Virus record (IMG/VR): IMGVR_UViG_3300049203_000084
Location: 1 to 62,151 of that record
DNA length: 62,151 nt
Reading direction: 5' to 3' (one strand)
Source: a virus
Part shown: positions 1 to 62,151 of the stretch, piece after piece
How positions within the stretch are numbered: the first letter of the stretch is position 1
How the letters are laid out: the number at the start of each line of letters is the position of its first letter
Made by a program: the position numbers and the translations under genes
The notes under the pieces: model-generated
Told to the model about the DNA's origin: nothing
The model's database searches: none
Seen by the model: only the letters and a program-made list of their open reading frames with translations

Positions 1-98
1 GGGAGCAACCGAGGGGCCGGGGGTTTTCACCACACACTACAGGAGGAGTAGCACCACACAAATAGGATACAGCATTTTGTTTTTGGCCGGAAATGGCA
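1..98. repeat. Left end of duplicated capsid unit, identical to 60356-60453
   Basis: These 98 bases match 60356-60453 exactly; the first difference is at 99 (a) against 60454 (g). The stretch contains the right arm (16-27) of a perfect 12 bp terminator hairpin whose left arm is seen only in the other copy (60336-60347). At this end the hairpin is cut by the window edge. The capsid genes that follow in the two copies have diverged, so this is not simple terminal redundancy. Confidence 0.95.
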
Positions 99-134
99 AA
101 AGCCCCTCACCGGATTTTCACCGATGAGGGGCCT
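99..134 (-). terminator. Terminator after capsid copy A
   Basis: A G+C-rich inverted repeat (gcccctca... / ...tgaggggc) lies just after the stop codon of capsid copy A. Read on the minus strand it is followed by TTTT. Copy B has a hairpin in the same place (60452-60489) with changed bases on both arms that keep the pairing. Confidence 0.8.
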
Positions 135-147
135 TTGGTTGTTCAGA

Positions 148-1308
148 CTACGGGGTGCTGAACTGGGCAGGAGCGGCAGCGCCGTTGCCCTTGGAGGCCA
201 GCATTGCCTGAGTGTTCAGGTAAGCGCCGGACACAACGTGGCGGACACGGTAGGAGCTGGTGTCGTTCAGCAGCGAGCCTTCCAGACCCGGAACAGCGCC
301 ACCACCGAGGTAGTTGCCGCCGCCACCGGAGATGCGGATGTCCGGCTGCTCGTTGTTCTGCAGGAAGCCCAGAACGACGGAGCGGCGCTTGGAGTCGCGG
401 CCCTTGTCCGGCACCAAGTACCAAGTGGTCGCAGCCGTTGCAGACTGGTCAATCTCGGTCAGCCAGTCCGTTGCGGTCAGAGCCACGTCGGAGTTGGACA
501 CGCCGGTCTTGATTTCCTTGGTGCTGTCCGCGTTGCGGAGGGTCAGTTCCTTCACAGCCAGGATGGACTCGGCCTGATCCTTCATGGCGGTGGGGACCAG
601 CAGGCGGAACTTGGGAACGGAGACGTAGCTGCCGTTGACCTTGCGTGCGCGGATGGCCTTCTTGGCGAGCACCAGAGCGTCGAGGGAGAGCGGGTGCTCT
701 GCTGCGAACAGGCCGGTGTTGGCGTTGCCGTTGTCGGCGTTGAAGGTCAGGGCGTTGGGGCCGTCCTCGTCCGCCAGCACGCCGTAGGCCTCGGTGTCCT
801 CGGTGTTGGAGGCGTATTCGAGCAGCTTGCCGGGGATGGAGTTGATGAGGGACCACTCATCGTTGATGACCATTTCCCAGGTGAAGTCGAACGCGGCACC
901 GTTCTTGTAGAGCATGATGCCGCTCGCGGAAGTCGTGAAGCCGAACTTGGGGTATTCGGTGCCTTCCGGGATGCGTGCGAGCGACTGCGGCTTGGTCTTG
1001 GCCCCGCCGTTCTCGTCCAGGTTGATGTTCGGATCGAGCACCAGTTCACGGAGGAACTGCGGCTTGAAGTCGTTGAACACCTCTTTGGTGGCGAAGTCGG
1101 TCCACGTCGGAGTCAGTTTGGCGTACTGCTCCTTCAGGGTCTGCTTGATGCCGATGGCGAACGCGGCGGCAAGGTCAGAGGTGGAGACGGATTCGGTGAT
1201 GTACGCGGTGCCGTCAACCAGCGCCTTGACGCGGCCCTGAGCAGTGCGGTCACCGTTGAGAGCAGCACCAAAAATCTTGGAGGCCTCGGTGATGGTCTGG
1301 ATAGTCAT
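148..1308 (-). CDS. Major capsid protein, copy A
   Basis: A 386-residue protein that should form the icosahedral shell. The call rests on its place after protease/scaffold and decoration genes and on its closely related sister at 60498-61658, with which it shares roughly three quarters of residues by eye. Conserved blocks include MTIQTI at the N-terminus, the central TSASGIMLY and FTWEMVINDEW segments, PTAMKDQA, and the Gly-rich RISGGGGNYLGGG near the C-terminus. ATG is preceded by an AAGGAAG-type ribosome site 11 bp after the decoration gene. A terminator follows the stop. An HK97-like fold is expected for the role but is not shown by sequence alone. The reading frame is intact. Confidence 0.88.
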   Translation of the reverse strand: MTIQTITEASKIFGAALNGDRTAQGRVKALVDGTAYITESVSTSDLAAAFAIGIKQTLKEQYAKLTPTWTDFATKEVFNDFKPQFLRELVLDPNINLDENGGAKTKPQSLARIPEGTEYPKFGFTTSASGIMLYKNGAAFDFTWEMVINDEWSLINSIPGKLLEYASNTEDTEAYGVLADEDGPNALTFNADNGNANTGLFAAEHPLSLDALVLAKKAIRARKVNGSYVSVPKFRLLVPTAMKDQAESILAVKELTLRNADSTKEIKTGVSNSDVALTATDWLTEIDQSATAATTWYLVPDKGRDSKRRSVVLGFLQNNEQPDIRISGGGGNYLGGGAVPGLEGSLLNDTSSYRVRHVVSGAYLNTQAMLASKGNGAAAPAQFSTP

Positions 1309-1319
1309 GTCAGCCTTCC

Positions 1320-1742
1320 TTATGCCGCATCCGGCACGACGCCGCCGTTGATGATTTTGACGTGGACATCAGCAAGCGGAGCGGTCTTGGCGGCGAGTGC
1401 CACACCGAACAGCTTGGTTCCGGCAGCTGCGGTGACCTGCAGCGTGTTGTCGGAGACCTTGATGTAGACGGGAGTTCCGAAAGCCGTGACGCCCGTGACC
1501 GGGAGAAGGGCGGAACCCTTCAGAGCCACCGAGGCGAATCCGGGCTTGTTGCCGGAGGCTGCGCCGGAAGGCTGGGTCAGGGTGGCACCGGCACCGAGCG
1601 TGATGGTCTCGGTAACCGAGCCCTCTGCGGTGACGGTGACGGCGTTGAGGGCACCAATGCGCAGAGCCTTGCCTGCTTTTGTGCCAGTGGGTACTGGGGC
1701 GGAAAGGTAATCCGCTTCCTTGAAGACAAAGTTCTTTGCCAT
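1320..1742 (-). CDS. Capsid decoration protein, DUF2190-like, copy A
   Basis: A 140-residue protein immediately upstream of capsid copy A, with a paralogue at 61670-62092. The repeated small-residue beta pattern and the ending VYIKVSDNTL...KLFGVAL resemble DUF2190 proteins, small capsid-surface or stabilising proteins usually found next to the capsid gene. The ATG start has a purine-rich site and lies 27 bases from a TGATAAATA box that may be a promoter. Synonymous and non-synonymous differences from the copy B gene are spread over the gene, but the first dozen codons and the upstream DNA are identical in both copies. Confidence 0.75.
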   Translation of the reverse strand: MAKNFVFKEADYLSAPVPTGTKAGKALRIGALNAVTVTAEGSVTETITLGAGATLTQPSGAASGNKPGFASVALKGSALLPVTGVTAFGTPVYIKVSDNTLQVTAAAGTKLFGVALAAKTAPLADVHVKIINGGVVPDAA

Positions 1743-1801
1743 TGTTCAGCCTTTCATAGCCGCTGCTGCTATTTATCAGTATACGGCATTGGAAATAAAC
1801 A
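1705..1801. repeat. Right end of duplicated capsid unit, identical to 62055-62151
   Basis: These 97 bases cover the start of the decoration gene and its upstream control region. They are identical to the last 97 bases of the window; the last difference is 1704 (a) against 62054 (c). The window stops exactly where this identity can no longer be followed. Confidence 0.95.
1770..1778 (-). promoter_or_regulatory. Putative late -10 element before decoration gene
   Basis: On the minus strand this reads TGATAAATA, 27 bases upstream of the decoration ATG. Similar TGATA-R-A-type boxes stand before the protease (2883-2891), portal (4610-4618), tape measure (55642-55650) and 57189 genes. The same box is in copy B at 62120-62128. 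Function is inferred from position and recurrence. Confidence 0.4.
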
Positions 1802-1825
1802 CTATTTGAGTAAAGCCTGCCCGGA

Positions 1826-1862
1826 ATTGTGTGCCCGTGAAATCCATCATGGGGCACACAAT
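1826..1862. other. Perfect 11 bp inverted repeat between protease and decoration genes
   Basis: Arms attgtgtgccc (1826-1836) and gggcacacaat (1852-1862) pair perfectly around a 15-base loop, in the 181-base gap between protease/scaffold and decoration copy A. There is no T run on either strand. It may be an mRNA stabiliser, a processing site or a weak terminator. Copy B lies at the window end, so an equivalent cannot be checked. Confidence 0.6.
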
Positions 1863-1923
1863 CCCGAGCTACTGCAATGCCCGAAAGCCGTCTGCAGCGG
1901 ACGAGAAACGGATCACCGCCTAA

Positions 1924-2859
1924 TTAGCCGCCGAAGATGTTTGCGCCGATTTTGGAACCGGCAGCTTCCTGAAGTTCCTCAGAGCCGTTGCCCTTGAACT
2001 CCTTGCCGGATTCCTCGATGACGGTCTCCAGGTACTTCTTCTCGGCGGAAATGGCCTCGGCCAGTTCGGTGCCGGATTCGACAGCTGCGATGACCTTGGC
2101 GTGAGCAGCCTTGGGCAGCTCGGCTTCGACCAGTGCGCCTGCAATCTCGGCGGCGGACGGAGCCTTGGGCTCGTCCTTCTTGGCAGCTTCGGTCAGGGCG
2201 TCAGCCTTGGCCTTGTCTTCCTTGTCGGCGCGCTCCACGAGAGCGGCGAGGGCGGTAGCGGTCTGCTTGTTGCTCTCAACGAGAGCGTCCAGGGCATCCG
2301 TAAATTCCTTGGGGAGTTCCATGATGTCTTCTTTCTTTTGGGACTCTGCAACACTCTCGGCAGCAGAATTTTCTCGGGCTGATTCCAGCAATTTGTCGAA
2401 GCCTCCACCGGCCCCGGCAGTTGTCACCACGTCCACCGAGGTAACGGAGGTGAACGCCTTCAGCACGGGGCCGTCAGCGGTTTCCTCCACATCGCCCGAG
2501 GCGCGGATCGACATTCCGATCACGCCTGCCTCAGCGAGTTCCTTGATTTCCTGCTGGTGCTTGGTGAAGAACCGAACGTTGGCGTAAAGGTCATTGCCAT
2601 CAAATTCGGAATCGGATTCAAAGACGCCCACAATTTCCTTGTAGGAACGCTCGGGGCGATTCCACTTTTCGTCCATCGTGGGGTGGTCACCATAAACGCG
2701 GGTGCCCTTGGCGAACAGGTTGGCCCCGGCCTCCACCACTTCTTTGGGGTAATAGGCCGAGGAGCCTCTGCGGTTTCCCTCGATAACCTTGACACGCCAA
2801 ACAGCGCCGGTCAGAGAGTCAGCGGAAATTTTGCTGGCTTCAAATAGCTCTTTGGGCAT
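1924..2859 (-). CDS. Capsid maturation protease fused to scaffold
   Basis: About 311 residues from the chosen ATG, which has GGAG 6-7 bases upstream; an ATG 15 bases further up (2874) lacks a good site. The N-terminal half looks like a prohead protease: a GDHP motif supplies a likely catalytic His, and a GMSIRASG segment a likely catalytic Ser. The C-terminal part is Ala/Glu/Lys-rich and predicted helical, as expected for scaffold. An internal in-frame ATG at 2322, preceded by AAGAAAGAAG, could make the scaffold alone, as in lambda C/Nu3. The position between portal and capsid genes fits. Catalytic residues are inferred from motif position only. Confidence 0.75.
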   Translation of the reverse strand: MPKELFEASKISADSLTGAVWRVKVIEGNRRGSSAYYPKEVVEAGANLFAKGTRVYGDHPTMDEKWNRPERSYKEIVGVFESDSEFDGNDLYANVRFFTKHQQEIKELAEAGVIGMSIRASGDVEETADGPVLKAFTSVTSVDVVTTAGAGGGFDKLLESARENSAAESVAESQKKEDIMELPKEFTDALDALVESNKQTATALAALVERADKEDKAKADALTEAAKKDEPKAPSAAEIAGALVEAELPKAAHAKVIAAVESGTELAEAISAEKKYLETVIEESGKEFKGNGSEELQEAAGSKIGANIFGG

Positions 2860-2882
2860 TGAAACTCCATTCATCTATGTCA

Positions 2883-2891
2883 AGTTTATCA
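2883..2891 (-). promoter_or_regulatory. Putative late -10 element before protease
   Basis: Minus-strand TGATAAACT, 24 bases from the chosen protease ATG. It belongs to the recurring TGATA box set in the late region. Confidence 0.3.
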
Positions 2892-2942
2892 GTCGCGTAT
2901 TTGTAGCGTTTCCGCCACGAATATGAAAACAGTAAGTGACGG

Positions 2943-4568
2943 TCAGCGTTTGTCCTGCTGCGCGTCCTTGCGGTACGAGTTGTCACCGTAGGACTTGGCC
3001 GTCGAGGCGTCCTTCTTCACCTTTGGACCCTTGCCTCCAGCGGGCAGGGCCTTTGGCCCCGGAGTTCCCGGCACACCACCAGCGGGCTTCTCCTTGGCCA
3101 GCTTCTCGGCGTGCTCGGCTGCCTTCTCGGCAGCCTCGGCCTGCATCTTGGCTTCAAGGATCAGGTTGCCCAGCTCCTCCTCGGTGGGCACCTTCTCGGG
3201 GTCCAGGGTCTGCAGGTCGAGTACCTTGACGATGAGCTTGCGCATCTCCTTGTCCGAGAACAGGTTCAGCGGCAGCAGCGAGACAATCGACTGAATCTGG
3301 CGGTAGACGGCCTCTTCCTCGATCTTCGGGAAGATGACCTTCACGTCGAAGCCGAGGTAGTTGAAGATCGCCTCGAAGAACATCTTGTGCTCCGACTGGC
3401 GGGCGCGCATGACCTTCTCGTTGGAGCCGGTCAGCGTCTCAGCCGAGGCGCGGTTGGCGTTCCCGGCGTCGGCGGTCAGCTCGTTCAGCGGCACGTTCAG
3501 GCCAGCGGCGACGTAGCCCGCCAGCGGCAGGCCAGCCTCGAAGTCCACGGAGCCGCCCGTGCGGCCCACCGAGGAGATGGTGGCACCCATGCCGGTGACA
3601 GCGGTTGCACCCACGGACTGGGGCTGGCCGGTCATCGGATCGAGCGTGGGGCTCGTGGCCACCTTGGTGGCAGCAGCCTTGGCGTTGGCAGCCGTGGGGG
3701 TGGCCACCTTCCAGGCGAACCGCGAGTAGGCCTTGACCAGCGTGGCCTGCGACTCCAGAAACTCCTTGTGCGCCTTGGCCCAGAAGATCACGCTCAGCAG
3801 GTCAGGCACACCCCACTTCCAGCCAGCCTGCTTGTTGACGCTGTGGCCTGCGATGCGCTGGTCCAGAATGACCGGCTTGCCCTTGAAGCGCCGGGGCCTG
3901 CCGTTGGACTCGTCATAGTCGATGGCCGGGTAGTAGGCCACCCTGTCCTCAACCTTCTCCTCCACGGAGTTGGCCTTGGTGACGGTGACCTTCCACTCGC
4001 GGCGGTAGAACCAGATTTCCTCCGAGTTCTCGGGGTTTGAAATCGTTCCGGTGATCTGCCGCATGGGGATGCGCGCCACTGCGCCGGTCTTGGACTTGGC
4101 ACCGGGCTTGGTGACCATCAGGAAGAAGTTGCCGTCCGTGCCAAGGCACTGCTCCAGCTCCTGCCACGCCTTGTCCGAGAGCAGGTACTTCTGGTTGACG
4201 GGGTTCTTGACGAACTCCTCGTGCTCCTCCAGCCCTTCAAGGATGACGCCGTTGCCCCAGATGTAGGCCGTGCGCACCGCGAGACCCCGCTTGATGAGGG
4301 GGTTGATGACCGCGAGAGCCCGAGTGACGTTGGTGTAGCCCTTGATGGCCGACAGCGGCAGCTCGTTCATGTCGGCGTCTTCACCGAGCGGACGCCAGCC
4401 GATGTTGTCCAGCGCCAGCTGCACGTCGGCCAGCGACTCGGCCAGCTCGATGACCTTGCCGGACAGGGCCGCGTTGGCTGCCGTCACCTCGGCCAGCTCG
4501 GTCGATGTCGGAGTTCCTGCCGCCTCCGAGACTGCCACCTGCTGGCGCGCTGCACGTTTCCTGGACAT
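2943..4568 (-). CDS. Portal protein
   Basis: A 541-residue protein expected to form the dodecameric ring at the capsid vertex through which DNA enters and leaves. Assignment rests on size, the central region rich in aromatic/charged portal-like segments, an Ala/Lys/Glu-rich C-terminal tail, and the order terL-portal-protease-capsid. The start at 4568 is chosen because TTTAGGAG precedes it at good spacing; a longer reading to 4619 lacks a site. An extended -10-like box lies at 4610-4618. No truncation is seen. Confidence 0.8.
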   Translation of the reverse strand: MSRKRAARQQVAVSEAAGTPTSTELAEVTAANAALSGKVIELAESLADVQLALDNIGWRPLGEDADMNELPLSAIKGYTNVTRALAVINPLIKRGLAVRTAYIWGNGVILEGLEEHEEFVKNPVNQKYLLSDKAWQELEQCLGTDGNFFLMVTKPGAKSKTGAVARIPMRQITGTISNPENSEEIWFYRREWKVTVTKANSVEEKVEDRVAYYPAIDYDESNGRPRRFKGKPVILDQRIAGHSVNKQAGWKWGVPDLLSVIFWAKAHKEFLESQATLVKAYSRFAWKVATPTAANAKAAATKVATSPTLDPMTGQPQSVGATAVTGMGATISSVGRTGGSVDFEAGLPLAGYVAAGLNVPLNELTADAGNANRASAETLTGSNEKVMRARQSEHKMFFEAIFNYLGFDVKVIFPKIEEEAVYRQIQSIVSLLPLNLFSDKEMRKLIVKVLDLQTLDPEKVPTEEELGNLILEAKMQAEAAEKAAEHAEKLAKEKPAGGVPGTPGPKALPAGGKGPKVKKDASTAKSYGDNSYRKDAQQDKR

Positions 4569-4609
4569 GAAACTCCTAAAGTCAATGCTGAGAACCAGCG
4601 ATGACTCCA

Positions 4610-4618
4610 ATTCTATCA
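4610..4618 (-). promoter_or_regulatory. Putative extended -10 (TGATAGAAT) before portal
   Basis: Read on the minus strand the gap between terL and portal contains TGATAGAAT, matching an extended -10 (TGnTAnAAT), 41 bases upstream of the portal ATG. The following bases (TTGGAG..ATCGCTGG) closely resemble those after the same box at 50084-50092. Confidence 0.45.
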
Positions 4619-4656
4619 AGTCATGCTTTATTGCCTCTTGACTAAAGGCTTATCGA

Positions 4657-6150
4657 CTAGTAGGGCGAGATTTGCGACTCGTGCGCGTGCAGAAATTCCT
4701 CGGCGGCAACCTCGAATTGCTCGCCCACCGGCAATTTCGCCACGGGGTCTTTCGGATCAATATGCAAATCCATCACGGCATAAGCGAAGGCGTCAGCGTA
4801 GTCAGGGGATTTCCCGGTTTTGGCCCGGATTTCCTCTTTCGATGCCACCTGCAATGCGGAACGGGTGTTTTTGAAGTGGTACTCCAGATCACCGAGTTCC
4901 TTTATCAGCTCGGTGTCTTCCTCATCAATATCCAGCTTGCCGTTCAGCATCCGCTCGCGGATGGTGTCATACATCTCGGCGCGGGTGTTCAGCCACTTGT
5001 CGTTGTCGGACGAGGCCGCGTTGCCGATGATGCCGATGGTCTCGAACAGCCCGAGGGACTTGTTGCCCACCATCTCGTAGACACCGGCACCGATGCCCAC
5101 GCCGTCGATCCTGACCTCATCCACGCCGTGGTCATGCGCGAGCTTCACCACGCGCGCGGCGGTCTCGGTCAGGGTGGCCTTGCTCCACTTGTCCAGGAGC
5201 CGCGCCACGCCATCGTGGTAGATGTAGACCACCGTGAAGTCACCGCCCATGCGGGCAACGTCCACGCCGAGGCGCGGCTTGGAGTCCTGCCGGACCTGCA
5301 GCTCGGTCATCTTGCCGACAGCCAGTGTGCCCTCGGGGAACAGCGCGTTGGTGCCGTCCATCGAGAACTCGCCCAGCACCTTGGAGCGGAAGCGCGGGGA
5401 CTCCTCGCCCCACTCCTTCTTGCGGTCCTCGATCCACTGCAGCGTCACCAGACCGCCGCTGGCCTCCTCCGGGAACGGCTCGCCCGTGATGTTGGGGGAG
5501 TCGTAGGAGTTGATCGTGATCTTGTGCCACGTCTCGTTGTTGGACTTCCAGATTTCGCCAAAGGGCGTGTTCACATCGTCAGGGTTCCCGATGGCAAGGG
5601 CGGCATCGTACTTACCCGTGGTGATGGCCGAGACGGCAGTGAAGATGGTCTCAGGGATACCGCAGGACTCGTCCAGGACAGCCAGCACACCCTGGCGGCG
5701 GTGGATACCTTGGAAGGCGTGCTCGTTGGTGTTCGAGGGCTTGCGTCCGAAGGCGCGCTTGACGCGCAGGTCCGACTTCCACTCGTTGTCGAGCGAGATG
5801 TCGCCCCAGAGCTTGCCCTTCAGCTTGTGGTCGCGCAGGTACTCCCAGATGATGTCCAGCTGGTTCTGTGTGGGCGCAGTGGTGACCGCGATGGAGTCCA
5901 AGTCCTTGCGGGTGTCAGCCCACCACGCCACGATGATGGACGCGACAAAGGACTTGCCGACGCCGTGGCCGGACTTCACCGCCACGCGCTTGTACTTCAG
6001 CAGCGCCTCGGCAATTTCCACCTGTTTTTTCCAAAGGGTGTACCCAAGCTTGTCTTTCGCCCACAACGCGATGTCCGTCTTGTACCGCTCGTTGAGAGCC
6101 GCCTGTTCGAGTTCCTTGGACGCCTGCCTCATGGCATCGAGCACACTCAT
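4657..6150 (-). CDS. terL: Terminase large subunit (ATPase and nuclease)
   Basis: A 497-residue packaging motor that pumps DNA into the prohead and cuts it. The ATPase domain shows a Walker A SGHGVGKS near residue 60 and a Walker B run VLAVLDE near residue 165. The nuclease half shows LGVDVARMGGD, RIDGVGIGAG and a C-terminal DYADAFAYA that supply acidic metal ligands. The ATG at 6150 overlaps the stop of the HNH gene (ATGA), and GGAAG precedes it. The apparently circular map and lack of obvious ends suggest headful or concatemer-based packaging, which is an inference. Confidence 0.92.
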   Translation of the reverse strand: MSVLDAMRQASKELEQAALNERYKTDIALWAKDKLGYTLWKKQVEIAEALLKYKRVAVKSGHGVGKSFVASIIVAWWADTRKDLDSIAVTTAPTQNQLDIIWEYLRDHKLKGKLWGDISLDNEWKSDLRVKRAFGRKPSNTNEHAFQGIHRRQGVLAVLDESCGIPETIFTAVSAITTGKYDAALAIGNPDDVNTPFGEIWKSNNETWHKITINSYDSPNITGEPFPEEASGGLVTLQWIEDRKKEWGEESPRFRSKVLGEFSMDGTNALFPEGTLAVGKMTELQVRQDSKPRLGVDVARMGGDFTVVYIYHDGVARLLDKWSKATLTETAARVVKLAHDHGVDEVRIDGVGIGAGVYEMVGNKSLGLFETIGIIGNAASSDNDKWLNTRAEMYDTIRERMLNGKLDIDEEDTELIKELGDLEYHFKNTRSALQVASKEEIRAKTGKSPDYADAFAYAVMDLHIDPKDPVAKLPVGEQFEVAAEEFLHAHESQISPY

Positions 6151-6623
6151 GCTGCTTGCTTCCTTTTCGCTCTTCCGTAGTCCCTTGCCCTTGTGCGCAT
6201 ACACTCGCGGCACTCTCGCCCGCCTCGTGAACGGTGATGGGTGTTCTCGGGCGTGAACTCGTGGCCATTGATGCAGTGTGTCTTGGCCACGTTTTCCGCA
6301 GCGAGGGTTCCGCCGCGCATCAAGTTCTCTCGATTGGTCTCCACCTGCAGGTGCTTGGGGTTGCAGCACCTGCGGTGCGGGCAGGTCTTACCGCCCTCAC
6401 ACGTTTCGGGGTCATGGCAAAGGTGGTCGAGAACCCTCCCCTCGGGGACTGGCCCAACCATGTGCTCATAGAAGAACTTGTGAGCCCTGTGATTGCGCAT
6501 GTTCGAGGCCAGCTGACCATACCCATCGCCGTTGGTCCCTCCAGGCCACAGCCAGCACGCCTCTGGGTCTGAGGTATCGAGCTTGGCTAGGTGATCCTCG
6601 AACGTCTTGACTGGCGCTCCCAT
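6147..6623 (-). CDS. Free-standing HNH endonuclease
   Basis: A 158-residue protein with an HNH core: CWLWPGG...GYG, then the His-rich stretch AHKFFYEHMVG, the DHLCHD motif and CCNPKHL. Cys pairs (CRECMR and CCNP) suggest zinc binding. Such genes are typical homing endonucleases, often next to terminase genes; a role in terminase cleavage is also known for HNH proteins in this position. It overlaps terL by 4 bases and abuts 6623-6850. Two other HNH genes lie at 24528 and 34054. Confidence 0.85.
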   Translation of the reverse strand: MGAPVKTFEDHLAKLDTSDPEACWLWPGGTNGDGYGQLASNMRNHRAHKFFYEHMVGPVPEGRVLDHLCHDPETCEGGKTCPHRRCCNPKHLQVETNRENLMRGGTLAAENVAKTHCINGHEFTPENTHHRSRGGRECRECMRTRARDYGRAKRKQAA

Positions 6624-6850
6624 TACTCAGGCAGGTCTTCCTTTAGGCGGTACATGAGGGTGGTGAAAGCCGCTTGATCTTCGTACACAGCGTGGAAGGC
6701 CCGGAGGAGTCCAATGGTCACGTTGAAGTAGGATTCGGTGCTGCGGTGCAGGCGCGTGCGGATCGCGGCCCAGTCCGGCTCGTGACCGTCGTTGGCGTAG
6801 AACAGGTCCAGGATGTCGGTCACGTCCGGGGTGTAGATGCCCTTGCTCAT
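6623..6850 (-). CDS. Small protein of unknown function between terminase genes
   Basis: Seventy-five residues, mixed charge, no recognised motif. It overlaps the small terminase stop by 4 bases (ATGA) and its own stop touches the HNH gene start, so it is translationally coupled within the packaging operon. It could be a packaging accessory protein, but no homology is recognised. Confidence 0.65.
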   Translation of the reverse strand: MSKGIYTPDVTDILDLFYANDGHEPDWAAIRTRLHRSTESYFNVTIGLLRAFHAVYEDQAAFTTLMYRLKEDLPE

Positions 6851-7395
6851 GCTTCGGTCTCCTCCTGCTGGGCGAGGACACGCTGCGCCTCGACGTTGAA
6901 CAACTGGGTCAGCTCGGGGCCGGTGAGTTCGCCCTTGATCGCCTTGATGGTCTTGTGCTTCTCGAAGGCTTGCTCGATGTGCTGGGTCATGGCTGCCGAC
7001 AGTGCGAACACGGCCTGGAGGATGAGCTGTGTCTGCGCGGCGGTGATCTGCACCAGCCGGTCCTCGGCCTCGCGCTTCATGTCCTTGTTGATGCCCTGCA
7101 GCGCGGCGATTTCTTTGAGGAGCTTGATGACCACCTCGTAGTCCTCGGCCTTGTCGGCATAGCGCAGCCGGTCATTGACCTTGGTGAGCAGATTCTCCAG
7201 CCGGAGTTCCTGCAAAACGGCCTGTTCCTCTGGCGGCATAATGTCGCGGGAAGAAATGAAATCCCGCCACGCGATAATCACGTCTTCGGGCTGAACGCCA
7301 ATTCGGACGGAAATTTCCTCGAATGTGTAGCCCTTGACACGCAAATCGCGCACCTGGACCGTGAGGGCGTCCATTGTATTCGGTATTTCTTCCAT
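6847..7395 (-). CDS. Terminase small subunit (probable)
   Basis: A 182-residue, mainly helical protein. Residues 10-45 (RDLRVKGYTFEEISVRIGV) look like a DNA-binding helix-turn-helix; the rest suits an oligomerisation domain. It is the first gene of the packaging-structure operon, as usual for terS, which recognises phage DNA for TerL. A TATAGA box lies only one base from the first ATG. Transcription may therefore begin inside the gene and the real start may be Met8 (7374). Confidence 0.65.
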   Translation of the reverse strand: MEEIPNTMDALTVQVRDLRVKGYTFEEISVRIGVQPEDVIIAWRDFISSRDIMPPEEQAVLQELRLENLLTKVNDRLRYADKAEDYEVVIKLLKEIAALQGINKDMKREAEDRLVQITAAQTQLILQAVFALSAAMTQHIEQAFEKHKTIKAIKGELTGPELTQLFNVEAQRVLAQQEETEA

Positions 7396-7456
7396 GTCTA
7401 TAGCTTAGTGCAAGGAACTTTTTACACACCTTTTTACACAGCCCGTGGAAAAGCAG

Positions 7457-7492
7457 AAGGCCCCTGAGCGGTGGAAGTCACTTAGGGGCCTT
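7457..7492 (-). terminator. Terminator below the tRNA-like block
   Basis: Arms aaggcccct (7457-7465) and aggggcctt (7484-7492) pair perfectly. On the minus strand the hairpin is followed by a T-rich stretch (CTGCTTTTCC). It would end transcripts of the tRNA-like region before terS. Confidence 0.75.
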
Positions 7493-7564
7493 GCTGTGCG
7501 TTTACCGCCCGCTCGGCTCTCTTCTTCCTCCAGGCTTGCACTGGCATGAGGCCGATCTGAGAGT

Positions 7565-7674
7565 GAGGCTGGTGGGATTCGAACTCCACGTCCACTTCCC
7601 CGGCATAAGGTTGGACACCGATTCACGGACTGCCGCCGTGGGTGTAGCTATTGCCATCCACTACAGACAGCCTC
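7565..7674 (-). tRNA. tRNA-like structure, class II size, odd anticodon loop
   Basis: A 110-nt minus-strand fold. There is a perfect 7 bp acceptor (GAGGCTG with CAGCCTC), a D-like stem (TGTAG/CTACA), an anticodon-type stem CACGG/CCGTG with 7-nt loop CGGCAGT, a long variable arm closed by GTCCA/TGGAC, and a T arm with loop TTCGAAT but one bulged A. Position 33 of the loop is G rather than the almost invariant U; if read normally the anticodon would be GCA (Cys). No CCA is encoded. It may be a divergent, degenerate or non-decoding tRNA. Confidence 0.5.
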
Positions 7675-7680
7675 ACTCAG

Positions 7681-7741
7681 TGGACTGCCGGGTCTCGAAC
7701 CCGGGATGCTCCCGGCAGGTACACCCTGCTAAGCCAGTCCA
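7681..7741 (-). ncRNA. Compact tRNA-like structure without D arm
   Basis: Sixty-one nt on the minus strand. The acceptor pairs perfectly (TGGACTG with CAGTCCA), and the T arm is canonical (CCGGG, loop TTCGAGA, CCCGG). Only 30 nt lie between them; these form one hairpin GCAGG-GTGTA-CCTGC plus a linker, so a full D arm and a 7-nt anticodon loop are absent. It lies six bases from the 7565-7674 element. It could be a tRNA remnant, a decoy or an RNase P-type processing signal. Confidence 0.5.
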
Positions 7742-7899
7742 TTTTGAACCCATCTATAGGTTCTCCCTCTCCCACCCAGACTGAAGGGGTACTGGGCCGA
7801 GAGGGCTATTCGCTCGTTATCGAGCATGACGGTTATTTCAGGTGCTAACTCTTCTAGAAGTAGTCCGCTCCCACATGCGGAACACCAGAGCATTGTCAT
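7729..7899 (-). CDS. Possible small CxxC protein
   Basis: Fifty-six residues beginning MTMLWCSACGSG, with one CxxC pair and then an acidic/hydrophobic run. The start follows GAGCGAG. The stop codon lies inside the tRNA-like structure at 7681-7741, which is unusual and lowers confidence. No family is recognised. It may be a real small gene or a chance frame across the tRNA-like block. Confidence 0.35.
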   Translation of the reverse strand: MTMLWCSACGSGLLLEELAPEITVMLDNERIALSAQYPFSLGGRGRTYRWVQNGLA

Positions 7900-7911
7900 C
7901 TCGCTCAGGAG

Positions 7912-14820: not shown

Positions 14821-14852
14821 AGAGCCCTTCCCGCGTGATGGGGAAGGGCTCT
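14821..14852 (-). terminator. Second of two tandem hairpins
   Basis: Perfect 12 bp stem agagcccttccc / gggaagggctct. It shares the AGAGCCCTT arm with the hairpin at 14916-14945. Together they probably end the 15.0-19.1 kb minus-strand operon; the U tract is weak. Confidence 0.6.
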
Positions 14853-14915
14853 AAGGAGTCGAGCTGCAGCAGCCCTGCTGCCTGCCTGGACACTGGCACT
14901 ATGGCAGGACATGAG

Positions 14916-14945
14916 TAGAGCCCTTACCTAATGGCAAGGGCTCTA
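14916..14945 (-). terminator. First of two tandem hairpins
   Basis: Perfect 10 bp stem tagagccctt / aagggctcta directly downstream of the last gene of the operon (14978-15208). Confidence 0.6.
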
Positions 14946-14977
14946 CAGGTAGTAGGAGTCCGGGAGGGGAGTGGCTC

Positions 14978-15208
14978 TTATATGCGCTCCTGTACTGGCG
15001 GGGGAGTATCAAGTGGGACAACGTAGCAGGAGCCTTCAGCAAGGCTCCACACATCGCCGCGTATGCTGTTAGGTCCGACATCGCGCGTGTAGCCTTGCAT
15101 CCCGCTACGCGCGTCATATCCCCTATGGATATAAACAGGGGAATCTTCAAGGCTATCCATCTTGAAGCGCTCCCCTACCTGCAGACTGTCGAGCCTAGTT
15201 CTGTTCAC
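14978..15208 (-). CDS. Small protein of unknown function
   Basis: Seventy-six residues, MNRTRLDSLQVGERF..., with a strand-rich pattern (SPVYIHRGYDARSG, SCYVVPLD). It ends in VQERI. Last gene of the operon. The ATG overlaps the preceding stop. Confidence 0.6.
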   Translation of the reverse strand: MNRTRLDSLQVGERFKMDSLEDSPVYIHRGYDARSGMQGYTRDVGPNSIRGDVWSLAEGSCYVVPLDTPPPVQERI

Positions 15209-15591
15209 TTGCTTACCTCCTGCCAGCTGCAGTTAGTGCAGCGGCCTCTAGTAATGGTTCCCTTGCGGCGCTTGCCCGTTACTTGAGCCATGGTGACGCA
15301 AGGGTCTGTTACAGCGTGTGCCGGACATAGCAGGGTAGTTGTGCTGCCGTCGGCATTGTGAGCACACGCACAACGGGCAGGCTTCCCTGCAGTGTCGAAT
15401 CCGTGGGCGAGGTTATAGAGCCCATCGATCAAGTTCTGAACGTTCATTCCGGCCCGATGCTTGCTGGCTATGTCGGCAAGCAAGCGATTGTAAGAATCAA
15501 CCTGGATATCTGGCCATACGCTGCCATTCCAGCGCTTGTATCCGTAGGGCATCGGCTCAAGCCCAGTGAGCCCAATAGGTGTGCTAGTCAT
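15205..15591 (-). CDS. Protein of unknown function with Cys motifs
   Basis: A 128-residue protein starting MTSTPIGLTGLEPM. Cys/His residues cluster in the second half (RCACAHN, LCPAHAVTDPC, RCTNCSW), suggesting a zinc site. Aromatic residues are frequent near the N-terminus. Confidence 0.6.
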   Translation of the reverse strand: MTSTPIGLTGLEPMPYGYKRWNGSVWPDIQVDSYNRLLADIASKHRAGMNVQNLIDGLYNLAHGFDTAGKPARCACAHNADGSTTTLLCPAHAVTDPCVTMAQVTGKRRKGTITRGRCTNCSWQEVSK

Positions 15592-15595
15592 TGTG

Positions 15596-15871
15596 CTAAT
15601 GCCTTTCGAGTCGAGATACAGCGAACGTGACGTGAATCCGGTACTGCTCATCCAAGGTTTGAGCTACGCGGATAAGGCGGCTGGAGCGCGTTTTCTCCGG
15701 ATACATGAGAGCGCGACGGGCAAGACGCCTAGCGGCCTCATCACTCTTTTTTGTCCGGGGATGTGGGCAAGCAACAGTTACGCGCAACGTTCCGTTGTGA
15801 TCCCAATCCGTGGCAACAATCTGCATTGTTCCGGCCCTGTTGGTATCTCCAACCTTCAGCGGTTCACTCAT
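15596..15871 (-). CDS. Small basic protein of unknown function
   Basis: Ninety-one residues, MSEPLKVGDTNRAG..., with an Arg-rich helix (ARRLARRALMYPEKTR). It overlaps the upstream gene by 8 bases. No family recognised. Confidence 0.55.
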   Translation of the reverse strand: MSEPLKVGDTNRAGTMQIVATDWDHNGTLRVTVACPHPRTKKSDEAARRLARRALMYPEKTRSSRLIRVAQTLDEQYRIHVTFAVSRLERH

Positions 15872-16235
15872 CGTCTTGCCCTACCCATTCCGAATAGATG
15901 CCCTCCAGCGAGTCATACGCTTGCTGCAACAGCTCTGCAGTTGGGTACTCCGAGACCGACACAAAGCCATTGGAGTCTTCAGCGATGAGAAAATGACCTG
16001 CCAGCGAGCTACGGAACTCCGGCCCGTCTTCGATGCTGTAGACCTTCAGCTGGTCTTCGATGAGTGACGTTAGCTCAGTGTTGGATACCTGGACCTCTGC
16101 AGCATCATTGCTGATCCTCCAGACGTAGCCGGTAGGGGCCTCCACATTCCCAAACGAGTCATTGGCCCAATCCGATGTGGCCATGTAGTGGAGAATGTTG
16201 TCCCTGTCGGTGCTGTACTTTCCAAGCTGGGTCAT
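15864..16235 (-). CDS. Acidic protein of unknown function
   Basis: A 123-residue, acidic protein; the C-terminal half has regular helix pattern (TAELLQQAYDSLEGIYSEW). The start follows GAGCA. No motif recognised. Confidence 0.6.
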   Translation of the reverse strand: MTQLGKYSTDRDNILHYMATSDWANDSFGNVEAPTGYVWRISNDAAEVQVSNTELTSLIEDQLKVYSIEDGPEFRSSLAGHFLIAEDSNGFVSVSEYPTAELLQQAYDSLEGIYSEWVGQDDE

Positions 16236-16239
16236 TGCT

Positions 16240-16353
16240 CTAGCCTTTCCTGTCGTTTGTGTGCCGTCGCTTCAGCGAGGCGATGAGCTGGGGAACTGCG
16301 ATAAGCAGTCCAATGATGCATAGAGCGAAAATGTAGAACTGGATCGGATACAT
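16240..16353 (-). CDS. Single-pass membrane micro-protein
   Basis: Thirty-seven codons: a hydrophobic segment (FYIFALCIIGLLIAVPQLIA) followed by a basic tail SLKRRHTNDRKG, so N-out/C-in by the positive-inside rule. It sits tightly between the 16360 and 15864 genes. No Shine-Dalgarno sequence is clear, so coupling to the upstream stop is likely. Confidence 0.5.
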   Translation of the reverse strand: MYPIQFYIFALCIIGLLIAVPQLIASLKRRHTNDRKG

Positions 16354-16359
16354 GGTCAG

Positions 16360-17019
16360 TTACGCACTTGCGATGGCTTTGCGGATAAGTTCCTGCATTC
16401 GCACTATGACTGTGGCCGGAATCAGCCGGACCAGCCATGCCGAGCCCCAACGATAACCAGTTTCAGGGCAAGATGGTGTGTTTTTCAGGTCAGGCCGCTT
16501 ACCGTAGGGCGAGTCTTCCCAGAGCGGGTCCGGAACATGCTGGCAACCTGCCTGCATATCATTCAAGTGCCAGTTTTTCCATAGCCGGTGAATTTCCTTC
16601 AGCTCCTGGAGCGTCCAGCCGTTGGCAGGGTCTGCGACCTCTAGCAGAGTGTCCAGCATCTGCCCACCACCGTCCCAATTATCGTCCCTCCGGCCCTTCA
16701 AGACAGTGTGACCACTGGCACTGAAGCGAAAAAACTCATCGGTAACAGGCTCATGTGTAACACTGGTTTTTCCCTCTTTTGCCACACGCTCCAGGGACAT
16801 ATCCAGGTATACGCGAGTACCCTCCGCAGTCCTGCCAACGAAAATGTCTTCAGCTTTCAGGGACTCCCATTCGGTAGGTTCGAATGCGTAACCTTCTTCA
16901 GTGATAGCCAAGTCAACTGACTTGGTTTGGTGACGTAAGAGCCACGAAAAAGCCATGTTTTCTGTCAGCGGCCCTGCCAGTTTTTCACCGTCTCGGGTCA
17001 CGTTTACATAGTTGCTCAT
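16360..17019 (-). CDS. Protein of unknown function
   Basis: A 219-residue protein. The middle part (GHTVLKGRRDDNWDGGGQML) precedes a helical domain with several Trp. It starts after AGGAGCAATCA in a leader built from CAACCACAG repeats (see 17020-17117). No family is recognised. Confidence 0.6.
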   Translation of the reverse strand: MSNYVNVTRDGEKLAGPLTENMAFSWLLRHQTKSVDLAITEEGYAFEPTEWESLKAEDIFVGRTAEGTRVYLDMSLERVAKEGKTSVTHEPVTDEFFRFSASGHTVLKGRRDDNWDGGGQMLDTLLEVADPANGWTLQELKEIHRLWKNWHLNDMQAGCQHVPDPLWEDSPYGKRPDLKNTPSCPETGYRWGSAWLVRLIPATVIVRMQELIRKAIASA

Positions 17020-17117
17020 TGATTGCTCCTGGTTGTGTGGTTGCTGTGGTTGCTGTGGTCTAGGGTTCCATACCGGCCCTGATAGATGGGGGCGACTATC
17101 CGGGCCGGTAAGGCGTC
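17020..17117. other. Leader with CAACCACAG repeats and a long hairpin
   Basis: Between two minus-strand genes. Arms taccggccc (17071-17079) and gggccggta (17102-17110) pair perfectly, with an inner 5 bp stem (gatag/ctatc). On the minus strand a run of CAACCACAG-type repeats then leads to the ribosome site of the 17019 gene. It looks like a structured element followed by an unstructured translation leader. Confidence 0.5.
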
Positions 17118-17501
17118 CTAGCTCTGTTGAGCTTTCCGGTATTCGTTGAATGCGTTTAGCTCCTCCAAGGTGAAAGTATTGAGTATTGCGGACAGTTTCG
17201 CTTGTGCTTTGATCCGATCATTGCGACCACGGTCACGGGTAGCGGCATCGATACCGAATCCTTCAAGGGTGCGAGCGTGTTTTACGTCCCGCTCCGCGTC
17301 AAGCAATGCCTCGAATTTTTCGGTATTGTCGGGGACCTCTTCAGATGCCGGAATGGTGCGGACGCCGCAACGGGGACAACGGCCCGTATCTACGCCGTCT
17401 ACCGTATGCTTTGCGTGGCCGTGCTCTGCGCAGTAGTCAGCGTGGCCCTGGCAAACAATCTCGCCCTTTGCGGCTGCCATATCCATTCCGTAGTGGCTCA
17501 T
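17118..17501 (-). CDS. Zinc-binding protein of unknown function
   Basis: A 127-residue protein. The N-terminal part has several Cys/His (VCQGHADYCAEHGHAKH, RCPRCGVR), a probable two-site zinc region; the rest is helical and charged. A perfect palindromic operator-like site (17552-17573) lies upstream. Confidence 0.6.
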   Translation of the reverse strand: MSHYGMDMAAAKGEIVCQGHADYCAEHGHAKHTVDGVDTGRCPRCGVRTIPASEEVPDNTEKFEALLDAERDVKHARTLEGFGIDAATRDRGRNDRIKAQAKLSAILNTFTLEELNAFNEYRKAQQS

Positions 17502-17551
17502 GACGTGCTCCTCATTCTCTAGCTTGACTATCTAACTTATGGTTCCACCCT

Positions 17552-17573
17552 ACACACTCGCGCAAGAGTGTGT
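17552..17573. promoter_or_regulatory. Perfect palindromic operator-like site
   Basis: ACACACTC-gcgcaa-GAGTGTGT is an 8+8 bp perfect dyad. Half-sites recur, less perfectly, between the -35 and -10 boxes of plus-strand promoters at 21216, 23350, 27543 and 37915. A TATAGG follows on the plus strand at promoter spacing. Confidence 0.6.
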
Positions 17574-17618
17574 CTATAGGTTTCTCAAAGTTTCTTGAAA
17601 ACTAGTAAGGCAGCTGCT

Positions 17619-17864
17619 CTAGGCCTCCTCGCATGTCTTGCAGGGCACACCATCGTAGCCGTTTGCCCAGCTGGCGCGGCGTGAGTGTTCATAGTCCACA
17701 GTGGAGGCCATCACTCCGCATTTGCCGCGTACTGAGACGCCGGTAGGAAAGCTGGCCACCAGATGCCATTTATCGGCATCGTTTATGTAAAACGCTCCGG
17801 CGTCATAGATTCCCCAGGCATTGCTTGTCAGGGTATCGCCGTTAGCTGCTTTAGGGCGTGACAT
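17619..17864 (-). CDS. Small protein with Cys pair
   Basis: Eighty-one residues, MSRPKAANGDTL..., ending in the pattern VPCKTCEEA, with another Cys in the middle. It is strand-rich by pattern. Function unknown. Confidence 0.6.
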   Translation of the reverse strand: MSRPKAANGDTLTSNAWGIYDAGAFYINDADKWHLVASFPTGVSVRGKCGVMASTVDYEHSRRASWANGYDGVPCKTCEEA

Positions 17865-17877
17865 GGCTTAGGCCTCT

Positions 17878-17952
17878 CTAGGCGAAAAACGGAATGGAAA
17901 ACATGACGAGGGCGAAAGTAAATCCGAATATGCGCCGGAAATTAGGAACCAT
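17878..17952 (-). CDS. Hydrophobic micro-peptide (24 codons)
   Basis: ATG overlaps the end of the upstream gene; the peptide MVPNFRRIFGFTFALVMFSI ends IPFFA and is a short membrane helix with a basic N-terminus. GAGG lies about 13 bases upstream. It may be a membrane micro-protein or a coupling peptide. Confidence 0.4.
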   Translation of the reverse strand: MVPNFRRIFGFTFALVMFSIPFFA

Positions 17953-18289
17953 TGTTGAACCATTCCTCACAATCGCGCCTAACAACTGCTTTTACAGCCT
18001 CCGGCAATTCTGACCATTTAGCGGAATGGTGGTAAACCCTACGCCGGTAGTCTGCGGCTTGGTGCGCTCTCATTTGGCCGGAAATTCCGAATCCCTGGGG
18101 TGAGCTGGGCTCGTCAGACATTCCGCGATAGTCTATCCACCCTTCCGCGTAAGTAATGGGCTCTGAGGGCTTATAGAAAACGGTGTAGCGATCAAAGTCC
18201 TTGGGGCCGGAGTCATAAATTGCCAGCACACCTGCAGGGCAATCGCCGTCCAGGAATTTCTTTGATTGGGTCCGGGGCCGGTAGTTCAT
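17942..18289 (-). CDS. Protein of unknown function
   Basis: A 115-residue protein, basic N-terminus then mixed. A Ser/Pro loop DEPSSPQGFG in the middle. It lies 2 bases from the next gene upstream. No family recognised. Confidence 0.6.
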   Translation of the reverse strand: MNYRPRTQSKKFLDGDCPAGVLAIYDSGPKDFDRYTVFYKPSEPITYAEGWIDYRGMSDEPSSPQGFGISGQMRAHQAADYRRRVYHHSAKWSELPEAVKAVVRRDCEEWFNNGS

Positions 18290-18291
18290 TT

Positions 18292-18636
18292 TTAGTAATC
18301 CTTTCCTGCAAGTTTGAGCTGGGAGGCGTAGCGTGTGAGCACTTTACCGGCGTGCAAAATGTCGTCAAGCGTTACGCCGTCGTCTCGCATTGTTTCGAGT
18401 ATTTCGCTGTACTCGAAAGCCTCGGTATTGGCTCCGAATGGGGATTGGTGAAACTCCCATTCGGAGGGAACTTGTGAGGCGTCAATTTCGGTTATGACAT
18501 CAGCAATAGCGAACCACCAGCCCATAACCGAGCCCCAAGGGTCTCCACCATCAAAGCTATCCCGCATTCTTTCGAGGATGGGGTTACGAGTAGGCCGAGC
18601 TGAAAGCCACAACGCGAGTTTTTCCGAGTTTTCCAT
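18292..18636 (-). CDS. Acidic protein of unknown function
   Basis: A 114-residue protein with Trp-rich WGSVMGWWFAIADV and an acidic C-terminal half. The ATG follows GAAAGGC. Part of the minus-strand accessory operon. Confidence 0.6.
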   Translation of the reverse strand: MENSEKLALWLSARPTRNPILERMRDSFDGGDPWGSVMGWWFAIADVITEIDASQVPSEWEFHQSPFGANTEAFEYSEILETMRDDGVTLDDILHAGKVLTRYASQLKLAGKDY

Positions 18637-18648
18637 TTGTCTTGCCTT

Positions 18649-18789
18649 TCAGAAATTCAGTGAGCCGATTGTGAGAATTGCCAGCGTTCCGGCAATTGCT
18701 AGGGAGTATTCGATACGCTGCCAAAGCCTGGAGACTCTAGGACTATTCCAGTAATCACGCTTTGCGGCCCTGCTCTGCGGCGTGCTCAC
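18649..18789 (-). CDS. Small membrane protein
   Basis: Forty-six codons with GTG start overlapping the upstream TGA (GTGA). A basic N-terminal half (VSTPQSRAAKRDYW) precedes one membrane helix (SLAIAGTLAILTIGSLNF). Together with 16240 and 17878 it is the third membrane micro-protein in this operon. Confidence 0.55.
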   Translation of the reverse strand: MSTPQSRAAKRDYWNSPRVSRLWQRIEYSLAIAGTLAILTIGSLNF

Positions 18790-18944
18790 GCTGTAACCCA
18801 AGGGCCGGGAATCTCGCCCTTTGCTCGCTGCACCAGCTGCAGCGGCGTAACTGTCGAGTATTCAGCTATCCAGGCTGCTACGGTCTGGAGCGGCCCTTTC
18901 ATGTAGACCACACCAGACGTTGGGATCATTGCGCCATATTCCAT
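18786..18944 (-). CDS. Small protein of unknown function
   Basis: Fifty-two codons, MEYGAMIPTSGVVYMKGP..., ending PGPWVTA. ATG lies 4 bases after the stop of the 18949 gene. The GGGAGCTAAGGCA leader gives a ribosome site inside the previous gene end. Confidence 0.5.
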   Translation of the reverse strand: MEYGAMIPTSGVVYMKGPLQTVAAWIAEYSTVTPLQLVQRAKGEIPGPWVTA

Positions 18945-18948
18945 TGCC

Positions 18949-19134
18949 TTAGCTCCCTGCAGTGTTGAAGTTGGGGGCGTAGGCTACGCGGTCACGGTAG
19001 TCCGCTCGCTGCTCTGCAGTAAGGGCGAGCCATTCGCTGTACTGGAAACCCCAGCTGTGAGCGTATGCAACTTCGCGGGAATCGACTACGGGGGCCGGTG
19101 CTTCGAGGGTGGCAGCTGCCTTGCGTCCGAACAT
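18949..19134 (-). CDS. First gene of minus-strand accessory operon
   Basis: Sixty-one residues from ATG at 19134 (AGGTAAG upstream). The segment SREVAYAHSWGFQYSEW is followed by a helix of acidic/Arg pattern. Unknown function. The divergent control region to its right separates it from the plus-strand genes. Confidence 0.55.
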   Translation of the reverse strand: MFGRKAAATLEAPAPVVDSREVAYAHSWGFQYSEWLALTAEQRADYRDRVAYAPNFNTAGS

Positions 19135-19300
19135 TTCGCTTACCTGCTTTCGTTTGGTTGGGTGTTGCTGCTCTGAATCTCCTCTATGTGGATTAGTGCT
19201 GTCAAGCCCCCAAATTACAGCTCTATACATGCAATTTTCGGCATAACTGTATGCCTATGCGGCCCGCCTCCAGGGCTCCCAGGGGCGCAGTTTGTAACGA

Positions 19301-19320
19301 TTTTGGTTGAAGTTTCAAGC
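19301..19320 (+). repeat. Operator-like repeat copy 1
   Basis: Twenty bases containing GGTTGAA-gt-TTCAAGC, an internal TTGAA/TTCAA dyad. Two mismatches against copy 2. Confidence 0.7.
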
Positions 19321-19341
19321 GTTCTGATATATCAGCAGGCG

Positions 19342-19361
19342 TTTTGGTTGAATCTTCAAGC
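19342..19361 (+). repeat. Operator-like repeat copy 2
   Basis: Same 20-base element as 19301-19320 with TC in place of GT in the centre. Start-to-start spacing is 41 bases, close to four helix turns, so both copies face the same side of the DNA. Confidence 0.7.
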
Positions 19362-19578
19362 CAAGGGGGTCCAAGGCCCGGAATCGCGCGGCAGCTCGAC
19401 CAGGAAAAGGGAGGTAAAGAACCCCTCGGAGGCAAAATGTGGGGCGATTTTCGGCGGTTCCGGGGGAAATCTTGAGCCAAACCTGCGGAAACCCTGCATG
19501 TCGAGGTACTGTTGCCTCATATTTTTCTGTGATTAGCTACAGAGGTACAGACCACAAACAACGAACTGGGGAGTTCAC

Positions 19579-19956
19579 ATGAGCAACGTCGTCAGCATCA
19601 ACAGCCGCAGGGTCAAAGGAGAGCCGCGCACCGCAACCGAGATGTTCCAGGAGGTCAAGGACATCCTGACCAAAGAACCAAGCACCGAGCCCCCGGCAGA
19701 GACGCAGAGCCGCCTGCTGGGCGAACTGGATGACCTCTCCTCGGACATCCTTCTCAGGAAGCTCCAGCTGATCCACCGAAAGCAGGCCGAGTACCGCAAG
19801 TGGACAGCGCAGGAAGAGGAAATGGCTGCCGAGCTGGAGGCTGCAGCATACCTCGCATACCGTCATGGTGTGCCGGAGGAAGCCATCTATGACCTCAATG
19901 ACGAGGCCCTGTCCAACGCCCTCCAGTCCGCCATGACCAAGGTGGCCTCGGCATGA
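19579..19956 (+). CDS. First early gene, helical protein of unknown function
   Basis: A 125-residue protein, charged and largely helical (coiled-coil-like from about 45 to 95). The ATG follows GGGGAG. First gene of the plus-strand early region, so a regulatory or takeover function is possible; nothing is recognised. Confidence 0.65.
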   Translation: MSNVVSINSRRVKGEPRTATEMFQEVKDILTKEPSTEPPAETQSRLLGELDDLSSDILLRKLQLIHRKQAEYRKWTAQEEEMAAELEAAAYLAYRHGVPEEAIYDLNDEALSNALQSAMTKVASA

Positions 19957-20207
19957 CCGAGCAGCTGCCCGAGTACCCCCACAATGACGCTGCCCTGGTC
20001 AACGTCGTCCGGGCACACACCGCGCTGGAGAAGATCAACGCCGAGATTGACGAGGCCGTCAAAGAGGCCACGCGCAAGATCAACGCCCAGTACACGCCCA
20101 TGATGTACGCGGCCCAGTCCGTCCTCTATGAGGCAATGGGGCAGGCCTCGGGCGCAGGCTTCACCTACCGCGAGCTGTGTGAAGTCATGCAGTGCGCCAA
20201 CCATTGA
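19953..20207 (+). CDS. Small helical protein of unknown function
   Basis: Eighty-four residues; overlaps the first gene by 4 bases (ATGA). Helical with an acidic middle. A GAGGGG/CCCCTC hairpin follows the stop. Confidence 0.6.
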   Translation: MTEQLPEYPHNDAALVNVVRAHTALEKINAEIDEAVKEATRKINAQYTPMMYAAQSVLYEAMGQASGAGFTYRELCEVMQCANH

Positions 20208-20447
20208 GGGGTACACCCCCTCTAAGAAATTCCAGTCAGACTTGAAAAAACGATTACTTACTGGCGAAACTGATGGGGTGTCATCTACTCGCCGGTAACA
20301 ATCGTCAACAAGCGAACTTTTATAGTCTAAAGTCATTGCCTAGTGGTTTGGACTATGCAAGTATTCATCTACAGGCACGATATACAGGAGCAAGACCAGC
20401 CCAAAACAAAGCACTAACACATACACACATCAAGGAGCACACAGAGC
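20208..20447. other. Intergenic region before 20448 gene
   Basis: Holds a short GC hairpin right after the stop of the previous gene, a TATAGT box (20321-20326) and a long CACA-rich leader ending in AAGGAGCA. A promoter is likely, but no clear -35 is seen. Confidence 0.45.
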
Positions 20448-21107
20448 ATGGCTACTTTCGTAGAGTTACACAACAGGTGGAGGGGGTTCGCCGCAGACCG
20501 TGCAAAGGCACGCAAGGAAGTTGACGACAAGATCAAGGACAACAACGCCACGATTGAGCGTCTTCGCCTAGAGAACATCGAACTCGATACCTCGTTCGCC
20601 ACTGAGTGGACCCGGAAGAAGAAGCAGCTCCAGGAGGAGCGCGACCGGGCCGTCATGGACGAGATGGCGAGCGAGGAATCCGGTGGCAAGGGCAAGTCCG
20701 GTCAGGAGATTCTTCGGGAACTCGGCTCGCGCAACACCGTCTGGGTCTATGACCTGCGCAAACGTCTCGCTGCCGAGGGCAGGCTGCCCGAGACGGTCAA
20801 CGAGAACTCCAGCCCTGAGCTGCTGAAGCAGGCGAAAGAACGCTCGCGCAAGCCCGCTCTCTCGAACTCGTTTGCATCCGTCCAGTGGCTCCGGCCCGAG
20901 GGCACCGAACTGGCTGGCTGGTCCATCTCCAGCGACTTCACTCTGGTCAAGCGAGAGCGCCGTGGGGGCGTGTGGTTCATCTGCGGCCCCAACAACGAGT
21001 TCCTGGACGGCGACCGCGCCTTCTACGACTCCACCGACTCTGACCTCATCACCCAGCAGGCCGATCTGCTCATGGACCGGCTGGAGGCCGCAAGCGCCGC
21101 CTCCTGA
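20448..21107 (+). CDS. Coiled-coil protein of unknown function
   Basis: A 219-residue protein. Residues 15-70 are a highly charged coiled coil (ARKEVDDKIKDNNATIERLR); the C-terminal half is a globular Trp-rich segment (LAGWSISSDF, GGVWFICG). It has its own leader and is followed by a strong terminator, so it is expressed as a single-gene unit. No family recognised. Confidence 0.65.
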   Translation: MATFVELHNRWRGFAADRAKARKEVDDKIKDNNATIERLRLENIELDTSFATEWTRKKKQLQEERDRAVMDEMASEESGGKGKSGQEILRELGSRNTVWVYDLRKRLAAEGRLPETVNENSSPELLKQAKERSRKPALSNSFASVQWLRPEGTELAGWSISSDFTLVKRERRGGVWFICGPNNEFLDGDRAFYDSTDSDLITQQADLLMDRLEAASAAS

Positions 21108-21129
21108 CCCGCAAACCATCCTCCCCAAG

Positions 21130-21170
21130 AAGCCCGCCGTGGACCCCCATACACGGCGGGCTTCGCTTTG
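21130..21170 (+). terminator. Terminator after 20448-21107
   Basis: Perfect 12 bp stem aagcccgccgtg / cacggcgggctt followed by CGCTTTG. It separates this gene from the promoter at 21216. Confidence 0.85.
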
Positions 21171-21215
21171 CAAGCTGCTTACTGGATTGGTACACCGGGG
21201 CTGAAAAAATAAAGC

Positions 21216-21244
21216 TTGCACACCCTCGCGGACGAGTGTACTGT
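21216..21244 (+). promoter_or_regulatory. Early promoter with operator-like spacer
   Basis: TTGCAC (21216-21221), 17 bases, TACTGT (21239-21244). The spacer contains CCTCGCGGACGAGTGT, matching the dispersed CTCGCGC..GAGTGT element. The leader runs to AAGGAGCAACCACC-ATG. Confidence 0.65.
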
Positions 21245-21286
21245 CAGATCATAAGCACTCAATCACACAACCAAGGAGCAACCACC

Positions 21287-21523
21287 ATGAAGGTCTACAT
21301 CAACCGCCTCGGACAGGAGCCGCTGGTATTCCATGATGCGGCCCGTTCCAATAACGTCCGCATCGAGACCGAGCAGGGCGTCTTCTCCATCATGGAGAAC
21401 AAGGACGGCTCGCTCAATATCTCGGAGGCCAGCCACATGCATCTCACGCTTCAGCCCAAGGCATCAAATTCCATCCAGCTCGGCGGCGTACTGCCCGAGG
21501 CCTTCAAGATCGGAGGCGAGTAG
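21287..21523 (+). CDS. Small protein of unknown function
   Basis: Seventy-eight residues, MKVYINRLGQEPLVF..., strand-rich. The start at 21287 has an ideal AAGGAGCAACCACC site and is the first gene after the 21216 promoter. Head of a seven-gene overlapping array. Confidence 0.65.
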   Translation: MKVYINRLGQEPLVFHDAARSNNVRIETEQGVFSIMENKDGSLNISEASHMHLTLQPKASNSIQLGGVLPEAFKIGGE

Positions 21524-21525
21524 AC

Positions 21526-21699
21526 ATGGCCAAGATCAAGGTACGCATCGAGTTCACCGCCGAAGTAGACGCGGACGCCTGGACCGAGGCCTACGGCATC
21601 GCCAAGTCCGAGGTCCGCGAGGACGTGAAGACCTACGCCCTGACCCAGCTGCAGGGCGCAGCGGCCAGCGATGAGGGTCTGTGGGAGGTGAAGGCATGA
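21526..21699 (+). CDS. Small acidic protein of unknown function
   Basis: Fifty-seven codons, MAKIKVRIEFTAEVDADAW..., starting 2 bases after the previous stop. Alternating strand pattern then a helix; ends LWEVKA. GGAGGCGAG lies just upstream. Confidence 0.6.
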   Translation: MAKIKVRIEFTAEVDADAWTEAYGIAKSEVREDVKTYALTQLQGAAASDEGLWEVKA

Positions 21700-21947
21700 G
21701 CACCAAGGAAGAACCGAGCTACATGATGTTCGCTCGGGCCAACGTCAAGGACAACCAGCTCACCACCCCGCTGGTGGTCAAGGCCCTGCTGGAGCGCATC
21801 GACCGCTTAGAGAAGACGGTTGCCGATGTGAAAGCCCTGACTGACAAGGCCTACGAGGGCCATACCTATGTTCTCCCGGATGGCTACCCCAGCCGCCCGG
21901 TGGAAGCATCTGAACTCCGCAACGCACTGGAGGAGGCAAAGAAATGA
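21696..21947 (+). CDS. Small protein of unknown function
   Basis: Eighty-three residues from the ATG overlapping the previous TGA. Middle helix (ALLERIDRLEKTVADVKAL) is coiled-coil-like. Confidence 0.6.
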   Translation: MSTKEEPSYMMFARANVKDNQLTTPLVVKALLERIDRLEKTVADVKALTDKAYEGHTYVLPDGYPSRPVEASELRNALEEAKK

Positions 21948-22252
21948 GCTGGCAGGGAGACTGGGCAGACTGGGCCGGGGACAACCCCGTAGAGGCCGAG
22001 CGCGAGCTGCGGGAAGAAGCCCGCAAGCGACTGGAGCGTGAAGTCGCGGAGTTGAAGGCCATTGTTGCGCAGAATCCCAACCCTAAGACCCCCGAGGAAT
22101 TGCTGGCTGATCTGGTCAAGGGCACTTGCGGGCACACCGAGGTGTACGCCACCGGCCACTGCGCTGACTGCGGCCACGAGGTGGAGGGCTTCGAGCCCAC
22201 CGACGCACAGATTTTCGCCCACCACGGACAGACCAAGGAGACAGCAGCATGA
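21944..22252 (+). CDS. Small zinc-site protein
   Basis: A 102-residue protein. A Glu/Arg-rich helix precedes CGHTEVYATGHCADCGHEV, which has the Cys/His spacing of a zinc ribbon. It overlaps both neighbours by 4 bases. Confidence 0.6.
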   Translation: MSWQGDWADWAGDNPVEAERELREEARKRLEREVAELKAIVAQNPNPKTPEELLADLVKGTCGHTEVYATGHCADCGHEVEGFEPTDAQIFAHHGQTKETAA

Positions 22253-22515
22253 CAACGATGGCCGAGGTGCTGGCAGCCCACCGATATGATCCCGTCCGAG
22301 CGGTCTGCTCATGCAGCGACTTCGTGCAGGTGGGTCTCCGCTGTGATGCTCAGACACATCCTGAGCACCTTGCCGAGGTTCTGGAGGCCGCAGGTTTCGG
22401 TAACCTTCACGACGCCTGGGAAAAGGGCGGGGAGGCAGCCATCGAGCGCGAGCACACCTACGGGCGCGAGGAGAAGGCCAAGTTCTCCAACCCCTTTCCG
22501 GACCCAAGGGCATGA
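22249..22515 (+). CDS. Small protein of unknown function
   Basis: Eighty-eight residues; VCSCSD and a later Cys may bind metal. Typical actinophage filler gene with HPEHLAEVLEAAGF helix. Overlaps neighbours by 4 bases. Confidence 0.6.
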   Translation: MTTMAEVLAAHRYDPVRAVCSCSDFVQVGLRCDAQTHPEHLAEVLEAAGFGNLHDAWEKGGEAAIEREHTYGREEKAKFSNPFPDPRA

Positions 22516-22682
22516 GCCGGAAGAAGTGGCTGATCCTGTCCCTCGTGCTGCTCGCCGGAGCCATCGGCAGTGTGCTGATGCAGGTGGCCACCGGGTTCGA
22601 GGGTTCCTGGATCATGGCAACCTTCTGGCTCACCATCGGCTCGTTCATCTCCGGCCTGCTGTCGTTCAGCTCGCCGCTGTGA
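22512..22682 (+). CDS. Small two-helix membrane protein
   Basis: Fifty-six codons. Basic start MSRKKW then two hydrophobic helices (LILSLVLLAGAIGSVLMQV and a second ending SGLLSFSSPL). Last gene of the overlapping array. A role in the envelope is likely; superinfection exclusion is one option but untested. Confidence 0.6.
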   Translation: MSRKKWLILSLVLLAGAIGSVLMQVATGFEGSWIMATFWLTIGSFISGLLSFSSPL

Positions 22683-22755
22683 AGTCAATAGGAACCCGGA
22701 AAACTGTGCTTCCTCGCCCAATCTTGATGGAATCCTGAGCCTTTACTGGGCGTGT

Positions 22756-22770
22756 CTTGATGTTTCAACC
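22756..22770 (-). promoter_or_regulatory. Third GGTTGAA..TCAAG operator-like site
   Basis: Read on the minus strand this is GGTTGAAACATCAAG, one base away from the TTGAA-nn-TTCAA core of the repeats at 19301 and 19342. It lies about 100 bases upstream of the XRE regulator gene. Confidence 0.45.
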
Positions 22771-22867
22771 ATTAATAAGTGGCCTTACTACATTTTTTCT
22801 TGAATGTCATGTCATTTACAAACAAATCTCGCCTTTTCTCTACCAATTTGACTGAAAGGAACATACG

Positions 22868-23074
22868 ATGCTGTCACAGCAATTGGTTGACGTTCTCACC
22901 GGAGAGCGGAAGCGTCAGGGTCTCACCCAGAAAACAGTTGCCGAGCGAATGGGGAGGCATCCCCACTTCGTGCAAACAGTTGAATACAACAAGCGGGAAC
23001 CAAAGCTTTCAACCCTTGAACGTTATGCAGATGCGCTCGGGGTGACGCTGGAGGTCACCATCCAAACCGAGTAG
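22868..23074 (+). CDS. XRE-type helix-turn-helix regulator
   Basis: Sixty-eight residues forming a single Cro/CI-type DNA-binding domain: LTQKTVAERMGRHPHFVQTVE is the helix-turn-helix, and KLSTLERYADALGVTLEV is the typical last helix pair. The upstream 185-base gap is A+T-richer than its surroundings. The ATG follows GAAAGGAAC. It could bind the TTGAA/TTCAA sites nearby and at 19.3 kb, or the CTCGCGC family. Lysogeny control is possible, but no larger repressor is recognised. Confidence 0.8.
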   Translation: MLSQQLVDVLTGERKRQGLTQKTVAERMGRHPHFVQTVEYNKREPKLSTLERYADALGVTLEVTIQTE

Positions 23075-23098
23075 CACATCAGCAGGGGGACAGAAAGA

Positions 23099-23293
23099 GT
23101 GGAGCGTTTCGAGTCGGGTCAGTCAGTCTGGATTTCACCGGGGCTCAACGGTGAAACGGTCATCGAGGATGAGGCAGTGGTCCTCGATGACCTCGGGGAC
23201 GGTTACATCGTCCTCCAGGCAACTGAGCGGGTTCCATCCCACGGGATGGGCCATTTCGTTCAGGACATCGAGGTCTTGGCTATGATGAACTGA
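23099..23293 (+). CDS. Small protein after the XRE gene
   Basis: Sixty-four residues with GTG start (GACAGAAAGA upstream). Strand-rich (SGQSVWISPG, DDLGDGYIVLQ), like small SH3-type folds. Probably co-transcribed with the regulator; a strong terminator follows. Confidence 0.6.
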   Translation: MERFESGQSVWISPGLNGETVIEDEAVVLDDLGDGYIVLQATERVPSHGMGHFVQDIEVLAMMN

Positions 23294-23301
23294 CTTGGGG
23301 G

Positions 23302-23335
23302 AGGGCCGGGTGCTTGACGCATCCGGCCCTTTTTC
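23302..23335 (+). terminator. Strong terminator after regulator unit
   Basis: Arms agggccgg and ccggccct pair perfectly and are followed by TTTTTC. Confidence 0.9.
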
Positions 23336-23349
23336 ATGTCCGAAAGCTA

Positions 23350-23378
23350 TTGCACCCTCGCCGGTAGGTGTATAGACT
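23350..23378 (+). promoter_or_regulatory. Early promoter with operator-like spacer
   Basis: TTGCAC (23350-23355), 17 bases, TAGACT (23373-23378). The spacer has CCTCGCCGGTAGGTGT, the same family as at 21216. The leader ends GAGGAGCAACCA-GTG. Confidence 0.65.
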
Positions 23379-23431
23379 CATGTGTAATCCCACAGGGATA
23401 CACACCAACACCACACACTGAGGAGCAACCA

Positions 23432-23809
23432 GTGAGCATCCAGACCCTTTCCCGCAAAGTCCGTGAACTGACCCCCGAGGACGAGCTGATCGGCTCCCTC
23501 ACCAAGGAGCGCGTGAACCTGATGGTCCGCTACGCCGGAGCCTACGCGATGGACAACGGCGAGGCCGCAGGCCGTCACTGGCTGGCCTACGCGCTGGAGA
23601 CCGACATCCCCGAGCACGACTTCAGCCAGCTGTACCACTCCTTCATCCAGGCCCGTGAGACCGAGACCGTGTGCCTGGAGTTCTGGTACGGCGTGGCCAA
23701 CACCACCGAGAACCGCGAGCAGCTGCAGCGTGGCGCTGACATGACCATCGACCACTGCGTCATCCTCCTCGCCAACCGCCTGAGCACGCAGCTGGGGGTG
23801 GCACTGTGA
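23432..23809 (+). CDS. Protein of unknown function
   Basis: About 125 residues from a GTG with GAGGAGCAACCA in front. All-helical pattern (RKVRELTPEDELIGSL, DHCVILLANRLSTQ). First gene after the 23350 promoter. Confidence 0.6.
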   Translation: MSIQTLSRKVRELTPEDELIGSLTKERVNLMVRYAGAYAMDNGEAAGRHWLAYALETDIPEHDFSQLYHSFIQARETETVCLEFWYGVANTTENREQLQRGADMTIDHCVILLANRLSTQLGVAL

Positions 23810-24195
23810 AGATTCCATACCCGCAGATTCACCCCGCCGACATCCAGGCTGGAGACACCATCCTCTCCCAATGGTCAGGCACGGAGGCCACGAACTACTT
23901 TGAATGGACGGTGGAGGACACCAGCAAGCTTGAAGGCGGCAAGGAGGTCATCTACTACCTGATCGACCGGCCCAAGCCGGTGTTTCCCGAGGACTACGGC
24001 ACACTCATCATCGCCAAGAAGGTCCGGGGCATCGAGTTCCCCGAGGGCATCGTCCTTGCCCGCCAGCGCGGCGGCTACAGCGCGGCCTACCAAGGCCCGC
24101 AGTGGAAGTCCATCGACCAGCGTGTTGACGGTAAGGACAACCACGGGGAGCGCCAGATCGAGGACTGGGTGCTCGCCAAGGCGGTGCCAGCATGA
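23806..24195 (+). CDS. Protein of unknown function
   Basis: A 129-residue protein with GTG start overlapping the previous stop. Strand-rich; KPVFPEDYGTLIIAKKVRG in the middle. No family recognised. Confidence 0.6.
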   Translation: MKIPYPQIHPADIQAGDTILSQWSGTEATNYFEWTVEDTSKLEGGKEVIYYLIDRPKPVFPEDYGTLIIAKKVRGIEFPEGIVLARQRGGYSAAYQGPQWKSIDQRVDGKDNHGERQIEDWVLAKAVPA

Positions 24196-24347
24196 GGTTC
24201 ACACGCCGGACCTACCGCATCGCCATACGCCGAGCCATCCAGAAGGAATACGAGCTGTTCTGCCAGCCGGGAAACATCCACGGCTGGTACCTGCAACTGC
24301 TCCACACCGCTCGTTTGCAGGCCCGAAAGGACAGGGAGAGGCCATGA
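24192..24347 (+). CDS. Small basic protein
   Basis: Fifty-one codons, Arg-rich (MRFTRRTYRIAIRRAIQKEY), with an amphipathic helix. Overlaps both neighbours by 4 bases. May bind nucleic acid; unknown. Confidence 0.55.
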   Translation: MRFTRRTYRIAIRRAIQKEYELFCQPGNIHGWYLQLLHTARLQARKDRERP

Positions 24348-24535
24348 GCTGCACCCGCATCGAAATCACCGGCAATCTCATCGTTCACCATCCCATCCCC
24401 GAGTCCGTGGCCATGCCCGGTGTCATCGTCAACAACGTCTACTACTGCTCGTGCAACGGCTGCGGATTCTGCAAGGGCCGGGAAGCGGAATGCACCTGTG
24501 ACATCGACTGGGGCAAGCTTTACGGCCATGACTAA
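24344..24535 (+). CDS. Small Cys-rich protein
   Basis: Sixty-three residues. The stretch YYCSCNGCGFCKGREAEC and CTCDID gives seven Cys in the C-terminal half, a dense metal-binding or Fe-S-like cluster site. Overlaps neighbours. Confidence 0.6.
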   Translation: MSCTRIEITGNLIVHHPIPESVAMPGVIVNNVYYCSCNGCGFCKGREAECTCDIDWGKLYGHD

Positions 24536-24992
24536 GCAGACACCACAGCATCTCTTTTATTTGAAGGTGGAGCGCCGGGGAGACTGCCTGGAATGGACGG
24601 GTTACCGAAACCCCAAGGGCTACGGCAAGTTCAAACTGAATGGCAAGGTGCGAACTGCTACCCACGTTGTTTGGGAATGGGCACACGGACCACTGCCCGA
24701 GGGTAGGGAACTAGACCACAGATGCCACAACCATGCCTGTGTCAGACTCCGCCATCTGAGGCCGGTCACGCACAAGGAGAACATGGAGAACTTCAGGGGC
24801 GCAACGAAACGGAGCAAGTCAGGCGTCCGAGGGGTACACCAAGCTGGGAAGTCCTGGATAGCGCAAGTGACGCACCGCAGGGTGAATTATTACCTCGGGG
24901 TTTTCCCCACACCAGAACTAGCGGACGCAGCCGCGACAGCTAAACGCTTGGAACTTTTCACCCACAACGACGCAGACAGGAGGGCAGCCTGA
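24528..24992 (+). CDS. HNH endonuclease with AP2-like DNA-binding domain
   Basis: A 154-residue protein. N-terminal HNH core: CLEWTGYRNPKGYGKF, AHGPLPEGRELDHRCHN, CVRLRHLRPVTHKEN. The C-terminal region (SGVRGVHQAGKSWIAQV...YYLGVFPTPELADAA) is an AP2/ERF-type module. This HNH-AP2 pairing is the common design of phage homing endonucleases. The start overlaps the previous gene. Confidence 0.85.
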   Translation: MTKQTPQHLFYLKVERRGDCLEWTGYRNPKGYGKFKLNGKVRTATHVVWEWAHGPLPEGRELDHRCHNHACVRLRHLRPVTHKENMENFRGATKRSKSGVRGVHQAGKSWIAQVTHRRVNYYLGVFPTPELADAAATAKRLELFTHNDADRRAA

Positions 24993-26470
24993 TGGAACGG
25001 TTAGTGCCCCGCCCAGAACAAGAAGAAGCAATCCAGGAAGTTTTGGCACACAAGAGTCACCTTTGTAGAGGGGAGACTGGGGCAGGAAAAACACTGATTG
25101 GTGTGGAAGCCATACTCAGGTCTCGCGCCAAGATTGCCCTTGTTGTCTGCCCAGTAAATACGTTTTCCGGCTGGACCAAGACGTTCCTCCGGCAGTCGGG
25201 CGGCAAGGTCCGGCCCCGCGTGATCGACTCCAAGCTGAAGGCAGGCAAGCTGGCCTTCGAGGCGCTGGTGCAGCGCGAGCCCGGTGTCTACCTCGTGGGC
25301 TGGGAGAAGTTCAGGATGTACGACTGGTCCAACATGCCACTGGATTTCACCATCGTTGATGAGGTTCACCGCCAGCAGAACCGGAGAGCAGGCACACACG
25401 CCTCGGTAATGACTACCAAGCACTCGACCTACAAGCTGGCCCTGTCCGCCACCCCGTGGGGCAATCACATCCAGGGTTCATGGGCGACTATTCGATGGCT
25501 CTGGTATGGCAGGCATGACATTGTGGGCAAGAATGACAGTTTTTGGAATTTCGTCACGATGCACATGACCACCGAGCTGGACCGCTACAGCGGCAAGAAG
25601 GTTGTGGGGGAGCGGACGCCGGGGACCGTCTGGGCCTCGCTGCCGTCCAAGTCCTACTTCCCCTCGCCGTATCAGGACGAGCCTGTCATCCACGAGATTC
25701 TGGTGCCCCTGAAGCCGACGCAGCGCAAGCTCTATGACCGCTTCGAGCAGGAAGCCATCGTGTGGCTGGAGGAGCACCCGCTGGTGGCTGACCTCCCCGC
25801 CGTCATGCGCGTCCGGCTCCGGGAAATCTGCCTCGCCGTCCCGTCCATCCGGTTCGAGTGGCAACGCATCCCGGACAATGACCTGCTCGATGAGAACTTC
25901 AACTGGGACCGCTGGGAGATGGAGGAGCGGGAGACCGGCTGGTATGCCTACAAGGAGGTGGTGTACTTCGAGGACGATGCCTTCTCCACCAAGGCCGACG
26001 CCATGCTCGATGTCATCAGTGACCTCTACGCGGCAGGGCCGGTGCCGATCCTCGTGTTCACCCACTCGGCCAAGTTCGCCACCATGTTCACCAAGCAGCT
26101 GCAGGCCAAGGGCTACAAGGCCCTGCGGTTCACGGGCGGGATGCCCCGTGAGGAGCGGGAGTGGAAAAAGGAGAACTTCGGCAAAGAGTACGACATCATG
26201 GTGTCTTCCATCGCCACCGTAGGCGAGGGAACCGATGGTTTACAGGATGTATGCAACATCGAGTTCTGGGTCTCCCTCGAAGACAACAGGCTCCTCAACA
26301 CTCAGGCCAAGGGCAGGCTCTCGCGGCCCGGTCAGAAGAAAACCGTCCAGCGGTTCCTGTTCCTCGCGGAGAACACCGTCGAGGTCAGGCAGGCTGGCAA
26401 GCTCAAAGCGGACCAGGAACAGCTGGACGCATCGTTTACCCCTCTCGAAGAACTGGAGACAGCAGCATGA
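24992..26470 (+). CDS. SNF2-like DEAD/DEAH helicase
   Basis: A 492-residue superfamily 2 helicase. Motif I GETGAGKT (near 27), motif II DEVH, motif III SATPWG, and C-terminal motifs V/VI (VGEGTDGLQ, QAKGRLSRPGQ) are all clear. It would remodel DNA or protein-DNA complexes during replication/recombination. It starts exactly at the stop of the HNH gene, which may have inserted in front of it. Confidence 0.9.
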   Translation: MERLVPRPEQEEAIQEVLAHKSHLCRGETGAGKTLIGVEAILRSRAKIALVVCPVNTFSGWTKTFLRQSGGKVRPRVIDSKLKAGKLAFEALVQREPGVYLVGWEKFRMYDWSNMPLDFTIVDEVHRQQNRRAGTHASVMTTKHSTYKLALSATPWGNHIQGSWATIRWLWYGRHDIVGKNDSFWNFVTMHMTTELDRYSGKKVVGERTPGTVWASLPSKSYFPSPYQDEPVIHEILVPLKPTQRKLYDRFEQEAIVWLEEHPLVADLPAVMRVRLREICLAVPSIRFEWQRIPDNDLLDENFNWDRWEMEERETGWYAYKEVVYFEDDAFSTKADAMLDVISDLYAAGPVPILVFTHSAKFATMFTKQLQAKGYKALRFTGGMPREEREWKKENFGKEYDIMVSSIATVGEGTDGLQDVCNIEFWVSLEDNRLLNTQAKGRLSRPGQKKTVQRFLFLAENTVEVRQAGKLKADQEQLDASFTPLEELETAA

Positions 26471-26997
26471 AATCCCTCAACGAATACCAGCAGCAGGCAA
26501 TGTCCACCGCCATCTTCCCTGTGGACCGGAGCCTGGACTACACCGTCCTCGGCCTCTGCTCCGAGGTGGGCGAGCTGGCCGAGGCATGGCTGGACAACAG
26601 CAAAGGCTACCCCGAGGTGGCTGCCGAGGCGGGTGACTGCTACTGGTACTCCGCTGCCATCGCAGACACGCTCGAAATCCGTTTGGAGAAGGTGGTCGAG
26701 CTTTACAACGGCCCCGAGGTCTCCGGCCAACTGATTGGCAACTTCATCATCGACCTGACCCGCGTATCAGGGAACCTCGCCGGACTGGTCAAGAAGGCCA
26801 TTCGGGATGATGGTGGGCACTTCACGCAGGAGAAGGAAGCCAAGGCCATCTACTTCCTGGGCCGCACCATCCTCCTCTTGGACAAGATCACACAACAGCT
26901 CGGCACCAGCCGGTACGCCGTGATGAACGACAACTTGGACAAGCTCGCAGACCGCAAGCAGCGCGGTGTGCTTCAAGGATCAGGAGACAACCGGTAA
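26467..26997 (+). CDS. MazG-like nucleotide pyrophosphohydrolase
   Basis: A 176-residue protein with the MazG metal site LCSEVGELAEAW (ExxE) followed by EAGDCYWY (ExxD). Phage MazG proteins hydrolyse (d)NTPs or alarmone-type nucleotides and shape the nucleotide pool. It overlaps the helicase by 4 bases. Confidence 0.85.
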   Translation: MKSLNEYQQQAMSTAIFPVDRSLDYTVLGLCSEVGELAEAWLDNSKGYPEVAAEAGDCYWYSAAIADTLEIRLEKVVELYNGPEVSGQLIGNFIIDLTRVSGNLAGLVKKAIRDDGGHFTQEKEAKAIYFLGRTILLLDKITQQLGTSRYAVMNDNLDKLADRKQRGVLQGSGDNR

Positions 26998-27251
26998 TGA
27001 GCAAGCGGACAACGGCGTCCCTCCTCTGGGAGCGGCAGGCCACCTACAACAAGCGCATGAGCAGCATCGAGCGGCTGACCACAGCTGCACAGGACTACAC
27101 CTTCCCGGCAGGGCAGGCGCAGGCAGGAATCCAGCTGGCCACCGTCGAGGTGCCGTGGCTCCTGGCGGAAATTGAACGGCTGAAGCTGAATCTGAAGGAC
27201 CACATCAATGACATCGAGCACCCCACCCATACGGTGGCTTCGGTCGCATGA
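26997..27251 (+). CDS. Small helical protein of unknown function
   Basis: Eighty-four residues, helical; overlaps the MazG stop. C-terminal helix PWLLAEIERLKLNLKDHIND is amphipathic. Confidence 0.6.
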   Translation: MSKRTTASLLWERQATYNKRMSSIERLTTAAQDYTFPAGQAQAGIQLATVEVPWLLAEIERLKLNLKDHINDIEHPTHTVASVA

Positions 27252-27546
27252 CCCCGAGGCCCGCCCGCTCGGCTGCAACGGCAAGTACGGCTCTGGTGGA
27301 GCCCGCAGACATCACCGCAGAGGCGAGCCTGTGTGTGCCAAGTGCAAGGCCAGTGACAACCACTATCGCCGCGAGAAGCGCCGGGGACAGCGGCTGGCAA
27401 GGCGGAAGGCACCATGTGGCACACCAGAGGCAGCACGGCGTCACAGGCACCAAGGGGAGCCCGTGGACATGGCCTGCAAGCTCGCAGACGCAGAAGCAGC
27501 TCGGGCATACCGGGCCGCACGCAAACAATCCGTGAAAAACCATTGA
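27208..27546 (+). CDS. Small basic Cys-containing protein
   Basis: A 112-residue, very basic protein. LGCNGKYGSGGARRHHRRGE followed by CAKCK and a second unit PCGTPEAARRHRHQGE are two copies of the C-G-T/R-R-H-x-R-G-E motif seen in many small actinophage proteins. It overlaps the upstream gene by 44 bases. Likely nucleic-acid binding. Confidence 0.6.
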   Translation: MTSSTPPIRWLRSHDPEARPLGCNGKYGSGGARRHHRRGEPVCAKCKASDNHYRREKRRGQRLARRKAPCGTPEAARRHRHQGEPVDMACKLADAEAARAYRAARKQSVKNH

Positions 27547-27572
27547 CAGCTTTGCGCGTGGGTCTATAGATT
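27543..27572 (+). promoter_or_regulatory. Early promoter with operator-like spacer
   Basis: TTGACA (27543-27548) and TAGATT (27567-27572), or TATAGA two bases earlier. The spacer contains CTTTGCGCGTGGGT, matching the operator-like family. It overlaps the end of the 27208 gene. Confidence 0.65.
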
Positions 27573-27624
27573 TGTCCTGTAGCACTCCACAAATAAAAAC
27601 CACACACTGCACAAGGAGCACATT

Positions 27625-27765
27625 ATGAGCAAGCGCAACGCACTCGCAGAAGTTATCCGATACTCACGCGGTGAGGACGCCAGCGTGCGGCCCAGTGAGC
27701 AGGACTTCACCACTGCCGATGCCATTCTGGCTGAGGGCTACGCACAGACCACGAACAACAAGTAA
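27625..27765 (+). CDS. Small protein of unknown function
   Basis: Forty-six codons, MSKRNALAEVIRYSRGED..., behind AAGGAGCACATT in a CACACA-type leader directly after the 27543 promoter. Ends QTTNNK. Confidence 0.6.
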   Translation: MSKRNALAEVIRYSRGEDASVRPSEQDFTTADAILAEGYAQTTNNK

Positions 27766-27779
27766 CCAAGGAGCATCCA

Positions 27780-28202
27780 ATGTCACCCCTGAACCTCACC
27801 GTCGATTCCCCGGCCCCGGTTGTCACCAAGCCCGCCGTCTCCGAAAACCTCCTGGAGCTGCTGGCCGAGCAGGCGCTGGAAGCCCAGCAGGAAGCCGACA
27901 AGGCCGCAACCGCCGCCAAGGCAGCCACCGAGAAGTTTCGCAAGGCCCTCGAAGCAGCTGGCAAGCTGGACGCGGACACCAAGGTTGTCGGCATCGTCCG
28001 CACCACCATCTTCCCCACGGCCCGGTTCAACGAGGACTTGGCCCGTGGCCTCCTCACCAAGAAGCTCCAGAAGGAGTGCGAGAAGACCGTCCTGGACTCG
28101 GCACTGGTCAAGGCCAAGGTCTCCCCGGAGCAGTACAAGCAGATGCAGGCCGTGACCGGCATGACCCTGAAGCTCTCCATCGACAAGGAGCAGGTCTCCT
28201 AG
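27780..28202 (+). CDS. Helical protein of unknown function
   Basis: A 140-residue protein with an Ala/Glu/Lys coiled coil (about 25-65). AAGGAGCATCCA precedes ATG. The C-terminal part is globular. No family recognised. Confidence 0.6.
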   Translation: MSPLNLTVDSPAPVVTKPAVSENLLELLAEQALEAQQEADKAATAAKAATEKFRKALEAAGKLDADTKVVGIVRTTIFPTARFNEDLARGLLTKKLQKECEKTVLDSALVKAKVSPEQYKQMQAVTGMTLKLSIDKEQVS

Positions 28203-28265
28203 CTTTCGGCTCCGATTACTCAGTAGCTACTTTTCATCCACATATCAGTAAAGCAGGAGCACACC

Positions 28266-28640
28266 ATGAACCCCACCGTCACCAAAGAGCAGGCGTGGAC
28301 CATCTTCCACGCCGACAAGATGGGCTGGCGCGAGCAGGCTGATTCAGCCCTGAAGAACATGACCGGCCCGGAGCAGCAGGCCTATCAGGTCCACGCCGAA
28401 GAGTTCGAGCTGGCGCTGGCCAAGCTCGGCATCGAGGCCCAGAACGAGGGCGCGGCCATCTGGGCCGACAACCCCAACACCCAGTTCGTGCTGGAGAACA
28501 CCAAGCCGTATGACCTGACCGCAGACCAATACTGCGCCATCATCCAGCTGTTCAAGGGCTCCAAGTTCGAGCGTCTGCATCTATCGGCCATGTTCCGCGT
28601 CCAGAACGCTGAACTCCTCCTGGAACTGGTGAAGCCATGA
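28266..28640 (+). CDS. Protein of unknown function
   Basis: A 124-residue helical protein; starts MNPTVTKEQAWTIF after CAGGAGCACACC. Overlaps the next gene by 4 bases. Confidence 0.6.
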   Translation: MNPTVTKEQAWTIFHADKMGWREQADSALKNMTGPEQQAYQVHAEEFELALAKLGIEAQNEGAAIWADNPNTQFVLENTKPYDLTADQYCAIIQLFKGSKFERLHLSAMFRVQNAELLLELVKP

Positions 28641-29002
28641 ACAAGATCGAATCAGCCCACGACGTATTCTGGCTGGCCCGGTACGCCCACAACACCCTCG
28701 ACCCGCTGTTCAAGGCAGCCAAGCAGTACGATCCCACCATCCAGTGGAGCATCGAGCTGACCTTTGCCGATAAGGACTCCCAGTACGCCAAGAGCAACCA
28801 CGTCACACTCAGGGCACACTGGGCACGGGAACAGCCGATCATGCTCTTTCAGGTTCCCCACCTCTACGACAAGGGGGGCGTGGACGGTGCGGCAGCCAAG
28901 CTGCAGGCCTGGATCGACGCCGAGCAGGCCAAGCTGGAGGCCGCTCACGACGCCGCTGTCTCCTACTCCATCTCGACCGTGGAAACGGGTATCGCGGCAT
29001 GA
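28637..29002 (+). CDS. Protein of unknown function
   Basis: A 121-residue protein, mixed alpha/beta by pattern, with a helical C-terminus (AKLQAWIDAEQAKLEAAHD). Overlaps neighbours by 4 bases. Confidence 0.6.
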   Translation: MNKIESAHDVFWLARYAHNTLDPLFKAAKQYDPTIQWSIELTFADKDSQYAKSNHVTLRAHWAREQPIMLFQVPHLYDKGGVDGAAAKLQAWIDAEQAKLEAAHDAAVSYSISTVETGIAA

Positions 29003-29286
29003 GCAAGTCCAAGGCGTTCCTCCAGCTGATCGCAGACAACCCACCACCTTGCAAGACCATCGGTGACCCCGAGCTGTTCTTCCCGAGCTACGCCGAGGGG
29101 AACGAGTTTCAGGTCAAGCAGGCCAAGGCAGTGTGCCGGAAATGCCCGCTCACCACCCAGCTTGGCTGCCTGGAGTTCGCCTTGGACACCGATGACCAGT
29201 TCGCAGTGCTCGGCGGCACCACCCCCGCCGAGCGCACCATCATCAAACGCCGCCGAGAAGCACAAGAAGGGAGGCTGGCAGCATGA
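28999..29286 (+). CDS. WhiB-family Fe-S regulator
   Basis: Ninety-five residues with the four Cys of WhiB proteins (PPPCKTIGDPELFF, then VCRKCPLTTQLGC) that hold a [4Fe-4S] cluster, followed by the turn VLGGTTPAERTIIKRR equivalent to the G-V/I-W-G-G loop and basic DNA-contact segment. WhiB-like genes are known in actinophages, where they change host transcription and can block superinfection. It is limited to Actinobacteria and their phages, so it supports the host class. Confidence 0.88.
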   Translation: MSKSKAFLQLIADNPPPCKTIGDPELFFPSYAEGNEFQVKQAKAVCRKCPLTTQLGCLEFALDTDDQFAVLGGTTPAERTIIKRRREAQEGRLAA

Positions 29287-30074
29287 CCACGACAGCACTG
29301 GAGACGTTCACCGAGGCGGATGTCACGGCAGCGTTCACCAAGGGCTTCACCCGGCAGTCCGAGCGCGACAAGCAGGTCAAGATCGGGCCGTCAGAAATCG
29401 GCGGCTGCACCTACTGCGTCGGCTACACGATGGCCTCGAAGCTCTGCGAGATGCCCAGCCGGGATGACGGCTTCGGCTACGCCGCCTGGATCGGGACGAT
29501 GGCCCACTTCTGGCTGGAGCAGAATCTGGTGCTGGAGCACCCCGTCACCGGGGAACCGCTGGACACCCTGCGCGAGCACAAGGTGAGCGTGTTCGACATC
29601 CCGGACTACGGCACCATCAAGGGCCACCTGGACATCTACACCCCGGCCTTCCGGGAGACGGGCGACTACAAGTTCCCCGGCAAGTATTCGCTGGAGAAGC
29701 TGCAGACCTCGCTGGCCAAGCGCCGCAGGGCTCTGAACGCTGGAGACCTGGAGGAGGCAGCCAAGTACGGCCCCAGCCTCCAGTACCGCTACCAGCAGCA
29801 GCTGTACGCCCACGGACTCATCCAGCTGGGCTACGAGGTGGAGCGGTGCCGCATCATCTTCCTTCCCCGGCACACGAACGACATCCGCGATGTCATCCAC
29901 TGGGTGGAGCCCTACCAGCCCGAGATGGTGGAGAAGGCTTTGGCCCGCACCATCCTCATCTGGGAGTACGTTCAGGCAGGCCAGCTGGGCGAACTGCCTT
30001 CGGATGATGACTGCTACTCCTGCGACCGCGTGGGCCGTGGCGACCTGACCAACTACAACGAAACACTCAACTAG
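29283..30074 (+). CDS. Cas4/RecB-like exonuclease
   Basis: A 263-residue PD-(D/E)XK nuclease. GHLDIY and GDYKF supply the active-site D...D/E-x-K; YRYQQQLYAHGLIQLGY is the typical QxxxY helix. Cys pairs at the N-terminal (GGCTYCVGY) and C-terminal (DCYSCDRVG) ends suit a Fe-S cluster. It probably makes ssDNA ends for recombination with the ATPase and ssDNA-binding protein that follow. Confidence 0.85.
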   Translation: MTTTALETFTEADVTAAFTKGFTRQSERDKQVKIGPSEIGGCTYCVGYTMASKLCEMPSRDDGFGYAAWIGTMAHFWLEQNLVLEHPVTGEPLDTLREHKVSVFDIPDYGTIKGHLDIYTPAFRETGDYKFPGKYSLEKLQTSLAKRRRALNAGDLEEAAKYGPSLQYRYQQQLYAHGLIQLGYEVERCRIIFLPRHTNDIRDVIHWVEPYQPEMVEKALARTILIWEYVQAGQLGELPSDDDCYSCDRVGRGDLTNYNETLN

Positions 30075-30083
30075 GAGAACATC

Positions 30084-30941
30084 ATGACAACCACAGACAT
30101 TGACCCCGATGAGGCCCTGGCAGCCCTTGCAGCCGAGGCTGAGGCAGCCGAAGAGAAGCCCGTCAAGAAGGCCGTGGCCAAGAAGCCCGCTCCCACCAAG
30201 GACTTGTTCGACCTGTCCAGTATCCCCGGCGTCAGCATCGGCGCACCGCGCGAGATGACCTCCAAGTTCAGCATGATGCTGTACGGCGGCAAGGGCGTCG
30301 GCAAGACCTCGCTGCTGGGTGATTGCGCCAACGTCCCGGCATGGGCTCCCATCCTCATCCTCGCCACCGAGGACGGCTCCAGTGTGCTCCACCGGGACTA
30401 CGCCGACAACCCGCTGGTGCGCGTGGTGAACATCGAGGACTGGGCTACTGCGGCCCCGCTGATCCAGGCAGTGGCCGAGAACGAGACCATCTACAAGACG
30501 GTGGCCATCGACACCCTGCCCGAGCTGCAGGAAATCAACAAGCTGCACATCACCAACGAGGGCCAGAACGAAATGCGCATCCAGGACTGGGGCACGCTGG
30601 CGGACAACACCATCAACGTGGTCAAGATGCTGCACCGCTCGCCCTACGTCAACGTCATCTTCACGGCCCACGTCGAAAAGGTCCAGGACGACGCAGGCAA
30701 GGTGCTGTACTCGCCCTACCTGCTGGGCAAGAAGTCCCTGCAGGAGGCCATGAAGCCCATCGACATCGTGGCCTACCTCGCCGTCGTGCAGGACAAGAGC
30801 ACCAAGGAAAGCATTCGTGTGCTCCAGGTCCACCCCGATGGCAAGTTCGACGCCTCGGACCGCTCCGGCAAGCTGCAGGGGCAGTACGTCGATCCCCACA
30901 TGATCGACCTCTACACGGATTTGATGGCCGAAAACCAGTGA
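30084..30941 (+). CDS. RecA-like (Sak4-type) recombination ATPase
   Basis: A 285-residue protein with Walker A YGGKGVGKTS near residue 75 and a Walker B-type TVAIDTLPEL. The Ala/Lys-rich N-terminal tail (about 1-45) is probably disordered. Its place between nuclease and ssDNA-binding protein fits a phage single-strand annealing or strand-exchange set. Confidence 0.8.
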   Translation: MTTTDIDPDEALAALAAEAEAAEEKPVKKAVAKKPAPTKDLFDLSSIPGVSIGAPREMTSKFSMMLYGGKGVGKTSLLGDCANVPAWAPILILATEDGSSVLHRDYADNPLVRVVNIEDWATAAPLIQAVAENETIYKTVAIDTLPELQEINKLHITNEGQNEMRIQDWGTLADNTINVVKMLHRSPYVNVIFTAHVEKVQDDAGKVLYSPYLLGKKSLQEAMKPIDIVAYLAVVQDKSTKESIRVLQVHPDGKFDASDRSGKLQGQYVDPHMIDLYTDLMAENQ

Positions 30942-30951
30942 CACCCAACGA

Positions 30952-30969
30952 GCCTAGTGATAGGCTTTT
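30952..30969 (+). terminator. Weak hairpin after the ATPase gene
   Basis: gccta/taggc stem with 4-nt loop followed by TTTT. It could reduce, not abolish, read-through into 31042. Confidence 0.45.
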
Positions 30970-31041
30970 CCCTATCGCTTACTAGTTCAGTAAGTTCTTC
31001 TCAAAAAATAACAACCCACCCATCCAGTAAGGATCACCACA

Positions 31042-31623
31042 ATGGCACGTCTTAGCCTCAACGTAGACCAGGAAACCTTCGAGAACGCCGGTCGGAGCTT
31101 CACGCCGGTCCCGCAAGGTGACTACAAGGTCAGCATCTTCGCCATCACCCCTGACGAGGTGAAGAACGGCGAGAACAAGGGCAAGCCTCGGCTGAAGTTC
31201 CAGTTCCGCATCGCGGACGGGGAAGAAGCCCCCGATGGCACCAAGCAGGGCAACCGCCGCCTGTTCTCCGACATCAACGCCTTCGACGGCGTGGACAAGA
31301 AGACCAACAAGCCCACCCCGCCGTTCGACCTCGTGGCCATCGGCAAGGCTCTCGGCTACAGCGCCGAAGACCTGAAAGACCTCGACACGGACGACTGGCT
31401 GGGCGAGGAACTGCAGGTCACCGTCAAGCACACCCGCAAGCAGCATCAGGTGAACGGCGCTTGGGTCAACATCGAGCCCGCCGAGTACCGCGAGACGGTC
31501 CGGGGCTACCGCTCCCTGGCCTCCGTCGAGACCTCGGTAGCCGCCGCTGCAGCCGTCGCAGGCAAGGCCCCCGCAGCCTCCACCGGCAAGGCCAAGGCTG
31601 CCGGAGCCAAGTTCAAGCTCTAG
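31042..31623 (+). CDS. ssDNA-binding/recombination mediator-like (DUF669-type)
   Basis: A 193-residue protein. The first 150 residues form an OB-like beta domain (GDYKVSIFAITPDEVK, LKFQFRIADG, ELQVTVKHTRK); the tail is Ala/Lys-rich and ends AKFKL. Position after the RecA-like ATPase matches single-strand-binding or DUF669-type proteins in actinophages. Exact family uncertain. Confidence 0.65.
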   Translation: MARLSLNVDQETFENAGRSFTPVPQGDYKVSIFAITPDEVKNGENKGKPRLKFQFRIADGEEAPDGTKQGNRRLFSDINAFDGVDKKTNKPTPPFDLVAIGKALGYSAEDLKDLDTDDWLGEELQVTVKHTRKQHQVNGAWVNIEPAEYRETVRGYRSLASVETSVAAAAAVAGKAPAASTGKAKAAGAKFKL

Positions 31624-31654
31624 GCCCCCCACCCACCACGCACCAACGAACCCC

Positions 31655-31665
31655 AAAGGAGGTGA
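31655..31665 (+). promoter_or_regulatory. Very strong Shine-Dalgarno before an 8-codon ORF
   Basis: AAAGGAGGTGA is a full match to the 16S anti-SD tail, far stronger than other sites in this phage, and precedes the ATG at 31672. Confidence 0.7.
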
Positions 31666-31671
31666 CCCATT

Positions 31672-31698
31672 ATGTGGCGCTGGATCATTTCTCACTAG
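31672..31698 (+). CDS. Leader peptide MWRWIISH
   Basis: Nine codons including stop. Two Trp codons among eight suggest ribosome-stalling control. It lies between the strongest ribosome site in the window and a tRNA-like fold followed by a terminator. It may be a regulatory leader; the peptide itself may have no other role. Confidence 0.5.
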   Translation: MWRWIISH

Positions 31699-31705
31699 CA
31701 GTACC

Positions 31706-31751
31706 GCCCAGCCTGTGAAGGCACACAGCCCGTTCGAGACGGGCGCTGGGC
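31706..31751 (+). ncRNA. Mini tRNA-like structure in the early operon
   Basis: Forty-six nt folding as a three-way junction: 7 bp acceptor-like stem GCCCAGC/GCTGGGC, a 4 bp stem TGTG-AAGG-CACA in place of the D/anticodon arms, and a canonical T arm GCCCG-TTCGAGA-CGGGC. The T loop has the same seven bases as in 7681-7741. An acceptor plus T arm is the minimal bacterial RNase P substrate. Confidence 0.55.
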
Positions 31752-31766
31752 ACTAGGCAATATCCG

Positions 31767-31790
31767 GGCCAGCGGAAGCTGGCCTTTTTA
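31767..31790 (+). terminator. Strong terminator before primase
   Basis: GGCCAGC-GGAA-GCTGGCC with TTTTTA directly after. The tetraloop is of GNRA type. It lies inside an operon, upstream of essential replication genes, so anti-termination or attenuation is expected. Confidence 0.85.
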
Positions 31791-31808
31791 TCGGCAGGAG
31801 CAACGCTA

Positions 31809-31838
31809 ATGCGTATCAAAGCAAGTGGGGGAGCATGA
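31809..31838 (+). CDS. Coupling mini-ORF MRIKASGGA
   Basis: Nine codons behind CAGGAGCAACGCTA; its TGA overlaps the ATG of the primase gene (ATGA). It may recruit ribosomes to the primase start, which also has GGGGGAGC inside this mini-ORF. Confidence 0.4.
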   Translation: MRIKASGGA

Positions 31839-34054
31839 GCCAGCAGGACGAGTTCACCACATTTCTCTGGGAAGGGCTTGAAGGCCGAGCGGTCATCGCC
31901 CTCATGGACGAGCGGGGAGCCCCTACCAACCAGCGGTTCTTCAGCTGGCCGGAGCAGAAGGCGCAGCTGCTGGGGTACACCGCCAAGCAGGCCGCGCACG
32001 ACACCTACACCTCACCGTCCCTGTTCCGGGCCACCAACGCCCGCAAGCGCAGCGTCAAGTGCATCCAGGTGGTCCACGCCGACGCCGACACCTTCAACGT
32101 CGAGGACGCCCTGCTGGAGCCGTCCGGCATCGCCACCACCTCCGAGGGCAAGACGCACCTCTACTGGAAGATCACGGACTGCCATGACCCGGCCCTGATC
32201 GAACCGCTCGCGCACTCGGTCTCGGACACCCACGACAAGGCAGAGACCGGGCTGGACAACGGCTGGGCCGTCAACAAGCTCCTCCGTGTGCCGGGAACCT
32301 CAAACACCAAGTATGACGAGCCGTTCCTTGTCACTTTCGAGAACACCGGCCTGACCTACACGCTGGACGAGTTCGCCGCAGCCTACCCGCCCGTCGAGCA
32401 CACCTCCGTGCTGAACGCGGACATGGGCGAACTGCCCAGCTACCCGGCAGCCCTGAAGTCCCTGAAGGCCTCGCCCAAGCTCCTGGAACTGCTGAACAAA
32501 AAAGTCGCGGGCAACGTGGACCGCTCCGACGCGCTGTTCCTGCTGCACAACGAGGTCTTCCGCTGCGGCGGCACCAACGAGGTGGCTTTCGTCATCGCCC
32601 AGAACCACGTCCTGAACAAGTTCAACGAGAAGAACAACTCGGACGAACTGCTCTGGGAGGACGTGCTGCGCGCCCGGTCCAAGTCCGAGATTGGTGAGAC
32701 CGAGGACGAGGAGCTGGAAGGCGTCAACGTCACCGTCGAGCCCAGCGTCAAGGACAAGTCCGTGGACTTCCTCTCGGCCACCGAGAAGGCAGGCCTGCAG
32801 CGCACGTTCGTGGATGACTACATCGCATGGGCTACCTCCAAGACCGACGCCGCGCAGGAATACCACGTCGCCTCGGCCTTCATGATCCTCTCGACCGTGT
32901 TCTCCGACTTCGGCCACGCGGTCCCCAAGTTCGGCAGGTTGCCGTTGAACCTCTGGTTTATGGTGCTCGGGGAGACCACCCGCTCCCGGAAGTCCACCAC
33001 CCGCGCGCTCGGCCTGCAGTTCATCAAGGCCCTCGCCGTGGTGCCCGAGACGGAGGGCGAGGTGGACTTCAACTATGACCTCGGCTCCGACTTCACCCCG
33101 GAAGCCCTGGACAACGAACTGCTGAAGCGTCCCAACCGCTCGGCCCTGCTGCACCGCGATGAGGCGCAGGGCTGGATTCAGGAAATGGACAAGAAGGCCT
33201 ACATGGCTGGGGCCAAGGGCAAGATGACCGAGCTGTACGACGGCCACGTCTCCGGCAAGCTGCGCGCCACGGGCGATAACAACCGGCGCGGCTCGGTGGA
33301 CGTGGCCCTGACCCTGTTTATGATGGGCATCGCCTCGCAGGTGGCTGACTACCTGACGCAGGACGACTTTCGCTCAGGCTTCCTGACCCGCTTCATCTAC
33401 ATCGAGGCCACCCCGCCGCCGCGCTCGGCCCAGTCCGACTGGCTGGAGCAGGCCGACATCCACGAGGTCAAGCAGGGTGACGAGGTGTTCACCGCGATGG
33501 TGAAGCGCATCGAGACCGCCCGGAACCACTGGGCCAGCTTTGCGGACCCCGACGCTCCCACGGTGCCGGTTCCCTGTGTGCCGGAAGCGTGGCTGCGGCT
33601 GAACAAGTTCATCACCGACGTGCTGGACGCAGCCGAGGGCCACCAGCGCCACCAGATCATCGAGGCAGCCAGTGACCGTCTCACCAAGTCCATCCTGAAG
33701 GCAGCCACCCTCCTGGCGATGCTCGACTGCTGCGACAAGGTGCAGGTGCCCCACATGCTCGCGGCCATCAACTTCGCCAGCAGCTGGTTCACCCACATGG
33801 TCAACATGGCCAACCGCATCTCCGAGTCCAGCTGGGCGCGCAGGCAGACGCAGGTTGAGGAGTTCCTGCTGGAGAAGGGCGGCACGGCCAAGTGGGAGGT
33901 GGTCTACCGGCAGTTCCGGCAAGACCTCCGGGCCGATGAGTTCCTGAAGATCATCCAGGCGCTGCAGGACGCAGGCATCATCATGGTCACCCCGTCAGAG
34001 AAGGGCGTCCGGTGGATCACCCGCGTTGACATTGATGAGGAGCTGGCCGCGTAA
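31835..34054 (+). CDS. Primase-polymerase/helicase fusion
   Basis: A 739-residue protein. The N-terminal third resembles archaeo-eukaryotic primases: VVHADADTFN carries a D-x-D pair, and SEGKTHLYWKI matches the following conserved strand. The rest is helicase-like with a P-loop-type LGETTRSRKSTT (about 380) and acidic LLHRDEAQGW as Walker B. It would prime and unwind DNA during phage replication. It begins after the leader/tRNA-like/terminator element at 31655-31790. Confidence 0.78.
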   Translation: MSQQDEFTTFLWEGLEGRAVIALMDERGAPTNQRFFSWPEQKAQLLGYTAKQAAHDTYTSPSLFRATNARKRSVKCIQVVHADADTFNVEDALLEPSGIATTSEGKTHLYWKITDCHDPALIEPLAHSVSDTHDKAETGLDNGWAVNKLLRVPGTSNTKYDEPFLVTFENTGLTYTLDEFAAAYPPVEHTSVLNADMGELPSYPAALKSLKASPKLLELLNKKVAGNVDRSDALFLLHNEVFRCGGTNEVAFVIAQNHVLNKFNEKNNSDELLWEDVLRARSKSEIGETEDEELEGVNVTVEPSVKDKSVDFLSATEKAGLQRTFVDDYIAWATSKTDAAQEYHVASAFMILSTVFSDFGHAVPKFGRLPLNLWFMVLGETTRSRKSTTRALGLQFIKALAVVPETEGEVDFNYDLGSDFTPEALDNELLKRPNRSALLHRDEAQGWIQEMDKKAYMAGAKGKMTELYDGHVSGKLRATGDNNRRGSVDVALTLFMMGIASQVADYLTQDDFRSGFLTRFIYIEATPPPRSAQSDWLEQADIHEVKQGDEVFTAMVKRIETARNHWASFADPDAPTVPVPCVPEAWLRLNKFITDVLDAAEGHQRHQIIEAASDRLTKSILKAATLLAMLDCCDKVQVPHMLAAINFASSWFTHMVNMANRISESSWARRQTQVEEFLLEKGGTAKWEVVYRQFRQDLRADEFLKIIQALQDAGIIMVTPSEKGVRWITRVDIDEELAA

Positions 34055-34458
34055 TGCACTCTCTCGACTACTTCACACAACGCTCGGCGGTGGATGAGAA
34101 CTTTTGCTGGGTCTGGAGTCTCCACATCACCCGAGGCGGCTACGGAAAGTTTCGTTGCGGCCCCAAGTGGTATCAGGCTCACCGAGGTGTCTACGAGGCG
34201 GTCTTCGGGAGGTTCGATGCAGGCCTGACCGTCGATCACATCTGCTTCAACACCGCTTGTATCAATCCGGCGCATCTCCAGTTGCTGACTCTGAAAGAGA
34301 ACCAGAGACGCCAACGTAGCGCATTTGCAACGTACTGCAAGTCAGGCCATCTGTTTGATGAGGCAAACACCTACATCCGTCCTACTGGGCAGAGACAATG
34401 CCGCAAATGCAACTCCCTGGCAGCACAGAAGCTCAACATGAAGAAGGTGGCGGCATGA
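34054..34458 (+). CDS. Free-standing HNH endonuclease
   Basis: A 134-residue protein: FCWVWSLHITRGGYGKF, then LTVDHICFNTACINPAHLQLL as the HNH core, and YCKSGHLF...QCRKCNS as a C-terminal zinc ribbon. It starts at the primase stop (TAATG overlap). Similar to 6147-6623 in layout. Confidence 0.85.
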   Translation: MHSLDYFTQRSAVDENFCWVWSLHITRGGYGKFRCGPKWYQAHRGVYEAVFGRFDAGLTVDHICFNTACINPAHLQLLTLKENQRRQRSAFATYCKSGHLFDEANTYIRPTGQRQCRKCNSLAAQKLNMKKVAA

Positions 34459-34730
34459 GGCAGTGCGAGTGGTGCAGCGAGGAGTTCGAGCCCACCGGCA
34501 CCGATCAGGCCTACTGCAAGCCCCGCCATGCCAAGAACGCCCGCCTGAAGCGCAAGAAGGAGAAGGACTTGCTCGCCGCCGCAGGCAAGTGCCCGACACC
34601 CTACAAGCGGGTCTACGTCAACGAGGAGCACGCCCAGCGCCGGGGACTGCTCCCCAACCAGTACCTCTACCGATGCTCCTGCGGAGCCATCCACTCGGCA
34701 ACCGTCAAGACCAAGAAGGCAGCAGCATGA
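34455..34730 (+). CDS. Small zinc-finger protein
   Basis: Ninety-one residues. CEWCSEEF ... YCKPRHAK and YRCSCGAI suggest two metal sites, around a Lys-rich helix. Overlaps neighbours by 4 bases. Confidence 0.6.
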   Translation: MRQCEWCSEEFEPTGTDQAYCKPRHAKNARLKRKKEKDLLAAAGKCPTPYKRVYVNEEHAQRRGLLPNQYLYRCSCGAIHSATVKTKKAAA

Positions 34731-35149
34731 CCGCCCAAGTTGAAGACATCTTCACCGCAGACCTCACCAACGTCCAGGACAGGATGCTGCTGGGGCTCAC
34801 GCGGGCCAAGGAAATCTGGGTGCTGGCCGCACTGGCTGACCGGAAGCAGCGGCTGCTGATGGCACACGAACTGCACGCCTACGGACTGTTCAGTCTCAAC
34901 CAGCTGGCCAAAATCTGCCGGATCAGCGTCCCCACCGTGTGCCGCCACATGAAGAAGAACGCTGTCGGCGGGAAGTTCGAGCCCGAGGTGCTGTCCCAGC
35001 TGGTGTACCTGCGCAAGCTCGTCATCGTCAACCAGCCCATCCCTGTCTCCTTCATCAAGGGAGCCGTCGAGACCGGAACCTCGGTCAGCACCATCGCCCG
35101 CCTCACAGGGGCATCCGAAACCAATCTGTACCTCAAAGTCAAGCAATAG
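34727..35149 (+). CDS. Helix-turn-helix protein
   Basis: A 140-residue protein. LFSLNQLAKICRISVPTVCR is a clear helix-turn-helix, and a second HTH-like segment (STIARLTGASETNLYLKV) ends the protein. Probably a DNA-binding regulator or replication accessory protein. Confidence 0.65.
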   Translation: MTAQVEDIFTADLTNVQDRMLLGLTRAKEIWVLAALADRKQRLLMAHELHAYGLFSLNQLAKICRISVPTVCRHMKKNAVGGKFEPEVLSQLVYLRKLVIVNQPIPVSFIKGAVETGTSVSTIARLTGASETNLYLKVKQ

Positions 35150-35158
35150 GAGCACACC

Positions 35159-35758
35159 ATGACTGTTTTAGGACTCACCGGATTTGCCCAGAGCGGCAAG
35201 AGCACTGTCGCCAACTACCTCGTGGAGCAGCACGGCTTCACCCGCCTGTCCTTCGCGGCCCCGCTGAAGCAGATGCTGCGGACGCTGAACCCCATCATCG
35301 CCTTCGAGGACAGTGGGGACACCCGAGTCGATCAAGTCCGTGTGGGTGATCTGTTCAACGGAGGCTGGACCGAGCAGGACATCAAGGCCGATACCAATCT
35401 TGGCCCTGAGTACCGCCGTCTCCTCCAGGTGCTCGGCACCGACTGTGTGAGGGCCGTGCAGGAGGACTTCTGGATTCGAGCAGCCGAGGCTCAGATCACT
35501 GACCCCGCCGCCAACTACGTCTTCGATGACTGCCGCTTCCCCAACGAGGCCCAGTTCATCGAGAGCAAGAGCCCTCTCGGCCTGTGGAACATCCGGCGCG
35601 GGGGAGTCACCGCTGTCAACGGCCACGTCTCGGAGCAGCACGCCGGGAACATGGGCGAGTTCGTCACCCTGTTCAATGACCGGACCATCGAGATGCTGTT
35701 CGAGAACGTGGATGTGGTCCTCGACTTGGTTCAAGGGCAGGAGGCTCAGGCAGCATGA
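35159..35758 (+). CDS. Deoxynucleoside monophosphate kinase
   Basis: A 199-residue P-loop kinase: LGLTGFAQSGKSTVA at the N-terminus binds ATP; LSFAAPLKQML and FDDCRFPNEA are typical of phage dNMP kinases. It would raise dNTP supply. The 3' end overlaps the polymerase start by 4 bases. Confidence 0.85.
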   Translation: MTVLGLTGFAQSGKSTVANYLVEQHGFTRLSFAAPLKQMLRTLNPIIAFEDSGDTRVDQVRVGDLFNGGWTEQDIKADTNLGPEYRRLLQVLGTDCVRAVQEDFWIRAAEAQITDPAANYVFDDCRFPNEAQFIESKSPLGLWNIRRGGVTAVNGHVSEQHAGNMGEFVTLFNDRTIEMLFENVDVVLDLVQGQEAQAA

Positions 35759-37911
35759 GGGTCTACCTGAGCAGCGCCGATGTCGTGACGCCTCAGTGCC
35801 TGGAAATCCTGTCACGGGTCAAGAACGACACCATTCCCAACATCGAGCTGGAGTTCAGCAAGATCGTGGGGGAGGAACTGCCGCCCAACGCCACCGTCTT
35901 TGCGATGGGCAGCTACGCGCGCCGGGGCGATGAGCGTGTGGTCCCGGCCCCGTCCGTGGCCCAGTGCCTGACCAAGCCGGACATCCTCACCCGGCTGGGC
36001 ACGGCGTTCCGGCTCTTGGCCACCCCACCCGAGCTGCCCGAGTTCGAGTACACCGTGATCGAGGACATGGTGGACGCGATGGAGTTCTTGAACTCGATTG
36101 CGGACTACCCCAAGGTCGTGGTGGACATCGAGACCTCCGGCGACATCTCGGTGGACGAGGCTGAGCCCCGCCGCATCATCTCCATCGCCATCACAGCAGG
36201 TGGCATGAGCTATGTTTTCCCGGAGGAGCTGTGTACCGACACAGCCTTCTACTTCGACTTCTGCGCGTTCATGGAGCGCAATGGCATCATCGCCGTCAAC
36301 GGCAAGTTCGACCTGAAGTATTTCCCCGACTCCAAGGTCCGGTTCGTCCGCGACACCCAGCTGGCACACTACGCACTGTTCCCGGCTGCCGGACAGCATG
36401 ACCTGAAGAACACCACCAAGAAATACTTCGGCTTCGAGGACTGGGACGAGGCCACCAAGCAGTACACCAAGAAGGCCACCTACGAGGAGGCGTGGCGGGA
36501 CGAGGAGACAGGCGCGCGGGCCGACGCCCGCAGCTACTCTGCCGGGTCCGGCTACGAGCGCATCCCCCGTGACCTGCTCTACCGCTACAACGCCTTCGAC
36601 GTGTACGCCACATGGCACTGGGATGTCCTCATGGAGGAGTACCTTGCCGATGACCCCGACTCCCAGCGGGTGCTCGAACTGCTGATGAAGCTCTCGGACA
36701 TGTTCATGGGCGTGGAGAAGCGCGGCATCCGGCTGGACATCCCCTATCTGGAGGAACTGTCCGGCATCCTGACCAAGGAGAAGGCCGAGGCCGAGGCCAA
36801 GCTGAACGAGATTGCCGAGCAGGCCATCAACCCCCGCTCGCCCAAGCAGGTCAAGGAGTGGTTCGAGGCTCACGGCGTGAACCTGAAGGGCACGGCTGAG
36901 GGCGTCCTGAACGACTTCCTGGACGGGGAGGAGCACGAGTCTCAGGAGGCGGATTTCGCCCGTCAGATTCTTGTGTGCCGGGACTACACCAAGCAGCTGG
37001 GCACCTATGTGGACGGCTACCGGAATCAGGCCGACGCCAATGGCATCGTCCGGCCCGGATACAAGCTCACCGCGTCCACCACGGGCCGTCTGGGCGGTCA
37101 GGGAGCCTCCATGCTCACCCTGCCCCGTGACAAGCGTCTGAAGAAGATGGTGCTGCCCTTCCAGGACAACCACTTCGTGGTGGGCGCTGACCTCTCGCAG
37201 GCCGAGCTGCGCGTGATGGCCTGTGAGTCGATGGACGAGTGGCTGATCGAGGCGTTCCAGCCCGGTGCGCCGGACTTCTTCGACAACCTGCTCACGCAGG
37301 CCTACCCCCGCACGGACTGGTTCGACCTCCACGGCTGTGTCAGCGAGCACACCGCCACGGAGGAGCAGACCAACTTCTACAACAACAAGCGCGCCAGCAT
37401 GAAGGGCGTGGTGTACGGGAAGTCCTTCAACCGTGGTGAGAAGGCCATCGCCAAGGCCCTGAAGATCACGCTGGACGAGGCAATCCGCCTCAGCGATGCC
37501 TTCATCCGGCCCGGTTCGATGTTCGCCCTGTGGCGCGAGGAAATCACCGAGCGCGCCATCAACGGCGAGTCCATCGTGACCAAGTTCGGCAGGCACTTCC
37601 AGTCCGAACTCATCACCCCGAAGAACCGCCAGAGCGTCATCAACGGCGCGCTGGCTTTCACCTCGCAGTCCACGGCCAACGACATCTGCCTGACGGCAGC
37701 CCTGGAGGTCAACAAGTGCCTCCCGGCCTACGGGGCACACCTCATGGGGACAGTTCACGACGCAATTTATGTGTCTGCTCCCAAAGCAGAGGTCGAACTG
37801 GTGGGGCACGTTTTGGTGCGAGAGCTGGCCAAGGCTGGGGATGCCGTCTACGGCGGGCTGGTCCCATTCGCGGCAGACTCGGGCTCGGGAGAAAATCTCG
37901 CAGCCGTCTAA
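35755..37911 (+). CDS. Family A DNA polymerase
   Basis: A 718-residue polymerase with 3'-5' exonuclease (VVVDIETSGD near 122, later acidic and Tyr motifs) and polymerase domain: motif A GADLSQAELRVMA, motif B KRASMKGVVYGKSFNRGE, motif C GTVHDAIYV. No 5'-nuclease domain. In motif B the residue in front of GVVYG is Lys where bacterial Pol I has Phe and T7 has Tyr. The main replicative polymerase of the phage. Confidence 0.92.
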   Translation: MRVYLSSADVVTPQCLEILSRVKNDTIPNIELEFSKIVGEELPPNATVFAMGSYARRGDERVVPAPSVAQCLTKPDILTRLGTAFRLLATPPELPEFEYTVIEDMVDAMEFLNSIADYPKVVVDIETSGDISVDEAEPRRIISIAITAGGMSYVFPEELCTDTAFYFDFCAFMERNGIIAVNGKFDLKYFPDSKVRFVRDTQLAHYALFPAAGQHDLKNTTKKYFGFEDWDEATKQYTKKATYEEAWRDEETGARADARSYSAGSGYERIPRDLLYRYNAFDVYATWHWDVLMEEYLADDPDSQRVLELLMKLSDMFMGVEKRGIRLDIPYLEELSGILTKEKAEAEAKLNEIAEQAINPRSPKQVKEWFEAHGVNLKGTAEGVLNDFLDGEEHESQEADFARQILVCRDYTKQLGTYVDGYRNQADANGIVRPGYKLTASTTGRLGGQGASMLTLPRDKRLKKMVLPFQDNHFVVGADLSQAELRVMACESMDEWLIEAFQPGAPDFFDNLLTQAYPRTDWFDLHGCVSEHTATEEQTNFYNNKRASMKGVVYGKSFNRGEKAIAKALKITLDEAIRLSDAFIRPGSMFALWREEITERAINGESIVTKFGRHFQSELITPKNRQSVINGALAFTSQSTANDICLTAALEVNKCLPAYGAHLMGTVHDAIYVSAPKAEVELVGHVLVRELAKAGDAVYGGLVPFAADSGSGENLAAV

Positions 37912-37914
37912 CCC

Positions 37915-37944
37915 TTGACACTCGTGCGCAGGGGTTACTAGATT
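37915..37944 (+). promoter_or_regulatory. Promoter with operator-like spacer
   Basis: TTGACA (37915-37920), 18 bases, TAGATT (37939-37944). The spacer CTCGTGCGCAGGGGTT belongs to the dispersed operator-like family. It lies just after the polymerase stop. Confidence 0.7.
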
Positions 37945-37979
37945 GTTCTTTACGCAGTACAACTTACAGGGGAAAAGCA

Positions 37980-38426
37980 ATGAAGGTTCTTTGGCTCGAT
38001 CCAGGCGGGATGACGGGCGTGTGCCTGTTCAACGCAGACACCCTGAAAGTTGATCTCTTCAAGATCATTCCCAACGGGCTCACCGGCTTCCAGGAGTGGG
38101 TGGAGTTCGGAGATGTCCCCGAGCACGACGTGCTTGGCTGTGAGTCCTTCGAGCTGGAGGAGGGCACACACGGGGTGGACCTCACCCCTCTCGCCATCAT
38201 TGGCTACCTCGAATCGCTGGGGATGCCGATTGTGTGGCAGCGCCGCAACCAGCGCGGCAAAGACAAACTCATCTCGGTCTCGGTCCTGAAACGGGCCGGT
38301 CTCTATCCCAAGCGCGGGGAGTTGAAAGAGGGGCATCAGGTGGCAGCCCTCCAGCACGCACTGCGCTATCTCGTCAGTATCCGCCACCTACCCACCATTC
38401 GTTTGCTTCACCCACCACAGGAGTAA
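37980..38426 (+). CDS. RuvC-like nuclease (Holliday junction resolvase-like)
   Basis: A 148-residue protein beginning MKVLWLDPGGMTGVCLF, the RNase H-fold strand with the first catalytic Asp. GCESFEL provides the second acidic residue, and HQVAALQHALRYLV the C-terminal helix of RuvC-like proteins, where Asp is replaced by Gln/His. It would resolve branched DNA before packaging. ATG follows CAGGGGAAAAGCA. Confidence 0.7.
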   Translation: MKVLWLDPGGMTGVCLFNADTLKVDLFKIIPNGLTGFQEWVEFGDVPEHDVLGCESFELEEGTHGVDLTPLAIIGYLESLGMPIVWQRRNQRGKDKLISVSVLKRAGLYPKRGELKEGHQVAALQHALRYLVSIRHLPTIRLLHPPQE

Positions 38427-38428
38427 TC

Positions 38429-38809
38429 ATGAGCAGGTCAGTTCGGCAGGATTTTGACGTACTTCGCACGCCCCACCATGTCTACGCACGTAAGGGCGAT
38501 GTTATCGGCTACATCGGTGTGACCGTGCCCCTCTCGGACGAGCAGTTGTTCACCGTGATGGCCATCGACAACCCGGAATACGAGCGCAAGGCCATCAAGA
38601 CCGTGGTGGCCGCCACCCCGGAGGACTGGGCGCTCTACCACCAAGCCAAACGAGGCCTGCTCGCCGTCCGAGCCTACGAGGGCAGCATGGGGGCTGAGGA
38701 AGTCGAGATTCCCTGCCCCAAGCCCCGGACCGAGTACCACTTCCTGGAGACCGTGGAGGAGTGGCTGGCCCGCTGCCGGACCCTCCGGGAGGAGCAGAAG
38801 GCAGCATGA
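38429..38809 (+). CDS. Protein of unknown function
   Basis: A 126-residue protein with GGAG before ATG. Mixed alpha/beta pattern; C-terminal helix WLARCRTLREEQKAA. Overlaps the next gene by 4 bases. Confidence 0.6.
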   Translation: MSRSVRQDFDVLRTPHHVYARKGDVIGYIGVTVPLSDEQLFTVMAIDNPEYERKAIKTVVAATPEDWALYHQAKRGLLAVRAYEGSMGAEEVEIPCPKPRTEYHFLETVEEWLARCRTLREEQKAA

Positions 38810-39015
38810 AGCAGCGCGGACGCAAGCTGGCACCGGAGCGTAAGGCGCTGCTCGACGCAGCTGTGGCAGATGGCTGGCCCATACGGCAGATCATCGCCAC
38901 CCACGGCATCGGCACCGCAACGGTGAAGAAGCACTACCCCGAGTACCGGGGCCAAGCACGAGAAGAAACTGACGCCATCCACAGGATGCGCCTGACCGAA
39001 AGGTACGCAGCATGA
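38806..39015 (+). CDS. Small helix-turn-helix protein, paralogue 1
   Basis: Sixty-nine residues. The core LAPERKALLDAAVADGWPI, followed by GTATVKKHYPEYRG, is closely matched in the gene at 39543-39794. The pattern is a small HTH (helix, turn THGIGTATV, basic recognition helix). Confidence 0.65.
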   Translation: MKQRGRKLAPERKALLDAAVADGWPIRQIIATHGIGTATVKKHYPEYRGQAREETDAIHRMRLTERYAA

Positions 39016-39470
39016 AACCACCCGCAGTCATCTTCGACATGGACGGCACACTGTGTGATGTCAGCAGCGTCCGCCACCACATCCTGGATCGCCGTCGCCG
39101 GAACTACCACGCCTTCCACTACCTCTCGGTCTTCTGCCCGCCCATCGAGTGGGTGCGAGACCGGGCCATTGACTACAACATCGAGGGCGTCACCGTCCTC
39201 GTGGTCACGGCCCGGAGGGAGCAGTGGCGGCACCTTACGGAGGCGTGGTTGTTCCAGCACAATATCCCTCACAGTGGGCTCCTCATGCGGGCGCAGGACG
39301 ATGACCGCAAGGACAAGCTGGTCAAGAGCGACATCCTGGACTCGCTGCTGGAGACCCACGACATCCAGCACGCCTACGATGACAATCCATCTATCATCGA
39401 GCTTTGGCAGGAGCGCGGGATTCCCCACACCGTGGTCCCCGGCTGGGCAGAGGAGTACATTTCAGCATGA
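39012..39470 (+). CDS. HAD-family phosphatase (PNK 3'-phosphatase-like)
   Basis: A 152-residue HAD enzyme: IFDMDGTLCD (nucleophile Asp), VLVVTARRE (motif II), Lys in DRKDKLVKSD, and AYDDNPSII (motif III). Close in style to the phosphatase half of phage polynucleotide kinase; it may repair 3' phosphates at DNA or RNA ends. No kinase P-loop is fused. Confidence 0.82.
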   Translation: MKPPAVIFDMDGTLCDVSSVRHHILDRRRRNYHAFHYLSVFCPPIEWVRDRAIDYNIEGVTVLVVTARREQWRHLTEAWLFQHNIPHSGLLMRAQDDDRKDKLVKSDILDSLLETHDIQHAYDDNPSIIELWQERGIPHTVVPGWAEEYISA

Positions 39471-39565
39471 GCGCCGAGACAATCACCAAGGACCACCGAG
39501 GGTTCGTAATCGAGACCCGTGAGAAGCACGAGGATCACGGCGATGCCCAACACGCTGACGCCTGA
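39467..39565 (+). CDS. Micro-protein of unknown function
   Basis: Thirty-two codons, MSAETITKDHRGFVIETR..., overlapping the HAD gene stop (ATGA) and running into the start of the next HTH gene. His/Asp-rich tail. Confidence 0.45.
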   Translation: MSAETITKDHRGFVIETREKHEDHGDAQHADA

Positions 39566-39794
39566 GCGCAAGGCTCTCCTGGACGAGCTGGTCAAGGACG
39601 GCTGGCCTCTGATCGAGATGCACCGGACCCACCGCTTCAGCTGGGACACGGTGCGCCGTCACCACCCGGACTACCGGGGGATGGACCAGACGGAGGCTGC
39701 CAAGCTCGGCAACACGGCGCGGCAGGTAACACTGGCAATAAGACGGAGACGCCCAACGAGGCGTGGTACGCTCACTCTTGCAACCTTGAAGTAG
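39543..39794 (+). CDS. Small helix-turn-helix protein, paralogue 2
   Basis: Eighty-three residues. LTPERKALLDELVKDGWPL and SWDTVRRHHPDYRG align with the 38806 gene. The C-terminus is extended by a basic tail (IRRRRPTRRGT). Last gene of the plus-strand region. Confidence 0.65.
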   Translation: MPNTLTPERKALLDELVKDGWPLIEMHRTHRFSWDTVRRHHPDYRGMDQTEAAKLGNTARQVTLAIRRRRPTRRGTLTLATLK

Positions 39795-39814
39795 AAAAGC
39801 AGGGTGTATCTAGG

Positions 39815-39848
39815 AAAGGCCCCCACCGAAAGGTGAGGGCCTTTTCTT
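39815..39848. terminator. Bidirectional terminator between convergent units
   Basis: aaggccc...gggcctt stem with inner ccacc/ggtg around GAAA, followed by TTTTCTTAT on the plus strand and TTTCC on the minus strand. It ends the plus-strand region and the minus-strand ParB-like gene. Confidence 0.9.
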
Positions 39849-40731
39849 ATGTCTCCTGGACGTACTGGTTGGGGTCCACCCACAGCGGGTCCAGCTCGAT
39901 CACGTTGTTCCGGGGATCGACCTCGTGGAACTCCGGCAGCTTGTTCCGGTAGCGGGTGTTGTAGTGCTTGTGGATCACCTCAGCTGCGGCCCAGCCCACG
40001 GTGCCTCCCTTGGCGTCCTTCAGCGTCCGTGCCTGCGCCGTGAGGTGACGTGGCACCTGACCCTGCAGAATGAACTCCAGGCGCTCGAACTCGATGCGCT
40101 TGCCGAAAGTGGCGATGAAGATGCCCAGACCCTCCATGATGGCGCGCGAGTAGGTGTTCCTGTCGTTCTTGTCGCCGTAGGAGCGGTGCAGGGTGCGGAT
40201 CACCTTGTCCAGCAGGTCAGGGTACTCGCCTGGAGTGCGGATGGTGGCCCCTCGGAAGACCTTCTCCAGTGTGCCGACAGCGGAGATGACGTTGAGGCTG
40301 GAGTTGTTCGCACTCTGCACGTTCAGACCGTAGGCGCTGAGCACCTTGTTGATGGCGACGGCGGCAGGTTCCTCCTCGGTCACGCGGACCTTGAAGGACT
40401 CGATGGCGCTGACCGGGCGCATCTTGTTGTGGGTGCGAAACAGCTTGGCCTCCTCCTGCAGCGTGAGCCCGGTGAAGACCTTGGTGTCGAGCAGGCCAGT
40501 GTAGTTGGCCATCCGGCAGGCTGCCATGCGGTGGCGTCCGTCGATGACGTAGGTGTGGCCGTCGATTCGTTTTGAGGCAATAAGAAGGCCCAGAGCGGAC
40601 GGCTGAAGGTCTTCAGCTATCGCCTGGGCGCGCTTCTCATCCAGCTTCCGCTGGACCCGCTCGTCAACACTGAAAGCGGTGGCTGGCAGTTGCTCCAGCC
40701 TGTTGGGCTTGTTCAAAAGGTCGATAGTCAA
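39847..40731 (-). CDS. ParB-like nuclease-domain protein
   Basis: A 294-residue protein with TTG start behind GGGGGAGCAACC. The N-terminal ParB/Srx-type fold shows AEDLQPSALGLL and the hallmark IDGRHRMAACR. The rest has no recognised motif. Such phage proteins bind NTP/DNA and may act in segregation, regulation or as nuclease. A promoter-like TATAAA and operator-like CCCTCGTGGCGTGT lie upstream at 40741-40760. Confidence 0.75.
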   Translation of the reverse strand: MTIDLLNKPNRLEQLPATAFSVDERVQRKLDEKRAQAIAEDLQPSALGLLIASKRIDGHTYVIDGRHRMAACRMANYTGLLDTKVFTGLTLQEEAKLFRTHNKMRPVSAIESFKVRVTEEEPAAVAINKVLSAYGLNVQSANNSSLNVISAVGTLEKVFRGATIRTPGEYPDLLDKVIRTLHRSYGDKNDRNTYSRAIMEGLGIFIATFGKRIEFERLEFILQGQVPRHLTAQARTLKDAKGGTVGWAAAEVIHKHYNTRYRNKLPEFHEVDPRNNVIELDPLWVDPNQYVQET

Positions 40732-40779
40732 GGTTGCTCCCCCTCGTGGCGTGTATAAACCCCACCAGAATAGAGCATC

Positions 40780-41976
40780 TTATTGGCGAGTATTGCCTTC
40801 GAGCTTTTTTACGTCGATCAATTTGCCATCCTCGACGGTGAAAACGAGGAGACCGGGGGAAGACCAGATGCCCGTAATGTTGGTGAACCAGTCCGAACCG
40901 TTGTCGGCGGCAGGGCACTGGAGCCACGTCTGGTTGGCGAGAATTGTCTTCAATTGGTAGCTGTGGAAATGCCCTGAGACAAACAATTCCGCCTGCGCCA
41001 GGGCTTGTTTTCCGGCGACTTGGCCCGCAATGAATTTCGGCACACCGTCCGCATTGTTGCTCTGGTGGCCGTGGAAAAAGCCGGTGTTGAGCCCTCCAAC
41101 GTTGAGCACCAGAGTCTCGCGGTGCGTCTCGGGATAGGCGAACTTCACATGCCCGTAGGCGTCCGAATTGAGGGAGAAGGCATCCTGGACGCTGGCCACG
41201 ATGTCGAGCCCGAAGTCGGCACTCGCATTGCCCTGCGCCTTGCCGTTCTCGCGCCACTGCATGTGGTTGCTCGGGACTCCGAAGACATCCATCTCGGGGA
41301 CCATGCGCGAGAACATGTCGGCCCCGTACATGAACAGGCGGCGGGCCACCCTGATCTGCTCGGGGAAGGAGAGGTCATTGGTGTGTTTCTGGGAGGAGGA
41401 GTTCTGCGTGTTCTCGCAGGCGTCCCCGAGGTCTCCGAAGACTATCTTTGAGGCCTTTTGCAGGCGCACATAGTCTTGGGCTTGGTGGAAAAGATCGCCC
41501 ACACGATGTTCAGTATCAACCGTCCCGCCACCTGTGTGCTGAGCCTTCCCAACTTGCGGATCGGCGTAGCAGATGGCGACAGTGCGTTGACGAACACCGC
41601 TGGGACTGACGGCCTTGGGCTTGCGTTTGAGTGCTGCTGCATAGTCTCTGAACTCCCTGATCTGGTGCGTGTATGCGGTGCGGACCACCTTGAAGCGGTA
41701 GGTCCAGTTGGGCCGGGTGACGGCGAGTTCCTGATCCACGGAGTCGCGGGTCCAGGCGTTCATGTTCTTCTTGGCCTCGACCAGCTGCAGCTCGTAGCCG
41801 TCAGGGATCGGCACACCAAGGTCGGCCACGATGGCGTTGAACTCAGCCGGTGTGGTGGCTGCCGGAGCCATCGGGACCGTGATGTACTCGGGGATGTTCT
41901 CGCGGTAGGTGACGACAGCCTGCTCCTTGGGAGCGAGCGGGGCCGTGACGCTGGTCAGCGTCTCGTGCAGGCTCAA
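40780..41976 (-). CDS. Metallophosphoesterase
   Basis: A 398-residue protein from a TTG that overlaps the previous stop (TTGA). Calcineurin-like motifs in order: ICYADPQVGK, VFGDLGDACEN, VPSNHMQW, FFHGHQSNN, VSGHFHSY. Phage enzymes of this type act as DNA-end nucleases (Mre11/SbcD-like) or phosphodiesterases. It is paired with a small HTH-like gene; the N-terminal 120 residues may be a DNA-binding part. Confidence 0.8.
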   Translation of the reverse strand: MSLHETLTSVTAPLAPKEQAVVTYRENIPEYITVPMAPAATTPAEFNAIVADLGVPIPDGYELQLVEAKKNMNAWTRDSVDQELAVTRPNWTYRFKVVRTAYTHQIREFRDYAAALKRKPKAVSPSGVRQRTVAICYADPQVGKAQHTGGGTVDTEHRVGDLFHQAQDYVRLQKASKIVFGDLGDACENTQNSSSQKHTNDLSFPEQIRVARRLFMYGADMFSRMVPEMDVFGVPSNHMQWRENGKAQGNASADFGLDIVASVQDAFSLNSDAYGHVKFAYPETHRETLVLNVGGLNTGFFHGHQSNNADGVPKFIAGQVAGKQALAQAELFVSGHFHSYQLKTILANQTWLQCPAADNGSDWFTNITGIWSSPGLLVFTVEDGKLIDVKKLEGNTRQ

Positions 41977-42230
41977 AGCCCGTCCACTTCCGTGGCAGAG
42001 TTCCTGCGCCGCCATTCGGCCACGGAGCTGTCCTTGACGACATCGCGGGAGTGGCACTCTGCTCTGAGAGCCTTTGTGAGCGCCGCCGAGGAGATGTTCT
42101 CGTTGTGGAGCGCCGCCAGGAGCGTCTTGCCGTCCTCGGTGCCCTCCCACTTCTCCAGCAGGATGTCCACGCGGTTCTTTGGTGCTACGGAGTTCCCGGT
42201 GATTGCCGAGAGGGTATCGCTAAGGGCCAT
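41973..42230 (-). CDS. Small helical DNA-binding-like protein
   Basis: Eighty-five residues; start chosen at 42230 with GAGGAGCACTCA upstream. The helix pair ISSAALTKALRAECHSR / VAEWRRRN resembles an HTH. First gene of a three-gene group with the phosphoesterase and ParB-like genes. Confidence 0.6.
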   Translation of the reverse strand: MALSDTLSAITGNSVAPKNRVDILLEKWEGTEDGKTLLAALHNENISSAALTKALRAECHSRDVVKDSSVAEWRRRNSATEVDGL

Positions 42231-42249
42231 TGAGTGCTCCTCAAACAAA

Positions 42250-42287
42250 GAATGGGCTACAAACCTGTGTAGGTTCATAGCCCATTC
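42250..42287 (-). terminator. Nested hairpin between lysis cassette and 42230 gene
   Basis: Outer arms gaatgggcta/tagcccattc (10 bp) and inner arms aacct/aggtt (5 bp) are perfect. On the minus strand TTTGTTTG follows, so it probably ends the late transcript after the holin-like gene. Confidence 0.7.
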
Positions 42288-42302
42288 TAGCAAGGTAGTA
42301 AG

Positions 42303-42566
42303 TTATACAGCTTTGTCGGTGGCAAGCCACGGGATGTGGGTGCGGATCAGCGCGTCCACAACGGGCAGCGCCATGACGCGGGTGATGCCGGAGGCGATGG
42401 CCAGCGAGGTGCCCACCCACTCGATACCGGGGTCAATTCCCGCCGCTCCGACAATGAGCGCCCAGCCGCCAGCGAGGCCCACGAGGAACTGAAAGGCCGA
42501 GCGGACGGTGGTGCGCCACGGGTGCTTGGTCTGGGTGCTCGGGGATTCGGCTTCGTACCTGCCCAT
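42303..42566 (-). CDS. Holin-like membrane protein
   Basis: Eighty-seven residues with two hydrophobic helices (about 25-45, FLVGLAGGWALIVGAAG, and 52-72) and a polar N-terminus. It follows the endolysin gene by 4 bases, the standard place for a holin. Second membrane protein of the cassette after 43377-43799. Confidence 0.7.
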   Translation of the reverse strand: MGRYEAESPSTQTKHPWRTTVRSAFQFLVGLAGGWALIVGAAGIDPGIEWVGTSLAIASGITRVMALPVVDALIRTHIPWLATDKAV

Positions 42567-42570
42567 TGCC

Positions 42571-43374
42571 CTAGCCCTTCATCCGGCTGGCTGCGTCATC
42601 GTTCACTGCCTTGGCGATGGCGTTGTAGTCAATGACCACGCCCTGCGCCACGGAGAGCTGCTTGACCAGTTCCCGGAGCGCCACCACCTCGGGCATGAGC
42701 CATGCTGCCGTGTTCTCCACGATCTTGTTGTTGTCGTGGCGGGCTTCGGCAAGGAACGCGCCGAGGTTGATCTGTCCGCCCGTTACGGCGTCCACCTTGA
42801 AGTCCAGGATTGCTCGGGCGATTTCGTTTGCAGAGGGCATGTCATCCTCCTCGGATGTTGTGATGGTCCCTGCGGATGCAAGGTTGATGGAGCCGTCCCA
42901 GTATTCGGTCATGTAGAGACGGGGGTTGACCCGGCCATAGGTGTTGGTGCCGAGGTTGTAGTTCGGAGGCAGGGCACCGACGTGGCAGTGCGGGCCGGTA
43001 CTGATTCCGGTGTTCCCGTCCGTGTTGCCGGTAATGGCGATGATCTGTCCGGCCTGTACGCGCTGGCCTGCGCTGACGAGAATCCGGGAGTTGTGGCCGT
43101 ACTCGAAGTAGGGGCCTTCTGCGCCGTCCATGTTCAGGACAACCATGAGCCCGCCATAGTGGAGGTTCCAGCCGAAGTTGTCCTCATAGGTGGAGTCGAA
43201 CTGTCCGGCAAACACCACCTCGCCGTCGCCAGCGGCCCGGACAGGTGTGCCCACAGGCGTCAGCCAGTCGTCACCGTTGTGCCCGCCTGCGGGGTTGGGG
43301 CCAAGTCCGGGGTTCCAGCCGAACTGCTGGCCCAGCCGGATGGTCCGGTCAAAGGGGAGGTAGTAGCCGCCCAT
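42571..43374 (-). CDS. Endolysin, M23-type peptidase
   Basis: A 267-residue protein. The N-terminal 150 residues are an M23/LytM domain: GGHNGDDW gives the first His and Asp zinc ligands, and TGPHCHVG the HxH pair. The C-terminal part (about 165-267) is helical and probably targets the wall or oligomerises. It cuts peptidoglycan cross-bridges for lysis. No signal peptide, so export depends on a holin. Confidence 0.85.
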   Translation of the reverse strand: MGGYYLPFDRTIRLGQQFGWNPGLGPNPAGGHNGDDWLTPVGTPVRAAGDGEVVFAGQFDSTYEDNFGWNLHYGGLMVVLNMDGAEGPYFEYGHNSRILVSAGQRVQAGQIIAITGNTDGNTGISTGPHCHVGALPPNYNLGTNTYGRVNPRLYMTEYWDGSINLASAGTITTSEEDDMPSANEIARAILDFKVDAVTGGQINLGAFLAEARHDNNKIVENTAAWLMPEVVALRELVKQLSVAQGVVIDYNAIAKAVNDDAASRMKG

Positions 43375-43376
43375 GC

Positions 43377-43799
43377 TCAGACTCCTGGTGTGGTGACAGT
43401 GATGTTGGTCTGTACTGCGGGGCAGGACTCGATGTGATCGTCCAGCTTCTTCTCGGTGCGGTTCACAGCATCTGCGAGGGATGAGCCGGAGTTGGGGTGC
43501 ATCTCGTGGTCCAGCTTGTCGATGATGGGGCCGTACTTCTCGAAGAAGGCATCGGCCTTGCTCTGGTGCGTTGCGGAGGCGGTCTGTGAGGTCTCGATGT
43601 TGGCTACCCGCTCCATCATTCCGGGGCGTCCCGGCACACCGGGCCTCTCGGGCTCGCCATTCCAGTCTTCAAGGAAGTGCTCGATGCCTTTTGTCGGGGG
43701 CCTGAGATACTTCCAGACCAGTGCCCCGAGGAACCCTGCCACACAAAAGGCCCCGAGAACGGGCGAGACTGAAATAATGTCGCTGATCCACTGGGGCAT
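43377..43799 (-). CDS. Single-pass membrane protein of lysis cassette
   Basis: A 140-residue protein with one N-terminal membrane helix (VLGAFCVAGFLGALVWKYL) and a hydrophilic, partly coiled-coil C-terminal region. It may be an alternative holin or spanin-like protein. ATG follows directly on the TAA of an 8-codon leader ORF whose ribosome site is held in a hairpin. Confidence 0.65.
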   Translation of the reverse strand: MPQWISDIISVSPVLGAFCVAGFLGALVWKYLRPPTKGIEHFLEDWNGEPERPGVPGRPGMMERVANIETSQTASATHQSKADAFFEKYGPIIDKLDHEMHPNSGSSLADAVNRTEKKLDDHIESCPAVQTNITVTTPGV

Positions 43800-43826
43800 T
43801 TACATCCCCGCCAATGCGAAATTCAT
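43800..43826 (-). CDS. Leader peptide MNFALAGM before the membrane gene
   Basis: Eight codons and TAA directly followed by the ATG of 43377-43799 (TAAATG). GGGAG lies 4 bases upstream of the leader ATG and forms the 3' arm of the 12 bp hairpin at 43831-43874, so translation could be gated. Confidence 0.4.
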   Translation of the reverse strand: MNFALAGM

Positions 43827-43830
43827 AATT

Positions 43831-43874
43831 CTCCCTGTAGAAAAGATGTATCTAAACACCAATTCTACAGGGAG
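43831..43874 (-). promoter_or_regulatory. 12 bp hairpin covering the leader ribosome site
   Basis: Perfect arms ctccctgtagaa (43831-43842) and ttctacagggag (43863-43874). On the minus strand the second arm ends in the GGGAG ribosome site. No U tract, so control of translation is more likely than termination. Confidence 0.55.
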
Positions 43875-43880
43875 GACTAT

Positions 43881-44480
43881 TTAGGTCGCGTAGATGAGGG
43901 CTAGGGAGAGCATTGCGTCCTGCACGGTGAGCGAGCCGATGTGGTCCAGGCCGACGCCGATCTGCAGGTAAACGGTATCGCCCTCGGTCAGATAGCGGGT
44001 GTCGAATACACGCCCGCTGGAGTAGGACTCGGTGGTGGTTGCGCCGTAATCCGGCAGGCCGAAGATGCCGGTGTTGGTGGCACCGATGAAGTCCCAGGCA
44101 TCAGGGCCTGTGGGACCGGGCCGCAGGGTGATCTGGCCGGTGATGTTGTAGAAGCCGCTGACCTGAATCAGAGCGTAGCCGCCCTCCATCTCGATTCCGT
44201 TGGCGTGGTTGCCGGGAGCGAAGTCGGGCTCGGGATCGCGGGAGCCGGTGTAGCCGCCCACGGTCAGCGGCACCACCATAGGCACGGTGTCTCCTGTCGT
44301 GCTGACTACATCGAACACGTCAGGAGCCGTGGCGCGCAGGCTCACGCGCTGCTCCTGCTTGTTCATGCGCTCCCCGAGGCCGTTCATGATGGAGTCAGCC
44401 ATCGCGGCTGACCACACCTCGGGGTCCATCTTGTCGAACTCGTCCGGTGTCCAGATACCGGCTGCGTTTGTAACTCCCAT
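43881..44480 (-). CDS. Minor tail protein, C1q/TNF-like (probable)
   Basis: A 199-residue protein. A short helical start is followed by a beta-rich domain (VSGFYNITGQITLRP, GDTVYLQIGVGLDH, LSLALIYAT) typical of jelly-roll tips on tail fibres. Near the lysis genes at the end of the tail module, consistent with receptor binding. Confidence 0.6.
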   Translation of the reverse strand: MGVTNAAGIWTPDEFDKMDPEVWSAAMADSIMNGLGERMNKQEQRVSLRATAPDVFDVVSTTGDTVPMVVPLTVGGYTGSRDPEPDFAPGNHANGIEMEGGYALIQVSGFYNITGQITLRPGPTGPDAWDFIGATNTGIFGLPDYGATTTESYSSGRVFDTRYLTEGDTVYLQIGVGLDHIGSLTVQDAMLSLALIYAT

Positions 44481-44493
44481 GATTCAGTCCTTC

Positions 44494-45255
44494 CTAGACT
44501 GCCGTGCCGATAAGGTTGACCCACGCTGTGCCGTTCCACAGGATGGGGATGCCGAGGTCATCGTCATAGACCATCGAGGCAAGATCGTTGGTGCTGCTCC
44601 CAAGGTCTGCGGGGCGTGTGGCTGTTGTGCAGCGGGGCAGGATGATGCGCGAGCAGTTGAAGCGGACACCATAGGAATACAGCGTCATGTACCCATAGGT
44701 GTTGTCGTTGTAATCCTCAGCGGAGAGGCTGATGTACGGGCGTCCGAAACCGTCATGGGACACCTCGATAAGTGCCAACGGTCCCGAGTCCCAGTTGCCG
44801 GAACCGATGAAGGCCACATCCGTGCCCCACATCTCGGCATCACCCTCTGAGGTCTGGCCCATGTAGGCCCACGTCTGGGTGGCCTCATCAATGTAGCCCT
44901 GCCCCGTCATGTCGGGGCCAAAGGTGTACGCCACCGGGATCGGGATGTTGCCCCCGGAAGCGGGCGTGGCAGGCAACCACCGCTGGTCCATCTGGCTCCA
45001 GGTCAGCACCTGCTTGTCCGCGACGTTGTAGGTCTGCACGTCCGCGAGGCTGGAGAGCTTCTGGCCCACAGGGTTCTGCACACTGGGGGCAGCGCCTGCG
45101 TTGATGTTGCGCTTGGGGTTGGAGTAGTCCAGACCTGCATTCTCACAGAGGCGCTTGACCACCTCCTTCAGGTGCCGGTTCTCCTCCATGAGGGCATCAA
45201 CCTCTGCGGCCCACGCCTGTGAGCCTCCCGGCAAATCCTTGTGGTTCTTAGGCAT
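44494..45255 (-). CDS. Minor tail/fibre protein
   Basis: A 253-residue protein. N-terminal coiled coil (VDALMEENRHLKEVVKRL), then a beta-rich C-terminal domain. The coiled-coil-plus-head plan suggests a trimeric fibre. Start overlaps the 45248 gene stop. Confidence 0.6.
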   Translation of the reverse strand: MPKNHKDLPGGSQAWAAEVDALMEENRHLKEVVKRLCENAGLDYSNPKRNINAGAAPSVQNPVGQKLSSLADVQTYNVADKQVLTWSQMDQRWLPATPASGGNIPIPVAYTFGPDMTGQGYIDEATQTWAYMGQTSEGDAEMWGTDVAFIGSGNWDSGPLALIEVSHDGFGRPYISLSAEDYNDNTYGYMTLYSYGVRFNCSRIILPRCTTATRPADLGSSTNDLASMVYDDDLGIPILWNGTAWVNLIGTAV

Positions 45256-48200
45256 TGCTGCTCCTCAGTGGCTGGATGTTGACCTGCTTGATGGTGCGCC
45301 CCGCGTGGCGGGCCTTCTCGTCCGCGATGGTGGCATCAGGCGGGAAGCTGGCGACGTACTCACCGATGGTGGTGTGGGGCACCGCGCTGCCCGAGACCCG
45401 CGAGTGCGACTGCGAGGCCGAGGTGATGCGGTAGTTCCGCTTGCCGTCAGTGAACCGTGTGCCTGCGGGGTACTGCCCGAAGCGGGACGGGGTGTAGAAG
45501 TCGTTGGGCAGCTCGAACGTCACATCGGCCATCGCCGCGCTGTACTCGGACGCCATTGCAGCTGCGGTGTCGTAGGTCTCCATCGCCCCTGCCATGAAGG
45601 GTGACTCGAAGACCGAATCGAAGCCTTCCTTGGCGTTGGTGGCCCCCGTGCCGACGTGGACTTCCTTGGGATCGTTCAGGATGCCCGAGCCGGAGACGTA
45701 GAGCGCCGGACGGTCACCCTCACCCTCGGAGATGCGGTAGGGAGCGCGCACCGTGTCGATGGTGGGGGCAATGATCTTGATGGCGATTTCCCCGGCCTTG
45801 CCGGTCAGGGAGACCTCGACCTTGCCGCCGTTGTCGTTCCACCACTCGGGCGCGATGATGTAGCCGTCCGCGCCGGTCACAACGTACTGTCCAGCGCCCG
45901 TGGTGTACGGGAACGGCCAGATGCCCGTCACCGGGACAGGCTGGACCAGCGAGAGGATCGAGTGGCCGGTCTCCACTGTGGTCTCGAAGACCTCGCGGGC
46001 AGCCACCTGGAACACCGAGTCGGCGCGCCAGAGCACGGCGTCGTTGGTGGTGACGGCCTTGGACTGCTGATTGACGATGGCCACCTGCTTGTACTTCTCG
46101 CGGCGCTCGGAGTCCCGGCTGAACTTGCTGAAGGTGCCACGCGGTGCGGACAGCGAGGCGATGCGCGGGGTGACCGTCAGCTTGGAGTCCAGGAAGGACA
46201 CGTCCTGCCGGGTGATGGCGCAGTATTCGTTCAGGAGCGCCCAGACGTTGCCGTCGAAGCCGGACACGAAACCGAACTCCTTGGCCGTGGCGCTCAGAGC
46301 CTTCTGGACAACCGGCAGGTCCACCGGGTGTGCCTCGGTCACCGTCAGGTAGGTGCCCCAGCGCAGCATCTCGTCCCCGGAGCCTCCTGCCGAGACGTGG
46401 GTGATGCTGGTCAGGTGCAGCACCGAGGGCATGGCGTAGCTGGCGGCAGTCGCAGCCCCGAGGTAGGCCAGCGCGCCGCTGCCCGCCAGATCGTCCGTGT
46501 GGACAATCAGCTTGCCCACCACGGCGGTGTCCGAGGCCCGCTCGATGGAGAACGTGATGCGGTAGTTGCCGTCAGCAGCCACCGAGGTGGAGTCCACCGG
46601 CACACCACCGAGGCTCGCCGTGATGAGCCCAGCCGACGTTGCCGCGACGGAGACCGCATAGGTGGTGTCCTTGGCGTCGATCATGTTCCAGGTCACGGTC
46701 GAGGTGCGCCCGGTGCCGCGCAGGCCAAGGCCGATGCTGGCCACAAGCTTGCGCTGCCGGGGGACGCTCACGGGCACGGTGCCCTCGGGCAGTTCGTGCA
46801 ATGCCGTGGTTCCGGTGACAGCGGAACCGAGGGTTTTCACCGAACGGCCATTTAGCACAGCTGTGCTGGTTGCGCCGTTGGCCTTCTCGTAGAACCGGGC
46901 CGTGGTGCTTGCGCCGTAGGAATCGACATGGCCGAAGCCGGAGGCGTAGGCGATGCAGTCACCGGGCACCTTGTCGTAGAACAGGCCACACTGCTGGCTC
47001 CAGTAGTCGATGGCCCGTGCAGCCGTCCAGACGCTCGGGGCCGCGTCGATGAACGGGAACAGGTTGCGCTCGGTGTTCAGCAGGGTCAGCGCCGTGTCCT
47101 GCGAGACGCTGGCAACGTCCGAGCCCTCGGGCAGGGACAGCCGGACAATCTCACCCTCGTAGGTGCCCACGGTGCCGTGGGAGAGCGTGTTGGTCTCACC
47201 CAGAGCGAACTCAGGATCAACGCCCTTGATGTAGCCCGCGTTGACGCTCGGAGCAGCGCCGGAGCCCTCGGCAGGGTTCAGCGGCACGGCTGAGGTGGAG
47301 ACGCTGAAGCTGACCAGCTTGCCCAGCGGGGTGCTGCCCAGTTCGGCAGGGGGAGCCGTGTAGAACAGCTCGGAGTACAGGACACCCTCAGCTGCGAAGC
47401 TGGAGGTGATGTTGTTGCCGTAGACCAGTTCCGAGGTCAAGGTGCCTGTGGCCGAGAACTCGGACGCGATGGTGCGCTCGTAGTCGAGTTCCGAGGTCAG
47501 CGTGCCGGAGGCGCTGAAGGCGCTGTCGATGCGCTTGGTGTAGGCAAGGCTGGCTGACAGTGTGCCCGAGCCACTGAATGCGGACGCGATGACGTTGCCG
47601 CCCCCAGCCACCTCAGTTGACTTTGAGGCGTGGGGAGTGCCGGTCCAGGCGTGGGTCATCCCGCTGGTGAGGGTGTCCCCATCGAAGTAGGTGCCTGCGC
47701 TGCTGGCCTGCTCCAGCAGGAAGCCATCGAAGTAGTGAACCTCGCCCACAGCAGAGGCAGTAACCACGCGCACCTTGACAGCGGCAAAGGCCGCATTGGC
47801 AGGCGCTGTGGCTGTGGTGGTCTCGCGGGTCCACTCAGTCGTGCTGTTGAGGGTATCGCCTTGGGAGCTGGAGCTGATGGAAGCACCGGCAGCGTCGTAC
47901 CAGTGCAGCGCGGAACGGATGTTCCGGGCCGTGGTGGCGGCACGGGTGTAGAGGGACACCGTATAGGCCTTGCCGCCGACAACGGGGAATCCGTTCGTGC
48001 CGGTTGGTGTGGTGGCTTCAACCGAGGTGGTGGTGCCGGAGGTGAACTTGTAGGACTCGGTGCCAACCCATGCCTGCTCGGTGGTGCGCTCGACCGTGAG
48101 CGTTCCGATGCTGGTGGTCCAGGTAATACCCACGCCTTCAGCGGACGGGTGGGTGAACAGGTTGGTCCTCGGCACACTGAGGGTGGAGGAGAGGGTGCCG

Positions 48201-49615
48201 CTGGCCGAGAGCGCAGACTGGATGTGGCGGGTCAGCGAGGCTGACAGCGTGCCCGTACCGCTGAAACTGGACGTGATGAAGCGCCCCAGCACGGAAGTCA
48301 GCGTGCCGCTGCCCGACAGTGCGGAGCTGATGCGCTTGGTGTAGGCCAGCGTGGAAGTGAGTGTGCCTTCACTGGAGAACGTCGAGCTGATCGCATTACC
48401 GACTGTCTCCGTGCCAACCACCATTCGCACAATGGGGTGGGCCGTGCTGCTCGCCCGGTAGGTGCTGAAGTAATGGCTCTCGGAGGTTGCGGGAATCCGG
48501 TAGACGCGGGAGGCCTGACGGTTGGTGGTCATCACCAGATCGTCAGAGTTCACCCAGCCTGTGGCCGGGTTGGGGTCTTTGAAGGTGTTCGCAGAGGATT
48601 CGGCGTAGCCGGAGCCAATGAAAATCTGGCCCGGTCCAGCGGTCATGGCGGTGCTTACAAGTGTGTCAGCAGCAGCATTGTCCACTCCGCCGACATACAC
48701 GTCGGTAGTTCCCCGGACGTGCCAAAGGTTCAGGTATTTAAATCCGCCAGAAGACCCTGCGATTTGAGTGGCGGTAACAGTTCCAGCGGTTGTCGCGCCT
48801 GTACCTATCCAGAGGTCCAGCACCCCAATGGAGTCCTTGCCCACACGGGTCCATGTCGCACCAAGGCCTCCAAGTGAGTGGTTACCATTGATCTGGTTGC
48901 TGGTCACCAGCGCGGCAACAACGTCACCGGAAACAATGGCATTGGACAGCGTGGAGCTAACCGTGGTTGCGTCAGAGGCAACCTTAGTGCCGTTGACAAC
49001 TTCTACTACTGCGGGGGTTGAGGTATCTGGAGTCTCGGCAGAGGTCGAGGCGTGGGCAGTCCCGGTCCAGGCGTAAGTGAACCCGGCAGCTGTGCTTGAA
49101 CCGTCGAAGTAGTTTCCGAGTGTTCCGCCCAGTTCCGCAAGAGCGCTATCAAGGTAGAACTCATTGTTGGCAGCGGTGGACGTAACCCGAGCGCCAAAGC
49201 CGAACTGGGTGGCGCTGGCAGGAGCCGTTGCTGTCAGCGTGATGCGTTGCCATGTACTACTTACGCTGACGGCAGAGCCACTGGAGGAAGACAGGAAGCT
49301 ACCCGAAGATGCCTGCCAAAAAATCATCGGGAAGACATCCATCGCGCCAGTACCCTGGCGGACGTACATGGAAACTGTAACGCTCTGTCCCGCTGTTACG
49401 GCCATGCTGTTCCCAGTTGCGCCACCTGCGCTGCTGGTTCCGAATGTGGTTGTCAGCCTGCCCGAGGCAGTGGTCTTTGTAACGCGTAGGGACTGGGAAC
49501 CTCTGTATGCCTGTGCGGTGGAGGTGGCAATAGCGTTGCTGCCATCGTAGGCCAACCAGCCTGTGGTTCCTGTTTCAAGGGAAGGGTTGGTGCAGAGGTT
49601 CGTGCGTGTTGTCAC
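45248..49615 (-). CDS. Large modular minor tail protein with sugar-binding-like domains
   Basis: A 1455-residue protein with GTG start. Two CBM-type jelly-roll modules begin TNLCTNPSLETG (residue 5) and RTNLFTHPSAEG (about 485). Two blocks of about 18-residue repeats (core GTLTSxLxYxKRIxS) at about 415-485 and 690-790 follow them. The C-terminal 650 residues resemble tail-tip/baseplate hub proteins. Probably binds host glycans and joins fibres to the tail tip. Confidence 0.7.
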   Translation of the reverse strand: MTTRTNLCTNPSLETGTTGWLAYDGSNAIATSTAQAYRGSQSLRVTKTTASGRLTTTFGTSSAGGATGNSMAVTAGQSVTVSMYVRQGTGAMDVFPMIFWQASSGSFLSSSSGSAVSVSSTWQRITLTATAPASATQFGFGARVTSTAANNEFYLDSALAELGGTLGNYFDGSSTAAGFTYAWTGTAHASTSAETPDTSTPAVVEVVNGTKVASDATTVSSTLSNAIVSGDVVAALVTSNQINGNHSLGGLGATWTRVGKDSIGVLDLWIGTGATTAGTVTATQIAGSSGGFKYLNLWHVRGTTDVYVGGVDNAAADTLVSTAMTAGPGQIFIGSGYAESSANTFKDPNPATGWVNSDDLVMTTNRQASRVYRIPATSESHYFSTYRASSTAHPIVRMVVGTETVGNAISSTFSSEGTLTSTLAYTKRISSALSGSGTLTSVLGRFITSSFSGTGTLSASLTRHIQSALSASGTLSSTLSVPRTNLFTHPSAEGVGITWTTSIGTLTVERTTEQAWVGTESYKFTSGTTTSVEATTPTGTNGFPVVGGKAYTVSLYTRAATTARNIRSALHWYDAAGASISSSSQGDTLNSTTEWTRETTTATAPANAAFAAVKVRVVTASAVGEVHYFDGFLLEQASSAGTYFDGDTLTSGMTHAWTGTPHASKSTEVAGGGNVIASAFSGSGTLSASLAYTKRIDSAFSASGTLTSELDYERTIASEFSATGTLTSELVYGNNITSSFAAEGVLYSELFYTAPPAELGSTPLGKLVSFSVSTSAVPLNPAEGSGAAPSVNAGYIKGVDPEFALGETNTLSHGTVGTYEGEIVRLSLPEGSDVASVSQDTALTLLNTERNLFPFIDAAPSVWTAARAIDYWSQQCGLFYDKVPGDCIAYASGFGHVDSYGASTTARFYEKANGATSTAVLNGRSVKTLGSAVTGTTALHELPEGTVPVSVPRQRKLVASIGLGLRGTGRTSTVTWNMIDAKDTTYAVSVAATSAGLITASLGGVPVDSTSVAADGNYRITFSIERASDTAVVGKLIVHTDDLAGSGALAYLGAATAASYAMPSVLHLTSITHVSAGGSGDEMLRWGTYLTVTEAHPVDLPVVQKALSATAKEFGFVSGFDGNVWALLNEYCAITRQDVSFLDSKLTVTPRIASLSAPRGTFSKFSRDSERREKYKQVAIVNQQSKAVTTNDAVLWRADSVFQVAAREVFETTVETGHSILSLVQPVPVTGIWPFPYTTGAGQYVVTGADGYIIAPEWWNDNGGKVEVSLTGKAGEIAIKIIAPTIDTVRAPYRISEGEGDRPALYVSGSGILNDPKEVHVGTGATNAKEGFDSVFESPFMAGAMETYDTAAAMASEYSAAMADVTFELPNDFYTPSRFGQYPAGTRFTDGKRNYRITSASQSHSRVSGSAVPHTTIGEYVASFPPDATIADEKARHAGRTIKQVNIQPLRSSNA

Positions 49616-49644
49616 CGTCGTGTGGTTCCTCTCTGGATACGACT

Positions 49645-49670
49645 GTGGCGGGGCATAGTTACCCCGCCAC
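49645..49670 (-). other. 9 bp hairpin before the large minor tail gene
   Basis: Perfect arms gtggcgggg / ccccgccac in the 74-base gap after 49690-50031. No clear U tract. Confidence 0.6.
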
Positions 49671-49689
49671 GACTAGCTCAGGGAGAGGC

Positions 49690-50031
49690 TTAGGTGAGGG
49701 TGAAGGTGAAGGTGACAGTCACAGTGTCCTGCCCGGAGAAGGTCACTGAGGTCACGGAGTTGCCATCGAGGTAAGTGCCAGCCGTGGCTGCGTCGAACAC
49801 GGCAGTGCCGACAACGGTGCAGGCAGGAACATCGAACGTGGCAGAGGCGGTGATGACACCGTTGGACGGCGCGCTCCAGGTCAGGGCCTTGCGGGCGTAG
49901 GCGGGCGAGCCTCCCGTGACCTCGGTGTAGGTCGAGGGAGCCGTGAAGGCAGTGAGCAGTGCGCCGTAGGTGGCATCGGTGCCGTACTCGACGGCGAGGC
50001 TGTTCTTCTGCGTGGCGGTCTGAATTGCCAT
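49690..50031 (-). CDS. Small tail-associated protein
   Basis: A 113-residue protein, Thr/Val/Ala-rich and beta-stranded, with a start (QKNSLAVEYGTDATYGALL) like small virion proteins of actinophages that occur between minor tail genes. The ATG follows AGGAGAATTTC. Confidence 0.6.
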   Translation of the reverse strand: MAIQTATQKNSLAVEYGTDATYGALLTAFTAPSTYTEVTGGSPAYARKALTWSAPSNGVITASATFDVPACTVVGTAVFDAATAGTYLDGNSVTSVTFSGQDTVTVTFTFTLT

Positions 50032-50049
50032 GAAATTCTCCTAGTCGGT

Positions 50050-50877
50050 CTATTCGACCTCTACGAGGTCCAGCGATAGCCCAATTCTATCAAACCTCTT
50101 TGTTACGATATTTCCGCTCAAAGAACTAGTAAAGGACACAGCTCCGACGCCCAGACCGGGCTTGCGGGTATTGTCCCCGGACACCGTGGACAAATTGATG
50201 TGGTCCAAAGTCAGGCTGGAGCCGGAGGGAACATTCAGCTGCAATTTGATTGCAGAATAGGTGTTGGCAATTCCCTCGGCGGCAGAAACAATTTCCACCT
50301 GAGCGGGGCTTGCTCCCGGCACACAAGCCACCGGGGAGGTCCAGACTCCCGTGCTCGCGTTGAGCAGGGAGACCATCACGGCACCGCTGCCCGTGCGCGA
50401 GCCCCACAGGTGTAGGTACGCAGGCTCACCGGGAACCGTCGCCACCATCTGGGAGATGCCTGCAGCCGGGAACTGTCCGAGGTTGGTGAAGGTCACCTGC
50501 TCCCCGGCCAATGCAGATGCACTCGCCTCGACCACCGGCACACACCAAGTGTCGGCCACGTAGCCGAGCATGTAGGCCGAGGCCCAGCGGGTGGGCAGCA
50601 GGTTCCCTGCCGTGTAGTTGAAGTCCAGCAGGTAGTACGGACCCTTGCCGTAGACGCCGTTGTAGATGTCCACGAGGTTCTGCAGGTCCGGCGTCCCACC
50701 CTTGTACTGGAGCTTGTAGCGCCGGAACGGGGTGGGAGCCTCGTAGACGTGCGTGCCGCCCGAGAGCAGTTCGGTCTCCTCGGTGCGCCGGGTGGTGTCC
50801 CAGCCCATGTCGGCCTCGGGGTAAGGAACCGGAAGCATCCTGCCGATGGGGCCGAACAGCATGGTCTTGGTGGTCAT
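50050..50877 (-). CDS. Distal tail/minor tail protein
   Basis: A 275-residue protein directly after the tape measure (ATGA overlap), the usual place for the distal tail protein that starts the tail tip. Beta-rich, with a jelly-roll-like second half. Its last codons contain TGATAGAAT (50084-50092), perhaps a promoter for the next genes. Confidence 0.65.
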   Translation of the reverse strand: MTTKTMLFGPIGRMLPVPYPEADMGWDTTRRTEETELLSGGTHVYEAPTPFRRYKLQYKGGTPDLQNLVDIYNGVYGKGPYYLLDFNYTAGNLLPTRWASAYMLGYVADTWCVPVVEASASALAGEQVTFTNLGQFPAAGISQMVATVPGEPAYLHLWGSRTGSGAVMVSLLNASTGVWTSPVACVPGASPAQVEIVSAAEGIANTYSAIKLQLNVPSGSSLTLDHINLSTVSGDNTRKPGLGVGAVSFTSSLSGNIVTKRFDRIGLSLDLVEVE

Positions 50878-53800
50878 GAGCGGTGTCCTTCTGCAGCAAG
50901 TTGCCGGTTTCCGTCGTTGGCGGCTTGGGCAATGAGGCGGTTTTCGGTGAACAGCTTGATGTCGGTCCTGAACGCTTCCGCGAGGAACGCCAGGGTCTCC
51001 GCGTCCAGCCCCACGACGGAGGAGGCCGCAGCGCCAGCGCCGCCACGGGAGCCCGAGACCGAGCCGCCCATGTTGAACTTGGGCATGGACATGGTGCGAA
51101 TGGCTTCCATCGCGTCGGGGCCGTAGTAGTCCACGGCTTCCTGCGGCTGGATGAACTCGCGCGAGCGGACCCGGATGAAGCCCTGCCCGTCCACCTTGGC
51201 CAGCATGTTGTCCACTTTGGGGTTGGACGGCGGGGTGCCGGGGATCATGCCGCCCGAGGCGTAGCCCGGAATCTGGTAGTCGCCGGACACGCCACGGTTG
51301 ACCCGCTCGACGGTGCCGTCAGGCATCGTGATGTCAGACCATGCCTCACCGTTGCCCTGGTAGGACTTGGTGACCACAATCTCCAGCGGGATTTGCGCGG
51401 GCAGGCCCGCCAGGGCGTCACCGAACGCGGCAATCTCCTGCTGGGCAGCCTCGGTGTCGGCGTCCACCTCGACCGGGACGTAGCGGGGCACCCGGTTGAT
51501 GGTGTCGATGTAGCGGCCCATGTCGCCCGTGAGCCCTTGTACGGCAGCCATGTTGAAGCCGATCTGCCCCACGTCGGTCTGGAACTGGGCCGTCAGGCCC
51601 TGTGCGTAGCGTCGGACTTCCTCGGTGCTGTGACCCTGTGCCGCGTAGGCGGCAACCATGTCGATCATCTTGACTTCAAGGTTGCGCAGTGCCTCGCGGT
51701 TGGCGATGGCCGCGTCAGAGTAGCCCGTGAGCAGACCAATGCCGTTCTGGATCGTGGTGGCCTCCTTGTTGGCCACGTCGATTTCCTTCTGCTTGGCAGC
51801 AGCGTTGGTCAGGGCTTCCCGAGCCTGCTGGCCGTAGTCGGCAGCACGGTCCACCTCGCCGTACTTGATCGAGATGTTCTGCTCGATCTTGGCCTTGTTG
51901 GCAGAGATGAGTTCCTTGTCGCGCTCATCGTTCAGCTCCCGGACCTTATCGCGCAGCTCCTCGACCTGCTTGATTTCGTCCTCGCGCTTCTTGTTGATCG
52001 CGTTCAGGGCAGAGTGGTACTCGTCCGTGGCCTTGGTCAGCCCGTACTGCTGGTTGTAGGCGCTCATCATCGCGGTCTTCAGGCGGTTGCCGTAGTCCTC
52101 GGCATCCTTCACCGCGTCGTCAATGCCGTCCGCGATGTCCTTGGCTGCCTGCTTGGCCTGCTTGCCGGTCTTGGCAGCCGCGTCCCCGGCCTTCTTGTAG
52201 CCGTCTGCGAGGCCCTTCAGCGGGGCAGGGTTGATCTGGGGTGCCCGGACCTGCACCGGAGCCTTGGCGGGCGCAGGAGCCACCGTGCGGGTGCTGATCT
52301 GGCCGTACTGCGCCTTCTGGGCAGGGGACATCGAGCCCTCGCCGTCAGCGAGGCCGATGCCGCCGTTCATCTGGGTCTGGAGGCGGGACAGCTCGGTGCG
52401 GGCGTAGGCCACAAAGTTCTGCACGTTCGTGATGGCAGCCGAGGTGTCAGCGTCCACCGGAGCGGTGTAGGTGTTGTTGGTGATGGCCAGCAGGAGGGCT
52501 TCGACCTCGCGCGCCTTCTCGTGTGCCGGATCGGTCAGCGCGTCCATGACCACGGCGTGGGGCAGGCCGGTGATCTGGGAGATGTTCTCGGCCAGCACCG
52601 CCAGCTCCATACGCACTTCCTGCGTATCGGCACCGACGCTGAGCATGGGGATGTTGCCGTTGAAGTAGCCCTGCACGAGGTTCCAGGCGTTGACGGACTC
52701 GACCTGGACGGCAGCCTGATCCACCTGCACCGGCACACTCACAGGCTTGCCGCCGATGATGGCCTCGTACTTGGCTCGGGTCTGTTCAGCCAGCTGCTCG
52801 ACGTAGGAGGTGTCTCCTCCGAAGGCCTTGATTTCGTTGACCAGTCCGGCCACGAAATCCGCGTAGCCCTGAGCAGCATCCTGCGCGCTGATCTGGTTGC
52901 TCTGCATCAGCTGGGTGTAGTAGTCCCGAGCCTTGGAGAGCGCATCCTGGAAGTTCTGGATGTTCTCGCGTCCGCCCTCGGACAGGGGGGAGTAGGACTG
53001 TGAGGCGTGCAGCCCTTCACCGATCTTGGAGAGGGCGTCCTGCAGCGCGGCCTCGTTGTTGATCGTGCCGAAGACCTCATCGTTCAGAGCCTTCAGGGCA
53101 TCCGTCATCTCGTCAATGTCGGAGGCGGTCTCCTCGAAGCCGTCCCCGGCGTCGGTCCCGGCCACACCCAGCTTGTTCAAGGCTGTGGTGGTGGTCTCCG
53201 TGGTCTTCTGGGCGTCCTTGGCCTGGGTGTCGTACTCGTTGACGACGTTCTTCAGGAAGGCGATTTTGCGGGCGTCGGCTGAGATGTTGTTCTCAATGAA
53301 ATCGTCAGCGTTCTTGTAGCCCTTGGACTGGGAGTATTTGTCCAGCTCGGCGTTGAAGGCCTTCATGCCAGCCTCACCCTTGGCGAGGGCAGCCACGATG
53401 ACATCGAACTCGACACCCACAGCCTTGCCGATTTCCTGAACGTTCTTGTCCAGATCGGTGAAGCCCAGTGTGCCATCGAGCAGGGTGACCTTGCGCTCGG
53501 CCAGCTTGTCAGCCACGGCCCGTGCTCCGGCGTCAGCACCCTGTGCCAGACCCTCAGCGATGGCCTTGCCAGCCTGCTCTGCCTCGATGCCAGCGTTGAT
53601 GAGCCCGCCCGTCAGCAGGGCGAGGGCACCGATGGCGATACCGATGGGTCCACCGGCCAGCCCGAGCAGCGCGGAGGCAGTGCCCTTGATGCCGCCCGTA
53701 GCCTTGCCGGTGGCGGTGTTGAGCACACCAAAGGAGCCCGCCGCGCCGGAGCGCAGCTGGGCCGAGGTGGTGGAGGAGGCAATCAGCAGCGCGCGGGTAG

Positions 53801-55607
53801 CGCCCACCTGCGCGAGCAGGGCGCGGGACTGCTGATCGGTGGCACCCTTGGCGATGAGCATGGTCTGGGCCAGCGTGCGCATCATGTTGCCCAGCTGGAG
53901 CCCGCCGCCCATGCCACGGTTGGCAGCCTGCTGGAAGCCGATCATGCCAGCCATGACAAATGCCTGCGCTGCCTTGAAGCCGAGGAACAGCGCGGTGACT
54001 GTGGCAATGCCCATCAGGATCGAGATGAGGTGGCCGAGCATCGGCACCTTGTCGGTCAGGGAGTCCAGCCCGATGGCGAAGTTGGTGGCCATATCGACCA
54101 GCACACCGATGGGCGCGAGGGCTCCGGCACCGAGAGTGTCCCCGAGGTTCTTCCAGGCGTTGGCCATCTTGGTCAGCTTGGCTTCCAGGGTCTCGAAGAC
54201 CGGGGCCGACATCTTGGACAGGGCGGTGCCCTCTTTGAAGCCGACGTTGGCCTCGTCCATTGAGGTCTTCAGCACCTCGTTGCCGACAGCGAGCTTGGTC
54301 ATGGCGTCGGAGACGCGCAGTTCCTTGATTCCGAGGTCATCGAGGGTGGTTGTCAGCTCGCCGTTCTTGGCCAGCGTGGCGTTCAGACCGGCGATGAGGT
54401 CTGTGAAGAACTTGGAGGAGTCGGTCTTCCACAGGTTGGCCGCAGCCTCACCCGTGATGCCCATGACCTTGCCGTACTCGGCCAGCCGGGGTGAGCCCTC
54501 GGCCACGTCACGGTTGATGTTGGCGAACACCTTGGTCAGCGCGCCTCGGGCCAGTTCAGGCCGGACGCGGACGGAGGCGAGGGCTGCGGACAGGCCGGTC
54601 ATCTCGGACGCGCTCATCCCGGCAGCGGCACCGAGGGGGCCGATCTGGTTGAGCATGGCAGCGATTTCGGGGTCTGTGGCAACCGTGGCCGCGCCCACCT
54701 GAGCGATGGAGGAACCGATGCGCTCGAAGAAGTCCGGGTACTTCTGCACGTCTGAGGTGAAGGAGGTCTCCAGCCGTCCGAACAGGGTGGCAGCGGTGTC
54801 AGCCGAGATGCCGGTGACAGCCATGAACTTGGCCGTGGTCTCGGTGAAGGAGGCCAGCTTGTCGTCCACGACACCCATCTGGGCACCGAGCTGGGTGATG
54901 CGGGACAGCTCACCGAAGGCCACCGGGATTTCCGTGGCGAGGTCTTTGAGCGAATCCTTCATGGACTGCGCGGCGTCGGTGCCAGCAGCGGTGCCATCGT
55001 TGAAGGAGTCGTTGACGCGGATGACCTGAGCGAAGTCCTTCTGGTACGCAGCCGAGACGGCAGCGGTGGCAGCCGGGATCGCCAGGAGCCCAGCCGACAG
55101 CACACCATAGGTGGCTCCCACGTCGTACATGAGGTAGCGGCTGTTGGAGAGCGAATCGTGCATCTCCATCTGGGACCGGGCAGCGCGCTGCGTGGCTGCT
55201 GCTGCGCGGTCAGTGATGGCAGCACGGCGGGCCTCGGACTCAGCGGCACGGGCAGAGGCAGCAGCACCCTGCGCCGTGGCGCGGGCAGCCTGTGCCTCCT
55301 GGTTGGCCTTGCGCGCCAGCGTCTCGGCCACCTTGGCGTCGGCGGTGTTGCGGATGCCTGCGGCGCGGGCGGCAGCGATGTCAGCCTGTGCGGTGGCCTT
55401 GGTGGCTTCGGCAGCCTTGCGCTGCTCGGCCACCAGCTTGGTGAACTGCTGGGCAATCAGGACAACGTTCTGCTTGTTGGCCTTGATGATGCCATCGAGC
55501 TGCTGGAGCGACTGCCCCGTGAGGTTTACTTCCTTGCGGAGGGCCTGAAGGCCAGCGGTAGCTTCCTTTGTCGAAATGTCTACCTTGGCGTCAAATGCAC
55601 CTGCCAC
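50874..55607 (-). CDS. Tape measure protein
   Basis: A 1577-residue protein with GTG start (AGGAAATTGGTGG upstream). Long N-terminal and central coiled coils, hydrophobic segments at about 165-190, 540-580 and 660-700, Ala/Gly/Lys-rich composition: the standard tape measure plan. By the usual 1.5 angstrom per residue the tail would be about 230-240 nm. Placed after the tail chaperones as expected. Confidence 0.92.
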   Translation of the reverse strand: MAGAFDAKVDISTKEATAGLQALRKEVNLTGQSLQQLDGIIKANKQNVVLIAQQFTKLVAEQRKAAEATKATAQADIAAARAAGIRNTADAKVAETLARKANQEAQAARATAQGAAASARAAESEARRAAITDRAAAATQRAARSQMEMHDSLSNSRYLMYDVGATYGVLSAGLLAIPAATAAVSAAYQKDFAQVIRVNDSFNDGTAAGTDAAQSMKDSLKDLATEIPVAFGELSRITQLGAQMGVVDDKLASFTETTAKFMAVTGISADTAATLFGRLETSFTSDVQKYPDFFERIGSSIAQVGAATVATDPEIAAMLNQIGPLGAAAGMSASEMTGLSAALASVRVRPELARGALTKVFANINRDVAEGSPRLAEYGKVMGITGEAAANLWKTDSSKFFTDLIAGLNATLAKNGELTTTLDDLGIKELRVSDAMTKLAVGNEVLKTSMDEANVGFKEGTALSKMSAPVFETLEAKLTKMANAWKNLGDTLGAGALAPIGVLVDMATNFAIGLDSLTDKVPMLGHLISILMGIATVTALFLGFKAAQAFVMAGMIGFQQAANRGMGGGLQLGNMMRTLAQTMLIAKGATDQQSRALLAQVGATRALLIASSTTSAQLRSGAAGSFGVLNTATGKATGGIKGTASALLGLAGGPIGIAIGALALLTGGLINAGIEAEQAGKAIAEGLAQGADAGARAVADKLAERKVTLLDGTLGFTDLDKNVQEIGKAVGVEFDVIVAALAKGEAGMKAFNAELDKYSQSKGYKNADDFIENNISADARKIAFLKNVVNEYDTQAKDAQKTTETTTTALNKLGVAGTDAGDGFEETASDIDEMTDALKALNDEVFGTINNEAALQDALSKIGEGLHASQSYSPLSEGGRENIQNFQDALSKARDYYTQLMQSNQISAQDAAQGYADFVAGLVNEIKAFGGDTSYVEQLAEQTRAKYEAIIGGKPVSVPVQVDQAAVQVESVNAWNLVQGYFNGNIPMLSVGADTQEVRMELAVLAENISQITGLPHAVVMDALTDPAHEKAREVEALLLAITNNTYTAPVDADTSAAITNVQNFVAYARTELSRLQTQMNGGIGLADGEGSMSPAQKAQYGQISTRTVAPAPAKAPVQVRAPQINPAPLKGLADGYKKAGDAAAKTGKQAKQAAKDIADGIDDAVKDAEDYGNRLKTAMMSAYNQQYGLTKATDEYHSALNAINKKREDEIKQVEELRDKVRELNDERDKELISANKAKIEQNISIKYGEVDRAADYGQQAREALTNAAAKQKEIDVANKEATTIQNGIGLLTGYSDAAIANREALRNLEVKMIDMVAAYAAQGHSTEEVRRYAQGLTAQFQTDVGQIGFNMAAVQGLTGDMGRYIDTINRVPRYVPVEVDADTEAAQQEIAAFGDALAGLPAQIPLEIVVTKSYQGNGEAWSDITMPDGTVERVNRGVSGDYQIPGYASGGMIPGTPPSNPKVDNMLAKVDGQGFIRVRSREFIQPQEAVDYYGPDAMEAIRTMSMPKFNMGGSVSGSRGGAGAAASSVVGLDAETLAFLAEAFRTDIKLFTENRLIAQAANDGNRQLAAEGHRS

Positions 55608-55641
55608 AATTCACCACCAATTTCCTGTAGATAATGACTAC

Positions 55642-55650
55642 ATTCTATCA
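55642..55650 (-). promoter_or_regulatory. Extended -10 (TGATAGAAT) before tape measure
   Basis: Minus-strand TGATAGAAT 35 bases from the GTG. A hairpin with T-rich tail (55680-55721) stands upstream of it, so the tape measure may start a new transcription unit. Confidence 0.5.
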
Positions 55651-55679
55651 GTCAGTGTTTTTCCGCTTCTGGGCAAAGA

Positions 55680-55721
55680 GAAATGCACTAACCCACTCAT
55701 AACGATGGATTAGTGCATTTC
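55680..55721 (-). terminator. 12 bp hairpin between chaperone and tape measure
   Basis: Perfect arms gaaatgcactaa / ttagtgcatttc, 18-nt loop; on the minus strand TTTCTCTTTG overlaps and follows. It may partly end the upstream transcript or set mRNA levels. Confidence 0.6.
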
Positions 55722-55724
55722 GCC

Positions 55725-56183
55725 CTACTCGCCGTCCTGCTTGGCTCGGCGTTTCATTTCCCGCTCATGTTCGAGCTGGTGTTCCCTCGCGGCCCGGACG
55801 AAATAGTCCGAGCGTGGGGGCAATTCCTCGAAGCCGTCCTCGGGCACCGCGTACACGACGTGGGACTCCCCGGCCTTCCTGTCCTTGTGGTCCGGCTCGT
55901 GCTCGTCCTTGTGCTGGCAGCCGTAGCAGGTGACGGTCTTCAGCTTGAAGCCAATGGCGCTGTTGGTGGAAAAGGCGTACCAGATCGGCACACCACAGCG
56001 GGGGCACTTCTCCTCCATCAGCGTCTGGACTGCGTGGGCGAAGTTGTAATCAGCCGGGTGGGGCTTCTTGGGGTTCTTGGCTCCCCGGATGACCGCTGTG
56101 GGTGACCAGCCCCACTCCTTGGCCGTCAGAACCATCTGGACATAGTGACGGTTCTGGGGCCACGTCAGTGCTTCGGTAAAAAA
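55725..56183 (-). CDS. Tail assembly chaperone extension made by -1 frameshift
   Basis: This frame is open from the slippery site to 55725 and in phase with the -1 shift out of 56165-56923, giving a long G-T-type fusion of about 400 residues. The extension carries two CxxC pairs (KCPRCGVP and CYGCQH) and a charged tail. In lambda-like phages the fused form recruits the tape measure. An internal ATG at 56135 exists but has no need to be used. Confidence 0.8.
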   Translation of the reverse strand, partial: FFTEALTWPQNRHYVQMVLTAKEWGWSPTAVIRGAKNPKKPHPADYNFAHAVQTLMEEKCPRCGVPIWYAFSTNSAIGFKLKTVTCYGCQHKDEHEPDHKDRKAGESHVVYAVPEDGFEELPPRSDYFVRAAREHQLEHEREMKRRAKQDGE

Positions 56184-56923
56184 TCAGCGTCCTTCTCCAC
56201 CGCGATGGAGAACAGGTTGTTGGCGAACGTCAGCTGGTTCACGAGGTCTTTGATCTTGTTGTACTCGGACTCCAGGTAGAAGTCGTTGATGTCGGCAACT
56301 TCCTCCTGCGTCCAAGTGTGGGTGTCCTCGGCACCGTCGTGCTTGCGGACCACCTTGACGATGGCCGAGGCAATCAGGTCATTGTTGATCGCGTGGGTGC
56401 GCAGCAGGTTCCGCTCGTGGACGGCCACCTCGTAGGCCTCCTCGCCTTCCTCCGTGTTGGGGAAGTTCTTGCGGGCCGGGGGCTTGATGGCCTTGCGCTG
56501 CTTGGAGTCGATGAGCCGCCACTGCGCGGGCGCGAGGCCACGGACGTGGAAGGTCAGCACACTCTCGCGCAGGCGCTCAACGGCCTCGGCCACCTCGCCC
56601 TCCAGGATGGCTGCCTCGTCCGCAGCTGCCTGATAGCCGGGGGCTTCGGTGCCGTCGCCCGCGTAGGGCTCGTCCTCGATGGACTTGCTCTTGGCGTCCT
56701 CAGCCTGCTTCTGCTTGATCCAGCCAGCCTTGATGCTGTCCGCGAGGTAGCGGGCCTTGGCAGCCTCGTTGGCCGTGACGTTCAGCTCGTGTGCCAATGC
56801 TGCGTCCGAGTACACGTCGATGAAGTCCGTGGGGTAGGTGGCTCCGGTGATCGCCTTGCGGGCGTCGAAGGTCTTCTCAGACTTCAGTTCTTCGGCAATT
56901 TCTTTCGCTGCTTCAATGCTCAC
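56165..56923 (-). CDS. Tail assembly chaperone (G-type)
   Basis: A 252-residue acidic, helical protein upstream of the tape measure, with TTTTTTA near its end. It wraps the tape measure during tail building. It ends DFLPKH when no shift occurs. Confidence 0.82.
   Translation of the reverse strand: MSIEAAKEIAEELKSEKTFDARKAITGATYPTDFIDVYSDAALAHELNVTANEAAKARYLADSIKAGWIKQKQAEDAKSKSIEDEPYAGDGTEAPGYQAAADEAAILEGEVAEAVERLRESVLTFHVRGLAPAQWRLIDSKQRKAIKPPARKNFPNTEEGEEAYEVAVHERNLLRTHAINNDLIASAIVKVVRKHDGAEDTHTWTQEEVADINDFYLESEYNKIKDLVNQLTFANNLFSIAVEKDADFLPKH
56177..56183 (-). promoter_or_regulatory. Slippery heptamer T TTT TTA
   Basis: In the zero frame the codons are GAT TTT TTA, the canonical X XXY YYZ pattern. 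After a -1 slip the frame continues ACC GAA GCA through to 55725. Confidence 0.85.
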
Positions 56924-57189
56924 AGTTCGTCATCCTCATCGTTGTCAGCGGAGCGTTCCAACATGGCCTGAATGATGCTGGCGTCCTGCCGGTTCAGGAG
57001 TTCCTGAAACATCCCGCCCGTCTGCGTCTGCATGGCCCGAGCCACGACGTTGATGGCGTGGAGGCCATTGCCCTCGGGGTAGACGATGAAAACCTCGACC
57101 GGAAGCTGGATTCCGTTCTTCATCGTGGCATTGAGGTCAAAGCTGATTTCGCTACGCCCCTCGGGAACTTCAATCGTGGACTGTGGCAC
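56920..57189 (-). CDS. Small tail-module protein of unknown function
   Basis: Eighty-nine residues, GTG start, AGGAGCAAAAA upstream. Beta-rich start (STIEVPEGRSEISFDL), helical and acidic end. Between tube and chaperone genes; overlaps the chaperone by 4 bases. Confidence 0.6.
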   Translation of the reverse strand: MPQSTIEVPEGRSEISFDLNATMKNGIQLPVEVFIVYPEGNGLHAINVVARAMQTQTGGMFQELLNRQDASIIQAMLERSADNDEDDEL

Positions 57190-57207
57190 TTTTTGCTCCT
57201 AATAGAA

Positions 57208-57243
57208 ATGGCTCCAGCATCTGTCTTTAGATGCTGGAGCCAT
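57208..57243 (-). other. 14 bp perfect hairpin at the predicted mRNA 5' end
   Basis: Arms atggctccagcatc and gatgctggagccat, 8-nt loop. It begins right after the TGATAGTAT box (57242-57250), so a transcript from that box would start with this hairpin, which could protect its 5' end. Confidence 0.6.
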
Positions 57244-57250
57244 ACTATCA
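57242..57250 (-). promoter_or_regulatory. Extended -10-like TGATAGTAT
   Basis: Minus-strand TGATAGTAT between the second tube paralogue and the 57189 gene; matches the late box set. Confidence 0.4.
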
Positions 57251-57270
57251 AACTACCTAGTAAGCACTGC

Positions 57271-57792
57271 CTAGACGACAGTGACGTTGGGGTACGCCTC
57301 GCCCTGCGGCAGGAACTCGACCTCAACGAGGATCGGGTTTCCGGCGTCACCCTCGACGGTGCGGGGGTAGTCGCTCTTGACCCGGAAGGTGGAGACCTTG
57401 TGGCCAGCTGCGTAAGCAACCGAGGCCTTGCGTCCATAGCGGGTGACCAGCCAGCCCTCGACGTAGGGAACCTTGAACAGGTTCACTGCCGTGGTGAACG
57501 CGGTGGCGTTCTCGGGAGCGTCCTGTGTGCCGGAGCCCAGCTCGTCCTTGAACAGCGAGAACTTGGCCTCGTAGTTCTTCAGCGTCGGGGTCTCGACGTT
57601 GCCCTCGTCCTCGACCGTCTTGGAGTTGTCCGTGTCCGAGTCGTTGAACTTGATCGTGTAGCCGGTGGTGATGGCTGCCGAGATGCGCGTGCCAGCGTTC
57701 AGCTGGGCTGCGGTGGGGGAGGAACCGCTGGGCAGGCCTGCCAGGGGAATCCAGTCGATACGGGTGTTGGGGTTGACCATCTTGTGCGACAT
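57271..57792 (-). CDS. Major tail tube protein, paralogue 2
   Basis: A 173-residue protein. It shares NTRIDWI near the start, a VETP segment in the middle, an AGHKVSTF/IGHKVDSF segment and the closing FLPQG with the neighbour 57803-58297, so the two are tandem paralogues. Location before the chaperones is that of the tube protein. Confidence 0.7.
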   Translation of the reverse strand: MSHKMVNPNTRIDWIPLAGLPSGSSPTAAQLNAGTRISAAITTGYTIKFNDSDTDNSKTVEDEGNVETPTLKNYEAKFSLFKDELGSGTQDAPENATAFTTAVNLFKVPYVEGWLVTRYGRKASVAYAAGHKVSTFRVKSDYPRTVEGDAGNPILVEVEFLPQGEAYPNVTVV

Positions 57793-57802
57793 GTCAGGCT
57801 CC

Positions 57803-58297
57803 TTATGCCACTACGGCAACGTCGAGTTCCATGCGGCCCTGCGGCAGGAACTTGGTGGAAAATTCGATCAGGTCGTCATCAATGACATCCTGGGGGAAGT
57901 CGCTGATGAACTTGAAGCTGTCCACCTTGTGGCCGATTTCGATGGCCACGGTGTTGCGGTAGCCGGTGCGGCGGACAAGGTAGCCGGACTTGCGGACAGT
58001 GCCGAAGAAGGCAAACGCGCGGGCGTAAGCGGAGGTGTTGTCCGCCAGATCGCCTTCACGGAAGAACGTCAGGTTGCCCTCGTAGTTGTAGCGCACGGGG
58101 GTCTCAACGTTCGCATCCTCGCAGATGGACTTCTTGTTGTTGGTGTCCGACTTGGTGGGGTTCAGGCTGTAGCCTGCCTCGATGGCGCACGAGATGTTCG
58201 TGGCATCGGAGAACAGGGCCGCGCTCGGAGCCTCGGGATCGTAGGAGTCATCCTCGATCCAGTCAATACGGGTGTTGGGGGACATCAATTTGCCCAT
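57803..58297 (-). CDS. Major tail tube protein, paralogue 1
   Basis: A 164-residue protein with the same landmarks as 57271-57792 (NTRIDWI, VETP, IGHKVDSF, FLPQG). One of the pair may be the main tube protein and the other a terminal or minor ring. Confidence 0.7.
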   Translation of the reverse strand: MGKLMSPNTRIDWIEDDSYDPEAPSAALFSDATNISCAIEAGYSLNPTKSDTNNKKSICEDANVETPVRYNYEGNLTFFREGDLADNTSAYARAFAFFGTVRKSGYLVRRTGYRNTVAIEIGHKVDSFKFISDFPQDVIDDDLIEFSTKFLPQGRMELDVAVVA

Positions 58298-58528
58298 TTA
58301 CTTGCCACCTTCCTTGTTTGCCGCGACAGGCTTGGCGACAGCCTTGGGCTTGGGAGCCGGGGTAATGGTTGCCCCGAACATTTTGCGTTCCTTGCCTCGC
58401 TGGCGCTCAGCAATCTCAGCGTCATTGAGTTCCCGGAAATCCGGGTAAATGGTCAGATAGCTGCGCGGAATGACCTGCACGAGTTTGGTCTTCTCATGCA
58501 CCGCAGTCACGGTTTTGCTTTCAGACAC
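58298..58528 (-). CDS. Small basic protein in head-tail region
   Basis: Seventy-six residues; Lys/Pro/Ala-rich C-terminal tail. Its stop abuts the tube paralogue 1 start. Function unknown. Confidence 0.6.
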   Translation of the reverse strand: MSESKTVTAVHEKTKLVQVIPRSYLTIYPDFRELNDAEIAERQRGKERKMFGATITPAPKPKAVAKPVAANKEGGK

Positions 58529-58582
58529 GTTTACTCCAATCCTTTATTCCAATTGTACCGGAATAGAGAATTAGGCCTTTTG

Positions 58583-59011
58583 TCAAGCGTTTATCAGGTA
58601 GCGGTACGACTGCACCGCTGAAAGCCTTGTCGGCTGGCCGAGAGATGAAATCTGTCCGACGCCTGCGAAAAAGGCCGGACGCACCTGCCCGCAATGCGTG
58701 GGGGTGAACCCCAGCAGCTTCCCGAGCGCAATTCCATTCAGCTGGCGGGCCGCGTCATCGTCACCGGCAATGGCGTGTGTGGAGACACCCTGGAGGAAGG
58801 AATCGTCCTGCGCTCCTGTAATTCCGTTGACGCCCTTGGACGGTTCGGTGAGCCCTGCAAAGTTCACCACGAGGTGCGGCTTGACCTTGCCGGTGGGCGT
58901 CATTGGGATCGCCTCTCCGTCCGGCACACTGCCCTCGAACACCTCGACGTGGGGGATGGTGCGCAGGTGCGCGATGATTTCCTGCTGGGAGGGGTATGGG
59001 TTGACTGTCAT
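58583..59011 (-). CDS. Tail terminator-like protein
   Basis: A 142-residue protein; the start at 59011 overlaps the previous TGA (ATGA). Position fourth after the capsid suits the tail terminator. Mixed alpha/beta pattern with NFAGLTEPSKG. Family by position only. Confidence 0.55.
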   Translation of the reverse strand: MTVNPYPSQQEIIAHLRTIPHVEVFEGSVPDGEAIPMTPTGKVKPHLVVNFAGLTEPSKGVNGITGAQDDSFLQGVSTHAIAGDDDAARQLNGIALGKLLGFTPTHCGQVRPAFFAGVGQISSLGQPTRLSAVQSYRYLINA

Positions 59012-59424
59012 AGCGTTTTGATTCCCCATCGGGTCAGAGTTTTCAGGACTTCGGTGTGTCCGGCCATGAGAGCGTTCATGGGGGTAACAATCCTTCCGTC
59101 ATCCATCACGCCACCGTGCTCCTGGATCAGGAAGTAGAGCTTCTGTGCATCCACCCAGCCCACCCGGATGGTGGTGAGTGTGCCCTTGGTCTTCATGTCG
59201 GAGGACACGGATCGCCGCATCTCAAACGTCCAGTTACGGTTGTCCTTGGGCTCTGCGGACAACGAGGACTCGGTGGTGTCGATGATGTGCCGTATCATCT
59301 CCTGCCCCGCGATGGCTGCCTCCAGCGCCGCTTCCTGAACGTCGGCCTTCATGTTCCGCTCCCCCTGCATCAGGTGCTGGAACAGGCCTTGGGTCAGGGC
59401 CTTATGCCCGGTGACCCCGGCCAT
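59008..59424 (-). CDS. Head-tail joining/minor capsid protein
   Basis: A 138-residue protein from ATG overlapping the previous TAA (TAATG). Helical N-terminal half, strand-rich C-terminal half with VDAQKLYFLIQEHGG. Often called a tail completion (HK97 gp10-like) protein in this place. Confidence 0.6.
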   Translation of the reverse strand: MAGVTGHKALTQGLFQHLMQGERNMKADVQEAALEAAIAGQEMIRHIIDTTESSLSAEPKDNRNWTFEMRRSVSSDMKTKGTLTTIRVGWVDAQKLYFLIQEHGGVMDDGRIVTPMNALMAGHTEVLKTLTRWGIKTL

Positions 59425-59876
59425 TACGCACCGTCCTGCTTGGAGTTGAAGCCGCAGTAGAGCGTGTGTGCCCAGTCCTCGGACGCACCGGCCCAGCCGC
59501 GCACGAACAGCTTCTCGCCCTCCATCATCGGATTCGAGCACACGAGCACGGTGAGCAGATCGTTGGACTGCCAGCGCAGGTTCTCCGGGGTGGCCTCGTT
59601 GAGTTCCGGTGCCAGCGGCAGCATCGCCTGCATCATCTGGTTGTCCGCCGAGTCGGAGACGAACTCCCGGCGCGTGGGGCGGGCGATGCGGTCCAGGTCA
59701 GCAGGCCCGAGGTACAGCAGTTCGGTCTCCCCGCCGTCGTAGTCGCCCGTGGCGGAGTTCCACTTGCCCTCGGAGATGACGCGCTCGACCTTCACGCGGG
59801 CTGTCATAGCTGTGGAGAGAACCGGCGCGTGGAAGGCTGCCCAGCCGTCAGGGAAGACCGAGGTGCCTAGTGCCAC
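59424..59876 (-). CDS. Head-tail stopper-like protein
   Basis: A 150-residue, beta-rich protein (TARVKVERVISEGKWNS, LLTVLVCSNP). The segment ETELLYLGPADLDRIARP resembles actinophage stopper proteins. Overlaps the adaptor gene by 10 bases. Confidence 0.6.
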   Translation of the reverse strand: MALGTSVFPDGWAAFHAPVLSTAMTARVKVERVISEGKWNSATGDYDGGETELLYLGPADLDRIARPTRREFVSDSADNQMMQAMLPLAPELNEATPENLRWQSNDLLTVLVCSNPMMEGEKLFVRGWAGASEDWAHTLYCGFNSKQDGA

Positions 59877-60301
59877 AGCACACCACCGTTGTTGGCCTCG
59901 AAGACATCGAAGGGCGTCACGGGGTCAGCGAAGTCCACGATGGCGAACGTCCCATCGGCAGCCTCGCCGGATTCCTCGACGGCCTTGCCGCGCGCCCGGT
60001 AGTCCTGCGCGAGCAGCCGGAGGGCGTTGGCCACAGCGGGGCCGTCCGTCTGCAGATTCTCCTTGCGGATTTTCTTGGAGACCAGCGCATCATTTGCCGC
60101 AAATGCGGTCAGCGCGTCGGCTGCGGCGAAATAGATATTGTCCCCGGCAATTGTCAGGAAGCCGCCGAGAAATTCGTCCGAGTAGTAAAACTCGGGCTCG
60201 GCAGCGGGGTTTAGCGGATCGTTCCGCAGCTGTGAGTCGGAAATGAGCAGGCGCAATTGCCCGACCGGGGTATTGGGGTCCAGGGGATTCACGTCAGCCA
60301 T
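59867..60301 (-). CDS. Head-tail adaptor-like protein
   Basis: A 144-residue, mainly helical protein of the gp6/gp15 adaptor style (QLRLLISDS at the start, then ALTAFAANDALVSKKIRKEN). First gene after capsid copy B. There is no ribosome site; TAGAAT lies 6 bases before the ATG, so it is probably leaderless. Confidence 0.65.
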   Translation of the reverse strand: MADVNPLDPNTPVGQLRLLISDSQLRNDPLNPAAEPEFYYSDEFLGGFLTIAGDNIYFAAADALTAFAANDALVSKKIRKENLQTDGPAVANALRLLAQDYRARGKAVEESGEAADGTFAIVDFADPVTPFDVFEANNGGVLWH

Positions 60302-60335
60302 ATGTCAATTCTACCGGAGCGGCTTTTTGACAAAG

Positions 60336-60382
60336 AAAACCCCCGGCGATTCTCGGGGAGCAACCGAGGGGCCGGGGGTTTT
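60336..60382. terminator. Bidirectional terminator between capsid B and connector genes
   Basis: Perfect 12 bp arms aaaacccccggc (60336-60347) and gccgggggtttt (60371-60382); on the minus strand the left arm ends in TTTTCTTTG. Only its right arm exists at the start of the window. Confidence 0.9.
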
Positions 60383-60453
60383 CACCACACACTACAGGAG
60401 GAGTAGCACCACACAAATAGGATACAGCATTTTGTTTTTGGCCGGAAATGGCA
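60356..60453. repeat. Left end of capsid unit, copy B
   Basis: Identical to bases 1-98. Divergence begins at 60454, inside the terminator after capsid copy B. Confidence 0.95.
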
Positions 60454-60489
60454 GAAGCCCCTCCGGGAAATTCACCGGAGGGGCTTCTT
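60452..60489 (-). terminator. Terminator after capsid copy B
   Basis: gaagcccctccgg / ccggaggggcttc, a 13 bp perfect stem. Both arms differ from copy A (99-134) in ways that keep the pairing. Confidence 0.85.
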
Positions 60490-60497
60490 AGTTCAGA

Positions 60498-61658
60498 CTA
60501 CGGAGTGTTGAACTGCGACGGGGCCGCAGCGCCGTTGCCCTTGGAAGCCAGGAGGCCCTGACCGTTGATGAACGCACCGGCCACAACGTGGCGCACCCGG
60601 TACTCGGCGGTGTCGTTCAGCAGCGAGCCGGAGGTTCCGGGAACCTGACCGCCACCGAGGTAGTTGCCGCCGCCACCGGAGATGCGCAGCTCGGGAGCCT
60701 CGTGGTTCTGCAGGAAGGCCACACCCAGTGCGTCACGGGTGCCGTCCTTGCCGCCGTCCGGCACCAAGTACCAAGTGGTGTCGGCGGTTGCGGACTGGTC
60801 GATGTCGGTCAGCCAGTCGGTTGCCGTCAGGGCCACGTCGGAGTTGGAGGTTCCGGCCTTGACCTTGCGGGTGCCCTCGGTGACTTCCAGCTCGCGGATG
60901 GAGAGGATGTACTCGGCCTGATCCTTCATGGCGGTGGGGACCAGCAGGCGGAACTTGGGAACCGTCACGCGGCGTCCATTGACCTTGCGGTTGCGAATGG
61001 CCTTCTTGGCGAGAACCAGCGCGTCGAGGGACAGCGGGTGCTCGGCGGTGAACAGGCTGTCGCCGGTGTTCAGGTTGCCGTGGTCAGCGTGGAAGGTTAC
61101 CGCGTTGGGGCCAGCGGTGCCTGCCAGGATGCCGTAGGCTTCCGTGTCCTCGGTGTTGGCCGCGAGGTCGAGCATCTTGCCGGGGATGGACTTGATGAGC
61201 TGCCACTCATCGTTGATGACCATTTCCCAGGTGAACGGGAACCGCGCACCTTCCTTGTAGAGCATGATGCCCGACGCGGACGTGGTGAAGCCGAAGGAGG
61301 GGTACTCCGTGCCTTCCGGGATACGCGGGAGGGAGTTCGGCTTGGTCTTGGCCCCGCCGTTCTCGTCCAGGTTCACGTCATCGTCAAGCGTCAGCTCGCG
61401 GAACCACTGCGGCTTGAAGTCGTTGAACTTCAGCTCGACAGCGAAGTCACGCCAGGACTGCGTGCGCTCCTTGTACTGAGCCTGCAGCTTCTGGGAGACA
61501 CCGATGGCGAAAGCGCCCGCGAGGTCAGAGCTGGAGAAGGATTCGGTGATGTACGCAGTGCCATCAACGAGGGCCTTGATGCGGCCCTGTGCAGCGCGGT
61601 CACCTTCAAGTGCGAAGCCGAGAATCTTTCCGGCTTCCTCGATGGTCTGGATAGTCAT
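60498..61658 (-). CDS. Major capsid protein, copy B
   Basis: A 386-residue sister of 148-1308, with the same start (MTIQTI), the same MVINDEW, PTAMKDQA and SGGGGNYLGGG landmarks, and about one quarter of residues changed, clustered around residues 50-85, 260-280 and 310-330. The frame is intact and the changes look constrained (mainly conservative), so both copies seem to be under selection. Upstream by 11 bp is decoration copy B. Confidence 0.88.
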   Translation of the reverse strand: MTIQTIEEAGKILGFALEGDRAAQGRIKALVDGTAYITESFSSSDLAGAFAIGVSQKLQAQYKERTQSWRDFAVELKFNDFKPQWFRELTLDDDVNLDENGGAKTKPNSLPRIPEGTEYPSFGFTTSASGIMLYKEGARFPFTWEMVINDEWQLIKSIPGKMLDLAANTEDTEAYGILAGTAGPNAVTFHADHGNLNTGDSLFTAEHPLSLDALVLAKKAIRNRKVNGRRVTVPKFRLLVPTAMKDQAEYILSIRELEVTEGTRKVKAGTSNSDVALTATDWLTDIDQSATADTTWYLVPDGGKDGTRDALGVAFLQNHEAPELRISGGGGNYLGGGQVPGTSGSLLNDTAEYRVRHVVAGAFINGQGLLASKGNGAAAPSQFNTP

Positions 61659-61669
61659 GTCAGCCTTCC

Positions 61670-62092
61670 TTATGCTGCGTCAGCGACAATGCCGCCGTTG
61701 AGGATTTTGACCAGCACATCGGCTACCGGGGCGGTCTTGGAACGGAGGGCCACACCGAACAGCTTGGTGCCTGCTGCGGCGGTGGAGGTCAGGGTGTTGT
61801 CGGACACCTTGATGTAGACCGGAGCGCCTACCGTGGTTGCGCCCGTGACCGGCAGGTTCGCAGAACCCTTCAGTGCGCAGGAGGCGAAACCGGGCTCGTT
61901 GCTGGATGCCGAGCCGGAAGGCTGGGTCAGGGTTGCACCGGCACCAAGGGTGATGGTCTTACCCACGGACCCTTCATCGGTGACAGTGACTACGTTGAGG
62001 ACACCAATGCGCAGAGCTTTGCCCGCGAGTGTGCCGGAGGGTACGGGAAGGGACAGGTAATCCGCTTCCTTGAAGACAAAGTTCTTTGCCAT
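61670..62092 (-). CDS. Capsid decoration protein, DUF2190-like, copy B
   Basis: A 140-residue sister of 1320-1742, colinear without gaps. The first codons (MAKNFVFKEADYLS) and the DNA upstream are identical between copies; the rest has scattered changes. It probably binds the copy B shell. Confidence 0.75.
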   Translation of the reverse strand: MAKNFVFKEADYLSLPVPSGTLAGKALRIGVLNVVTVTDEGSVGKTITLGAGATLTQPSGSASSNEPGFASCALKGSANLPVTGATTVGAPVYIKVSDNTLTSTAAAGTKLFGVALRSKTAPVADVLVKILNGGIVADAA

Positions 62093-62151
62093 TGTTCAGC
62101 CTTTCATAGCCGCTGCTGCTATTTATCAGTATACGGCATTGGAAATAAACA
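62055..62151. repeat. Right end of capsid unit, copy B
   Basis: Identical to 1705-1801, ending at the last base of the window. Contains the decoration start and the TGATAAATA box (62120-62128). Confidence 0.95.

Follow-up and report, generated by a model that had tools for sequence, protein, structure and literature searches.

A conserved anticodon-less tRNA-like structure beside a stop codon between the SSB and primase genes of a phage group: a candidate RNA-processing signal

What is the role of the structured leader that lies between the SSB-like gene and the primase gene of a phage? The question was raised by the phage record IMGVR_UViG_3300049203_000084 of IMG/VR, of which the whole stretch analysed, 62,151 bases, is called hereafter the window. 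In its replication gene run, an AAA ATPase gene (start 30084) lies upstream of an SSB-like gene of the DUF669 type (31042..31623, + strand, 193 aa; Pfam PF05037, E 1.5e-7), the primase gene follows (31835..34054, +, 739 aa, DUF3987), and an HNH endonuclease gene (start 34054) and a DNA polymerase A gene (start 35755) are located downstream. The nearest primases from cultured phages, 51% identical, are those of the Arthrobacter phages Molivia and Amigo, in which the gene at the SSB-like position is annotated as a single strand DNA binding protein. No DNA-level match to the locus was found in annotated phages, nor any relative among the bacterial genome contigs scanned with the primase. A promoter-like pair, TTGACA-18-TAGATT, is present in two identical copies (27543-27572 and 37915-37944) that bracket the replication gene block.

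From SSB to primase, the SSB stop is followed by a C-rich stretch (31624..31654, +), a Shine-Dalgarno sequence AAAGGAGGTGA (31655..31665, +), a mini-ORF encoding MWRWIISH* (31672..31698, +), a 7-nt spacer CAGTACC (31699..31705, +), a 46-nt fold, 14 nt, a terminator, an AGGAG ribosome site (31796..31800, +) and a second mini-ORF MRIKASGGA* (31809..31838, +), whose stop TGA overlaps the primase ATG (ATGA). Direct reading of the C-rich stretch revealed a similar form in L008, one of the related loci described below, and none in the other loci of the group. A ribosome site similar to AGGAG occupies the same place in relatives, and longer genes stand in the place of the second mini-ORF in some of them. 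Judging by the gene order, one transcript presumably spans SSB, fold and primase.

A preliminary description of this leader had noted a resemblance to attenuation by ribosome position, which could tie primase expression to the translation state or the Trp-tRNA level of the host. In such a scheme, stalling on Trp codons of the first mini-ORF, or stopping at its stop codon, would refold the leader and so set primase transcription. The ribosome site of this mini-ORF was said to be the best in the window, and this was borne out: as computed against a 16S 3' end sequence, its duplex of -17.8 kcal/mol ranks first among all 1,681 ATGs of the window, and it is stronger than the sites of all 362 ORFs of at least 60 aa. 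The sequence AAGGAGGTGA has a single exact match in the window. The 8-codon peptide with its two Trp codons was also found as described (ATG TGG CGC TGG ATC ATT TCT CAC TAG, stop TAG at 31696-31698).

The fold, correctly reported to begin 7 bases after this stop, is a tRNA-like three-way junction devoid of an anticodon arm (31706..31751, +), called hereafter TLS. It consists of an acceptor stem P1 of 7 bp (31706-31712/31745-31751, +), a D-like arm P2 of 4 bp whose loop ends in G (31714-31717/31722-31725, +), and a T-arm P3 of 5 bp (31728-31732/31740-31744, +) with the loop UUCGAGA (31733-31739). It corresponds to the upper half of a tRNA, in which the T-arm is stacked directly on the acceptor, and in which D-like arm and elbow are kept. 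In the alignment of relatives (A4), every sequence ends its P2 loop with G and has C at the third T-loop position; a tRNA-type elbow pair, predicted from these invariant letters as G31721-C31735 (+), is therefore expected. The 3' flank ACT (31752..31754, +) provides a discriminator A, then C, with no encoded CCA, and resembles the 3' flank of another tRNA-like gene of this phage (7911-7980).

The significance of the fold was estimated by shuffling and by comparison of relatives. The segment 31699-31760 was more stable than most of its shuffles (z = -2.5, 2 of 200 as stable), whereas the stability of the whole leader taken as one unit was not unusual (z -1.43, equalled by 16 of 200). In an alignment of 22 sequences fitted to the model, and hence biased towards that structure, 97.1% of the cells were paired and double-sided changes affected 10 of 16 pairs, values each reached in 0 of 500 shuffles; the covariation score was 0.375, versus 0.153 after shuffling. 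An alignment of 14 sequences made by MAFFT only gave 96.6% paired cells and double-sided changes in 8 of 16 pairs. In both alignments, the covariation signal was lost when the 3' partners were shifted by 1-3 columns. Some pairs are variable: among the 20 distinct sequences of the model-fitted alignment, the closing pair of the T-arm is lost in seven, the fourth P1 pair is gapped in four and another P1 pair is broken in two, and L007, L008 and L011, read by eye, have no more than about four solid P1 pairs. The TLS is, almost certainly, a genuine and conserved RNA structure.

Known classes of structured RNA were then compared with the TLS. ARAGORN made no tRNA call at 31706-31751, where there is no cloverleaf with a 7-nt anticodon loop, and no call of a tmRNA, which combines a tRNA-like domain with a tag ORF. 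The upper half of a tRNA is present, with a 12-bp acceptor plus T-stem, a 7-nt T-loop UUCRA and a G-C elbow, the latter deduced from invariance only. No Rfam family matched the fold at its gathering score; the tRNA family RF00005 gave no match in the window region even at E <= 10, nor did the mascRNA-menRNA family RF01684 in window positions 31620-31840, and only chance-level matches were obtained at E <= 10 in the window and in L025. Among 14 relatives searched at gathering score, tRNA matches were limited to L002 and L003. No published description was found among open-licence PMC papers. As far as searches of Rfam and of the open-licence literature reach, the TLS is undescribed.

To determine its distribution, viral-contig loci around primase matches were collected in two sets, of 20 and 55 loci, many of them identical between sets. 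In the first set, which comprises 20 close primase relatives, upstream sequence is available for 17, and all of these carry a TLS between SSB and primase; the three others (L012, L020 and L021) start inside the primase gene and are uninformative. A covariance model, R1, built from 14 sequences and giving rough E-values only, matched 21 of 52 sources at E <= 3.4e-4, each time at the SSB-primase junction, and added three contigs, L091, L123 and L140, the last one cut by the contig end. It had no match in 160 other, unrelated viral loci (1.39 Mb), taken as 80 + 80 among the matches listed by two over-permissive pattern searches. A scan of 22 records with R1 found one TLS per genome; seven records scored below E 1e-4, and three further ones matched solely at E 0.5-0.8, which was taken as chance. 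Weak matches (E 0.0042-0.26) came from L036, L037 and L048. In the last of these the fold lies, as read by eye, 7 nt after the TAG closing a short ORF (about 49 aa), and is treated as a lead. On this unrelated contig, at 1906-1954 and again some 600 bases on, a T-arm/acceptor element and then a hairpin precede each of two tandem homologous small genes.

A strict scan for the upper half (12-bp acceptor/T-arm, TTCRA loop) retrieved 25 of 52 primase-upstream regions, versus 0.175 expected from shuffles. The figure of 25 is rough, as the wrong 5' strand was paired in L007, L011, L018, L194 and L205, and the scan misses many true members that have a bulge or a C-A closing pair. A tighter version, run over the whole window, stopped at three places only, each tRNA-like. 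Finally, a pattern search that returned 31 stretches contributed L030 as the sole new member counted beyond the known loci; L041, another contig bearing this element (8 nt past the stop codon), was excluded from the counts.

The position of the TLS relative to translation is nearly fixed. It starts 7, 8 or 9 nt after a stop codon in 14, 6 and 4 loci, respectively, of the 24 available (20 measured together, L010 by reading, and three more contigs). This stop is that of SSB in 22 of the 24, with SSB sequences that, in the most distant cases measured, are 52-58% identical; in L030 SSB is not checkable near the locus end, and its stop closes a frame cut by that end. In the window and L008, the SSB stop is displaced upstream and a mini-ORF occupies the gap, stopping 7 and 8 nt before the fold, respectively. 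The L008 mini-ORF, MSGFWAWIMHF*, looks homologous to that of the window: both contain W-x-W-I and two Trp codons, and its ribosome site is likewise very strong (-20.0 kcal/mol). That these two mini-ORFs end beside the fold suggests that a ribosome terminating next to it is of importance. The order noted in the window is thus found in relatives with respect to fold, hairpin and distance to the stop codon, but not with respect to the leader peptide, which is absent in 22 of the 24 loci. Stop-codon read-through through the fold was considered as well, and rejected: in relatives such as L006 and L015, as read by eye, the reading frame that continues past the SSB stop meets another stop within the fold.

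The TLS and its surroundings were compared in 12 hand-chosen pairs of loci. Between L011 and L025 the flanks are 97.5% and 98.9% identical, whereas the TLSs are 54% identical and fold alike; L016 and L194 offer a lesser version of this (flanks 94% and 82%, TLS 63%). Conversely, L013 and L014 have an identical TLS and upstream sequences that are merely 59% identical. Judging by these pairs, the TLS is exchanged as a unit, its shape being retained. Reading of the sequences showed extra genes resembling HNH endonucleases or DNA methylases at the junction in L008, L010, L013, L014, L022 and L024, which makes homing and repair possible drivers of the exchange. In L010, the HNH-like gene (4376-4990) interrupts the TLS within the T-arm, and the TLS may be dispensable or rebuilt there. 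The L010 insert begins with a tRNA-like upper half of its own, with the T-arm GCATG-TTCGAGT-CATGC.

Could the TLS be a decayed, functionless tRNA gene? Genes for tRNA are found at the same place in the related phages Amigo, Molivia and Yappy. Decay is nevertheless hardly credible, because compensatory changes preserve the base pairs, and because versions 54% identical, placed between near-identical flanks, keep the fold unchanged; covariation contradicts this reading.

The mid-operon terminator of the preliminary description proved to be there as a sequence. A GC-rich hairpin, GGGCCAGC-GGAA-GCTGGCCT (stem 31766-31785), then TTTTA, with a run of five T, fits a predicted intrinsic terminator (31766..31790, +). 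It is the best-looking of nine terminator-like matches in 26000-38000, an interval not enriched overall (9 found, versus 9.4 in shuffles). In 20 of 20 loci, including the window, a hairpin is located 8-22 nt 3' of the TLS; its sequences differ, and L015, L016 and L024 have a weak U-run.

With such a terminator in the middle of an operon, behind the strongest ribosome site of the window and two Trp codons common to the window and L008, attenuation could be envisaged, and the behaviour of the leader upon folding was inspected. When the 5' acceptor strand was masked, as a ribosome might do, the terminator still formed with a probability of at least 0.88 in 19 of 20 loci, L030 being the lone exception (0.65 to 0.23); an antiterminator is therefore not conserved. 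These are equilibrium foldings, and a kinetic switch lies beyond their reach. In the window, the 3' acceptor strand pairs with the 5' arm of the terminator while the 3' arm is still unmade (0.87), so that a purely kinetic attenuation could operate there; across loci, this upstream pairing varies from 0.05 to 0.87 and is not conserved. Mutually exclusive antiterminator and terminator structures were not found by masked folding in 19 of 20 loci. As a leader peptide is also missing from 22 of 24 loci, Trp attenuation was rejected as the general function, and regulation by ribosome position in the form first proposed is improbable. The results suggest that half of that idea survives, namely a terminating ribosome near the fold, and that Trp sensing as such does not.

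The order of fold and terminator would also suit a riboswitch-like aptamer, in which the TLS binds a ligand or a protein and governs the terminator. A tRNA-like fold can indeed regulate, as exemplified by the tRNA-shaped yjdF riboswitch (excerpts of PMC9142559). Strand sharing between the TLS helices and the terminator is, however, not conserved, the helix sequences are freely swapped among phages, which is more like recognition of a shape, and Rfam gave no match to yjdF nor, at E <= 10, to any riboswitch in the window region. We consider an aptamer to have little chance of being correct.

More distant relatives carry other structured RNAs at the SSB-primase junction. L211 has an anticodon-less three-way fold with ACTTTTTT directly after it, and L185 is similar by eye. 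In many distant loci a pseudoknot, CCUGAG...AAACUGCUC or GGGGUGCG...CGCAC, lies a few bases past the SSB stop and is followed by a tRNA-like element. At this junction four tRNAs are called in Amigo and Molivia, three of them with an odd or undetermined anticodon. Nothing tRNA-like was detected in the 340 nt upstream of the primase in other distant relatives, among them L184, L188-L190, L197 and L198. The pseudoknot, of H-type and conserved (CCUGAGCA...AAACUGCUC or GGGGUGCG...CGCAC), was noted in L002 (3580-3612), L003 (2556-2588), L182, L193, L203, L204, L213, L216 and others. In most loci it begins a few nucleotides past the SSB stop and 5' of the tRNA-like element, and among the loci searched Rfam gave no family for it at gathering score. 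In L199, L200, L203, L204, L210, L213 and L215, reading by eye showed an enlarged 'anticodon' loop, CTTCTTCTCC, complementary to the primase ribosome site GGAGAAGAAG, both sequences being nearly invariant.

These distant loci bear on the idea that the TLS is an element of translation or stability, acting as a compact stopper past the SSB stop codon and as a leader for primase, while the terminator lowers primase relative to SSB. In L199-L215, the tRNA-like element ends, by eye, a few bases 5' of the primase ribosome site, and a 2- to 6.3-fold rise in translation was obtained when tRNAs were put 5' of a Shine-Dalgarno site (excerpts of PMC9142559). The hairpin found after the TLS in all 20 loci agrees with such a role. 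In the group of the window, however, the primase start lies beyond the terminator, about 80 nt from the TLS, and overlaps its own mini-ORF. A function of this kind is conceivable, though not likely.

Another proposal would have the TLS released, and acting in trans as a decoy for host factors that bind or cut tRNAs. Evasion of anticodon nucleases is a proposed role of phage tRNAs (excerpts of PMC10264068), and the phage of the window has two or more further tRNA-like elements whose anticodon arms are abnormal. The fixed position beside the SSB stop favours a role in cis, and there is a single copy per genome, so a decoy is quite doubtful. The other elements are found on the minus strand at 7500-8100, a non-coding stretch of the window with two strict tRNA upper-halves that have abnormal middle arms. 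One (7913-7980) is called as tRNA-Ser, with a predicted anticodon loop of 3 nt and without the long variable arm; the other (7681-7741) has one arm with a 5-nt loop. By eye, a third and longer tRNA-like stretch ends near 7565, on the same strand.

The features conserved in the TLS, a 12-bp stacked helix and an elbow, are those read by the enzymes that mature tRNAs. RNase P reads the elbow pair in tRNA, and mascRNA retains this pair (excerpts of PMC11693755); RNase P also processes the M3 RNA and the C4 RNA of phages, and the gene 32 message of T4 (excerpts of PMC11143913). From these kept features and precedents, together with that of plant mitochondrial t-elements, we tentatively propose, at a probability of about 0.38, that the TLS is a cis-acting RNA-processing signal cut by RNase P, which would split the SSB message from the primase message. 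A tRNA-like upper half with an elbow, placed in a longer transcript, is what such a signal would look like, and both fold and elbow letters agree with it. Host RNase P would recognise the 12-bp stacked helix and elbow, and cut at the 5' edge of the TLS, just past the stop codon; RNase Z might come next, at the 3' edge. Together with a terminator that we take to be leaky, cutting would produce an SSB message ending just past its stop, apart from the primase-polymerase message, and might in this way affect expression. In the window and L008, the extra mini-gene with its very strong ribosome site would restore a ribosome terminating beside the TLS; the processing signal does not require it. Several points stand against a processing signal. 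One is the flank ACT rather than CCA; cutting of a phage T4 precursor by RNase P is better with CCA (excerpts of PMC11143913). Another is the weakness of the acceptor stems in L007, L008 and L011, together with the lost, gapped or broken pairs of other members. The distant relatives that are devoid of a tRNA-like element upstream of primase, and the interrupted T-arm of L010, weigh in the same direction.

A terminating ribosome covers about 7-9 nt of RNA beyond the stop codon. The protein of RNase P contacts positions -8 to -3 of the leader of its substrate (excerpts of PMC11143913), so both might compete for the same 7-9 nt. In such translation-gated punctuation, the SSB-primase message would stay joined as long as the upstream ORF is busily translated, and would be cut at the TLS by RNase P when translation slackens. 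Competition would account for the fixed spacing of 7-9 nt, and for the mini-ORF with the strongest site that ends there where the SSB stop has moved away. This extension of the processing signal is, on present grounds, unlikely.

If the processing signal is real, a conserved, single-copy, anticodon-less mimic of tRNA is built into a phage message. Its natural versions, different in sequence and alike in shape, would form a system for studying the recognition of a tRNA upper half alone, by RNase P or by the ribosome. It would bear on whether phages punctuate messages with tRNA-like structures, as mitochondria do, and some odd actinophage tRNA calls with an undetermined anticodon may be such elements rather than tRNAs.

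How does the TLS compare with known systems? Attenuators of the trp type combine a short ORF having two Trp codons, hairpins and a terminator. The leader of the window resembles them in having such an ORF, then hairpins and a terminator; TLS loci differ by a leader peptide limited to 2 of 24 loci, and by the lack of a conserved antiterminator. For plant mitochondrial t-elements, which are processed by organelle enzymes, we know of no fixed distance of 7-9 nt to a stop codon and of no following terminator. Like the TLS they are tRNA-like structures, and they define cleavage sites between genes (excerpts of PMC8003010). The yjdF riboswitch is a tRNA-like mRNA element with a D-loop/T-loop elbow that acts on gene expression, and is distinguished from the TLS by its ligand-binding junction and by a T-loop that pairs with the Shine-Dalgarno sequence (excerpts of PMC9142559).

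mascRNA and menRNA, the 3' pieces of the human MALAT1 and MEN-beta RNAs, share with the TLS an acceptor, a T-arm, a reduced D-arm and an elbow; mascRNA is a tRNA mimic without a usable anticodon, its elbow is held to explain its recognition, and the RNase P cut at its 5' edge generates the 3' end of the upstream RNA (excerpts of PMC11693755). mascRNA has a long stem in the anticodon region and belongs to a human nuclear RNA, and cutting of the TLS is a prediction. Gene 32 of phage T4 is an SSB gene too. The gene 32 message, the M3 RNA and the C4 antisense RNA differ from the TLS in that none is described, in the excerpted text of PMC11143913, as a conserved tRNA-like element that lacks an anticodon and lies at a stop codon; like the message proposed here, they are phage RNAs, and the host RNase P cuts them.

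What the first reader, a model, noticed from the sequence alone, without database searches (positions are those of the whole stretch)
31706..31751. 46-nt mini tRNA-like element inside the early operon
A three-way junction of acceptor-like stem (7 bp), a tiny 4 bp hairpin and a canonical T arm. The T loop is identical to that at 7681-7741. RNase P needs little more than acceptor plus T arm (established knowledge), so it may be an mRNA cutting signal that separates recombination from replication genes. Together with the 7.5-8.0 kb block it points to a shared theme of reduced tRNA mimics.
Basis: partly seen in the sequence, partly recalled or inferred. Interest (0 to 1): 0.72.

Follow-up and report, generated by a model that had tools for sequence, protein, structure and literature searches.

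The report
Anticodon-less mini-tRNA as gene punctuation
A 46-base RNA element between two phage genes has the top half of a transfer RNA without its decoding arm, and unannotated elements of the same plan sit just after gene ends in several unrelated phages (up to ten in one genome), so phages may use tRNA imitations as cut marks in their messages.

Summary
The 46-nt element at 31706-31751 is real: fold z -3.2, pairing probability about 0.996 in context, and compensatory changes in all three stems among relatives. It lies 7 nt after a stop codon and 15 nt before an intrinsic terminator, between ssb and the primase gene. The small hairpin is best read as a D-arm remnant, making the element a tRNA without its anticodon arm.

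Close relatives have it at this junction. More distant ones have a real tRNA, an odd tRNA, a mini-tRNA fused to the terminator, or (a minority) nothing there. A whole-genome scan of nine phages gave 15 top-half hits against 0.2 expected; all seven of 50 nt or less were at the ssb-primase junction. Two cultured Streptomyces phages, phiScoe3 and Izzy, carry 8 and 10 different 40-41-nt versions, every one intergenic, most starting 6-15 nt after a stop codon. ARAGORN and Rfam find none of these.

This argues for a cis-acting gene-end module. RNase P cutting at its 5' edge is the best explanation (about 0.5), but nothing at RNA level was tested. New variant of a known kind (tRNA punctuation, tRNA-like RNase P substrates).

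The parts
31042..31623 (+). ssb (single-strand DNA-binding protein) gene, upstream neighbour
   Evidence: PHROG 378 E 1.8e-8
31655..31665 (+). strong Shine-Dalgarno AAAGGAGGTGA of an inserted short ORF
   Evidence: sequence; similar insertion in L003
31672..31698 (+). short ORF MWRWIISH*, inserted between ssb and the element; its stop codon again lies 7 nt before the element
   Evidence: sequence; W-x-W-I peptide also in L003
31706..31751 (+). mini-tRNA-like element (acceptor + D-arm-like hairpin + T arm), no anticodon arm
31706..31712 (+). acceptor stem, 5' strand; predicted RNase P cut between 31705 and 31706
   Evidence: pair counts; cut inferred
31714..31727 (+). D-arm-like hairpin UGUG-AAGG(CA)-CACA; two registers possible
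31728..31744 (+). T arm GCCCG-UUCGAGA-CGGGC
31745..31751 (+). acceptor stem, 3' strand
31752..31754 (+). ACU, position of the discriminator base and CC of the RNase P 3' RCC contact
   Evidence: ACT in 19 and AC in 24 of 25 copies
31766..31789 (+). intrinsic terminator (8-bp stem, GGAA loop, U tract)
   Evidence: a hairpin follows at the same place in relatives
31809..31838 (+). 9-codon ORF overlapping the primase start (ATGA), similar in relatives
   Evidence: sequence
31835..34054 (+). DNA primase/helicase gene, downstream neighbour
   Evidence: PHROG 10514 E 1.8e-188
7682..7740 (-). second reduced tRNA-like element (59 nt, same T loop, ACT 3')

Best explanation
A gene-end punctuation module in cis. 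SHOWN by sequence: just after the upstream stop codon the transcript can fold into a tRNA top half (acceptor stem next to T arm, 11-13 nt from T loop to a 3' A-C), with a D-loop-like GGC motif but no anticodon arm, followed by a terminator or another GC hairpin. INFERRED: host RNase P reads the acceptor/T-arm length and the elbow and cuts at the 5' edge of the element (31705/31706), ending the ssb mRNA about 7 nt after a stop codon and separating it from whatever passes the terminator into the primase gene. Any RNase P substrate could do this, which would explain why different relatives have a tRNA-His, -Leu, -Val or -Asn, odd tRNAs, or minis at the same junction.
For: Covariation. T-loop-to-discriminator distance 11-13 nt in 25/25 copies, A-C 3' in 24/25. 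All seven hits of 50 nt or less in nine genomes lie at the ssb-primase junction; 15 hits against 0.2 in shuffles. Different tRNAs at the same junction. phiScoe3 and Izzy carry 8 and 10 different 40-41-nt versions, all intergenic although only 9-10% of the genome is, all on the strand of the flanking genes; 0 in shuffles; stems 100% paired with 8 pairs changed on both sides. L032: three copies start 7-10 nt after stop codons. Position-locked RGCR motif 8 nt before the T stem in 25 of 32 linkers. The HNH-type insertion that splits the element in L005 brings a second mini-tRNA. RNase P is known to cut phage RNAs, mRNAs, tmRNA and plant-virus tRNA-like ends (PMC4919922, PMC12710915).
Against: No RNA evidence of any kind. 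The T-loop consensus is lost in about 5 of 25 copies (L004, L008 group, L018, L052, L080), and the tRNA-invariant G53-C61 pair is not G-C in 8 of 25. The 3' end is mostly ACU, not ACC; U75 would have to wobble with the RNase P RNA (inference). CMP1, Quantum, Nonagon, L083 and L084 have no detectable element at this junction. Predicted acceptor pairing in +/-90 nt context is poor for some relatives, e.g. L013 and L006.
Confidence: 0.5

Rival explanations
1. A protective 3' end: after termination the tRNA-like structure stays on the upstream mRNA, is trimmed and perhaps CCA-tailed, and shields that mRNA, as tRNA-like 3' ends do in some plant RNA viruses. RNase P does not cut it.
For: The element always lies between a stop codon and a terminator or hairpin. 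In L076, L080, L094 and L095 the acceptor stem runs straight into ACU(C)UUUU, so mini and terminator are fused.
Against: Any stable hairpin would do, yet the acceptor/T-arm length, T loop and GGC motif are kept in most copies; a 5' leader on such a fold is the normal RNase P substrate.
Confidence: 0.17
2. A small RNA acting in trans: the mini-tRNA is released and titrates a host or defence protein that binds the tRNA top half.
For: Tight structure with elbow motifs; near-identical phages carry quite different versions (L006/L020: flanks 97-100%, element 62% identical), which could mean an arms race.
Against: Up to ten different copies per genome, each after a gene end, and a conserved place at the ssb-primase junction, fit a cis role better.
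Confidence: 0.1
3. A transcription or translation switch: ribosomes ending at the nearby stop codon affect folding of the element and so read-through of the terminator into the primase gene.
For: Short stop-to-element spacing, kept in the window and in L003 although a short W-x-W-I ORF was inserted; terminator 15 nt downstream.
Against: No conserved alternative pairing between element and terminator was seen by eye; terminator stems differ between relatives with the same element; full tRNAs occur at the same place.
Confidence: 0.1
4. A DNA-level site, such as a target of homing endonucleases or recombination, that happens to look like a tRNA.
For: An HNH-type insertion lies in the T arm in L005; whole elements appear exchanged between near-identical genomes.
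Against: Compensatory changes keep RNA pairing; all 18 copies in phiScoe3 and Izzy are oriented with the genes.
Confidence: 0.06
5. Decaying tRNA relics without function.
For: Full and odd tRNAs at the same junction in relatives suggest descent from tRNA genes.
Against: Strong covariation, and independent minis in CN1A, L035, L030 and the Streptomyces phages.
Confidence: 0.03

Closest known systems
tRNA punctuation of mitochondrial polycistronic RNA, and plant mitochondrial t-elements
   Same: tRNA or tRNA-like folds between genes that mark processing sites for RNase P
   Different: Organelles, mostly full tRNAs; here dsDNA phages, with an anticodon-less form of about 40-51 nt in many different copies next to terminators or hairpins
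Phage RNase P substrates: C4 antisense RNA of P1/P7 and the phi80-induced RNA
   Same: Phage RNA cut by RNase P
   Different: Those are known as single RNAs, C4 a trans-acting antisense RNA; here a gene-end element after protein-coding genes. No Rfam hit
MALAT1 mascRNA
   Same: Small tRNA-like fold below a transcript, released by RNase P (own knowledge)
   Different: Eukaryotic, about 60 nt; no Rfam match here
tRNA-like domain of tmRNA
   Same: Acceptor + T arm + reduced D region, no anticodon
   Different: No message or pseudoknots; ARAGORN and Rfam give no tmRNA for the minis
3' tRNA-like structures of plant RNA viruses
   Same: tRNA mimic at an RNA 3' end, can be cut by RNase P (PMC12710915)
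   Different: Those rest on a pseudoknot and end in CCA; here an ordinary acceptor stem and mostly ACU

Membership tests
canonical tRNA | anticodon arm | tested here: not met
   Linker of 10-22 nt holds at most one small hairpin; ARAGORN and Rfam tRNA do not detect it
canonical tRNA | acceptor + T arm of 12 bp and T loop UUCRANN | tested here: met
   Window 7+5 bp, UUCGAGA; across 25 copies 11-13 nt, U1/A5 in 20
tRNA-like RNase P substrate / tRNA punctuation | tRNA top-half fold directly at a gene boundary on the coding strand | tested here: met
tRNA-like RNase P substrate / tRNA punctuation | cleavage by RNase P at the 5' edge | not testable with these tools
   No RNA data or assay available
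tRNA-like RNase P substrate / tRNA punctuation | 3' RCC(A) contact | tested here: inconclusive
   AC in 24/25, ACC in 3/25, ACU in 19/25
Known Rfam RNA families (tmRNA, mascRNA, C4 and others) | score above the gathering threshold | tested here: not met
Intrinsic terminator | GC hairpin followed at once by a U tract | tested here: not met
   For the element itself; a separate terminator follows at 31766. Met only by the fused forms in L076/L080/L094/L095

The most novel reading that the evidence does not exclude
Several unrelated lineages of dsDNA phages punctuate their transcripts with anticodon-less mini-tRNAs, some with eight to ten different copies per genome, so that host RNase P turns polycistronic phage RNA into single-gene messages: a tRNA-punctuation system outside organelles built from purpose-made reduced tRNAs.
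Probability: 0.4. Interest if true: 0.92.

Novelty: new variant of a known kind. Interest (0 to 1): 0.82.

Why it matters
It would be a recurrent, so far unannotated RNA element class in phage genomes, including cultured Streptomyces and Clavibacter phages, and one that standard tRNA and Rfam scans miss. It suggests how phages can set different expression for neighbouring genes of one transcript with a host enzyme that every cell has. It gives a natural set of minimal RNase P substrates and a plausible origin: tRNA genes at gene ends that lost their decoding arm.

Tried and rejected
Attenuator by alternative pairing of element and terminator: possible by eye only in the window, not in relatives. 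Readthrough or frameshift stimulator: the frame through the element is not conserved. GC-skew turning point at the element (origin): none there, the cumulative skew falls smoothly from about 26 to 40 kb. Aminoacylation identity: acceptor sequences differ freely between copies. Host or prophage search: no primase relative in genome contigs. DNA similarity search with the element and flanks: no phage hit. An alternative hairpin using the inner acceptor bases (GTGC/GCAC) fits some relatives, but L002 and L018 less well. The MAFFT alignments A1/A2 misplaced some rows, so A4 and a hand alignment were used. Ten paper searches found no description of these elements; a likely relevant paper on R4-like Streptomyces phages (DOI 10.1128/JB.00618-13) is not held, so prior description cannot be excluded.

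Full report
OBSERVATION. The element is present as described: GCCCAGC / C / UGUG-AAGG-CACA / CA / GCCCG-UUCGAGA-CGGGC / GCUGGGC, then ACUAGG. It folds with z -3.18 alone, and with acceptor pairing probability of about 0.996 in +/-90 nt of its own transcript. The whole 177-nt intergenic stretch is not unusually stable (z -1.5). ARAGORN and Rfam do not see it. An intrinsic terminator follows at 31766-31789.

SURROUNDINGS. Upstream is ssb, downstream a DNA primase/helicase. In most close relatives the ssb stop codon lies 7-9 nt before the element. In the window and in L003 a short ORF (MWRWIISH; MSGFWAWIMHF) with a strong ribosome-binding site has been inserted, and its stop codon again lies 7-8 nt before the element. 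After the terminator comes a 9-codon ORF that overlaps the primase start.

CONSERVATION. IMG/VR relatives (20 loci, primase 71-85% identical) were compared. 97.1% of cells are paired against 85.0 +/- 1.4% in shuffles; 8 of 16 pairs have changes on both sides; slid controls fall to 25-60%. RNAalifold gives -20.3 against -1.8 +/- 1.6 in column shuffles. The covariance model finds the element once per genome in the relatives checked that carry it. Many acceptor changes come as blocks: CAG-type and GTG-type elements appear exchanged between close genomes (L006/L020: flanks 97-100% identical, element 62%). So the number of independent events is smaller than the cell counts, but the exchange itself shows that the fold, not the sequence, is kept.

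THE JUNCTION. In more distant relatives the ssb-primase junction holds: tRNA-His (L071); two tRNAs, one with an 8-nt anticodon loop, in Amigo/Molivia; tRNA-Leu plus an odd one in Yappy; four tRNAs and a message-less tmRNA-like RNA in Jojan60; tRNA-Leu in WaterT, tRNA-Val in ISF9 and tRNA-Asn in the cyanophage Pan2; odd tRNA-likes in L078, L079, L082, L086, L088 and DejaVu; minis in L073, L092 and CN1A; and minis fused to a U tract in L076, L080, L094, L095. None was found in L083, L084, L096, Nonagon, Quantum or CMP1. On the primase tree the minis and fused minis form one clade of 21 rows with a single tRNA-His inside, and CN1A is separate, so minis probably arose at least twice in this family; long branches make deep placements unsure. 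A phage with a different primase type, L035, has a mini between a small gene of unknown family (PHROG 870) and a primase/polymerase gene.

WHOLE-GENOME CONTROL. A strict descriptor (T loop UU[CU]RANN, T stem + acceptor 11-12 bp, A-C 3') gave 15 hits in 519 kb of nine genomes against 0.2 in shuffles. All seven of 50 nt or less are at the ssb-primase junction (44-47 nt, largely unrelated sequences); of the eight longer ones only Molivia's is there. The nine genomes are related, so this is not nine independent trials. In the T4 tRNA region and the Manuel tRNA array a relaxed version finds most full-length tRNAs, plus one 27-nt hit in Manuel without the 3' A-C, and no mini.

MULTI-COPY FORM. Loci that share the T-arm string led to L032, where 40-42-nt minis start 7-10 nt after three stop codons, and from there to two cultured, annotated phages. 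phiScoe3 (Camvirus) has 8 and Izzy (Likavirus) 10 copies of 40-41 nt: 5-bp acceptor, 10-11-nt linker with GGCA, 6-7-bp T stem, UUCGAG[UCG], then AC. All are intergenic and on the strand of the flanking genes; 14 of 18 begin 6-15 nt after a stop codon and the rest 18-39 nt; shuffles give 0.0. Across 18 distinct copies (two from L032 included) 100% of cells pair and 8 of 11 pairs have changes on both sides. These copies were found by a descriptor that asks for pairing, so the 100% is partly built in; the zero background in shuffles is the independent control.

WHAT THE SMALL HAIRPIN IS. An [AG]GC[AG] motif lies in 30 of 32 distinct linkers (shuffle mean 6.4, max 15), in 25 cases exactly 8 nt before the T stem; many of these linkers are related. 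In real tRNAs, including the window's tRNA-Ser (D loop AAAGGCA), GG of the D loop contacts the T loop. I therefore read the hairpin as a D-arm remnant and the mini as a tRNA without its anticodon arm. The D-loop reading is inference; the motif is shown.

MECHANISM. What is kept (12-bp acceptor/T-arm stack, T loop, GG motif, 3' A-C) is what RNase P is known to use; what is lost is what only translation needs. What varies (which tRNA, which sequence) argues against a specific tRNA function. The place (after stop codons, before a terminator or hairpin, many copies per genome) argues for cis. Hence RNase P punctuation at 0.5, with a protective 3' end as the main rival. Literature supports RNase P cutting phage RNAs, mRNAs and tRNA-like ends in general (PMC4919922, PMC12710915), not this element.

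LIMITS. No RNA data. Copies within one family are not independent. The descriptor is home-made. The literature library is partial.

Noticed in passing
L057:2880-2962 (Stenotrophomonas phage Jojan60): tmRNA-like RNA of only 83 nt: Rfam tmRNA hit spanning model 1-374, i.e. the tRNA-like domain without message, ending in CCA, directly upstream of the primase gene.
   Followed up: partly
window 31624-31698; L003 about 3945-4019: Inserted short ORF encoding W-x-W-I-(I/M) peptides with a strong ribosome-binding site between ssb and the mini-tRNA.
   Followed up: partly
L005:4370-4970: An insertion that seems to carry an HNH-type ORF splits the mini-tRNA in its T arm and brings another mini-tRNA (4416-4461).
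   Followed up: partly
L006/L020, L010/L011, L013/L014: Near-identical phage loci carry different versions of the element with identical or very similar flanks: possible cassette exchange or diversifying selection.
   Followed up: partly
window 7911-7980 (-): tRNA called Ser(UGA) but only 70 nt, without the long variable arm usual for tRNA-Ser; with the 7682-7740 element, part of a block of odd tRNA-likes followed by ACT.
   Followed up: no
L056:2615-2768, L074:3174-3251: Amigovirus tRNAs with 8-nt anticodon loops or undetermined anticodon at the ssb-primase junction.
   Followed up: no
L124:1582-1716 (phage vB_MoxS-ISF9): A tRNA-Val overlaps the annotated start of the primase CDS, so the start codon is probably annotated too far upstream.
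   Followed up: no
L030:1625-8235 (-): An unrelated 61-kb phage with several odd tRNA-likes and two minis, one ending in ACCA, in a run of small genes.
   Followed up: partly
window 31809-31838: 9-codon ORF overlapping the primase start codon (ATGA), with similar ORFs in relatives: likely translational coupling.
   Followed up: no

Follow-up and report, generated by a model that had tools for sequence, protein, structure and literature searches.

Two diverged decoration-capsid cassettes at the ends of one phage contig are very probably alternative alleles on an unrolled circular assembly

Two related capsid proteins in one phage are familiar from T4, with its gp23 and gp24. Modular exchange is described in tailed phages of actinobacteria, whose related genomes trade modules at conserved borders (e.g., PMC5513430; PMC10700106), and the genus Amigovirus (Arthrobacter phages Amigo, Anansi and Molivia) belongs to cluster AQ, which is characterized by 53% G+C and 1584-base terminal repeats (PMC5513430). 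On the side of sequence reconstruction, de Bruijn assemblers lose the phase of variants that are separated by a conserved stretch exceeding k (PMC11443906).

Against this background, the window, that is, the whole stretch of 62,151 nucleotides of viral DNA analysed here, is a record consisting of a single virus contig with a decoration-capsid unit at each of its opposite ends, unit A at 1-1801 and unit B at 60356-62151. The first-pass annotation had described both units as intact, and its coordinates, gene pairs and flanks are borne out, as is its account of two colinear units with the same two genes and about three quarters protein identity (73.5% for the capsid, 81.4% for the decoration protein). 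All four genes lie on the minus strand in open frames, and their assignments come from Pfam and PHROGs matches. The major capsid genes, at 148-1308 in A and 60498-61658 in B, each encode 386 residues matching PF25209 (Phage_capsid_4) with 91.6 and 92.6 bits, respectively, at a cut-off of 27. The decoration genes, at 1320-1742 in A and 61670-62092 in B, each encode 140 residues matching PHROG 122 (head decoration) with E-values of 3.9e-8 and 4.9e-10, respectively, and the B protein additionally matches PF09956 (Phage_cement_2) above cut-off. At the DNA level, 1434 of 1807 aligned columns are identical (about 79%), with dN/dS between A and B of 0.44 for the capsid and 0.22 for the decoration gene. 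Given these ratios and the open frames, both units look functional and under purifying selection, and both versions appear to be working genes. An AlphaFold model of capsid B, built from 13 sequences, reached a mean pLDDT of only 44, a PDB profile search run alongside it returned no credible relative, and a search of capsid B against a prokaryote genome collection likewise found no relative and hence no prophage for comparison.

The borders of the units are sharp. Exact comparison shows that the left flank at A (1-98) is identical to that at B (60356-60453) over 98 bases, base 99 being the first difference, and that the right flank at A (1705-1801) is identical to that at B (62055-62151) over 97 bases. 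On one side, the identity ends inside the capsid terminator, a hairpin behind the capsid stop that can be read directly from the sequence on the minus strand (99-136 in A, 60454-60489 in B); on the other, it ends 38 bases into the decoration gene, the right flank containing the start of this gene and a promoter-like -10 element, TATACT, at about 1778-1783. The cassette borders thus consist of conserved regulatory sequence, namely the promoter-like -10 element with the decoration gene start on one side and the capsid terminator with a small-RNA-like element on the other.

The gene before the cassette encodes a head maturation protease (1924-2874, minus strand; PHROG 15531, E 2.4e-57), preceded by the portal protein gene (2943-4619, minus strand; PHROG 10963, E 1.7e-137). 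The gene after the cassette (59867-60301, minus strand) matches PHROG 18316, a family of unknown function, and is a probable head-tail connector gene by its position and by the gene order in relatives. At 60301-60330 on the minus strand, ending a few bases before its ATG, stands a conserved GGTAGAATTG, found likewise in relatives, which resembles a -10 box from which a leaderless mRNA would be made. Elsewhere in the window, a large serine integrase gene (8338-9753, plus strand) with Resolvase, Recombinase and zinc-ribbon domains lies about 360 bases from a tRNA-Ser gene (7911-7980, minus strand), so the window phage is probably temperate; with related integrases in four of five related records tested, the same probably holds for its group.

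Between the capsid and connector-position genes lies the small-RNA-like element (60327-60418, minus strand; fold z-score -4.3), which in the window contains CUCCUCC in a first, short hairpin and UUGCUCC as the loop of a second, GC-rich terminator hairpin; a promoter-like -10 element also precedes these hairpins. The second hairpin is marked by covariation: across 14 phages, the loop hardly varies, whereas each of the six inner pairs shows two-sided changes in at least one phage; 94% of cells are paired, and double changes occur in 21 cells, compared with 6.2 in shuffled data, a level that no shuffle out of 500 reached. A covariance model from these 14 phages recovered the element in three held-out contigs (E 5e-4 to 1e-3), where it sits directly before the connector gene despite at least about 2 kb of other sequence between capsid and connector. 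Copies in relatives were located at 11247-11333 of L022, 3249-3334 of L018 and 5447-5532 of L052, and in Amigovirus at 5310-5348 of L031 and 5280-5318 of L032, with the seven-base loop of the second hairpin kept as YUGCUCC, or as UUCCUCC in Amigovirus. Rfam at gathering thresholds matched only the tRNA in the window, and thus gave the element no match, while lax thresholds returned nothing at the element in two relatives; genome-wide repeats of the small-RNA motif were at chance level. The element may be a phage small RNA, whose C-rich loops could pair with ribosome-binding sites. It also bears on the contig ends. The first-pass annotation had noted that the window starts inside a terminator hairpin, and a hairpin is indeed cut there, with base 1 of the window inside the loop of the second hairpin; this hairpin is the 3' end of the small-RNA-like element and not the capsid terminator, which is a separate hairpin behind the capsid stop.

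Related phages carry the cassette once. All 27 related contigs (16 found via capsid A and 11 via a capsid profile) have one capsid match per whole record, and 20 of them, including a few near-identical to one another, preserve the complete order of protease, decoration, capsid and connector genes. Among isolate phage records with a related capsid, the match falls in a single place in 71 of 71, the closest named phages, those of Amigovirus, included, and neither in these records nor in the 27 contigs were paired units or traces of them found. A literature search for phages encoding a pair of paralogous major capsid proteins yielded nothing of use.

Instead of being added, the decoration-capsid cassette is visibly swapped by replacement between related phages. 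L024 resembles L022 in its portal (96%), in its protease (95%) and in the gene that follows the capsid gene (91%), whereas its decoration (94%) and capsid (97%) proteins resemble those of L023, a phage with a distant portal (71%) and protease (61%). In 100-base windows, the switch points of L024 fall at the decoration gene start and the capsid end, which are also the borders that delimit A and B. On either side, the alternative grouping is rejected by AU tests (capsid p 5.9e-53, protease 1.7e-8, portal 6.7e-4), with p-values that are somewhat flattering, as the groups were named after the identity tables had been seen, although the identity contrast itself is large. Similarly, L028 groups with L021 and L022 by its portal (86-88%) and with L016 and L027 by its capsid (85-87%). 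The suggestion that a capsid module is exchanged by recombination at conserved flanks is upheld in these phages, where the breakpoints coincide with both borders seen in the window. Exchange can also be confined to the decoration gene, as L021 and L022 share 92% identity in the capsid and 76% in the decoration protein. Within a set of six contigs of mostly 93-99% DNA identity, the decoration protein carries an additional in-frame segment of about 105 residues, without a Pfam match of its own, in L051 (from 3228), L052 (1605-2339) and L053 (from 574), which is absent in L054 (2347-2751), L055 and L056. L052 and L054 are 99.1% identical from just behind this insert onward and 94.5% identical before it, a second sign of exchange at the cassette.

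The kinship of the two units follows the same pattern. Capsid B is 87% identical to the capsid of L021 and 85% to that of a second phage, compared with 74% to capsid A, and the AU test rejects a capsid tree that makes A and B sisters (p=0.0034); for the decoration protein, whose tree is too short, joining A and B gives p 0.14. Taken together, the closer outside relatives of capsid B and the rejected capsid grouping indicate that A and B are not sister copies from a recent duplication in this lineage.

Contig ends within the phage group supply a further line of evidence. The end of the 58.8-kb contig G015 (L066, L067) overlaps its own start by exactly 123 bases; the 59.5-kb G018 (L062, L063) overlaps itself by 244 bases at 96.3%, the last 126 being identical; and the 60.0-kb G025 (L064, L065) does so over 376 bases, of which the first 98 are identical and a single one further on is mismatched. 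Two of these three self-overlapping contigs, G018 and G025, thus close through a sequence variant, and all three are probably complete circles although two close inexactly. The identical end runs match common assembler k or k-1 values. Closed, the three genomes measure 58.7-59.6 kb, compared with 60,355 bases (through A) or 60,350 bases (through B) for the window, about 60.35 kb; two other contigs, G009 (62.3 kb) and G002 (45.6 kb), have ends that do not close and are uninformative here. The window is the fourth and most diverged case of a self-overlapping end in this phage group.

The near-equal flank lengths had been read earlier both as an assembler signature and as favouring alleles over a tandem pair, and only the former part of this reading stands. 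In a toy de Bruijn graph of two single-allele circles at k=97, a 58.7-kb backbone and two alternative unitigs emerge, each unitig ending in a shared run of 97 bases, with A starting at window base 2 (observed, base 1). The observed flanks of 98 and 97 bases are within one base of this graph without being exactly equal, the right one being one base shorter; 98 is also k-1 for k = 99, and a 98-base identical run recurs at the end of the related contig G025. When the two units are instead joined directly in tandem, the graph contains this same pair of unitigs and, in addition, a 194-nt unitig at the junction; since both graphs produce flanks of length k, flank length does not discriminate between them. 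Among viral contigs, an exact search with 36 bases of the left flank found none, and a 35-base match to the right flank was confined to the L006 contig, so that a further contig of the window phage did not emerge; nor was one found with only A or only B on the window backbone, although very close records may not have been among those searched.

Considered together, the single units, the cassette replacement and the self-overlapping ends in relatives, along with the separate kinship of A and B, clearly favour the view, raised in the first-pass annotation as the preferred one of two options, that A and B are, very probably, alternative alleles of one exchangeable cassette in a phage population, placed at opposite ends of an unrolled circular assembly. 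The other option was a true tandem, in which one genome would carry B and then A and encode a pair of capsid proteins and a pair of decoration proteins. In its favour, neither unit is disrupted, purifying selection acts on both, and repeated flanks would also break an assembly at precisely these points; nevertheless, the tandem arrangement is an assumption, since no sequence places base 62151 next to base 1, and such a join would deprive the small-RNA terminator next to A of its 3' arm, unless further sequence that the contig does not show lay in between. The total length would moreover exceed that of the closed relatives (58.7-59.6 kb), whose wider group replaces the cassette and in no case adds one. 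With every relative in the 27 contigs and 71 isolate records having a single unit, and with A and B not being sisters, a dual-capsid phage is very unlikely. It is just as improbable that a second cassette was acquired from a relative through recombination at the borders and kept in tandem, with heads composed of two capsid and two decoration proteins.

A chimeric contig would require that A and B come from two phages differing beyond the cassette, with the assembly crossing between them through conserved stretches elsewhere. The shift of the nearest relative along the backbone, from L022 at the portal (83%) to L023 at the protease (78%) and L028 at the next gene (77%), points in that direction, but other contigs of the group are mosaic too, so mosaicism needs no chimera, and the 98 and 97 identical bases at the borders mean that the two genomes agree beside the cassette, making this reading extremely unlikely.

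Under the preferred reading of two alleles on an unrolled circle, a circular (or circularly assembled) backbone of about 60.35 kb would exist in a population with cassettes A and B at the same place, presumably in different genomes of the sample. The assembler would walk the circle once, starting with A, traversing the whole backbone, returning to the cassette position and ending with B, and at either end the contig would reach beyond the variable part by roughly one k-mer. The presence of two cassettes in the population would result from homologous recombination at conserved borders, which replaces one cassette by that of a relative, the exchange borders being the decoration promoter and gene start on one side and the capsid gene end with its terminator on the other. 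Sak4-like annealing proteins and exonucleases belong to the type of enzyme by which short regions of matching sequence are recombined, and the phage's own set, in which a Sak4-like single-strand annealing protein (30084-30941) has an exonuclease as its neighbour (29283-30074) and a second exonuclease is encoded at 40780-42150, may drive the exchange. What looked like a dual-capsid phage would thereby turn into a clear example of how a natural phage population exchanges a capsid cassette whose borders are mapped on both sides. More generally, two diverged versions of a gene at opposite ends of a viral contig can mark the overlap where a circle closes on itself across a variable region; unrolled contigs of this kind are recorded as linear, with inflated gene counts, and the three other contigs of this group with self-overlapping ends, two of them through a variant, indicate that the effect can be sought systematically.

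Compared with known systems, the window resembles the T4 gp23/gp24 pair in having two related capsid genes in one sequence. The T4 pair is, however, kept across relatives and specialised (hexamer and vertex), whereas relatives of the window phage have no pair and the decoration gene is doubled in the window as well. Amigovirus shares the order of terminase, portal, protease, decoration-like, capsid and connector genes, a capsid 46-48% identical to the window's, and a hairpin with a C-rich seven-base loop before the connector gene. In a megablast of 25 kb of the window, Amigovirus DNA was absent and the sole match was one of 53 bases to phage Bridgette, and the G+C content of the window is about 61% versus 53% in cluster AQ; the window phage is accordingly best placed in a genus-level group other than Amigovirus. 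With actinobacterial phage mosaicism (e.g., PMC5513430; PMC10700106) the locus shares module exchange between related genomes, here as a small, sharply bounded unit with decoration and capsid genes set between their own promoter region and terminator. As in strain-variant bubbles from de Bruijn assembly of mixed viruses (PMC11443906), two variants flanked by shared sequence that exceeds k in length escape phasing, and the end runs are k-sized; in the window, however, the circle puts the branches at opposite ends of one contig, and these branches are not a few SNPs but a 1.7-kb gene cassette differing by 20%.
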